33,766 bases of DNA from Azospirillaceae bacterium (GTDB lineage Bacteria; Pseudomonadota; Alphaproteobacteria; Azospirillales; Azospirillaceae). The translations under genes were made by a program, and so were the position numbers. Shown here piece after piece: positions 1 to 33,766 of this stretch. A model generated the notes under the pieces. That model had not been told where the DNA came from, did no database searches, and saw only the letters and a list, made by a program, of their open reading frames with translations. The first letter of the stretch is position 1. The number at the start of each line of letters is the position of its first letter. The stretch spans positions 1 to 33,766 of the forward strand of contig JARLIO010000057.1 in assembly GCA_031291675.1 (NCBI GenBank). Reading direction: 5' to 3'.

Positions 1-50
1 GCGGCATCGGCCACGCCATAGGTTTTACTGATCTGAGCAAGTTCTAGCAT
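1..50 (-). CDS. ABC transporter ATP-binding protein, N-terminus only (runs off the window)
   Basis: Only about 16 codons are in the window, reading leftward from ATG at 50. The translation begins MLELAQISKTYGVADA, which matches the first beta-strand of ABC ATPases of the LolD/MacB type (a typical opening is MLEL..ISKTYG followed by the Walker A region, here outside the window). An in-frame GTG at 68 is an alternative start; neither has a convincing ribosome binding site. Family knowledge would make it the energising subunit of an exporter or lipoprotein-release system, but Walker A is not visible, so the call rests on a short N-terminal pattern only. Confidence 0.45.
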   Translation of the reverse strand, partial: MLELAQISKTYGVADA

Positions 51-334
51 CCGTGAAGCCGTCGGCACGATCTACGCTACAGGGTAGATTTTCGCGGGGC
101 ACCTTGTCAAATCCGGCAATATCGCGCAAGCGCCGTCTCATTTTCGAGAGCATGCCGATATCGCTGTTGGAAGGGTTCTCCCCGGTCGCCTGGCAGCACA
201 TCCTTCTTCTGGGGTGCTACCTCTTTCGGGACGATGGCCCAGCGATCGACATAGAAGCCCTGCGGATTTATCGCGATGATGGCGAGTGGCCACGCGCCTC
301 AAATCGCCGCTAAAAGGCGCCGAGCCTGTCACAT
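51..334. other. No recognised gene; leftward open frame of unknown origin
   Basis: The stretch between the edge ABC gene and the next leftward gene has no gene I recognise. On the minus strand an open frame without a good start (about 307 down to the stop at 107-109) reads in part NPQGFYVDRWAIVPKEV. It looks protein-like but matches no family I know, and could be the 3' part of a decayed gene. No terminator with a T-tract was seen. Confidence 0.3.
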
Positions 335-1102
335 CTACCATTCAACGTAAACGCCGCTCCCGAGAATTGCTGCATGAGCATTTTGACCGGTCATGGCCGC
401 ATTTGGAGTCGCTGAAACCGAACCTGTTGTGGATCCTCCGACCCTATTATTATAATACACAGTTGAATTGTGATAATTAATATCAGGAACATCGAAGGCA
501 TTCGCTATTTTTAGCGTCCTATTTTGAAACGCTGTCCATAGCGATTGCGATTGTTCAGATGTTAAAGATGACATCTCGTCTTTAATTGTCGACATGCTGT
601 TATTGTACCATTGGTCTATTTTCTGTTTATCGTTGGTGTCGGCTGGACCGGTATAAACATCGGTCAAGGTTGTGCTCCAACCAGCCGTGCCCACGGTTCC
701 AACGGTTTTGACCGATCCAACGCTGGTTGGCGGTGTGCTATATTGGTGGCCCCCATAGTACGAATCGAGTGCCTGCCAAATCGTGCCGGACGAGCCGGCA
801 GCGGTTGACGACTCGTTCGCTGCGACACTCCCTGCTTTCGTTCCCTTGACGATGTCCTGGATGGCCGAGATTGCCGCGGCGACCCCGCTTGATGAGTCGG
901 TCGAGCCTGTCGCCATCACCCCTTTAGCGCGCTCCGACAGGGTGACAATCACGGCGGCTTCGCGAGCGGTGGCGCTGGAACCGGACACCTCTGCGTTTGC
1001 CGAAGTCGATCCGGTGCCGGTCGCGCTCGACCCGGCGCCTTGGGAAAACAGCGCCAACACGCCCGACAGATCTGAATTCTGATTGTTTGTCACCACAGTC
1101 AT
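335..1102 (-). CDS. Hypothetical Ser/Thr/Gly-rich protein, 255 aa
   Basis: I do not recognise a characterised family. The start was set at ATG 1102 rather than further upstream because AGGAGG lies just before it (rc of 1105-1113, spacing about 6). The protein has no signal peptide or membrane segment. Residues about 1-60 are rich in Ser, Gly, Thr and Ala and contain AAVIVTLSERAKGVMA, a short VxLSxxAK pattern seen in various alphaproteobacterial small proteins and flagellum-associated proteins. The rest is polar with many Tyr, Asn and Trp residues. Composition suggests a partly disordered, possibly exported or surface-associated protein, but that is inference. It lies 184 bp downstream of another small leftward gene and may be co-transcribed with it. 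Confidence 0.6.
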   Translation of the reverse strand: MTVVTNNQNSDLSGVLALFSQGAGSSATGTGSTSANAEVSGSSATAREAAVIVTLSERAKGVMATGSTDSSSGVAAAISAIQDIVKGTKAGSVAANESSTAAGSSGTIWQALDSYYGGHQYSTPPTSVGSVKTVGTVGTAGWSTTLTDVYTGPADTNDKQKIDQWYNNSMSTIKDEMSSLTSEQSQSLWTAFQNRTLKIANAFDVPDINYHNSTVYYNNRVGGSTTGSVSATPNAAMTGQNAHAAILGSGVYVEW

Positions 1103-1286
1103 TCTGACCTCCTCTGAACCGGCCTCAACCCGCCTTTGCTGCGAAGGGACAAGACCGCGACAACTACGCCGATTAACCGAAACGGACCGATCTTCTCGCC
1201 CGTCCATTAGCGAACAAAACGGCGAGGTGGTTCTTTCGCCTTTTTAGAATCACCTCGACACGTCCTCCGCTTTCTCCAAGAGCTCT

Positions 1287-1745
1287 TTAGTTGATGGTAA
1301 ATGCCACGTTGACAGTACAAGATGGCTGAACTGGATTTGAAGGCGTGGCAGCCTTACAGCTTGGCGAAGGATATTTCCCCGCCGTCGCGACCGCGCTGTA
1401 CACGGGCGTCGAACAGGCCCCGGTCGAAGGATCGATCGGTTCCGCCAGCGTGAACTGGCAGGTGTAAGCGGTCGTGCCGACATTGTAGCCGTAGTAGGCA
1501 ATCATCGAAATGGTGTTCCCCGAACTTGATGTCGCACTGAATGGAGGGGTCGTGCTACCTGCTGACGTTGAGGGGAACGAGGTCGGGCAGGAACCACCGG
1601 TGCAGGAGCTGCCGGAATAAAGCGCGGGCTTTGTGCCGTTATTGTCAGTTACGGTCATCGTGACGGTCTGGGCCGACGCGCTGGTCGACATCGTCGCGAG
1701 CGCCACCAGGGCGCCCAAGGCTATGGGGGGCGTTAAATTCTTCAT
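1287..1745 (-). CDS. Small secreted hypothetical protein, 152 aa
   Basis: The start is placed at ATG 1745, which has AAGGA eight bases upstream. The N-terminus is a clear Sec signal peptide: a Lys near the start, a hydrophobic stretch (IALGALVALATM) and a likely cleavage after ASA near residues 25-26. The mature part is about 125 residues, Ser/Thr/Pro-rich, with several Cys residues (near SSCTGGSC, YTCQF, GACST, PSCKA, PSCTV), suggesting disulfides in the periplasm or outside the cell. No known domain was recognised. The C-terminus ends in a beta-like stretch (CTVNVAFTIN). It precedes the 335-1102 gene on the same strand. Confidence 0.6.
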   Translation of the reverse strand: MKNLTPPIALGALVALATMSTSASAQTVTMTVTDNNGTKPALYSGSSCTGGSCPTSFPSTSAGSTTPPFSATSSSGNTISMIAYYGYNVGTTAYTCQFTLAEPIDPSTGACSTPVYSAVATAGKYPSPSCKAATPSNPVQPSCTVNVAFTIN

Positions 1746-2249
1746 GTTCCACGTCCTTCCGCTTTGCAAAAGGTTGCCCTCTGTTGAATTTTCTATTCCA
1801 GGGCCGTTCATTCAACGTCGGGGCAAACCGGTTCGTTCTTGCCCGCCTGATCGCATCGCCGCCGATTGTCAGAGGTCGCACCATCTTCACGATATGGTTG
1901 AATAATCCCTCTTTACGATCCCCTTCTTGTCAAGCCGGTCGCGCGAGCGCGATCCCCGATCAAAGCCGGTGCGGGCCGCGGCTCAGGGGTTTGCCCGCGA
2001 TCGGCGCGGCCTCGGGGAGGCGAACAACGCGGCAAGAGCCTGGACGGCCCGGGCATCGGGCGCCGAGATAAATTGTGCATAGATCAACTTATCATAGAAA
2101 TTATAATCCGGATTATGACTGTTAATTTGCTCCCGCCTCGGGCCAGAAACCAGCGTCGATGATCTGCCCCAGTGACTTATCATGTTGCCATTATGTTCAC
2201 GGATTCCGTACACCTACGCAGGGGTTCGAGTAGCAGCGGTACAGGTTTC
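1746..2249. other. Intergenic region with a perfect 14-bp palindrome
   Basis: No convincing gene lies here; short open frames on both strands lack ribosome binding sites and family resemblance. The interval becomes AT-rich around 2065-2130 and holds a perfect palindrome ATAATCCGGATTAT at 2103-2116. That could be an operator or a replication/partition-associated site for the adjacent replicon. Its role is unknown. Confidence 0.4.
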
Positions 2250-2431
2250 CTAGGTAAGCTGTGAAGCTCAGAAAATCCGCCATTCTCGTCCGGCGTCTCG
2301 GTGAGGTAGACGTCAGCGAGACAGCGCGGCGAGACGATTTTTGCGTCTCGATAGGATCAATTTTGGCATTCCGAGACGGTGCGACGCCCGCGCCTAGACC
2401 CATCCGAGACGCACTCGGGAGCTTACCTAGG
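2250..2431. repeat. CGAGAC motif array bracketed by a perfect 12-bp inverted repeat
   Basis: CCTAGGTAAGCT at 2250-2261 recurs in perfect inverted orientation at 2420-2431. Between them are six copies of CGAGAC in mixed orientation: 2294-2300 (reverse), 2317-2323, 2330-2336, 2344-2350 (reverse), 2372-2378 and 2405-2411, most fitting CCGAGACGC. The block sits about 100 bp upstream of mazE/mazF and repA. Repeated short motifs beside a replicon usually bind an initiator, partition or antitoxin protein; which of these applies here is inference. Confidence 0.6.
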
Positions 2432-2475
2432 TTTTCTGCTCGCCTGCTACTCGCACCCCGTGAACGAGCGTTTAA

Positions 2476-2503
2476 TTCATTTGGTGGTGTGCGACTTTAT
2501 GAT
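2476..2503 (+). promoter_or_regulatory. Possible promoter for the mazE/mazF operon
   Basis: TTCATT at 2476-2481 (weak -35) and TATGAT at 2498-2503 (good -10) are separated by 16 bp and lie about 30 bp upstream of the first toxin-antitoxin start codon. This is by eye only; the -35 fits the consensus at just three of six bases. Confidence 0.3.
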
Positions 2504-2535
2504 ATGGTCATGCGCGACCTTTCAAGGAAATGACC

Positions 2536-2757
2536 ATGCCCAGACCGCGAACAAACGATGGATTGACCAAGGCTCAACGCTATCTCCGACACCAACAGCA
2601 CAGGGGAATGAAGCTGCTGCGGGTTTGGGTTCCGGACCCGCATCACCCGGAATTTGCCGCAGAAGCGCGGCGACAAGGGCTCTTGCTGCGAGGGGCGCCG
2701 GAAGAAATCGAAGCCCTAGACTTCATCGCATCGGCGTTTGACTGGCCGTCAACATGA
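2536..2757 (+). CDS. mazE: MazE-family antitoxin (DUF3018 type), 73 aa
   Basis: The protein begins MPRPRTNDGLTKAQRYL and continues through KLLRVWVPDP, FAAEARRQ and EEIEALDFIASAFDW. This pattern is characteristic of the small MazE-like antitoxins annotated DUF3018 that pair with PemK/MazF toxins. I chose ATG 2536 over ATG 2530 because AAGGAA at 2524-2529 is spaced correctly only for the second, and family members start MPRPR. Such antitoxins bind and neutralise the toxin and usually repress their own operon. The stop overlaps the toxin start by 4 bp (ATGA), indicating translational coupling. Position directly ahead of repA suggests a plasmid-addiction role. Confidence 0.85.
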   Translation: MPRPRTNDGLTKAQRYLRHQQHRGMKLLRVWVPDPHHPEFAAEARRQGLLLRGAPEEIEALDFIASAFDWPST

Positions 2758-3080
2758 AGCGCGGCGACATCGTGACCGTGGCCGCACAAGGCGACTATGG
2801 CAAACCGCGCCCTGCTGTCGTTATTCAGTCAGATACACTTAACGCGGCGGATAGCGTTCTTGTCGCGCTGTTCACCAGTACGATTCAGGACGCGCCGCTT
2901 TATAGGCTCGTTGTGGAGCCAATTGAAATGAATGGTCTCAAAGTAAGATCGCAGGTTATGGTGGACAAAATTCTTGCATACCCGCGCGTAAAATGTGGCC
3001 TTGTGATCGGGCGACTTTCTGACAGAGAGATGACCGCTTTGAATAACTTGCTCTCGGTGATGATTGGGATTGCCGATTGA
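2754..3080 (+). CDS. mazF: PemK/MazF-family toxin, endoribonuclease, 108 aa
   Basis: The sequence opens MKRGDIVTVAAQGDYGKPRPAVVIQSD, the standard N-terminus of MazF/PemK/CcdB-fold toxins, with the conserved KPRPAVVIQ strand and a downstream SQVMVDKILAYPR segment containing the conserved Ser/Thr-x-Val region. Family members cleave mRNA at specific short sequences and stop growth. Its length is normal. It overlaps the upstream antitoxin by four bases and ends 38 bp before repA, so the three genes may be read together. On a plasmid this arrangement promotes maintenance. No defect is visible, so the toxin should be active if expressed without its partner. Confidence 0.88.
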   Translation: MKRGDIVTVAAQGDYGKPRPAVVIQSDTLNAADSVLVALFTSTIQDAPLYRLVVEPIEMNGLKVRSQVMVDKILAYPRVKCGLVIGRLSDREMTALNNLLSVMIGIAD

Positions 3081-3118
3081 GGAATTTTCTGTTCCGATAA
3101 TTCAAGGAGTGGTCTAAC

Positions 3119-4231
3119 TTGGTCACAAAGACACCACGCGGCCCGATCGAGGGCGACCGGTTCGGTTACGATCCAAAGGCCAAGCAGGCGGCGGCGATGC
3201 GCGACCTGTTCGGGGAGATGGAACAAAAGGCTCAGACAAAGACCGATGGTCCGGAGAAGGTCGCCAAGGTGGTAAAATCACCAAAGTTCAGCCGAACAAA
3301 TAAGCGGCTGATCTCCGCTCATTGCGAGATTATGGATAATGGCCGTGAACCGATAACATATCAGCATACCGTGCTGTGCCAAACAGGATTGCCATATAAG
3401 CCAGTTAAAGAACGAGTTTTGGAACAAGAACAAGGCGCAGTTTCATTATCTGTGGAAGCTGGCCGTGCTAAAAATCCAGAGACTGGCAAGTGGGTTGATT
3501 TGCCGCTGCCACATGGTGAGCGCCCCAGGCTGATCCTAATGCACCTGAATACCGAAGCCTTACGGACGAACTCGCCCGTGGTTGAAGTCGAAGGAAGCAT
3601 GACAGCTTTTGCCCGGCGGCTCGGTATGGACACGAGTGGACCAAGCTTGCGCACACTAAAAGACCAGCTTGGTCGACTATCGGCGGCACTAGTTCGAATG
3701 GCTGTGGTCGAAAACGGACGATCAGTTCAGGTTAATACCCAAATAGTTGGAGCATTCGATCTATGGTTTCCGAAGTCTGAATATCAACGAGTCCTGTGGC
3801 CAAGCGTTATTCGGTTAGGACAAGATTATTTTAACAGTTTAATAACCAACGCCGTACCATTAGATGAACGTGCCATTGCAGCGCTGTCTGGAACGTCGCT
3901 CGGACTTGATGTCTATGCGTGGCTTTCTCAGCGGTTGCACCGGATTGAGAAGCGAAAACCTCAGCGCATTACTTGGGAATCACTTAAGAGTCAATTCGGC
4001 GGGCAATATGGTCGAATTGAGGATTTTCGCAAACGCTTCAAGCCGGTGCTCAAGCAGGTGCTGACGGTTTATCCCGGTTCGACGGTTGGCGAATGGGTCG
4101 AGGACGGTCGGAGTGTGGGCTTGGTGCTGCATCACTCGGCGCCGCCGGTGACCAAGCGCATGGTGCTGCTTCCACGTCAAGGCGACGGCGTGACAATCGA
4201 CGCCACGCCGATCCGAGTCGCGATCGACTGA
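3119..4231 (+). CDS. repA: Plasmid replication initiator RepA (RepA_C-like family), 370 aa
   Basis: This is a plasmid-encoded RepA of the family found on alphaproteobacterial (Acetobacteraceae and sphingomonad) iteron plasmids. Visible family segments include SFSxxGRAKNPETGKW-like text around residues 110-130, LPLPHGERPRLILMHLNTEA near 128-147, a winged-helix-like middle (FARRLGMDTSGPSLRTLKDQ) and DVYAWLSQRLHRI plus ITWESLKSQFG in the C-terminal half. The start is TTG at 3119 with AAGGAG at 3104-3109; no ATG in this frame gives a better site. RepA would bind the iterons immediately downstream (4274-4337) and open the origin. Codon use is less GC-biased in its middle part than in the biosynthetic cluster, consistent with a separate origin. 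No frameshift is seen. Confidence 0.82.
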   Translation: MVTKTPRGPIEGDRFGYDPKAKQAAAMRDLFGEMEQKAQTKTDGPEKVAKVVKSPKFSRTNKRLISAHCEIMDNGREPITYQHTVLCQTGLPYKPVKERVLEQEQGAVSLSVEAGRAKNPETGKWVDLPLPHGERPRLILMHLNTEALRTNSPVVEVEGSMTAFARRLGMDTSGPSLRTLKDQLGRLSAALVRMAVVENGRSVQVNTQIVGAFDLWFPKSEYQRVLWPSVIRLGQDYFNSLITNAVPLDERAIAALSGTSLGLDVYAWLSQRLHRIEKRKPQRITWESLKSQFGGQYGRIEDFRKRFKPVLKQVLTVYPGSTVGEWVEDGRSVGLVLHHSAPPVTKRMVLLPRQGDGVTIDATPIRVAID

Positions 4232-4267
4232 CACGCGTCCCCCGGAAAAGCCTGTGCGAATCAGAAC

Positions 4268-4276
4268 TTATCCACG
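4268..4276 (+). promoter_or_regulatory. DnaA-box-like site
   Basis: TTATCCACG differs from the strong DnaA box TTATCCACA only at its last base. It overlaps the left edge of the first iteron, a common arrangement in iteron origins. Confidence 0.5.
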
Positions 4277-4337
4277 TGGAGTTTGTCCCGAAACCTACGT
4301 GGAGTTTGTCCCGCACATCCACGTGGAGTTTGTCCCG
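4274..4337 (+). repeat. Three RepA-type iterons
   Basis: The 17-base unit ACGTGGAGTTTGTCCCG occurs identically three times, at 4274-4290, 4297-4313 and 4321-4337, with a period of 23-24 bp (about two helical turns). Identical units spaced by two turns, 40 bp after a repA stop codon, are typical initiator binding sites controlling replication and copy number. Confidence 0.85.
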
Positions 4338-4569
4338 CACACCGGTAGATATATACTGGTAGTTTTTCCGGTAGTTGGCAGCTTGGTACTGTGGATAGCA
4401 GTTTCGCCGCCGCATCACCGCCTTCCCAGCCCTCCCGGCCCGGGTCACCCTCGTCTCATGCTTTGATTTAAAAATATTTCAAAAACTCCGAGAGTTCGGG
4501 CGTGGAACCCCTGATAATCAGGCGGCTCTAGAACTCTGTGGCAAGGGCGGCGGACGACGTGTGAGGTTG

Positions 4570-4730
4570 AGAGTATAATTTCCGAAGTGCTCGGGGTGCT
4601 CATCATCGGCGTGATCAACAACGGCATGAACCTGTTGTCGATCCCCTATTTCTACCAGCTCATCGTCAAGGGCCTGGTCATCCTGGTGGCTGCCTGGCTC
4701 GACGTTAGCAGCAAATCGAGTCGCGTATGA
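4570..4730 (+). pseudogene. 3' remnant of a ribose-type sugar ABC transporter permease
   Basis: The frame ending at the TGA at 4728-4730 reads EVLGVLIIGVINNGMNLL, then IPYFYQLIVKGLVILVAAW. This is the last transmembrane region of RbsC/AraH-type permeases, which normally have about 320 residues. Only about 45 recognisable residues remain, and the frame is blocked by a stop at 4515-4517, so the rest of the gene has been lost. Permease-then-kinase order is usual for sugar-uptake operons, and the remnant's stop overlaps the kinase start (ATGA), confirming they were once one operon. The left edge marks a recombination junction with the replicon. Confidence 0.75.
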
Positions 4731-5755
4731 GGATGTCGTCCGTGAAGAAAATTATCACCATCGGCGAAATTCTGGTCGAGATCATGGCAAAGGAGCCTGG
4801 CGAGGGTTTCCGGTCGCCGATCGACCTGGTCGGTCCCTTTCCCTCTGGCGCGCCCGCCATCTTCATCGATCAGGTCGCCAAACTGGGGCAGCCTTGCGGC
4901 ATCGTAAGCTGCGTTGGGGACGATGATTTCGGTGCCATGAACACCGAGCGCCTGCGTCGCGACGGTGTCGATATCGCGGCGATCGCGGTGGAGCCGGGCG
5001 CAGCGACAGGAAGCGCTTTCGTGCGCTACCGCAAGGACGGTCAGCGCGACTTCGTCTTCAATATCAAGCACAGTGCCTGCGGCCTGATCCGCCAGACACC
5101 GGACGCCGACGCCCTGATCGACAGCGCCGATCACCTACATGTCATGGGCTCCTCGTTGTTTTCCGATGACATCGTCACACTCATCCGCCGGGCAATAGGC
5201 CGAATCAAGACAAAAGGCGGCACAGTTTCCTTCGATCCCAATATCCGCAAGGAGATCCTTGGTCTTCCCGGCATGATTGAGGCGCTCGACCATGTGCTTG
5301 GGCAGACCGACCTCTTCCTGCCGAGCGGCCCCGAACTCTTCCTCCTGACCGGAGCGACCGACGAGGTACCGGCGGTTCGGGAGATCCTGGCGCGCGGGGT
5401 GCGCGCCATCGTCCTCAAGCGCGGTGCCGACGGCGCGACCTATTACGAGCACGGCGCCCCGCTGCACATGCCGGCCTTCCGGGTCGAAGAGGTCGATCCC
5501 ACCGGCGCCGGCGATTCCTTCGGCGCCACCTTCGTGACCTGCTGGCTCCGCGACATGGCGCCCCGCGAGGCGCTTCGGCTGGCGACCGCGAGCGGCGCAC
5601 GCGCGGTCCGCGTCAAAGGTCCGATGGAGGGGACCTCCACCCGCGCCGAGCTCGACGCCTTTCTCGCCAATCACGACTCCGGAGTTCCATCCGGGCGCTT
5701 GGCTCCGCGCCACGGGACGCGCGGTCGCAGTCGCGACCGTACCAGCCCGCCATGA
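4727..5755 (+). CDS. PfkB-family sugar kinase, 342 aa
   Basis: The protein is an ATP-dependent carbohydrate kinase of the ribokinase/PfkB family. The N-terminus KKIITIGEILVEIMA is the first strand, residues about 35-60 hold the PfkB substrate-binding region, and the catalytic signature DPTGAGDSFGA (about residues 255-265) contains the anion-hole Gly-Ala-Gly and the catalytic Asp. Because it follows a ribose-type permease remnant it probably phosphorylated the sugar imported by that transporter; close relatives are annotated tagatose or other ketose kinases, but the substrate cannot be read here. After LDAFLANHD the last 30 or so residues are Arg/Pro/Ser-rich and unlike family C-termini, suggesting a 3' frameshift or recombination near 5680. 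The operon's transporter is destroyed, so the gene may be a relic. Confidence 0.8.
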   Translation: MRMSSVKKIITIGEILVEIMAKEPGEGFRSPIDLVGPFPSGAPAIFIDQVAKLGQPCGIVSCVGDDDFGAMNTERLRRDGVDIAAIAVEPGAATGSAFVRYRKDGQRDFVFNIKHSACGLIRQTPDADALIDSADHLHVMGSSLFSDDIVTLIRRAIGRIKTKGGTVSFDPNIRKEILGLPGMIEALDHVLGQTDLFLPSGPELFLLTGATDEVPAVREILARGVRAIVLKRGADGATYYEHGAPLHMPAFRVEEVDPTGAGDSFGATFVTCWLRDMAPREALRLATASGARAVRVKGPMEGTSTRAELDAFLANHDSGVPSGRLAPRHGTRGRSRDRTSPP

Positions 5756-5778
5756 GTCAAGATCATGGCGGGCTGGTA
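5740..5778. terminator. 16-bp perfect hairpin at the kinase stop codon
   Basis: TACCAGCCCGCCATGA (5740-5755) pairs perfectly with 5763-5778 across a 7-base loop. The kinase stop codon lies in the left arm. There is no T-tract on the plus strand, so it is either a non-canonical terminator or the footprint of an insertion or rearrangement. Confidence 0.45.
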
Positions 5779-6485
5779 TTACTGGACCGCGCTGAAGCGC
5801 GTTGCTGTCGCAAAGGGTTCATAAGGGGAACCATCCGCGCCCGGACTCTGCCTGCCCAAACAGTCGAGGCCAGGATCGCCTGCAAGGTTCTCAACCGCAT
5901 GACCGCCCTCGGCATGCCGATCTCCCGGAAGGTCGCCTGAAACCACGGAGAATAGCCGAACTCTGACCTTTTTCGGATTTGTGCGCCAACGCTCACCAAC
6001 GCCCCTTTGAGCCTATCTCATGCCGCCGCCTCACGACAACAGTCCGATTTTCGTTCCAACGCCGACCACAACCAATGCGTCACCGAGTCTGGCCCCGGGA
6101 GATAGCAAAGCATTCAACGATTAGCAATCTACAGAGGAATCGTTGTTTAAATGGACATATCATCATACGACGTTGGCCTATGCGACACGGATGATTCCGT
6201 TGCGTCAGGATCGATCGAGGCGATCGATCGCGGAATATCACGTCAATAATATTATTACGGGCAATTGCCCTGGACATCGAATAGCTTTCATGCCATGAGG
6301 TTATTGTGAGAATCAGTCAACATCATTCAATATGATACAGTCATCTTGACAACAATGTTTATAACATTACTAAAGGTTGTGTGTATTATTTTTTGTATAT
6401 TTGACCAAAGTCCCGTAGCAACAGGACAGGACACGAGCAATATATCCCCGATTATGATGCCGCGTAATACGCACACCCATCTGCG
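5779..6485. other. Long non-coding leader upstream of the biosynthetic cluster
   Basis: About 700 bp carry no gene I can support. The left third is GC-rich; a short frame ending at 5940 reads KVLNRMTALGMPISRKVA, which looks like the C-terminus of a lost gene I cannot name. From about 6100 to 6480 the sequence becomes clearly AT-rich, with a TTGACA at 6346-6351 but no good matching -10. It also holds a cluster of GATCGA/CGATCG motifs at 6209-6230. This stretch must contain the promoter for the aldehyde dehydrogenase-cyclohydrolase gene and NRPS. Confidence 0.5.
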
Positions 6486-8729
6486 ATGGACATCAAAATG
6501 ACGAGATCCGATTCCCTGACATCACCCGCGGAACTACATTCCTATTGCCCGATGAACGGTATTTTATTGGGATCTATCGCCATAAACACGATGGATGAGA
6601 TCGACGAGACGATCGTCGTGTCCCACAAGGCGTACAGCGGATGGATTGACACGCCACTGAAAGAGCGTGTTGCCCGGGTCGATAACGTTCTGCGCGTTCT
6701 GAAGGGATCCGCCAAAGAACTGGCGAACCGAATTACAAGCGAGATGGGCAAGCCCATCCACGAAGCTCATCAGGAAGTCGAGGATGGGTTCGAGTGCATC
6801 CGCTGGTATCTGGACCAGGCGCCTCGCGCGTTGCAGCCCACACACGACCGGGCCGACGCCCACGAAGTTCATGAGATATGTTACGTCCCCTATGGCGTCA
6901 CGGCCGTGATCGTGCCGTGGAACTTCCCCTTCCTCAATGTCGTCTGGCCGGTGTTTCCAAATCTGCTTGCGGGAAATACCGTCATCCTGAAACACTCGGA
7001 AAAGACTCCGCTGTTTGCGCAATACCTGCATGCGCTGATCGCGCCTGAGCTTCCCGAGGGCGTGTTCGCGCTGGTCACCGGCGCGAGGGACACCGGTAGA
7101 CATCTCTGCCAGGGCGACATTGATCAAATCTGCTTTACCGGGAGCACCCGGGCCGGGCTTGAGATCCAGCGAAGTGTTCTCGATCGAGCAGAGCGTGCCG
7201 GTCGCGCCATTCCCGTTCATAGCGAGCTCGGCGGCTCCGCCGCCGGCATTGTGCTGGAGGACGTGAACGTCACCACCGTCGCCGAGGCGATCTTCCGCGC
7301 CCGCTTTGAAAATGCCGGGCAGGTCTGCGACGGCCTCAAGCGACTGCTGGTACAGCGTCGCGTTTACCCGCGCCTGCTTGAAGCCCTGACCCAACTGCTC
7401 GAACGTCGGCCGCTCGGGGATCCGACCGCGATCTCAACCTTTATCGGACCGCTGGTCGACGCCCAGCAGCGTTCAGAGATCGAGGCCCAGGTCGCAGACG
7501 CCCGCGCGCTCGGCGCGACCATCCGAGCCGTCGGCGCCTGCCCGGCCACCGGTTGTTTCTATCCACCCACACTGATCCTTGATATCGACCGCCGGATGCG
7601 GGTGTGGCGCGAAGAGGTCTTCGGACCTGTGCTCCCCATCATCGTGTTCGACAGCCTTGACGAAGCCGTGGCGCTCGCCAATGACACGGTCTACGGCCTG
7701 GGCGGTTATGTCTACACCGCTGATGGCGAACATATCCGCTGGCTTCGCCGCAGACTTCGCACCGGGATGGTCGCTGTCAGCGGCAGTCATTACCTGCGTC
7801 CCTCGGTTCCTTTCACAAGCGGCGGCTACGGCCTGTCGGGGAACGGCACGTACAACGGCCCGGATGTGTTTCGTAAATTCTGTCGAATGCAGATCACATC
7901 CTATCCGCAAGCCCTGTTTGCCGACCGTGCCACACCGGTGATTCCCCCCGCTCCGCCCCGACGATCACAGCGCAAACGCGCACGCGCCCAGGACACGCTC
8001 ACCGAGGCCGGCGTCTTGCGTCGCCACGGTGATGGCACCGTCGAGATTCGCCCCTACGAACTCCCGGTTCGCCTTGGCGATCAGGTCCACAACCTTCGCA
8101 TTTCGTTGTGGGCATTCGATGAGGGCACTGTGGAGGAGGACGCCTACTTCGTCGCCAGCTATGGTCAGGAACGCTTCAGCAAAGGCGCGCCGCTGGTCCG
8201 GATCCAGTCGCTCTGCCCCCATGGTCACTATTTTCATTCGACCCACTGTGATTGTGATTCACAGCGCGATCTCGCGATGCAGCTCCTCGTCAAGGACCCC
8301 ATCGGCGGATTGCTGGTGATGGCCGCGAGCGAGAAACATGCGGGCCGGGGTATCGGTCAGGTCATGATCGCGGGTCTCTACGCCTATGGCTATGCCACCG
8401 GCCGTGACGTGGTCACGGAATCCTTCAACGACCTCCAGTTTAATCGTGACGAAAGAGACTTCACGCCGGCGCTCGAGGTTCTGCGGCGTATGGGTTTGCG
8501 CTCAATCCGGCTGCTCACCAACAATCCCGACAAGGCACGCCATGTCGGCCAGGCGCCGGGGCTCGAACTTGAGGAAGTTGTCCCGCTGATTGGCGAGGTC
8601 ACGGCTGAATCCCTCAAGGAACGCCTGTTGCTGGCCCGGGCCGGACACTATTACGACCGGGCGCTGTTGGATCGGGCGGCCATCGACGCCGTCGCCCGCG
8701 GCGGCAGGCATCCCCTTGAAGGCTGGTGA
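6486..8729 (+). CDS. Aldehyde dehydrogenase-GTP cyclohydrolase II fusion protein, 747 aa
   Basis: Two complete enzymes are joined. Residues about 20-480 form an NAD(P)-dependent aldehyde dehydrogenase: PWNFP with Asn146, Lys169, the GS nucleotide turn FTGST, Glu247 in HSELGG and the catalytic Cys281 in GQVCDG. A Pro/Arg-rich linker (about 483-503) follows. Residues about 505-747 are a GTP cyclohydrolase II: zinc ligands Cys577, Cys588 and Cys590 (spacing as in RibA), AGRGIG, Tyr632, DERDF with Arg657, and RLLTNNPDK. The family hydrolyses GTP to a 2,5-diamino-6-ribosylamino-pyrimidinone phosphate with loss of formate and pyrophosphate. One deviation is that RibA's EGR GTP-binding triplet reads AGR. 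No other riboflavin gene is nearby and the NRPS starts 32 bp downstream, so the role is probably in secondary metabolism. The start is uncertain (ATG 6486 or 6498); neither has a strong ribosome binding site. Confidence 0.88.
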   Translation: MDIKMTRSDSLTSPAELHSYCPMNGILLGSIAINTMDEIDETIVVSHKAYSGWIDTPLKERVARVDNVLRVLKGSAKELANRITSEMGKPIHEAHQEVEDGFECIRWYLDQAPRALQPTHDRADAHEVHEICYVPYGVTAVIVPWNFPFLNVVWPVFPNLLAGNTVILKHSEKTPLFAQYLHALIAPELPEGVFALVTGARDTGRHLCQGDIDQICFTGSTRAGLEIQRSVLDRAERAGRAIPVHSELGGSAAGIVLEDVNVTTVAEAIFRARFENAGQVCDGLKRLLVQRRVYPRLLEALTQLLERRPLGDPTAISTFIGPLVDAQQRSEIEAQVADARALGATIRAVGACPATGCFYPPTLILDIDRRMRVWREEVFGPVLPIIVFDSLDEAVALANDTVYGLGGYVYTADGEHIRWLRRRLRTGMVAVSGSHYLRPSVPFTSGGYGLSGNGTYNGPDVFRKFCRMQITSYPQALFADRATPVIPPAPPRRSQRKRARAQDTLTEAGVLRRHGDGTVEIRPYELPVRLGDQVHNLRISLWAFDEGTVEEDAYFVASYGQERFSKGAPLVRIQSLCPHGHYFHSTHCDCDSQRDLAMQLLVKDPIGGLLVMAASEKHAGRGIGQVMIAGLYAYGYATGRDVVTESFNDLQFNRDERDFTPALEVLRRMGLRSIRLLTNNPDKARHVGQAPGLELEEVVPLIGEVTAESLKERLLLARAGHYYDRALLDRAAIDAVARGGRHPLEGW

Positions 8730-8761
8730 GAATCTGTCTGTCCCCCTCTGGAGGTTTCGCC

Positions 8762-11700
8762 ATGGATCCGCTCGACGATGGTCATCCGGGGACCGGCACG
8801 GACGCCTGGAGAATCGATAAATCCATCCTGGTTCGCTGTGCCGGCGATACGGCCTCGTGGCAGACCGGGCTGGTGGGTGGACTGTGTGCCCTGTGCGCCC
8901 GGATCTTCCAGACCCACGACGTTCTCGTCTCGATCGGATCACGGCCGCCGACCCTGCATAGCCTGTCTCCGCAATCCACCGTCCCGGATCTTGCATCGGC
9001 AGTGGCGGGATCGGTGGCGCAATCCGCGGCTTCTCCCCTTGAGGTCTGGGTCACGCCTGCGGGCGGAGGCGCTTTCGCCGACAGCCAAAGGATTGCGCTC
9101 AGAGCCCACGCGACCGATCAGGCGATCGATGTCGGTCTTGAGGCCGACGGCGTCGTCGAAGCGCCGATCCTGGCGCGTTCGCTCGCGTCGCTCCTCAGCG
9201 CGGCCGGCGAAACGCCCGAGCGCAAAGTCGACGGGTTACCCGTGCTCCACGGCGAGGATCGCCAACGCCTGCTGGGGCTCTGGAACGCGACGACATGGCG
9301 CCTGGGCGCCCTCCAACCGCTTCATCGCAGTTTCGAATTGCAGGTGCGCCGGACGCCGGCGGCGACGGCGCTCGTCGACGGACCGCACCGTTGGACATAT
9401 GCACAGCTCAATGGCGCGGCAAACCGGCTTGCCACCCGCTTGCGAGCCGAGGGTGTCGACGTCGGCACGACCGTGGGTCTCTGCGTGCCCCGGTCCGCGG
9501 CGATGGTCGTGGGCATGCTCGGCGTTCTCAAGAGTGGCGGTGCCTTTGTCCCCTTGGACATGAACCATCCCCTCGCGCGCCTCCAGCGAATGTGCGCCCG
9601 GGCCCAGCCCCGGGTCCTGCTGTTTTCGCGCACCCGGGACGGGCTCGCCCTGGCACTTGGGCACCCCGGCCCCCGGCTCGGCATCGAGACCGTGATCGAG
9701 TCACCGGGCGACGAGTCCGATTTGCCGGGCGGGGCGGCCGTGGAAGATCCCGCCTATGTGATCTTCACCTCGGGTTCCACCGGCGACCCCAAAGGGGTCG
9801 TCGGTCTTCATCGCGGGATGAGCAACCGGATCCAGTGGGTCCTCGAACACGTCCCGCTGCAACCCGATGCGATCTGCTGTCAAAAGGCGGCGCTCGGTTT
9901 CATCGACTGTATCGGCGAGGTGCTGAGCCCGCTCTTTTGTGGCCGGCCGCTGTTCATCGTCCCCGAGCACGAGGCTGTCGATCCGAAGGCCCTGGTCGAC
10001 TTCCTGGCGCAGCACCGCATCACCCGCGTCACAACGGTTCCCACGATGCTGCGGATGGTGCTCACCGCGGTCGGTGATCTGCGCATCCGGCTGCCGTTTC
10101 TCCAAACCTGGATCTGCAGCGGCGAGGAACTGCCGGCCGACCTCGTCGGACGCTTTTTCGCGTGCTGCGATGCCGAGCTCTATAACTTCTACGGCCCTTC
10201 GGAAGCGTCGATCGAAGTCACGACATGGCGCTGTGACCGCGGGTCCTGTCCCTCACCGGTACCCATCGGCTATCCCATCGGCAATACGCAGCTCTATGTG
10301 CTGGACATCAGGATGCAGCCGGTGGTCCCGGGTGTCGTGGGCGAACTTTACATCGGCGGCATCGGTCTGGCCCGGGGCTATCTGGGGGATCCTCAACGCA
10401 CGGCGATCAGTTTCGTGCGAAACCCCTTCTCCGACGATCCAGAGGCGCGGCTGTACCGCACCGGCGATCTCGCGCGACACCGCGCGAATGGCGTGCTCGA
10501 ATTCATCGGTCGCCTCGGACGGGACGTCAAGGTCCGCGGCAATCGGGTCGCGCTGGGAGAGGTCGAGAGCGCGATCGCATCGCTTCCCGGGGTCAACGAG
10601 GCGGCCGTCGTCGCCTGGCCCGATCCCCATGGCGCCATCCGGCTGTTGGCCTACATTGTTCCCGCCGGACCCGACGCGCCAGCGCTCGAGGCGCTCCGCG
10701 GGCAATTGGCCACGATCCTGCCCGCTTATATGATTCCGTCCTTTTTCGTGTCCCTGGACAATCTGCCGAGAACCACCTCTGGCAAAATCGACCGCTCTCA
10801 TCTGCCGGATGCCAGCCCCACACGGATGCTCCGTGAGCGCAATACCCGTCCCTTGTCCACCGAGACCGAACATCAGATCGCGCGGTGCTTTGCCGAGGCG
10901 CTCGGCATTCCCGTGTCCAGCGTCGACGATGATTTCCTGAAGTTGGGTGGCGACTCGTTGCAAGCCACCTTGCTGCTGTCACAACTCGCCGCGCAACAGA
11001 GTTTCGAGCTCTCCCTGCGTGATTTCTTCACCCAACCCACGGTCGAAGGGGTCGCCCGGCACCTTGATGCCCAGCGGCGACGGGACGGCTCGACGGCTGT
11101 CCCCCTCATCACGCCCCGACCGGACACGCCGGACGATAGGGTGCCACTGTGTCATGCGCAGGAGCGCCTCTGGTTCCTTGCCCAACTCGACGGCGGCAGC
11201 GGTTACGTGGTCTCGACGGCGCTTCACCTCGAAGGTCCCCTCCTGATCGAGGCCCTCGAGAACGCCCTCGACGCGCTCTGGCAGCGGCACGCCGCCCTGC
11301 GAGCGGTCTTTCCAGAGCGCGACGGCCGGCCCGTTTGCCTCATCCCGGACCCGACGCACCCCAACGCGACGCGGCTGATGCTCGATCAGGTCGATCTCAG
11401 TCACATCGATCTCGATGGCACGCCCGGCGAAACCGCCTTGGCGGACGCCCGCATCGACGAGCACAGGCGCCGCACCCAGCGCGAGACTCCCTTCGATCTT
11501 GCCGCAGGTCCGCTGGTTCGGGCAACATTGTACATCTGCGGCCCTACCGACCATACGCTGGTCCTGACGATCCACCACATCGTCTGCGACGGGGTCAGTA
11601 TCGACATCCTGGTCCGCGAATTGACGGCACTCTACGAGGCCCAGGTCATCGGCTCGGAGTTCGTCCTTCCCGTGCAGGCGCAGAGCTATGCCAATCACGC

Positions 11701-14700
11701 CCGCTGGGAGCGCCAGCAGGAAGAGGGTCCGCGCGCGCGCATCCTGGCCGCGGTCTGGGGCCGGCGGATGGCCGGCGCGCCGCCGGTGCTCGCGCTGCCC
11801 CTCGACCATCCGAGACCGTCGACAGGCTCGGAACGCGGCGCCTTCCACCGGTTTCGTCTCGGTGCCGACCTGGTGGACGCCTTGCACGACTTTGCCCGGC
11901 AGGCGGGTGCGAGCCTGTTCATGGTCACCCATGCGGCGTTCGTCGCGCTTCTGACGCGCCTGTCGGGTCAGAGCGATCTGTGCATCGGGGTGCCGGCGGC
12001 AAACCGAACCCGCGCCGAGGTCTCCGGTCTCGTCGGATTGTTCGTCAACACCGTGGTGCTGCGGACACGGGTCTCGGGCGGGGAAAGCTTCCGGGCGCTG
12101 GTGACACAGGTCCGCGAAGACGGCCTCGAAGCCTTCGATCATCAGGATTACCCCTTCGAACGGCTGGTTCATCAATTGAAACCGGAACGAAACCTGAGCC
12201 ACACACCGCTGGTCCAGGTGACTTTCGCACTTGAACGTCCCCTGCCCGCGCAGCGCGCCGCCGGTATCGAGATCCACGCCCGGGACCTGGATTCGGGGAT
12301 CGCCCTGTTCGACCTCAGCCTGACCCTCGCACCGACGGACCACGACATCGACGGGGTGGCCGTCTACAGCACGGCGCTGTTCGAACCGGAAACGATCGCG
12401 CGCTGGATGGAACACTATCGACGGCTGCTCGAAGCCGCTCTACGGCAGCCGGACACACCAATCACGCGTCTCCCCTTGCTGGGCGCCAGCGAGCAACGCC
12501 TGTTACGCGCCTTCGGAACCGGCGAGATCCTGGGTCCGCCGCGCTCCGGGGCCAGCGTCCTCGCCCATTTTGAAGCTTGCGTCCGGCGGACCCCTGACGC
12601 CGTCGCCGTGGTCGTGGGTGAGACGCGGCTCAGCTACAGCCGCCTCGACACCCTGGCCACTCAGCTCGCCACGCGCCTGTGCGCCCGCGGGGTCGGCCCC
12701 GAAATGCTGGTCGCGATTTGCGGCCGGCGCTCGGCGGACCTCGTGATCGCGGTCCTGGCGGTCATGAAGGCCGGTGGCGCCTGGTTGCCCCTGGATCCCG
12801 GCTATCCGACCGCGCGCCTGCGCTTCATGCTCCAGGACAGCGAAGCCACGCTGCTTCTGGCACATCGCGAAGCCGTTCCCCGCCTCATCGGCGACAGCGC
12901 GCTCCCCTGGTTGACGCTGGAACCGGACGACGCGGACAACCACAGGACGGGCGATGCTCGGCGATCGCAGCCCGAGCCGGAACAACTGGCTTATCTGATC
13001 TATACCTCCGGTTCGACCGGCAAGCCAAAAGGCGTGATGATCACGCACGGCGCACTCGAAAGCGCCTGGCGGGCCTGGGATCGGGCCTATTGCCTGACCG
13101 GGCGATGCCACAGCCATTTGCAGACGGCCAGCTTCTCCTTCGACGTGTTCGTCGGAGACCTGGTCAGAGCGCTGTGCTCCGGTGCGAAGCTCGTCATGGC
13201 GGATCGGGAAACGCTGCTGGATCCGCCGGCCCTGCTCGATTTGCTCGACGCCGAACAAATCGACAGCGCCGACCTGTCGCCTGTGGTCATGCGCCTGCTC
13301 GCCGAACATCTGACGCGCGTTGGCCGCGACCTGTCCGCCTTGAAACTGCTGGTGCTCGGAACCGACGCCTGGAACGTCGATGCCCATCGACATTGGCAAA
13401 CGCTGCTCGGACCCACGTGCCGGTTCCTCAACGCCTATGGCGTGACCGAAGCCACCGTCGCGAGCACCTATTATGATTTCCGACAGAGCCCCCTGCCCGC
13501 GGCGGGTCCGGTACCGATCGGTATCCCGCTGCCGGGCGAGACCATCCGCATCGTCGATCGACACCGGATGCCGGTTCCGATCGGCGTAACCGGCGAAATC
13601 TGCATCGGTGGCGCCGGTGTGGCGCGCGGCTATCATCATCGTCCGATGCTCGATGCCGAACGCTTCTTCGTGGACGCCGACGGACGGCGGCACTACCGCA
13701 CGGGCGATCTGGGACGGTGGCGCGCCGACGGCATCATCGAATTCCTCGGTCGCGCGGACGCACAGGTCAAGATCCGCGGCTTTCGTGTCGAGCCCGGCGA
13801 AGTCGAGGGGGTCATTGCCGCGCACCCGGCCGTTCGCGACGTTGCGGTGGTCGCCCTCCCGGATCCGCTCGGCGGACACAGTTTGCGCGCCGCCGTGGTC
13901 ATCCGCGATCCCGCGACCCTCGGCATTCCGGAGCTGCGGGCTTTTGTGGCGCAACACCTGCCGGAGCATATGATTCCGTCCTCGCTACAGATGCTCGAGG
14001 CCCTTCCCACCTCACCCAACGGCAAGATCGATCGGCAGGCAATCGCGGCGCTCGAGGATCGTGGGATCGGCATGGTGCGGACGAATACGTCCCCGCGAAC
14101 GCCTGAGGAGGGGGCTATTGCGGAGATCCTCGCCCGGGTGCTCGGGCGCGAACGGATCGGGGCCGATGAGAACTTCTTCGCTCTGGGGGGACACTCCCTG
14201 CTCGCGACCCAAGCCGTGTCGCAGATCCGCGACACGCTCGGCGTGAGCCTGAAGGTTCGGAGCTTCTTCGAGGCCCCCTCGGCCGCAGGTCTCGCCCAAC
14301 AGGTCCGCAGGCTCCGCGACCAGGCGTCGGGAAATCCGTTCAAGGTCGGTGCCCCGCCGGTTCGCCGTCCAGCGCGGACGGCGTTCGAGGAACCCTGTTC
14401 GGCAGCCCAAACCCGACTGCTTTTCCTCCATTATCTGGGCGGCGGCGGGCGCGGCAACCTGGCCTATGACATCCCGGCATTGTTTCATCTGCGCGGAACG
14501 CTCGACCGGCCCGCGCTCGAACGCAGCCTCACCGGCATCGTCGGGCGCCACGAGATCCTTCGCACCACATTCATCCCGCCGGACGGCACCACATTGAACG
14601 CAAGGCAGCGGATTCACCCGTCTCTGCCGGTGCCGGTCACCGTGGTGCGATGCCCCCGGCACACCGCGGACGGGGCCGACACGCTCGCGACGGACATCGC

Positions 14701-17700
14701 ATCGGTCATCGGGCAACCCTTCGACCTCGAAACGGGTCCCTTGATCCGAGCCGTTCTGTTCCAACGCGATGATGACGACCACCTGTTGCTTCTGCACATG
14801 CATCATCTGGTCTCCGATGCCTGGTCGGTCGGCGTGTTTGTCCGCGAACTTCGTACGCTCTATAGCGATTTCCACGCGGGCCGTCCGGCCACGCTGCCGC
14901 CGCTGCGCTGGCAATACCGTGATTACGCGGCCTGGCAGCGTGCCCTCCTCGACACAGATCTCGGCACGACGCAACTCGACACCTGGCGAAAACAACTGGC
15001 CGGCGCCCCCGCGCGGCTCGAACTACCCGGCGATCGCCCGCGCCCGGCGGTGAAGTCCTATCGCGGCGGCGTCCTGCACCATACCCTGGATGCGCGCCTT
15101 GTCGCCGGCCTCGGTGCGCTCGGGCAGCGCCTTCACGCCAGCCTCCACATGCTCCTGCTCGCCGCGCTCGGTGTCCTGCTCTATCGCCGAACCGGCCAAC
15201 CGGACCTGTGCATCGGCTCGCCGATCGCCAATCGGGGCGACGCCGCGTTCGAGGAACTGATCGGTTTTTTCGTCAACACCCTGGTCCTGCGCATCCGCCT
15301 TGAAGGTGACCCGAGCTTCACCGAACTGGTTTCGCGCGTCCGCGAAACCGCGCTTGACGCCTACGACGCCGCCAACATCCCCTTCGATCGCCTTGTCGAT
15401 GAACTTCACCCCAAGCGGAGCCTGAGCCACTCCCCGCTGTTTCAGATCGTGCTCGCCTTGCAGAACGTGCCGACCGAAGACGTCACGCTCGAAGACCTGA
15501 CCGTCGAGACGCTCGACCTGCATAATGGAACCGCGAAGTTCGACCTGGTGATCATCGCGGAACATCGGGGTCCGGAACTGCGGCTGGAGGTCGAATACAG
15601 CGACGATCTCTTCGACCGGACGACGGTCGAACGGATGATCGACGGCTACGAGACGATTCTGCACGGCGCTGTTTCCGCTCCCGAGACCCCGGTCTCACGC
15701 CTCCCGGTCCTGTCCCGGACCGAACGCGCGCTTCTGGAGACGCAGTGGACACAGACGGAACACGATCTCGGCGAACCACGCTGCCTTCACCATGTGTTCG
15801 AGGCCCAGGCGGCGCGGTCCCCGGCGGCCATCGCCGTGATCGGACCCGCGGGTTTCCACCCCGCCACCATGACCTGGCGCTCGCTCGATCGTTGCGCGAA
15901 TGCCCTCGCCTATGAGTTGCAGGATCTCGGCGTCGGACCCGGTGCGACGGTCGGCATCTTCTGCGATCGAAGCGTCGAGCAGATCGTCGCAATCCTGGGC
16001 ACGCTCAAGGCCGGCGGCGCCTATGTTCCCCTCGACCCGGGCCATCCGGCGGCGCGACTGCGGGACATGGCCGCCGATGCCCGTCTCCGCGTCGTGCTGA
16101 CCCACGGCGTCACGCCGTGTCCCGACCTGGGCGTCCCGCGCCACGACCTGTCCGGTGCCACGACGCGCGAAGCGCCCCAGGCGCCCCGTTGCGGCGTCAC
16201 GCCCCAGGATCTGATTTACGTGACCTATACCTCGGGCTCAACGGGTCGCCCCAAAGGTATCGCCATGCGCCACGCCGCGGTCTGGAATCTGATCGCGTGG
16301 CATCAAGATGAGACGCCGCTGGCGGCACCGACGACGATCCAGTACGCACCGCTCGGCTTCGACGTCTCGTTTCAGGAAATCTTCGCGACCTTCATCGACG
16401 GCGGAACCCTGGTTCTGGTCGACGAGGACGATCGACGCGATCCCTTCCGCCTCTGGGAGGTCATCAGGCGCACGGCGACGCAGCGCCTGTTTCTTCCCAC
16501 CGCCGCCCTCAAGCCGTTCACGTCGGCGGCAGCCGCGCTGCCGGCCCTGCCATCCGGTTTACGCGAAATCTGGGTCGGCGGCGAACAGATGCTGATCGAT
16601 GCCGACATCCGCGCTTTGTTCGAGCGTCTCCCGTCCTGTCGCCTGATCAACTATTACGGGCCCTCGGAATGCCATGCGGTGACCTGGGCCCCGCAACCAA
16701 GCGACGTCCGGCAATGGCGGGACGCCCCCCATGTCGGACGACCGATTGCCAACGTCAGGATCCACATCCTGGATCACTTCGGCCAGCGCGTGCCCATCGG
16801 CGTCGAAGGCGAGCTGTGCATTACCGGCCCGTGCGTCGCCGAAGGCTACCTCGACCGCCCGGACCAGACCGCCGCAAGCTTCGTTCCTGACCCGTTTTTC
16901 GGCGACGACGCCATCGCGATCGGCGTTTCGCCGCCCCGCATGTACAAAACCGGCGACCGGGCCCGCTACGATGCGGACGGCAACATCCATTTGCTGTGCC
17001 GTCAGGACGGCCAGACCAAGATCCGGGGGTTTCGCATCGAAACCGGCGAGATCGAGACCGTACTCATGCGCCATTCCGACATCGAGAGGGCCGCGGTGGC
17101 CGTCGACCGGCCCGGCGACGAGAATGCCCGCCTGCTGGCGTGGGTCGTTGCCCGTCCGGGCGTCCCTGTCGACAGCCGCGGCATCATCACGTATGCACAC
17201 GACGTCCTGCCGGATTACATGGTCCCGTCTTCCGTGGTCGTCCTCGACCAATTTCCGATGACGGCGAATGGCAAGATCGATCGCGGCCGGCTGAGCGCGC
17301 TCGCCGCCACCGCCGCCACCGCCGCCACCCCGGATAACGGCCCGAACGGCCGCGAGCTTCCCCGCAATGCCCGCGAAGCTCAGATCGCCGCGGCTTTCGC
17401 CGCGCTTCTGGGACATTCGCAGGTGGGTCGGGACGAGAATTTCTTCGATCTCGGGGGCAACTCGATCCTGGCCATGAGCCTCGTCGCCCGCCTGCGCGCC
17501 GCCACAGGGCTTCCCTTGTCGGTCGCCGCGTTGATCCAACATGCAACACCGGCGAAAATCGCAAACCATCTCCATTCGCACGGCACCGCGACCCCCGTCC
17601 GCGCGTCACCTCTGGTGCCGTTACGGACCGACCCGCGCTCCCGTCCGCCGTTGTTTTGCGTGCATCCGGCAGGCGGCAATGTCGTCTGCTACGAACCGCT

Positions 17701-18484
17701 CAGCCGTGCGCTGGCCTATCCCTTCTACGGGTTCCAATCGACCGGTCTCAACGCCGGCGAAGTCCCGCTTCGCGCTGTCGAAGAGATGGCAAGCGGCTAC
17801 ATCGCGGCGATCCGCGCCCGCGCGCTGCCGGGCACGCCGTTTGGTACGCCCGCCGGCCCGCTCCATCTCGCCGGGTGGTCGATGGGCGGGATCGTGGCCT
17901 TTGAGATGGCGTACCAGCTCGTCCTCGCCGGAGGTGACGTCGCGACGCTGATCCTGCTCGACACCGATGCTCCGGTCCGCCATGGCGAGGCCCCGGGGCC
18001 AATGTCCGCGCTACCGATGAACCTCAAGCTCGCGAGAGCCCTGGCCGAAGAACACCATGTCGTGTTCGGGCGGACCATCGATCTGGACGAGGCCGCGTTG
18101 GGGACCATGACGGAGATCGAACGCCTCAACAACATCCTCTCGGCAGCGGATGAGGCCGGGGCGATCCCCCGCGACCTCGGTACTGAAAACGTCCGGCACC
18201 TGTTCCATGTGTTTTCGCGCAATCTTGAAGCCATGCTCGCCTATCAAGCGAAGATCTACCCCGGCCCCGTGACCGTGATCTCGGCCCGGGATCGGAAAGG
18301 CCCCGGGGCCTCGCAGCCGCGTGACCGTGGGTGGCGGACCCTCGTTTCCGGTGCGCTGACGGTCCACGAGGTTCCCGGGGACCACTACACCTTCCTCCAA
18401 CCGGAGCACGTCGCCACCGTCGCTCAGCTCATCGACAGCGCATTGTCCGGCCCGGTCCGCATGAATGCCGGGTTGAGACCGTAA
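8762..18484 (+). CDS. Three-module non-ribosomal peptide synthetase, 3240 aa
   Basis: The start is ATG 8762, preceded by GGAGG at 8750-8754; an upstream in-frame GTG at 8726 overlaps the preceding stop but has no such site. Order by residue: about 1-180 resembles only the C-terminal half of a condensation domain; A1 186-690; T1 near 731 (LGGDSL); C 793-1230 with intact HHIVCDG; A2 1266-1765; T2 near 1812 (LGGHSL); C 1878-2310 with HHLVSDA (Gly of HHxxxDG is Ala); A3 2341-2850; T3 near 2901 (LGGNSI); thioesterase 2960-3235 with GWSMGG and a C-terminal GDHYTF His. There are no epimerisation or in-line methylation domains. It would assemble a tripeptide and release it by hydrolysis or cyclisation. 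Pocket residues suggest a non-alpha-amino acid for A1, a basic residue for A2 and a proline-like residue for A3. The 3' end overlaps the convergent oxygenase by 61 bp. Confidence 0.95.
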   Translation: MDPLDDGHPGTGTDAWRIDKSILVRCAGDTASWQTGLVGGLCALCARIFQTHDVLVSIGSRPPTLHSLSPQSTVPDLASAVAGSVAQSAASPLEVWVTPAGGGAFADSQRIALRAHATDQAIDVGLEADGVVEAPILARSLASLLSAAGETPERKVDGLPVLHGEDRQRLLGLWNATTWRLGALQPLHRSFELQVRRTPAATALVDGPHRWTYAQLNGAANRLATRLRAEGVDVGTTVGLCVPRSAAMVVGMLGVLKSGGAFVPLDMNHPLARLQRMCARAQPRVLLFSRTRDGLALALGHPGPRLGIETVIESPGDESDLPGGAAVEDPAYVIFTSGSTGDPKGVVGLHRGMSNRIQWVLEHVPLQPDAICCQKAALGFIDCIGEVLSPLFCGRPLFIVPEHEAVDPKALVDFLAQHRITRVTTVPTMLRMVLTAVGDLRIRLPFLQTWICSGEELPADLVGRFFACCDAELYNFYGPSEASIEVTTWRCDRGSCPSPVPIGYPIGNTQLYVLDIRMQPVVPGVVGELYIGGIGLARGYLGDPQRTAISFVRNPFSDDPEARLYRTGDLARHRANGVLEFIGRLGRDVKVRGNRVALGEVESAIASLPGVNEAAVVAWPDPHGAIRLLAYIVPAGPDAPALEALRGQLATILPAYMIPSFFVSLDNLPRTTSGKIDRSHLPDASPTRMLRERNTRPLSTETEHQIARCFAEALGIPVSSVDDDFLKLGGDSLQATLLLSQLAAQQSFELSLRDFFTQPTVEGVARHLDAQRRRDGSTAVPLITPRPDTPDDRVPLCHAQERLWFLAQLDGGSGYVVSTALHLEGPLLIEALENALDALWQRHAALRAVFPERDGRPVCLIPDPTHPNATRLMLDQVDLSHIDLDGTPGETALADARIDEHRRRTQRETPFDLAAGPLVRATLYICGPTDHTLVLTIHHIVCDGVSIDILVRELTALYEAQVIGSEFVLPVQAQSYANHARWERQQEEGPRARILAAVWGRRMAGAPPVLALPLDHPRPSTGSERGAFHRFRLGADLVDALHDFARQAGASLFMVTHAAFVALLTRLSGQSDLCIGVPAANRTRAEVSGLVGLFVNTVVLRTRVSGGESFRALVTQVREDGLEAFDHQDYPFERLVHQLKPERNLSHTPLVQVTFALERPLPAQRAAGIEIHARDLDSGIALFDLSLTLAPTDHDIDGVAVYSTALFEPETIARWMEHYRRLLEAALRQPDTPITRLPLLGASEQRLLRAFGTGEILGPPRSGASVLAHFEACVRRTPDAVAVVVGETRLSYSRLDTLATQLATRLCARGVGPEMLVAICGRRSADLVIAVLAVMKAGGAWLPLDPGYPTARLRFMLQDSEATLLLAHREAVPRLIGDSALPWLTLEPDDADNHRTGDARRSQPEPEQLAYLIYTSGSTGKPKGVMITHGALESAWRAWDRAYCLTGRCHSHLQTASFSFDVFVGDLVRALCSGAKLVMADRETLLDPPALLDLLDAEQIDSADLSPVVMRLLAEHLTRVGRDLSALKLLVLGTDAWNVDAHRHWQTLLGPTCRFLNAYGVTEATVASTYYDFRQSPLPAAGPVPIGIPLPGETIRIVDRHRMPVPIGVTGEICIGGAGVARGYHHRPMLDAERFFVDADGRRHYRTGDLGRWRADGIIEFLGRADAQVKIRGFRVEPGEVEGVIAAHPAVRDVAVVALPDPLGGHSLRAAVVIRDPATLGIPELRAFVAQHLPEHMIPSSLQMLEALPTSPNGKIDRQAIAALEDRGIGMVRTNTSPRTPEEGAIAEILARVLGRERIGADENFFALGGHSLLATQAVSQIRDTLGVSLKVRSFFEAPSAAGLAQQVRRLRDQASGNPFKVGAPPVRRPARTAFEEPCSAAQTRLLFLHYLGGGGRGNLAYDIPALFHLRGTLDRPALERSLTGIVGRHEILRTTFIPPDGTTLNARQRIHPSLPVPVTVVRCPRHTADGADTLATDIASVIGQPFDLETGPLIRAVLFQRDDDDHLLLLHMHHLVSDAWSVGVFVRELRTLYSDFHAGRPATLPPLRWQYRDYAAWQRALLDTDLGTTQLDTWRKQLAGAPARLELPGDRPRPAVKSYRGGVLHHTLDARLVAGLGALGQRLHASLHMLLLAALGVLLYRRTGQPDLCIGSPIANRGDAAFEELIGFFVNTLVLRIRLEGDPSFTELVSRVRETALDAYDAANIPFDRLVDELHPKRSLSHSPLFQIVLALQNVPTEDVTLEDLTVETLDLHNGTAKFDLVIIAEHRGPELRLEVEYSDDLFDRTTVERMIDGYETILHGAVSAPETPVSRLPVLSRTERALLETQWTQTEHDLGEPRCLHHVFEAQAARSPAAIAVIGPAGFHPATMTWRSLDRCANALAYELQDLGVGPGATVGIFCDRSVEQIVAILGTLKAGGAYVPLDPGHPAARLRDMAADARLRVVLTHGVTPCPDLGVPRHDLSGATTREAPQAPRCGVTPQDLIYVTYTSGSTGRPKGIAMRHAAVWNLIAWHQDETPLAAPTTIQYAPLGFDVSFQEIFATFIDGGTLVLVDEDDRRDPFRLWEVIRRTATQRLFLPTAALKPFTSAAAALPALPSGLREIWVGGEQMLIDADIRALFERLPSCRLINYYGPSECHAVTWAPQPSDVRQWRDAPHVGRPIANVRIHILDHFGQRVPIGVEGELCITGPCVAEGYLDRPDQTAASFVPDPFFGDDAIAIGVSPPRMYKTGDRARYDADGNIHLLCRQDGQTKIRGFRIETGEIETVLMRHSDIERAAVAVDRPGDENARLLAWVVARPGVPVDSRGIITYAHDVLPDYMVPSSVVVLDQFPMTANGKIDRGRLSALAATAATAATPDNGPNGRELPRNAREAQIAAAFAALLGHSQVGRDENFFDLGGNSILAMSLVARLRAATGLPLSVAALIQHATPAKIANHLHSHGTATPVRASPLVPLRTDPRSRPPLFCVHPAGGNVVCYEPLSRALAYPFYGFQSTGLNAGEVPLRAVEEMASGYIAAIRARALPGTPFGTPAGPLHLAGWSMGGIVAFEMAYQLVLAGGDVATLILLDTDAPVRHGEAPGPMSALPMNLKLARALAEEHHVVFGRTIDLDEAALGTMTEIERLNNILSAADEAGAIPRDLGTENVRHLFHVFSRNLEAMLAYQAKIYPGPVTVISARDRKGPGASQPRDRGWRTLVSGALTVHEVPGDHYTFLQPEHVATVAQLIDSALSGPVRMNAGLRP

Positions 18485-19182
18485 GAGTCCTGGCCCTGGA
18501 GCATGACGATTTCCGGTTGGTAACGACGCCACATCGCAGGATCGAAGGCGACGTCGGGCGTCGTATACCGGATCCCACAGCCGATCCGCGCCCGGGACGT
18601 GCGATTGGGTCCGGTGCGATGAACCGTATACGCATCGAACAGGCACACCTGGCCGGCGGTCATATCGACCGCGACCTCTTCGGTCCCGGTGATCGCATCA
18701 GGAAATTCCGTGGTGAATTCGCTCCGTGGATCGTCGAGGGTCACATGGGATCGCAAATCCGTGCGACGACCCGGCAGAAAATGAAGGGCACCGTTGTCAC
18801 GATCGACGTCACCCAGCGCCACCCAGGCCGTGATGGTTTTGACGGGCTTCATGGGCCAATATGCCCCGTCCTGGTGCCAGGGAACGTAGGTGACATCACC
18901 GGCCTGCTTGTACCAAAACAGCATCGACCAGATCATGATGTCGGGCGCGTCCAGGAGGTCCTGGACCAAATCGACAAGGCGCGGATTGCGCATCATCTCG
19001 GCACACCACTGATGCCTGGTGTGCCAATTCGGCAGGTCCCCCGCAATGTGGCGGGTCTGCTCCTCGGTCTGGCCAACGGCCTCAAAAAACCGCCGGCGCA
19101 ATGTCACGCTCTCCGCGCGGCTGAAAACATCGATGGGTTGAGTATACCCGACCCTCCGGTAGTGCTCGACATGGGCCCGCAT
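18424..19182 (-). CDS. PhyH-family Fe(II)/2-oxoglutarate dioxygenase, 252 aa
   Basis: This belongs to the phytanoyl-CoA dioxygenase-like family. The iron-binding triad is visible as His103 and Asp105 in PWHQDGAYW and the distal His188 in TVHRTGPN; Arg197 or Arg199 (TSRARIG) should bind 2-oxoglutarate. The Asp is present, so it is a hydroxylase or desaturase type rather than a halogenase. The start is ATG 19182, with a strong GGAGG-rich site six bases or so upstream, in preference to an upstream ATG at 19296 that lacks one. Its 3' end runs 61 bp into the NRPS gene on the opposite strand. It follows the ATP-grasp gene on the same strand (89 bp gap), probably in one transcript. Substrate is unknown; a free or carrier-bound amino acid is likely from context. 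Confidence 0.85.
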   Translation of the reverse strand: MRAHVEHYRRVGYTQPIDVFSRAESVTLRRRFFEAVGQTEEQTRHIAGDLPNWHTRHQWCAEMMRNPRLVDLVQDLLDAPDIMIWSMLFWYKQAGDVTYVPWHQDGAYWPMKPVKTITAWVALGDVDRDNGALHFLPGRRTDLRSHVTLDDPRSEFTTEFPDAITGTEEVAVDMTAGQVCLFDAYTVHRTGPNRTSRARIGCGIRYTTPDVAFDPAMWRRYQPEIVMLQGQDSYGLNPAFMRTGPDNALSMS

Positions 19183-19271
19183 CGCTTGTCCCCCCTCCCG
19201 CGCGCAACAGAATCGACGCTCCAAGCTATGACCCGACGGCAATGCCGCGGCGACAGCCGGCCGCACCCCGC

Positions 19272-20678
19272 CTAAGACACCCCCGCAGCCGCGCAATCAT
19301 AGTCAGCCCCGACGCCGTTCCCCGGGGCGCCGTTCCCCTTGGCGACATTCCCCTGACAGCGATCGCGGATCAGCCGGATCCAGGCGTGGTTCACACTGCC
19401 GATCCGGGCGTCGAGCGACTCCCGGGACAGATCTCCCGGGCCGGATCCGGCGCGGGAGACGGTCCGGAGACGATGATTGAGATACCAGGCGCCACCGGGG
19501 TTGACGTCCATCTCGATGACATAAACCTGCCAACCGGTCCCCTGCCGCCGCACGATGACGTCGAGCCCCAAAATATCCGGCGCGGACGGCCCGGTCCGCA
19601 CCTCCGATGGCGCGTCACGGGTGATCGCCGCGCACATCGCCTGATAGGCGCGTGCCGACACCGCCGATACCTGCGCCCGAACGTGCGTGAGGGTCGCACG
19701 GTCCCATGCCAGAAGTTGCGCGATTTCCTCGAGCAGAAGGGCTTCGGCGCCCAGGGTCAGGTTGATCGCGCCGCCTTCCTCTCCCATACAGGCGATCATG
19801 TCCGGAACCACGGCCCGGCCCCGGCGATCCCGGGTGACGAACACCCTCAGGATCCAATCCAGCCGACGACACCCCGCCATGACCAGCGGCGGTACGATGC
19901 GTTCCTGGATCAGGACGTCGCTGCCACCGCAGAGGAACGCCGACAACACCGCCTCCGTCTCGGCGAGGTTCCGCGCGCTGAAAAAATGAACATCCTCGCC
20001 ACACCCGCCCTGGTTGGGCTTGAGGACGCCGTGGTCGCATCCCTGTTCGGCAAGAAAGGCTGCGAGAACACCTTGGGGCGGCTTCAGGGCCACGGAATCC
20101 CGATCGAGTGTCACAACGCTGCCCATGGTCAGGCGGCGGGCGTCCATACGGGGGTTGTGGCCGTGGTTGACCACCGTTTTCGCGCCGCCCGCCAGCGTCC
20201 GTGTCAGAATCAAAGAGAGATCCCGGGGTACGAGAAGCCCGGCACGGCGCAGCACGTCCGAGGTCAAGTCCTTCCTGAAAGGATAGTCCCGCACCCAGGG
20301 CAGAACGGTAACCGGAATATTCAGCAATTTTCCCTGCAATGGTTCTTCGTTGTAATTGACGAGGTAGTCGATCCGAACGCCGATCGGAAATTCCACGAAA
20401 AACAGTTCGCCGTCCCGAAAAACCAGCCCCGAATCGACCACAATTCCTTTCGCGTCGACGCGGAACCGATTTCGATCAATGAGAACGAAATAGAGATCGC
20501 GATGCTGCGACCCGTCCTCGATCAGCGCCAAATCATCATCGGAATCGTAACCTAAAATACCCACGACCTTCGTGTCAGGCCGGAGGCGGTTGTCAATCCC
20601 ACCGCATCGGGGGGCGGAATAACCGCACTGGGCGGCAATACGACAAATCGACACGCGAAAATTGTCAGACGCCTCCAT
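19272..20678 (-). CDS. ATP-grasp family ligase, 468 aa
   Basis: The C-terminal two thirds carry ATP-grasp landmarks: Lys220 in GVLKPNQGGCGED, the adenine-contact region IQERIVPP with Glu259, LRVFVTRD near 277-284, and the metal-binding strand YVIEMDVNPGG (Glu389, Asn393). ATP-grasp enzymes join a carboxylate, through an acyl phosphate, to an amine or thiol. The N-terminal 130 residues match nothing I know. ATG 20678 has AGGGAG six bases upstream. In this cluster it could add an amino acid to the peptide or form an amide or dipeptide precursor; that is inference. The gene is transcribed divergently from the 21005 gene across a 326-bp promoter region. Confidence 0.8.
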   Translation of the reverse strand: MEASDNFRVSICRIAAQCGYSAPRCGGIDNRLRPDTKVVGILGYDSDDDLALIEDGSQHRDLYFVLIDRNRFRVDAKGIVVDSGLVFRDGELFFVEFPIGVRIDYLVNYNEEPLQGKLLNIPVTVLPWVRDYPFRKDLTSDVLRRAGLLVPRDLSLILTRTLAGGAKTVVNHGHNPRMDARRLTMGSVVTLDRDSVALKPPQGVLAAFLAEQGCDHGVLKPNQGGCGEDVHFFSARNLAETEAVLSAFLCGGSDVLIQERIVPPLVMAGCRRLDWILRVFVTRDRRGRAVVPDMIACMGEEGGAINLTLGAEALLLEEIAQLLAWDRATLTHVRAQVSAVSARAYQAMCAAITRDAPSEVRTGPSAPDILGLDVIVRRQGTGWQVYVIEMDVNPGGAWYLNHRLRTVSRAGSGPGDLSRESLDARIGSVNHAWIRLIRDRCQGNVAKGNGAPGNGVGADYDCAAAGVS

Positions 20679-21004
20679 CGGCGACTCCCTGTCGGGTCAA
20701 AATCCACCCCCTGCATTATCGGACACCATCACACGCACCCCCATGAATTGCAAAGGGATTGTGGTTGTGTAAACATCATTTCAGGAACAAAAAACAGGGA
20801 ATTTCACTTGCTACACCATCTGATAACGGATAAGATTTCAAATACGAAGCTGCATAAGCGGCATGCCAAGCTATTGCCGCCTTCGAGCTCGTCACGTCGG
20901 GCGGGTTTTCCAATCTTATTCGCTTTGAAGAGGAAGGACTTCTACGCCTTCAGAAGACGTGATGCCTTCACGATCACAACCTTAGCCGAAAAGGGGCTTG
21001 CAGC
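20679..21004. other. Divergent promoter region inside the cluster
   Basis: This 326-bp gap separates the leftward ATP-grasp/oxygenase unit from the rightward oxygenase/aminotransferase/dioxygenase unit. It is more AT-rich than its neighbours, especially 20740-20850, and must hold both promoters. An open frame through it starting at 20748 has no ribosome binding site and runs out of frame into the next gene, so I do not call it. Confidence 0.5.
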
Positions 21005-21790
21005 ATGCCGTCGACATCCCAAGCCCGCTGGTCCGCCCAGGGTATTTCCGAATTCACGCAGGACACTCTTCGAGCATTACTCGACTCACAGATCCCGGCG
21101 ATCCGGTTCCGCGGATTTGCCACCCAGGCGGAATGTGAGGCTTTGGTCACGGCGATTGATGAAGACGCGTTCGCCTATAGTCCACAGCAATCACCACCGA
21201 TCGGGCGCATCGGGATCACGCAATACGGCCATCGCACAGCCCCCGAGGCCTATTTCGCCGGCGTCCCCGACGCCCACCATGCTGTACAACAGCTTTTCTC
21301 CCGCGCCTTTGATCCCGTCGCCCGGGTGATTGCGGCGCTGCGCGACGTGTGGCCGGCTGCCGTCGAAGTCGCTGACAGCGAAAGAGGCCGATATCACGCC
21401 GGTCTGATTCGCCTGATCCATGACTATGCGGGTCTGCACTTCGATTTTGTGCCGATCGAGGGGCGGGGTTGGAGCATTGATGACATCACGGCGCAAATAT
21501 CCTGGAATCTCCACCTCAGCGCACCCGGCAGCGGCGGCGCCTGTGTCGTCTATGATCGACGCTGCGAGGTCGAACACGAAGCGGTCAAGGCAGACCCCGA
21601 CGCGTTGCTTGCCGATCCGGAACTGGTCTCGGACCGGCCCTTTGTCACGCTCGACAGCATTGTCGGCGACATTGTCCTTTTCAATACCCGGTCCTATCAC
21701 GAGATTCTGCCCTGTCGCGGCGGACGCCGCATCACCGTCTCCTCGTTCATCGGACGTAAACCTGACGGGAGCCTTGTCCTGTGGTCATAA
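21005..21790 (+). CDS. 2-oxoglutarate/Fe(II) oxygenase, 261 aa
   Basis: The core of a prolyl-hydroxylase-like double-stranded beta-helix is visible: His145 and Asp147 in LHFDFVP, the distal His232 in TRSYHEI, and Arg241 or Arg242 in GGRRITVSSFIG for 2-oxoglutarate. The N-terminal 130 residues are helical and variable, as in this superfamily. The start at 21005 has AAGGGG about nine bases upstream. Its stop overlaps the start of the aminotransferase by 10 bp, so the genes form one operon with 22980. It likely hydroxylates an amino acid building block or the peptide; the substrate cannot be deduced. It is distinct in sequence from the two PhyH-type genes of the cluster. Confidence 0.78.
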   Translation: MPSTSQARWSAQGISEFTQDTLRALLDSQIPAIRFRGFATQAECEALVTAIDEDAFAYSPQQSPPIGRIGITQYGHRTAPEAYFAGVPDAHHAVQQLFSRAFDPVARVIAALRDVWPAAVEVADSERGRYHAGLIRLIHDYAGLHFDFVPIEGRGWSIDDITAQISWNLHLSAPGSGGACVVYDRRCEVEHEAVKADPDALLADPELVSDRPFVTLDSIVGDIVLFNTRSYHEILPCRGGRRITVSSFIGRKPDGSLVLWS

Positions 21791-22983
21791 GGGTCAACAG
21801 CCGGGTCGACCGGCTCACCGACTATCCGTTCAGTCGGTTGCGGCAACTCCTGGACGGGCTGTCCCCGCCCGCCGACATCGAACCGCTGATCGTTTCGATC
21901 GGCGAGCCGAGACAAAGCCCCGGGCAGATCGCCCGATCTGTCGAAGCGCACCACGCCGACTGGTGGCGCTATCCCTCTCTCGACGGGACCGAGCGTTTTC
22001 GCCAGGCGGTCGAGGGCTGGTGCCGGAGACGCTTTGGGATCACAGCCGCGTTCCTTGCCACGCCGCGCAGCATCCTGCCGGTGGCGGGGACGCGCGAGGC
22101 CTTGTTTCTGTTCGCCCAGACGGTTGTCCCCGAGCCGACCTGGGAACGCGGCCTCCAGCGACCGCTCGTCGTGGTCCCCAATCCTTACTATGCGGGCTAT
22201 CCCGGGGCGGCGATCATGGCAGGGGCCGAGCCGCTGTTTCTCGGTGGAGCCGGACGCCGGAATTCTCTCCCCGATCTCACCAGCCTGTCGTCCGAGACAC
22301 TCGATCGCGTCGTCCTCGCCTATATCTGTGCGCCCAGCAACCCGATCGGCGAAGCCGCGACACTCGAGTATCTGATCGAGACGATCCGCATTGCCCGGCG
22401 ACACGACATCGTGTTGGCGATCGACGAATGCGCCGTCGATCTCTATCACGGGGCACCGGTGCCCGGCAGCTTGCAGGCCTGTGAAGCGATCGGCGACGGC
22501 CTGGACAATGTGGTGGTCTTTCAGTCCCTGTCGAAGCGATCGAGCGCCGCCGGACTGCGTTCGGGCGCCGTCATCGGAGACCCGGGGTTACTGCAGCGTT
22601 TCTGGGAGGTCCGCTGTTTTGGCGGCGCGACACTGCCCGTCCCGGTATTGGCCGCATCGACCGACCTGTGGCACGACGATACCCACGTCGCCGAAACCCG
22701 TGCCGAGATCGGCGCGCGTTTCGATGTCGCCGAACGACTCCTGTCCGGGCGCTTCGACTTTTATCGACCCGACGCCGGCTTTTTCTTATGGCTCAATGTC
22801 GGCGATGGCGAAGCCGCGGCGCGTCGGCTGTGGCAAAACGCCGGCCTCCAGGTCATGCCCGGTGCCTATCTCGCCCGCGACACCGGTCACGGCAATCCAT
22901 GCCAGGCGTTCATCCGAATCGCGCTGGTCCACGAACTCCCGGTCATTGAAAGCGCCCTTCGGCGTTTGACGGAGGCGTTATGA
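21781..22983 (+). CDS. PLP-dependent aminotransferase, DapC-like class I/II, 400 aa
   Basis: The N-terminus DRLTDYPFSRLRQLLDGL followed by IVSIGEP is the hallmark of proteobacterial succinyldiaminopimelate aminotransferase (DapC)-like enzymes. The PLP lysine is Lys252 in SLSKRSSAAGLRSG, with Asp215 (AIDE) and Asn187 (SNPIG, where the usual NPTG Thr is Ile) as cofactor contacts. Such enzymes transfer an amino group between glutamate and a long-chain keto acid or semialdehyde. Here it probably makes or remodels a non-proteinogenic amino acid for the NRPS rather than lysine, since no other lysine gene is present. The start is GTG 21781 with GGGAG upstream. It overlaps both neighbours (10 bp and 4 bp), indicating tight coupling. 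Confidence 0.85.
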   Translation: MVIRVNSRVDRLTDYPFSRLRQLLDGLSPPADIEPLIVSIGEPRQSPGQIARSVEAHHADWWRYPSLDGTERFRQAVEGWCRRRFGITAAFLATPRSILPVAGTREALFLFAQTVVPEPTWERGLQRPLVVVPNPYYAGYPGAAIMAGAEPLFLGGAGRRNSLPDLTSLSSETLDRVVLAYICAPSNPIGEAATLEYLIETIRIARRHDIVLAIDECAVDLYHGAPVPGSLQACEAIGDGLDNVVVFQSLSKRSSAAGLRSGAVIGDPGLLQRFWEVRCFGGATLPVPVLAASTDLWHDDTHVAETRAEIGARFDVAERLLSGRFDFYRPDAGFFLWLNVGDGEAAARRLWQNAGLQVMPGAYLARDTGHGNPCQAFIRIALVHELPVIESALRRLTEAL

Positions 22984-23675
22984 ACCTTGAACCCGACGGC
23001 TATCGCATCATCGGGATCCCCGCCGCCGATGACACACTGCTCGCCAGTTTCGATGACATGCCGCTGGACCAATATTGTGGTGGCCGCCAGCGTTTTCATC
23101 GCTTCTCACAATACCGGCTGCGGTTCCGCGACGGACATTGGCAGCCGGAACGTCTTCCGCATCGACCGCTGCTTCAATCGCACGTCTACAACAGCAAGGC
23201 CGGGAACGTCATGCGGGAAATCCCGCCGCTCCTGGTCGATCCGGCGACCTGGGTCGACGCCGCCCTTCAGTCCGGTGGGCTCGACACGACCCGGGACTGG
23301 CACCTTGACATCAATCAGTACCGGGTCATCACCACGCCCGACATCACGGGGATCACCGTCCCCGAGGGCGCCCATCAGGACGGCCACCGTTACGTGATCA
23401 TCTTCGTCTTTCGTCGCCATGCGATCACCGGTGCCACACTCCGCTTGCTGCCCGTGGCCGGCGGTCCGGCGTTTTTCGAGACGGTCATCGAGGCCGGCCA
23501 GGCCATCATTCTCGACGATACCCGCATGCTGCACGACGCATCGCCGATCGTGCCAGTCGGCGACTACGGCTATCGGGACTATTTCGGCACGGCGCTCAAT
23601 CCCTGGGAGGACCGACGCTACGGGGCGGAATTCGAAGCCAGGGTCCTGGCCGCCGCAGCCCGGCACGGCCAATGA
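22980..23675 (+). CDS. 2OG-Fe dioxygenase of the amino-acid hydroxylase (isoleucine dioxygenase-like) family, 231 aa
   Basis: The sequence PEGAHQDGHRYV supplies His132 and Asp134, DDTRMLHDASPI supplies His185, and YGYRDYFGTAL carries the 2-oxoglutarate Arg199. This layout matches the family typified by bacterial L-isoleucine 4-hydroxylase, whose members hydroxylate free aliphatic L-amino acids. It therefore most likely prepares a hydroxylated amino acid for one of the NRPS modules; the exact substrate is unknown. Length is close to the usual 230-260 residues. ATG 22980 overlaps the aminotransferase stop by 4 bp (ATGA). The gene converges on the methyltransferase 64 bp away. Confidence 0.82.
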   Translation: MNLEPDGYRIIGIPAADDTLLASFDDMPLDQYCGGRQRFHRFSQYRLRFRDGHWQPERLPHRPLLQSHVYNSKAGNVMREIPPLLVDPATWVDAALQSGGLDTTRDWHLDINQYRVITTPDITGITVPEGAHQDGHRYVIIFVFRRHAITGATLRLLPVAGGPAFFETVIEAGQAIILDDTRMLHDASPIVPVGDYGYRDYFGTALNPWEDRRYGAEFEARVLAAAARHGQ

Positions 23676-23739
23676 TCCGCTGGCGTTTCGAGACGCACCG
23701 GCGCAGAAGACTCGCGTCCAACCGCTTCACAGGATGGTT

Positions 23740-24576
23740 TCACAGGGTGAATTGTGCGTAGGGGCCCGGAAAGCCGCGGGCCTCAAGCTCCGCGGCCATA
23801 TCGAAATCGCCGGTCGGCGGCGCCTCGGCGAGGCGCCGTATCAAGGTCACACTCCCCTGGCGGCTTTTGTGCGGCTCGACCAGGCTCGCGATCTCAAACC
23901 GTGCGTCCAGCCCGAGGCATCCGTGCTGCCGTTTGATCTCTCGGAGCATCGCACTCGGCTCAATGCCCCCGGCAGTGATCGGATAACCGTCGCGGCGATG
24001 CCTGATCGTCGGCCAATGCCAATAGGTGTAATGCATTAGCAGAATTCCGCCACACGGCTGAATGTGTGTCCAATATTCTGACAGAAAATCAATATACTCG
24101 TGAGTACTGCCGCAGTCAAACCAAACGAAATCGAATGGAACCACCGGCGATTTTAGCGTTGATGCCAATCCACGGAAGGAGCCTTGATAAAGCGAATACA
24201 GATGATCAAGGCCGAGCGTAGTGAGGAGTTTTGGAACAGCGGCCGCAGTCGTGTCAATATCGGAAAGATCGTCGACGGCCAACAATCTCGGCGCATAATC
24301 GCGTTCATACGACTCGGCTCGCAGAACGTCGAGCCGTGGATCATCCGGTGTGCCTTGCTGTAACAGACGCCGGTCCTCCGCGTCCTCTGCAACGTTATCG
24401 CGCAGGGCTTGCAAGAGAAACGGCGTCGTATACCCCAGACCGATCTCAAGCAATGATCGCGGCCGTGTCATCCGGACCATCGAATAGAGCAGCCCTGCGA
24501 CATGCTCCGTTCCGAGATCGGGGCTGCGCAACGGCTCAACGGCGTCCATGAAAGCGCGATCCAGCAACGCGCTCAC
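23740..24576 (-). CDS. SAM-dependent methyltransferase, class I fold, 278 aa
   Basis: Motif I is clear in SLLEIGLGYTTPFLL (about residues 41-55), and FDFVWFDCGSTHEYIDFL (about 150-167) is the strand carrying the motif typical of Methyltransf_24/CmcI-like O-methyltransferases. It has no membrane segment. In the cluster it could methylate an oxygen created by one of the four oxygenases or a carboxylate or amine of the product. Its start codon overlaps the upstream PhyH stop by 4 bp, so the two are translated together. It converges with the 22980 gene, so the cluster's right arm is a separate transcript. Confidence 0.78.
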   Translation of the reverse strand: MSALLDRAFMDAVEPLRSPDLGTEHVAGLLYSMVRMTRPRSLLEIGLGYTTPFLLQALRDNVAEDAEDRRLLQQGTPDDPRLDVLRAESYERDYAPRLLAVDDLSDIDTTAAAVPKLLTTLGLDHLYSLYQGSFRGLASTLKSPVVPFDFVWFDCGSTHEYIDFLSEYWTHIQPCGGILLMHYTYWHWPTIRHRRDGYPITAGGIEPSAMLREIKRQHGCLGLDARFEIASLVEPHKSRQGSVTLIRRLAEAPPTGDFDMAAELEARGFPGPYAQFTL

Positions 24577-25487
24577 TCCGCCGGGATCGTCTTGACCGTT
24601 CCCTCGGTCAGGCGGCGCATCATCCGATACGTCATGTGAAGGGGATCTTCATCGCGATGGGCGACGGGCTCGAATCCGGCATTGTGTCGGGCCGCCCGTT
24701 CATTCCAGGTCTCATGACCGCGAAATGCAATCGTCTTGCCTTCATCGAACCCTGGCCAGGGTCGATAGCGCTGACTGGGTCCCGGCCGTCCGCACGCCAG
24801 GATGGGATCAAGATAGAGCGCCTCGTTGCTGATCATGGTGGATGTCGGAATATAGCCGATATCGAGACCACAACGACGATATGCCGAGGTGTTGGCCTCC
24901 GAGCCATGAACGATATGAGAATGGTGGATTGAGACATCGCCCGGCTCAAGATGGATCTCGACGGCGTTCGCCAGATCAAACGCTCCCACATCCATCGAGG
25001 ATGCCAACATGTTGGGGACATCGTTGCGCGGGAGTATCGGCAACAACGGCTGGCGATGAGTTCCCGGCAGCATGCGGAGGCATCCGTTATCCGGACCGCT
25101 CCGGTCGATGGCGACCCACAGCGTCAGCGCGTTCATTGGCTCAAGGTTCCAATATGCCCCATCCTGATGCCAGAGCACGGCGTGGCCGTCATGGGCCGGC
25201 TTGCAAATGTAGTGCGCCGTGAAACACGCCAGATCGGGTCCCAGCACGGCCCGCGCAATATTCAGCAGTCGGGCATCAGTCACCAGACGAACCCAAAAGG
25301 CATCGTCCCGCATCAGCGGATGATGCAAATGCTCGGGACGCAGGTCGGGATACTGCTCGCACAGCCACGCAACGTGCCGGCACGCCTCATCGATCAGGTC
25401 TGCATCCAATACACCACGAAGGATTGCAAACCCATCACAATTATACCGTTCAATGATATCCTGTAATTCGCCATCTGAGAGAGTCAT
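24573..25487 (-). CDS. PhyH-family Fe(II)/2-oxoglutarate dioxygenase, 304 aa
   Basis: A complete phytanoyl-CoA dioxygenase-like protein. His107 and Asp109 lie in LWHQDGAYW, His194 in HIVHGSEAN, and Arg204 or Arg205 follows for 2-oxoglutarate. It shares the WHQDGAYW core with the 18424-19182 gene but is longer and otherwise quite different, so the two are not a recent duplication. ATG 25487 has AAGGAG five bases upstream. It leads a two-gene unit with the methyltransferase, an order that suggests hydroxylation followed by O-methylation, though that is inference. This is the right-hand limit of the recognisable biosynthetic genes. Confidence 0.85.
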   Translation of the reverse strand: MTLSDGELQDIIERYNCDGFAILRGVLDADLIDEACRHVAWLCEQYPDLRPEHLHHPLMRDDAFWVRLVTDARLLNIARAVLGPDLACFTAHYICKPAHDGHAVLWHQDGAYWNLEPMNALTLWVAIDRSGPDNGCLRMLPGTHRQPLLPILPRNDVPNMLASSMDVGAFDLANAVEIHLEPGDVSIHHSHIVHGSEANTSAYRRCGLDIGYIPTSTMISNEALYLDPILACGRPGPSQRYRPWPGFDEGKTIAFRGHETWNERAARHNAGFEPVAHRDEDPLHMTYRMMRRLTEGTVKTIPAE

Positions 25488-25831
25488 CGGGGCTCCTTGG
25501 CGTCAGATATCTGCATGAAGGCGATACATATCACAACCATCATTCCGTATTTACCAAAATCGTCTAGGTAAAAATCGGTTGATGCGCGGCAAACATAGCC
25601 CTCAAGCTGCTGAGCGATATATTTTTACCTTTTTATGAGAATCATGTCAACGCTGATGGTAATTGATGGTAATTGCTCACCCCCCGGCCTTCGGGTGAGG
25701 AATGGGGCTCAGGCGGCGTTGGTGCGCAGATCGAACAGGCCAGAACTAACGAAATGGCCTTCTGATACGCACAAGGGGACGAAGCAGGAACATCACGCGG
25801 CCTTGAGGAACCCGGTACGAGGAGGATGGTA
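25488..25831. other. Right flank of the cluster, non-coding
   Basis: No gene is supported. The left part (25500-25640) is AT-rich and would hold the promoter of the leftward PhyH/methyltransferase unit. A tandem 10-bp repeat GATGGTAATT occurs near 25655-25675. A short inverted repeat CTCACCC/GGGTGAG (25678-25684 and 25695-25701) could be a weak terminator. The right part looks like debris of an earlier gene. Confidence 0.4.
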
Positions 25832-25939
25832 ATGATAGCAAACCAAGACGATTCTCCGCATGGACCCTCGGCAAGTTCAGGGAAGGCCTATGCCACCAAC
25901 GCGGCTGAAATGGCTGAGGTTGTCGAAAGGTGCATCTGA
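25832..25939 (+). pseudogene. Short open frame with strong ribosome site, probably a truncated gene, 35 aa
   Basis: ATG 25832 has GAGGAGG at 25819-25825 at ideal spacing, and the translation (MIANQDDSPHGPSASSGK, ending AAEMAEVVERCI) looks like a genuine N-terminus. It runs into the left edge of the higBA duplication near 25922 and stops there at 25937-25939, so it is probably the 5' end of a gene cut by the rearrangement. Function is unknown. Confidence 0.4.
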
Positions 25940-25989
25940 ACTGAGCCATTCGGCGGCCCGAGCGGATATAACGCCTTGCTTCATATGAC

Positions 25990-26003
25990 GCATAACGTTA
26001 TGC
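25990..26003. promoter_or_regulatory. Palindromic operator candidate upstream of higB (left copy)
   Basis: GCATAACGTTATGC is a perfect 14-bp palindrome ending 7 bp before the higB start. HigA-type antitoxins bind such palindromes to repress their operon. The equivalent site in the right copy has one base changed. Confidence 0.6.
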
Positions 26004-26010
26004 TGCCTCG

Positions 26011-26292
26011 ATGATCGTTGATTTCCGCTGCGGAGAGACCGAGCTGATCTGGTGTGGCGTCTTCAGCCGCAAGCTTCCGCACGACATCCAGAAAACAGCG
26101 CTCAGGAAGCTTCGGATGCTGAACAACGCGAAAGTGCTCCGGGATCTTTCGGTTCCACCGAACAACCATCTGGAAGCGCTGAAGGACGATAGGCCTGGAC
26201 AGCACAGCATCAGGATCAATGGTCAATGGCGGATTTGCTTTGTCTGGTCGGAAGGAGGGCCGGCGCATGTCGAGATCGTCGATTGCCCCTGA
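26011..26292 (+). CDS. higB: HigB-type toxin (RelE superfamily), left copy, 93 aa
   Basis: The protein has the standard HigB length and sequence, with FRCGETE near the start, [25 protein letters not shown], and the C-terminal signature [17 protein letters not shown] followed by AHVEIVDC. HigB toxins are ribosome-dependent mRNA endonucleases. In this order (toxin first) the antitoxin follows, overlapping by 26 bp, but the antitoxin here is truncated. The toxin reads intact, so its neutralisation would depend on the full-length HigA from the other copy at 32776-33093 or on toxin inactivation not visible in the sequence. It is regulated by the palindrome just upstream, by analogy with the family. 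Confidence 0.88.
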
Positions 26293-26428
26293 ACAGATTC
26301 CCAATCCGACACCGGGCGAAATGCTTCTCGCGGATTTCATCGAGCCGATGGGGTTGAGCCAGAACGGGTTGGCCCGGGCGATCCGTGTTCCACCCCGCCG
26401 GATCAACGAAATTGTTCTCGGCAAGCGT
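26267..26428 (+). pseudogene. higA: Truncated higA antitoxin (left copy)
   Basis: The frame starts [20 protein letters not shown] with GGAGG upstream and follows the intact copy for 54 residues, through the helix-turn-helix ([20 protein letters not shown]) to LGKR. After 26427 the sequence diverges abruptly. The frame stays open to 26731 with an unrelated Arg/Pro/Ser-rich tail. The C-terminal half of the XRE-type antitoxin is therefore lost. DNA binding might survive; toxin neutralisation is uncertain. Confidence 0.8.
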
Positions 26429-26589
26429 GGGACCGCGCTCTCGCTACCTTCTTTGCTCAAGCCTTCATTCCTGCGCCGGCTGACCAAGCCGTCGAAATGC
26501 TGCTCTGCGTCGGCATGTTGCCGTCGGAACTGCCCTCGATCGACGCCCTGGCACAGGCCGTTCCCCTCATGCCCGATGCCGCTGAGTGA
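26428..26589 (+). pseudogene. 3' fragment of an unidentified gene
   Basis: Just past the higA breakpoint, a different frame reads [20 protein letters not shown] and on to [21 protein letters not shown] before a TGA at 26587-26589. It has normal coding composition but no start, and looks like the C-terminus of a gene fused here by the rearrangement. I do not recognise the family. Confidence 0.4.
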
Positions 26590-26761
26590 TCGCCGCCCAC
26601 ACCCCGAATGGCGCGAAAGCGCTCAGCCAGCCGACGGAGATCCCAAACCGAAATTCGGCAGACCCGAAAACGCCCGCCAGAATCCGCAACAACACGAGCA
26701 AACTTGGGGCAATCCAGAGAAACGGCCATAGCGGAAGCTGCTTTTGCCTTCGAAGCGACAT
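26567..26761 (-). CDS. Small putative membrane protein, 64 aa
   Basis: ATG 26761 has AGGAAGG a few bases upstream. The product has two hydrophobic segments, about residues 9-30 ([19 protein letters not shown]) and 37-57, and a basic N-terminus and C-terminus, suggesting a two-pass inner-membrane peptide. There is no known family. It lies just downstream of vapC on the same strand, 21 bp away, and could be read with it. Short length and no homology recalled keep confidence moderate. Confidence 0.5.
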
Positions 26762-26782
26762 TGCCTTCCTCTCGTGATCAGA

Positions 26783-27226
26783 TCAATGCATCTCATTCAG
26801 CAGAAGCACCCGCCCTGCCAGATAGGGATGCCCCGCCACGATGGTGGCGAAACGTCGGTCGGCGGTCACTACGGGACAGCCGGCAGCCAGGGCCACGGCC
26901 AGGTAGGCGCAGTCGTAGACAGTGTGTGCGAGATCCTGTGCCAGCATCAGTGCCGACGAAACGGAATCGGCAGTCAGGCCAACCATCTCCAGGGGAGCGT
27001 CGGTCAGGTCCCGCCACGCATCGGTCACGGCGGCGCGAGTCAGTTCCCCGCGTTTGGCTTTCATGGCCAGAACGTTTGCCGTCTCGACCCAGAATAAGCC
27101 CGGCACGATCAGCCGTCGTCCGGCGATCAGGGCCACCGCATCATCAGAATCGGGCTCGTTCACGACCCATTTCACGCCGACGCTGGCATCCACAACCAGG
27201 GTAGAGGGTAGATCAGTAACGCCCAT
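26783..27226 (-). CDS. vapC: VapC-type PIN-domain toxin, 147 aa
   Basis: A PIN-domain ribonuclease. The acidic metal-binding residues are visible: Asp in LVVDASVGVKWV (about residue 13), Glu in WVETANVLA (about 48), and Asp residues in TVYDCAYLA and VTADRRF. VapC toxins cleave tRNA or rRNA and are held inactive by VapB. The start overlaps the antitoxin gene by 14 bp. There is no sign of damage. It adds a third type of stability module to the accessory region besides MazF and HigB. Confidence 0.88.
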   Translation of the reverse strand: MGVTDLPSTLVVDASVGVKWVVNEPDSDDAVALIAGRRLIVPGLFWVETANVLAMKAKRGELTRAAVTDAWRDLTDAPLEMVGLTADSVSSALMLAQDLAHTVYDCAYLAVALAAGCPVVTADRRFATIVAGHPYLAGRVLLLNEMH

Positions 27227-27458
27227 CGCGTGCCTCGCGGACCAGATCGGCGCTGTCGGTCTGGAGCTGTAGGCCGGTGCGCGTCATGGCCCTGTTTCTC
27301 AGGCCTGAAGCCCATTTCTCCGACGCCATGGGCATGCAGGCTTCCATAATGATCGCTCGCACCTCGGCTTCAAGGCTTCGTCCCGTCCGAGCCGCCCGGC
27401 GCCGTAGCGCCTCATGCACGCTGTCCTCGATCCCCCGCACATTGATGGCCTTGGCCAT
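27213..27458 (-). CDS. vapB: FitA/VapB-type ribbon-helix-helix antitoxin, 81 aa
   Basis: The N-terminus MAKAINVRGIEDSVHEALRR followed by RSLEAEVRAIIMEA is a ribbon-helix-helix DNA-binding domain of the FitA/VapB kind; the C-terminal half would wrap the VapC active site. GGGAG stands about nine bases before the ATG at 27458. It would repress its own operon and neutralise the overlapping VapC. Confidence 0.87.
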   Translation of the reverse strand: MAKAINVRGIEDSVHEALRRRAARTGRSLEAEVRAIIMEACMPMASEKWASGLRNRAMTRTGLQLQTDSADLVREARDGRY

Positions 27459-27567
27459 GCCTTATAACTCCCGATGATATCGCCGGTATCAGTATAGCGC
27501 TATCACCGCCTGTTGCAAGGACCACTTGGCAGGTCGGCAGAAGTGTGCCGCGGATGTTCCCCTTCGG

Positions 27568-27783
27568 TCAGGCCGCTGCTCGAGGATCGCCCCTTTCAAG
27601 CGCGGCGACATCGACGTGATGCAGCAAAGCCGTGAACTGCGTCCGGCCTGAAGCCTGGGCCGCCGCGTTCACACGCTGAAGGTTCGGCAGCAAGGGTTGC
27701 CAGCGCTGCGTCTGGCTCTTCGCCGATTCCAGCGCAATCCCCGCCGGCCGGCCCCTTCCCTCCACCATGTCGTTTCCTTTCAT
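27568..27783 (-). pseudogene. ltrA: N-terminal fragment of a group II intron reverse transcriptase/maturase
   Basis: The frame reads QRWQPLLPNLQRVNAAAQAS, then FTALLHHVDVAALERG, the N-terminus of bacterial LtrA-type intron-encoded proteins, which normally continue for about 400-500 residues into the reverse transcriptase domains. Here it diverges after ALERG near 27595 and stops at 27568. The likely native start is the second Met (27768), preceded by AAAGG. No reverse transcriptase motif remains. Confidence 0.72.
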
Positions 27784-28184
27784 GGCTTCAACGGTACTAT
27801 GGGCCGGTCCGACTTCCAGCCACGATGCAACCAGCTCCGGTTATCCCTTGCTGGCTGCCCCCGCCGGTGACCATTCCGGCGGATGTGGCTGGACCTCCCA
27901 GGTTCCGGCACGATCCCTTTGCACGTGATGTGGCCTTAGACCCCGGCCGAGCGATGGCGCCTTGCGATAGCGGCACCACACATGTTGCTTTCGGCTGACA
28001 AGACGGCCTCGGCCTCCACAATGTCGTCATTTCGTGGCTCAATCCCACACCCCATGCAATCATTGTGTACGCTTCGGACCCCGCGTTGCCGCGACGCCCG
28101 CAACACTCATTATCGGGCGGCTCGCTACGCCTTACCCGGACGGGGCTTGCACCCGTTGGATCGCGCCAGCTTCGCCTGGCGCAC
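27590..28184 (-). mobile_element. 5' fragment of a group II intron
   Basis: On the minus strand the element begins GTGCGCC at 28184, the conserved 5' end of group II introns, and about 400 bases of structured non-coding RNA sequence (domain I and on) lead to the maturase start. The 3' part, including the catalytic domain V, is missing, so it cannot splice or move. The 5' end lies 21 bp beyond the stop codon of the PEBP-family gene. It reads as a deletion relic of an element that inserted beside that gene. Confidence 0.7.
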
Positions 28185-28205
28185 CTTGTCACGACCCCTG
28201 ATCCG

Positions 28206-28928
28206 TCATTGGGACGGTTGCCCCATCAGACGGGGGTTCAGCGTATACGTCGCGATGGCTTCGCCTTGGGCCAGAACGTGGTCATGCATGGCCTTCTCAG
28301 CGCTCGGTCCGTCGAATGCCCCCGTCAGACGCAGCGACGGAACGTCGAGCGCGAAAACCTTCACCACATAGTCGTGAGGCCGTTCGTCGTTGACGGGAGG
28401 ACACGGCCCGTCATAGCCGCCATAGGTGCCGGCCATCTCCGGGTTCGAGGCCAGGAAGGACGTATAGACGTTCGCGCCGCGACGGCCATGGCCGGTTTCG
28501 CCGACCGGCTTGCCATGCGGCACCAGGCCTTCGCTTTCGACGCCCGAGCTCAGCGATCTGATGGTCGTCGGAATATCGACCAGGACCCAATGATGCAGGG
28601 TGATGCGGGCCGCATCCGTCGAGATGACCGTTCCCGCCTTGTTGATTTGGCTGAAATCCTGCGGAACATCCGGGTCAACCATCAGCAGGGCATAGGATCG
28701 CGTTCCATTCGGACCCGCCGACCATTTGACCGCCGGGCTGATATTCTTCGTGGCACTGGACGCCGGAGGGCAGAAGGCCGCCTGATCGGGCAAATGCCCG
28801 GAGCGATCCAGACCGCCGATTTTGACCGTCAGGCGGTCGCTGCCTGCATAGGTCGCTGACGCGGTCATCATTGCGGCCAACACGGCTGCGGCTGTCAACG
28901 TTCGATCATGTGCTGTCATATCTTTCAT
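28206..28928 (-). CDS. YbhB/YbcL-type PEBP (Raf kinase inhibitor-like) protein, exported, 240 aa
   Basis: The protein carries phosphatidylethanolamine-binding-protein family signatures: NISPAVKWSAGPNGTRSYALLMVDPDVP near 65-95, LHHWVLVDIP, and GYDGPCPPVNDERPHDYVVKVFALD with the ligand-pocket DGPCPP. A signal peptide is visible (AAAVLAAMMTASATYAG), so it works in the periplasm. I prefer ATG 28928, where AAGGA is spaced correctly, over ATG 28934. The biochemical role of bacterial YbhB/YbcL proteins is poorly defined. It lies 84 bp downstream of an AraC-family gene on the same strand, which probably controls it. Confidence 0.85.
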   Translation of the reverse strand: MKDMTAHDRTLTAAAVLAAMMTASATYAGSDRLTVKIGGLDRSGHLPDQAAFCPPASSATKNISPAVKWSAGPNGTRSYALLMVDPDVPQDFSQINKAGTVISTDAARITLHHWVLVDIPTTIRSLSSGVESEGLVPHGKPVGETGHGRRGANVYTSFLASNPEMAGTYGGYDGPCPPVNDERPHDYVVKVFALDVPSLRLTGAFDGPSAEKAMHDHVLAQGEAIATYTLNPRLMGQPSQ

Positions 28929-29012
28929 CCTCATCCTTGGAAGTTATGACGAGGATAGAGGACTCGGGGGGCGCGTGTGGATCGGTTCCGATCAGAACTG
29001 CGCCTGATCCGA

Positions 29013-29918
29013 TCAAGTGGCGGTCACCTCCCGCTTGCGGTGTCGGACGGACGAGGGCGTCACACCGAACCGCTCCTGAAAATGCTTGGCAAAGTGCGAG
29101 CGCGATCGGTAGCCTGTCGCCGCAAGTGCATCGGCGACATCGGCATCACGGTCGTTGAGCACGAGATAGGCGGCCTTCATCCGTTCAGCACGAAGCGTTT
29201 CCTGAAGCGTGCGCGCCTCTGCTCGAAGTCGACGCCGTAAGGTTGCTTCCGACATAGAGAGTTCGTCGGCAACGCTTGCGGTTGACCACGGCAAATGGAG
29301 GCGATGCCGGACAAGCAGGCGAACCGCCTCGACCACCGATCCGTCGACATATTTCGGCACGAGCGGCAAGACGCCTTGTTCCGCGAGGATCAGGAGGATT
29401 TCGAGGATCCGGTGATCGATGACGCGCCGAGACGATGGTATCCGACGCGATAGGGCTTCCGCGCCATGAAGTATCGCCGAGCACAAATCGGCGCTGATGA
29501 TAGGTTCATCCGAGCGCGTCTCCTGTCCGACGAACTGGGGCCAGAGCCGGGCCGCCTCGATAACCAGTTCGCGGGGGAAACGGACGAACAGGGCGCGATA
29601 AAAGCCGGTCCGTGAATCCGGCTCATTTACCACATCGACACGGGCGTTCGCCGGCAGAACGAAAGCGTCACCCGCATCATAGATGCGTTGATGGGTTCCG
29701 GCGACGATTTCCTTTCGTCCTTCGATGACAATGACGAGGCCTGCGGTCGGCATAACGAATTGGGCGATTGTTTCCCGGCTTCTGGCGACGAAGGCCGAGA
29801 TGACAGGAGGCTGCCCCTCCTCAATTGTATCGCGTGTGTCGTGCGTCGCCAGAGATCTCAGTGCTTTGACAACCTCTATTCTACGAATACCATTTCTGAT
29901 TTCGATGGTTTTCGTCAT
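29013..29918 (-). CDS. AraC/XylS-family transcriptional regulator, 301 aa
   Basis: The N-terminal ~190 residues form a cupin-like sensory domain (for example LVIVIEGRKEIVAG, DAGDAFVLPANARVDV). The C-terminal ~100 residues hold the two helix-turn-helix motifs of AraC proteins: STASVADELSMSEATLRRRL and DVADALAATGYRSRSHFAKH, ending FQERFGVTPSSVR. GAGGAG stands about 11 bases before the start. It likely regulates the PEBP gene just downstream and perhaps itself. The effector is unknown. Confidence 0.88.
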   Translation of the reverse strand: MTKTIEIRNGIRRIEVVKALRSLATHDTRDTIEEGQPPVISAFVARSRETIAQFVMPTAGLVIVIEGRKEIVAGTHQRIYDAGDAFVLPANARVDVVNEPDSRTGFYRALFVRFPRELVIEAARLWPQFVGQETRSDEPIISADLCSAILHGAEALSRRIPSSRRVIDHRILEILLILAEQGVLPLVPKYVDGSVVEAVRLLVRHRLHLPWSTASVADELSMSEATLRRRLRAEARTLQETLRAERMKAAYLVLNDRDADVADALAATGYRSRSHFAKHFQERFGVTPSSVRHRKREVTAT

Positions 29919-30202
29919 GATCTTATCGTCTCCTCACTCGATGTTACTCGCATAATATAGGGAATATGGGTATGATGTTAAACTGGAGGGTATTGCGTAT
30001 TATGAATTCGTTTTTCTCAGAGTTCCGTAGGTGATAATCCGTGTATGCGGGGAGAAGACTGGCATGACCGGCGCTGCTGTTCCGGAATTATCGGGATCAT
30101 TTTCTCATTTGGCATATCTCGATCCTATGCCAAATTCCCGGACGCGAAAATATATAGTGCCCCCGTAATTCCCACGCCCGAGATCGCTTACCCGCTTGGG
30201 AC
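29919..30202. other. AT-rich upstream region of the AraC-family gene
   Basis: About 285 bp without a gene. Positions 29940-30020 are distinctly AT-rich and would contain the promoter for the leftward AraC-family gene. Nothing else was recognised. Confidence 0.45.
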
Positions 30203-30571
30203 TCACGCTGGAGCGAGCTCAGACGACTGCTCCTCGAAGATCCTCACCGTGAGTCTGCATCCACGACGCAAGGGAGTCGAGGGTTCCCTGGAGATTGCGG
30301 CCGAGGTCGGTGACCTCGTATTTGACCCGCAGCGGCATCTCCATGGGGTTCCACGCCCAAAGGGACATGTTTGCGAATTCCGCCTGGGTCTGCCAAAGAC
30401 AAGGTCCCCGTCGCGCCAAGAAGGGGAAAAAGGCAGAAGCGGCCAACCGCTCCCATAGTCCCTTGTGGAATGTTCAACCTCATTTCGGTTCCCGTTCTGA
30501 CAGGTCGTCACGAGCACGATCGGACCTCGCTTGAGCAGGTGATAAGCCTGCGAGGCTGGCAATTCTTTCAT
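30203..30571 (-). pseudogene. Chimeric relic: flavin-reductase-like start joined to HxlR-type regulator end
   Basis: The 5' end (30571 to about 30490) reads MKELPASQAYHLLKRGPIVL and VTTCQNG, like the N-terminus of flavin-reductase/FMN-binding split-barrel proteins, and has a possible GGAAC site upstream. Farther on, in another frame (about 30340 to 30219), the text MPLRVKYEVTDLGRNLQGTL and LASWMQTHGEDL is the C-terminal wing and helix of HxlR-family regulators. Neither protein is complete and the frames differ, so this is a deletion fusion of two genes. No function is expected. Confidence 0.5.
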
Positions 30572-30637
30572 GGCGAAGTTCCTTGATCGTTCGCCTCCCC
30601 GTCAATGACGGGAAGGCGGACGTTTCGTTGTGTGTGT

Positions 30638-30650
30638 GGGGGGGGGGGGG
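30638..30650 (+). repeat. Run of 13 G preceded by a GT tract
   Basis: A homopolymer of 13 G follows a short GT-repeat (30629-30638), immediately past the stop codon of the short-chain dehydrogenase gene. It lies outside coding sequence. Such tracts slip readily and are also hard to sequence, so the exact length is uncertain. Confidence 0.7.
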
Positions 30651-30653
30651 CGC

Positions 30654-31403
30654 TTACCAGCCCTGGTCGATCGGCAGAACGAAGAGTTCCGCGACGTTGA
30701 CATGGGCCGGCGCCTGGACCGCGAACAGGATAGTGTCGGCAATATCCGCACCCTGCAGGAAGGTCATCTGCTTGGCGAGGTCGTCCATCTGCTCGCGGTA
30801 GCCGGCATCCGTAATCTGGTCATAGAGCTCGGTGGCGACTGCGCCAGGCTGAATACAGGTGACGCGGATGTTGTGCTTCTGCCCAACCTCCATGCGCAGG
30901 CCGTCGGAGAAAGCGGTCACGGCGTGCTTCGTCGCGCAATAGACCGACAGCCCCTTGAAGACCTTGCGGCCAGCGATCGACGAGGTATTGAAGATATGGC
31001 CCGAATGCTGCCTGATCATCTGCGGCAGAACAGCCGCCGTCGTGTTGAGCAAGCCCTTCACGTTGACGTCGATCATGCGGTGCCATTCGCTGGTCTTGAG
31101 TTGATCAACGTCGGAGAGCGGCATCAGGCCAGCATTGTTGAAGAGAATGTCAATTGAGCGGTAAGCATCGACCAGCTTCCTGACTCCAGCTTCGACGGAG
31201 GCCGGATCGACCACGTCCATTTCGATGACGAGAGCTTCGCCGCCCTTTTCCGCGATTTCGGCCTTCAGGGCTTCCAGTCGATTGATACGCCGGGCCGCGA
31301 TGCCGACCTTCACGCCCGCATCAGCCAGCTTGAATGCCGCGGCCGCACCGATGCCGCTCGATGCACCAGTAATCAGTGCGACTTTTCCGTTTATGTCCGT
31401 CAT
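30654..31403 (-). CDS. Short-chain dehydrogenase/reductase, classical type, 249 aa
   Basis: A full Rossmann-fold SDR. The cofactor motif is TGASSGIG (about residues 12-19), followed by the NNAG motif (ILFNNAGLMP), Ser in FNTSSIAG and the catalytic YCATK. ARR after the second strand suggests NADP preference. Length is typical. AAGGAG lies seven bases before the start. Substrate is unknown; similar proteins are oxidoreductases for small alcohols or ketones. An AraC-family gene lies 159 bp upstream on the same strand and probably controls it, a pairing frequent in proteobacteria. Confidence 0.9.
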   Translation of the reverse strand: MTDINGKVALITGASSGIGAAAAFKLADAGVKVGIAARRINRLEALKAEIAEKGGEALVIEMDVVDPASVEAGVRKLVDAYRSIDILFNNAGLMPLSDVDQLKTSEWHRMIDVNVKGLLNTTAAVLPQMIRQHSGHIFNTSSIAGRKVFKGLSVYCATKHAVTAFSDGLRMEVGQKHNIRVTCIQPGAVATELYDQITDAGYREQMDDLAKQMTFLQGADIADTILFAVQAPAHVNVAELFVLPIDQGW

Positions 31404-31562
31404 GGCTTGTCTCCTTGTTGCTTGCGGACCCGTTCCAGAGAGCGGAAAGGCGTTCGCGTTCGACAGGGAGAAATCTATGAAATCCCGGCTTCCTCCTCTC
31501 TCGGTGCATTGCCGAAGCTGTCGGGATTTTGCTCAATTTGCCGTCGGGAAGATCGAATTGCC

Positions 31563-32492
31563 TCAGTCTCGGCGATAGTCGCTCGGCGAGAGGCCCGTCT
31601 CACGCCGGAAAATCTGAGCGAAGTGGCTGGGGCTTGAGTAGCCGACAGTCATCCCGATCACGATGATGCTGGCGTCGGTTTCCTGCAGCAATTGCTGTGC
31701 TTTGGCGACTCGCTGCCGAATGAAATACCGCGAAGGTGAGGCCCCGGTCGATTTCTTGAAGAGCCGACTGAAATGGAACTCGCTCATTCCCACCTCATGC
31801 GCCAAGCTGTTGAGATCAAATGGCTGATCGAGCCGGGCTGCCATGAAGGCAATCGCCCGTCGCAGTTTCGAGCCGGGCAAGGCGTTTTGGGCACGTGCTT
31901 CGGCATCTGCACCCACGTAGTGGCGCACGAGATGCACGGCCAGGCTTTGCGCCAGTCCTTCGACAAACAGCGCGCTGCCTCCGCCTTCGGTGACCAACTC
32001 CCCATGAAAGAGGCTCAGGATGTGCGAAATCGTCGTGTCGCGACCACCGGAGACATCCTTCAAGGTGACGTTGCCACCGGCCTTTCCGAGCATCTCTCGC
32101 ACCACCTTGTCGAATAGCGGAACAGAGACATAGAGGTGCACCACCTGAAATGGCTGATCACCGTCGGCCTGCCATCGCATTTCATAGGGAGCAGGTGACC
32201 GCGTCAGGAAGAAATCGCCTACGCTCACGCGGCTCACCGCCCATTCACCTCCAAGATCCCGTTCTTCGACGGTGGCACTGCCCGACATGACCCAGACGAT
32301 GAGCGGTTCCGCGACGGCGGGAACCAGGAAAGGGTGCTGAACGCGACTGCGAGAGAAGATCTGCACGAAAACGTCTTTCCACGCCGGTCCGTCACCGCTG
32401 ATCAACGTGGTCCCGCTGATATAGCTTTCGAGCCCGATCGGGGAGGTCCGCTCGGGAACGGGCGGCGCGTCGGACGGTTCATTCAAAACCAA
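31563..32492 (-). CDS. AraC-family transcriptional regulator with cupin-type N-terminus, 309 aa
   Basis: The N-terminal part (AVAEPLIVWVMSGSATVEER, VSVGDFFLTRSPAPYEMRW) is an AraC cupin-like domain (cupin_6 type). The C-terminal part has the two DNA-binding motifs: DLNSLAHEVGMSEFHFSRLF and IIVIGMTVGYSSPSHFAQIF, ending RRETGLSPSDYRRD. The start appears to be TTG at 32492, with AAGGG about ten bases upstream; no ATG occurs before residue ~69, so the start is uncertain. It is placed to regulate the SDR gene downstream. Confidence 0.87.
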   Translation of the reverse strand: MVLNEPSDAPPVPERTSPIGLESYISGTTLISGDGPAWKDVFVQIFSRSRVQHPFLVPAVAEPLIVWVMSGSATVEERDLGGEWAVSRVSVGDFFLTRSPAPYEMRWQADGDQPFQVVHLYVSVPLFDKVVREMLGKAGGNVTLKDVSGGRDTTISHILSLFHGELVTEGGGSALFVEGLAQSLAVHLVRHYVGADAEARAQNALPGSKLRRAIAFMAARLDQPFDLNSLAHEVGMSEFHFSRLFKKSTGASPSRYFIRQRVAKAQQLLQETDASIIVIGMTVGYSSPSHFAQIFRRETGLSPSDYRRD

Positions 32493-32528
32493 TATCGTCG
32501 CCCTTGCGTTGCAGATTCCAGCTTCCCC

Positions 32529-32741
32529 TTACGCCTTCGCGCCGGCATATGCTGCGGCCAATTCCAACAGTTGTGCTGTGGATAGCAAGTTTCCGTCGAC
32601 CTGGTGAGATCGGCCCGCAGCATAGACCTGATGGCCGTTCTTCCGCAGCCGACGCACAGCCTCAACCAGCATTCGGTCTTCGGAGCCCGATCGCCGACGT
32701 TGCGGCGGGGGCTCGAACAAAGCTAACTGATCTTCCTTCAT
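32529..32741 (-). CDS. Small hypothetical protein, 70 aa
   Basis: ATG 32741 has GAGGG four bases upstream. The protein is hydrophilic, with KEDQLALFEPPPQRRRSGSE at the start and a helical C-terminal half (LLSTAQLLELAAAYAGAKA). No family recognised. It follows higA on the same strand by 34 bp and may be carried along with that toxin-antitoxin operon. Coding potential is plausible but unproven. Confidence 0.5.
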   Translation of the reverse strand: MKEDQLALFEPPPQRRRSGSEDRMLVEAVRRLRKNGHQVYAAGRSHQVDGNLLSTAQLLELAAAYAGAKA

Positions 32742-32775
32742 CGCACCCTCGACGGCCAGCGCCGTTCCCTTTGCG

Positions 32776-33093
32776 TCAGGCTGCGCGCTGATATGGCGTG
32801 ATATCAGCCAGCTCGGTTCCGATCTGCCGCCGCCGTTCCATCAGTTCGTAGTCCGCCTGGATCCCGAGCCAGAAGCCCTCCGACAGGCCGAAAAACCGGG
32901 CCAGCCGCAGATCGGTATCGGCCGTGATCGACCGCTTGCCGAGAACAATTTCGTTGATCCGGCGGGGTGGAACACGGATCGCCCGGGCCAACCCGTTCTG
33001 GCTCAACCCCATCGGCTCGATGAAATCCGCGAGAAGCATTTCGCCCGGTGTCGGATTGGGAATCTGTTCAGTGGTAATCGACGATCTCGACAT
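32776..33093 (-). CDS. higA: HigA-type XRE antitoxin, complete, 105 aa
   Basis: An intact HigA/VapI-type antitoxin. The helix-turn-helix is [20 protein letters not shown], followed by the family continuation ITADTDLRLARFFGLSEGFW and LGIQADYELMERRR. I set the start at ATG 33093, which has GGAGG eight bases upstream; an in-frame upstream extension arises only because the toxin gene is read in another frame. It overlaps higB by 26 bp. Family members bind and neutralise HigB and repress the operon. It is the only full-length HigA in the window, so it may have to guard both HigB copies. Confidence 0.9.
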   Translation of the reverse strand: MSRSSITTEQIPNPTPGEMLLADFIEPMGLSQNGLARAIRVPPRRINEIVLGKRSITADTDLRLARFFGLSEGFWLGIQADYELMERRRQIGTELADITPYQRAA

Positions 33094-33385
33094 GTGCCGG
33101 CCCTCCTTCCGTCCAGACAAAGCAAATCCGCCATTGACCATTGACCATTGACCATTGACCATTGATCCTGATGCTGTGCTGTGCTGTGCTGTGCTGTCCA
33201 AGCCTGTTGTCCTTCAGCGCCTCCAGATGGTTGTTCGGTGGAACCGAAAGATCCCGGAGCACTTTCGCGTTGTTCAGCATCCGAAGCTTCCTGAGCGCTG
33301 TTTTCTGGATGTCGTGCGGAAGCTTGCGGCTGAAGACGCCACACCAGATCAGCTCGGTTTCTCCGCAGCGGAAATCAACGATCAT
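33068..33385 (-). CDS. higB: HigB-type toxin, right copy, with two in-frame repeat expansions, 105 aa
   Basis: Identical in plan to the 93-residue left copy but with two insertions: STAQH after LGQHS, and SMVNGQW after INGQW. They come from extra units of a 5-bp (five copies against two) and a 7-bp repeat (four copies against one). Both add three units, so the frame is kept. The insertions fall in the C-terminal core just before the RICFVW strand, near the expected active-site surface, so activity may be reduced. The complete antitoxin gene follows. The upstream palindrome has one altered base. Confidence 0.85.
   Translation of the reverse strand: MIVDFRCGETELIWCGVFSRKLPHDIQKTALRKLRMLNNAKVLRDLSVPPNNHLEALKDNRLGQHSTAQHSIRINGQWSMVNGQWRICFVWTEGGPAHVEIVDYH
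33131..33197. repeat. Two tandem microsatellite tracts inside higB
   Basis: CATTGAC is repeated four times near 33131-33158, followed by a variant unit, and GCTGT is repeated five times at 33173-33197. The other higB copy has one and two units respectively. Their lengths keep the reading frame here. Confidence 0.85.
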
Positions 33386-33392
33386 CGAGGCA

Positions 33393-33406
33393 GTATAACG
33401 TTATGC
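33393..33406. promoter_or_regulatory. Imperfect operator palindrome upstream of higB (right copy)
   Basis: GTATAACGTTATGC matches the left-copy palindrome at all but one position, breaking symmetry at the outer base pair proximal to higB. It is presumably still an antitoxin-binding site, possibly weaker. Confidence 0.5.
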
Positions 33407-33475
33407 GTCATATGAAGCAAGGCGTTATATCCGCTCGGGCCGCCGAATGGCATCAGTTCAGATGCACCTTTCGAC

Positions 33476-33766
33476 TAACCGTCGTGGGTGAAGGCACGAT
33501 AACGTTGGTCCCTTTGGACAGGATCCCGGATAGCGCTCGGGACGCCGGTTGCTGAACGCTCGTTGTATCTGGAATGCGGTTTTCGTTTGTGATAAAAGTA
33601 TACCTGCCAGAGGGCCGGTGCCCACCGGCCCTCTGGCGCGGCGAATGGCGCCCGCTGCCCCTCAGGCTACAACCGTTGGGGAGTCTTGGGACCGTCGCCG
33701 TTGTCACATACGACCGAACAGTCGCTTGATCGACATTCGCATGGACAAGGCAGGTTAACGTGACGA
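33476..33766. other. Right edge, no gene recognised
   Basis: No convincing coding region lies here. An open frame on the minus strand runs through a strong hairpin and lacks a ribosome site. At the very end a GTG near 33760 follows AGGCAGG and could begin a rightward gene, but only two codons are visible. Confidence 0.35.
33606..33637. repeat. Strong hairpin, 15-bp perfect stem
   Basis: GCCAGAGGGCCGGTG (33606-33620) pairs perfectly with 33623-33637 around a 2-base gap. On the minus strand a short T-run follows about ten bases later, so it may terminate a leftward transcript; on the plus strand there is no T-tract. It could equally be a recombination or element-end structure. Confidence 0.6.

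Follow-up and report, generated by a model that had tools for sequence, protein, structure and literature searches.

An aldehyde dehydrogenase fused to a GTP cyclohydrolase II-like domain in a non-ribosomal peptide synthetase cluster conserved in two genomes

In the stretch of DNA analysed here, 33,766 nt from an Azospirillaceae bacterium (hereafter the window), a single open reading frame joins an aldehyde dehydrogenase (ALDH) to a domain of the GTP cyclohydrolase II (GCH II) family and is followed at once by a non-ribosomal peptide synthetase (NRPS) gene (Table 1), which raises the question of what such a pair of enzymes would contribute to the making of a peptide.

A single gene in a conserved cluster

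The fusion itself, proposed in a first-pass annotation of the sequence, was borne out by Pfam, as both domains were found over their curated cut-offs in one frame of 747 codons, with the C-terminal PF00925 match covering residues 550–700 at 74.1 bits against a cut-off of 23.3; the N-terminal domain PF12471 was not found in the fusion protein. A full-length homologue, also of 747 residues and 58% identical, is encoded on a contig of an uncultured gammaproteobacterial MAG (L004), with both domains in the same order and the linker in frame. This second copy rules out an assembly or sequencing error joining two neighbouring genes, which the annotation had itself raised as an objection and for which no supporting evidence was found, leaving that explanation a negligible probability. 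Since the NRPS and neighbouring genes are shared as well, the fusion is a genuine single gene, free of a frameshift, and a conserved member of its cluster. The predicted structure of the full fusion was poor (mean pLDDT 41), and no reading was drawn from that model.

The ALDH half contains Asn146, Lys169, Glu247 and Cys281, and the annotation had placed Asn146, Glu247 and Cys281, as well as Cys577, Cys588, Cys590, Tyr632 and Arg657 of the cyclohydrolase half, correctly. It is like other members of the ALDH superfamily (SSADH, aminobutyraldehyde or 3B4W type) in its full-length PF00171 match and catalytic Asn, Glu and Cys, and differs from them in the extra C-terminal domain and in its NCBIfam scores, as none of the best 25 of 46 models matching this half reached its cut-off, the best score among these being 289 bits against a cut-off of 521.

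A scan of 84,980 species genome contigs with six exact query peptides, by which more distant members would be missed, yielded 92 relatives, 80 of which were kept. The fusion architecture is rare among these best 80 of 92 relatives, only two of which covered the cyclohydrolase half: the L004 fusion and a free-standing protein of 264 residues from Endozoicomonas arenosclerae (L005). The other 78 matched the ALDH half at 28–34%, with one (L074) reaching residue 564. Within the family of the window's genome, 28/82 genomes gave a match at E 1e-60, and only that of the window's own genome was full length, the non-self matches covering little besides the ALDH half and none extending past residue 531. 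The only matching genome in its class (1/289) and in its phylum (1/398) was the window's own, E. arenosclerae alone matched in its family (1/37), and in the class of the L004 genome 76/369 genomes matched at E 1e-15, with only L004's own exceeding 90 bits. The free-standing copy indicates that the cyclohydrolase can exist without the ALDH, and as no relative of the second PhyH-type gene (PhyH_b) was found in E. arenosclerae at E 1e-10, it does so without at least that part of the cluster. Among the titles listed in literature searches around GCH II none concerned an ALDH–cyclohydrolase fusion, and we do not claim its absence from print.

The distance of 32 bp reported earlier between the fusion and the NRPS holds for the ATG at 8762, which is the start matched by the homologue; the NRPS frame itself opens at GTG 8726, with a 4-base overlap with the fusion stop. 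Its Pfam content comprised three PF00501, two PF00668, three PF00550 and one PF00975 domain. The annotation had proposed a search for the two-domain architecture and its neighbourhoods, and in the L004 locus thus found the fusion is again followed by an NRPS (approximately 3,230 residues, 45% identical by tblastn), with 8/9 genes of the stretch from the fusion to PhyH_b common to both contigs. In total, 8 of the 14 window genes tested had a counterpart on the L004 contig (41–71% identity, tblastn), while tblastn detected none for the other six, namely the PfkB kinase gene on the upstream side, the WelO5-family gene and four genes lying beyond the downstream end of the cluster. The aminotransferase, PF10014 hydroxylase, fusion and NRPS genes of L004 follow each other in this order and in one direction, and an NTPase_I-T gene and then a PhyH gene come after the NRPS. 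The NRPS cluster is conserved in two genomes, and has apparently moved between hosts.

Most of the neighbouring genes encode tailoring-type enzymes or amino-acid enzymes (Table 1). The frame of the first PhyH-type gene opens at 19296, with the homologue starting at the Met at 19182, and the ATP-grasp-like protein had a Pfam match under the cut-off in the window and 0.1 bit over it in the homologue. A halogenase function of the WelO5-family and PhyH-type proteins was rejected on the kept HxD motif, which makes them hydroxylase-type. The aminotransferase scored 363.7 bits with the DapC model, below the cut-off of 474.6, and is nearest to Azospirillum plasmids (47%). Its involvement in an enduracididine-type cyclisation, with GntC as reference (PMC10367076), was left as an idea, as the GntC model gave 105 bits against a cut-off of 415, compared with 364 for DapC. 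The sugar-kinase region of the window resembles plasmids of Ensifer and Paracoccus.

Table 1. Features of the fusion gene and the NRPS cluster in the window
Feature	Position	Strand	Basis
ALDH–GCH II-like fusion, 747 aa	6486..8729	+	open frame; Pfam; full-length homologue L004:9977-12220, 58%
Aldehyde dehydrogenase domain	6531..7892	+	residues 16-469; PF00171, 386 bits; PDB alignment
GCH II-like zinc cyclohydrolase domain (predicted)	8013..8726	+	residues 510-747; PF00925; 2BZ0 alignment; fold match
Three-module NRPS, A-T-C-A-T-C-A-T-TE	8762..18484	+	Pfam; homologue's start at ATG 8762
PhyH-type Fe/2-oxoglutarate oxygenase (a)	18424..19182	-	PF05721; HxD; 50% to L107:1127-1813
ATP-grasp-like protein	19272..20678	-	41% to L004:4254-5630
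WelO5-family Fe/2-oxoglutarate oxygenase	21005..21790	+	PF22814, 53.7 bits; HFD motif
PLP aminotransferase, DapC-like	21781..22983	+	PF00155; 71% to L004 homologue
PF10014 Fe/2-oxoglutarate amino-acid hydroxylase family	22980..23675	+	PDB relatives 9dq0, 8jms; 65% to L004
Methyltransferase (Methyltransf_24)	23740..24576	-	Pfam; 55% to L004 homologue
PhyH-type Fe/2-oxoglutarate oxygenase (b)	24573..25487	-	Pfam; 63% to L004 homologue

Kept and altered motifs of the cyclohydrolase half

Judged from its sequence, the cyclohydrolase half would work like GCH II, yet does not cleanly belong to GCH II. Alignments placed its predicted active-site residues at Cys577, Cys588, Cys590, Gln593, Tyr632 or Tyr634, Asp655, Arg657 and Lys683. 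The CX2GX7CXC zinc motif of GCH II, given in PMC10366380 together with Arg128 of E. coli as the nucleophile, is present as C577-PH-G-HYFHSTH-C588-D-C590. Arg657 aligned with this arginine in 2BZ0 and other PDB relatives, and the counterparts of Asp126-Glu-Arg128 and Lys154 were also kept. Tyr105, Asp126 and Lys154 of E. coli are taken here to be functional GCH II residues, and the counterpart of Tyr105 was either Tyr632 (HMMER alignment) or Tyr634 (MAFFT alignment, which sets two extra residues after GRGIG), both positions being tyrosine in 3/3 members, the two fusions and the free-standing protein. The zinc motif, DER and TNNPxK were likewise invariant in these three.

In contrast to these kept residues, HSxCxTGD is replaced by QSLCPHGH and EGR by AGR in all three members (A619 at the place of the Glu in the window protein), and 3–4 residues are inserted ahead of GRGIG. 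Among 23 GCH II comparison rows, EGR was present in 23/23 and HSxCxTG[DE] in 22/23, the one exception (L135) being unmatched by the pattern of the script; these rows consisted of the 19 loci L122–L140, obtained besides L004's own by a relative search in the class of the L004 genome, a sampling that favours similar sequences, plus L001, L095, L096 and L101. The annotation had noted the change of EGR to AGR, which stands, as the one GTP-contact residue to differ, which does not. Because several positions near the active site differ in 3/3 members, its suggestion of a changed substrate or product is strengthened and is more likely than was first thought, and with these motifs surrounding the substrate pocket, the domain may fail to bind GTP altogether.

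In a midpoint-rooted tree, from which the PF00925 loci L002, L102 and L103 were left out as phmmer did not find them, the three members formed one clade, supported at 100/100 and set outside the 23 rows by an inner branch with a length of 4.09 changes per column. For the C-terminal half, a model with a mean pLDDT of 63 (below 50 in residues 88–101 and 127–169) was used for the fold alone, and matched the GCH II structures 2BZ0 and 4I14, which were the only two fold matches with E < 0.001 and are also the best PDB sequence relatives of the domain. The resemblance to GCH II (RibA) thus extends over Pfam family, fold, zinc motif, DER, TNNPxK and the tyrosine at the Tyr105 place, whereas the domain differs in the replaced motifs, the insertion, N- and C-terminal extensions, its place outside the ordinary rows, its fusion to an ALDH, and the lack of riboflavin genes beside it in the frames scanned. 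Taken together, these alignments make the cyclohydrolase half a divergent subfamily with what is predicted to be a rebuilt substrate loop.

A domain with altered pocket motifs may also have become catalytically idle, its part being to dock or regulate the ALDH or the NRPS. Such a role would fit with plant RIBA proteins, which are retained after losing one of their activities (PMC3509567), and with the PF00925 loci L002, L102 and L103, in which no frame with the CDC motif was found. We consider it rather unlikely here, as 3/3 members share every zinc ligand and the Arg, and a free-standing copy exists. Furthermore, the cyclohydrolase half is better conserved between the window and L004 (161/238 positions identical, 67.6%) than the ALDH half (258/455, 56.7%), which argues against a decaying domain.

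The kept tyrosine also bears on the product, and led us to reject a formyl-product (GCH III-like) reading, as it argues for release of formate, in line with what Streptomyces work reportedly indicates for this residue. The accessible portion of PMC9478397 gives no residue rule for this question.

GCH II-type domains form the C-terminal half of other fusions, such as RibBA (DHBP synthase–GCH II) and URC1, which we take to be a PF12471–GCH II-like protein. The window's protein shares this arrangement and differs in its N-terminal partner, having neither the RibBA partner nor PF12471. Kinship with URC1 is disfavoured by the absence of PF12471; the cyclohydrolase half gave no phmmer match in 11 PF12471 loci, which is weak evidence since the same search missed the three PF00925 loci named above.

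Genomic context and candidate substrates

The Pfam scan of the window covered 24 of its 90 frames of at least 100 aa, three of the 24 probably not being genes, and no riboflavin-type gene was found in these, in 8 further frames of L004 or in 3 frames of L107, in agreement with the earlier statement that riboflavin genes are missing nearby. Production of the ordinary GCH II product, boosting flavin or pyrimidine supply for the cluster, is therefore an unlikely role of the domain. Its membership of PF00925, with the zinc motif and the counterpart of the Arg nucleophile, would fit such a role, and on two agrobacterial plasmids an ALDH gene lies near RibBA/RibA and flavin reductase genes, in one case also near lumazine synthase. 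Against it, the 24 window frames contained no flavin-dependent enzyme, two more PF00925 genes lie elsewhere in the window's genome, on different contigs, and an ordinary copy would not be expected to show the motif changes. The fusion was not seen to be common in riboflavin operons, and the view of the annotation that a genuine fusion belongs to an NRPS cluster and not to a riboflavin operon has held, although it understated the extent of motif change.

Specialised metabolism offers another precedent in the azapteridine pathways, as the toxoflavin pathway uses a ToxB-type GCH II, and is not known to include an NRPS or an ALDH fusion. The homologue is the point of likeness; partner genes of that kind were not seen in the frames scanned here, in which neither toxoflavin-like nor riboflavin-like pathway genes were found beside the fusion, nor a deaminase or reductase of known GTP-derived routes.

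Three lines of evidence, namely the kept GCH II residues, an NTPase gene in the L004 cluster and nucleotide-salvage genes near the solo gene, point, without being decisive, to a purine nucleotide as the likeliest substrate. The L004 NTPase_I-T gene (PF01931, 54 bits) begins with an eight-base overlap with the NRPS stop; no other gene of that genome matched PF01931, and the weak NCBIfam matches of this one are inosine/xanthosine triphosphatases. No PF01931 match was found in the window's own genome, so the NTPase is not essential. Within 8 kb of the solo Endozoicomonas gene lie two 5′-nucleotidase genes, a PNP_UDP_1 gene (nucleoside-phosphorylase family) and a Metalloenzyme superfamily gene, while the genes closest to the solo gene are of the Spond_N and thioredoxin types and not nucleotide genes.

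The main rival to a nucleotide substrate is that the cyclohydrolase domain has moved off nucleotides and acts on a different ring or C-N bond, by opening or hydrolysis; candidates are a cyclic guanidine, a cyclic amino acid that has been hydroxylated, or the peptide once assembled, with the ALDH oxidising the aldehyde set free. We regard this as possible, if doubtful. It would account for the replacement in 3/3 members of two motifs that are near-universal in the comparison rows, for the insertion ahead of GRGIG and for the branch of about 4 changes per column leading to the three-member clade, and the neighbours include amino-acid enzymes such as the PF10014 hydroxylase and the DapC-like aminotransferase. 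A plain amino-acid substrate would, however, leave unexplained why the counterparts of Arg128, Asp126, Lys154 and Tyr105 are kept, and the NTPase neighbour in L004 points to nucleotides.

The NRPS gives a hint on the acid that may be loaded first. We assume the usual meaning of the adenylation code positions, in which the first Asp is the usual binder of the alpha-amine. The code of the first adenylation domain is I-D-G-T-I-S-F-I-E in both NRPSs, with no Asp at the first position, and those of the second and third domains are DVGDLLAVA and DVQLWGYAV. Read by eye, 26/27 code positions are identical in the two NRPSs, pointing to products that are the same or nearly so; the script gave 24/27, as its pattern caught SSKGED instead of LVLGTD in the second domain of the homologue. 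IDGTISFIE presumably resembles pockets of the beta-amino-acid type. Comparison of the first adenylation domain with PDB did not support this idea, since linear gramicidin synthetase and other NRPSs were the best matches and beta-aminoacyl-ACP synthetases ranked last among the best 60 of 75.

A proposed role in starter supply

Our preferred, if tentative, reading is that the fusion carries out two dedicated steps, in supply or trimming, for a tripeptide-type NRPS cluster, most likely turning a purine nucleotide into an acid for the first module. In the C-terminal domain, zinc held by Cys577, Cys588 and Cys590 would serve to hydrolyse a nitrogen heterocycle at one of its C-N bonds. The ring attacked is most likely the imidazole of a purine nucleotide, for which GTP is an example; Arg657 and the conserved tyrosine (632 or 634) would keep their GCH II roles, and the altered loop (QSLCPHGH, KHAGRGIG) would change the substrate taken or the product given. 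The N-terminal ALDH would then oxidise an aldehyde on the same pathway to a carboxylate, passing hydride to NAD(P)+ by way of Cys281. This acid, in which no ordinary alpha-amino group would stand at the usual position, could be activated by the first adenylation domain, the pocket of which is without the usual alpha-amine-binding Asp, and two more residues would then be added to this starter. The other building blocks may be shaped by the DapC-like aminotransferase and the Fe/2-oxoglutarate hydroxylases, with the methyltransferase and the ATP-grasp-like protein finishing the product.

The substrate, the order of the steps and the link to the first module are what we infer here; the fusion, its kept residues, the divergence of the domain, its cluster membership and its conservation can be read from the sequences. 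The code of the first adenylation domain may just as well stand for a beta-amino acid that has nothing to do with the fusion, and it is their fusion that links the two domains to one pathway, a link against which the free-standing cyclohydrolase counts.

The domain may represent a new cyclohydrolase family, and maybe a separate enzyme class, that opens the ring of a purine nucleotide or nucleotide-like compound and, together with the ALDH, yields an acid loaded directly onto the NRPS, a possibility that we hold with some doubt. If true, a nucleotide would be converted directly into the starter unit of a peptide, and the enzymes that supply NRPS assembly lines would gain one that opens nucleotides; the combination QSLCPHGHYFHS...KHAGRGIG could then serve as a genomic tag in the search for a new class of compounds. 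The cluster, which is small and occurs in two different genomes, is amenable to experiment. Should GTP turn out not to be the substrate, the domain, as a zinc cyclohydrolase with a rebuilt loop, would still offer a test of how function can change on the GCH II fold.

Replicon, flanks and the homologous operon

A RepA_C gene for plasmid replication lies upstream of the cluster together with a toxin gene of the PemK/MazF type, which suggests that the window contig is plasmid-borne. Upstream of the cluster on the homologous gammaproteobacterial contig are two very long frames (L106:2043-5681, 1,212 aa, and L106:7036-15498, at least 2,821 aa), the second of which continues onward into L004, the stretch that carries the homologous fusion. 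On the same contig the NRPS stop is overlapped by an ITP/XTP-pyrophosphatase-family gene, the sole match to this family within its own genome, and a genome search found no such gene in the genome of the window.

Coordinates of features in the window and at related loci
Feature	Location	Context
PemK/MazF-type toxin gene	window 2754-3080	upstream of cluster
RepA_C plasmid replication protein	window 3119-4231	upstream of cluster
WelO5-family Fe/2-oxoglutarate enzyme	window 21005-21790	PF22814
ITP/XTP-pyrophosphatase-family gene	L107:476-1078	contig CAJXZM010000013.1, 36,975-37,577
Free-standing divergent cyclohydrolase	L005:9223-10017	Endozoicomonas arenosclerae
Unfused ALDH and GCH II-type genes a short distance apart	L095:8001-10793	Rhodococcus opacus plasmid
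PhyH_b close relative and adjoining methyltransferase gene	L143:11236-12921	Streptomyces sp. NBC_00984 plasmid

Unfused cyclohydrolase genes

The solo divergent cyclohydrolase of E. arenosclerae was present in 1/37 genomes of its family, with two 5′-nucleotidase genes, one phosphorylase-superfamily gene and one Metalloenzyme-superfamily gene within 8 kb. The R. opacus plasmid GCH II has the ordinary motifs (HSxCxTG[DE] and EGR). ALDH genes also lie near unfused GCH II-type genes on two Agrobacterium plasmids; a flavin reductase is encoded there in both records, and lumazine synthase in one.

Fe/2-oxoglutarate enzymes of the window

Relatives of PhyH_b, the PhyH-type oxygenase, were found on plasmids of Streptomyces sp. 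NBC_00984 (54.5%) and Streptomyces mirabilis (58.5%); the former stands next to a methyltransferase gene, and the cluster that contains both includes genes for free-standing adenylation, carrier and acyl-CoA dehydrogenase proteins. The WelO5-family gene has no counterpart on the homologous contig; its product keeps the HxD carboxylate, and is therefore probably a hydroxylase out of the halogenase family.
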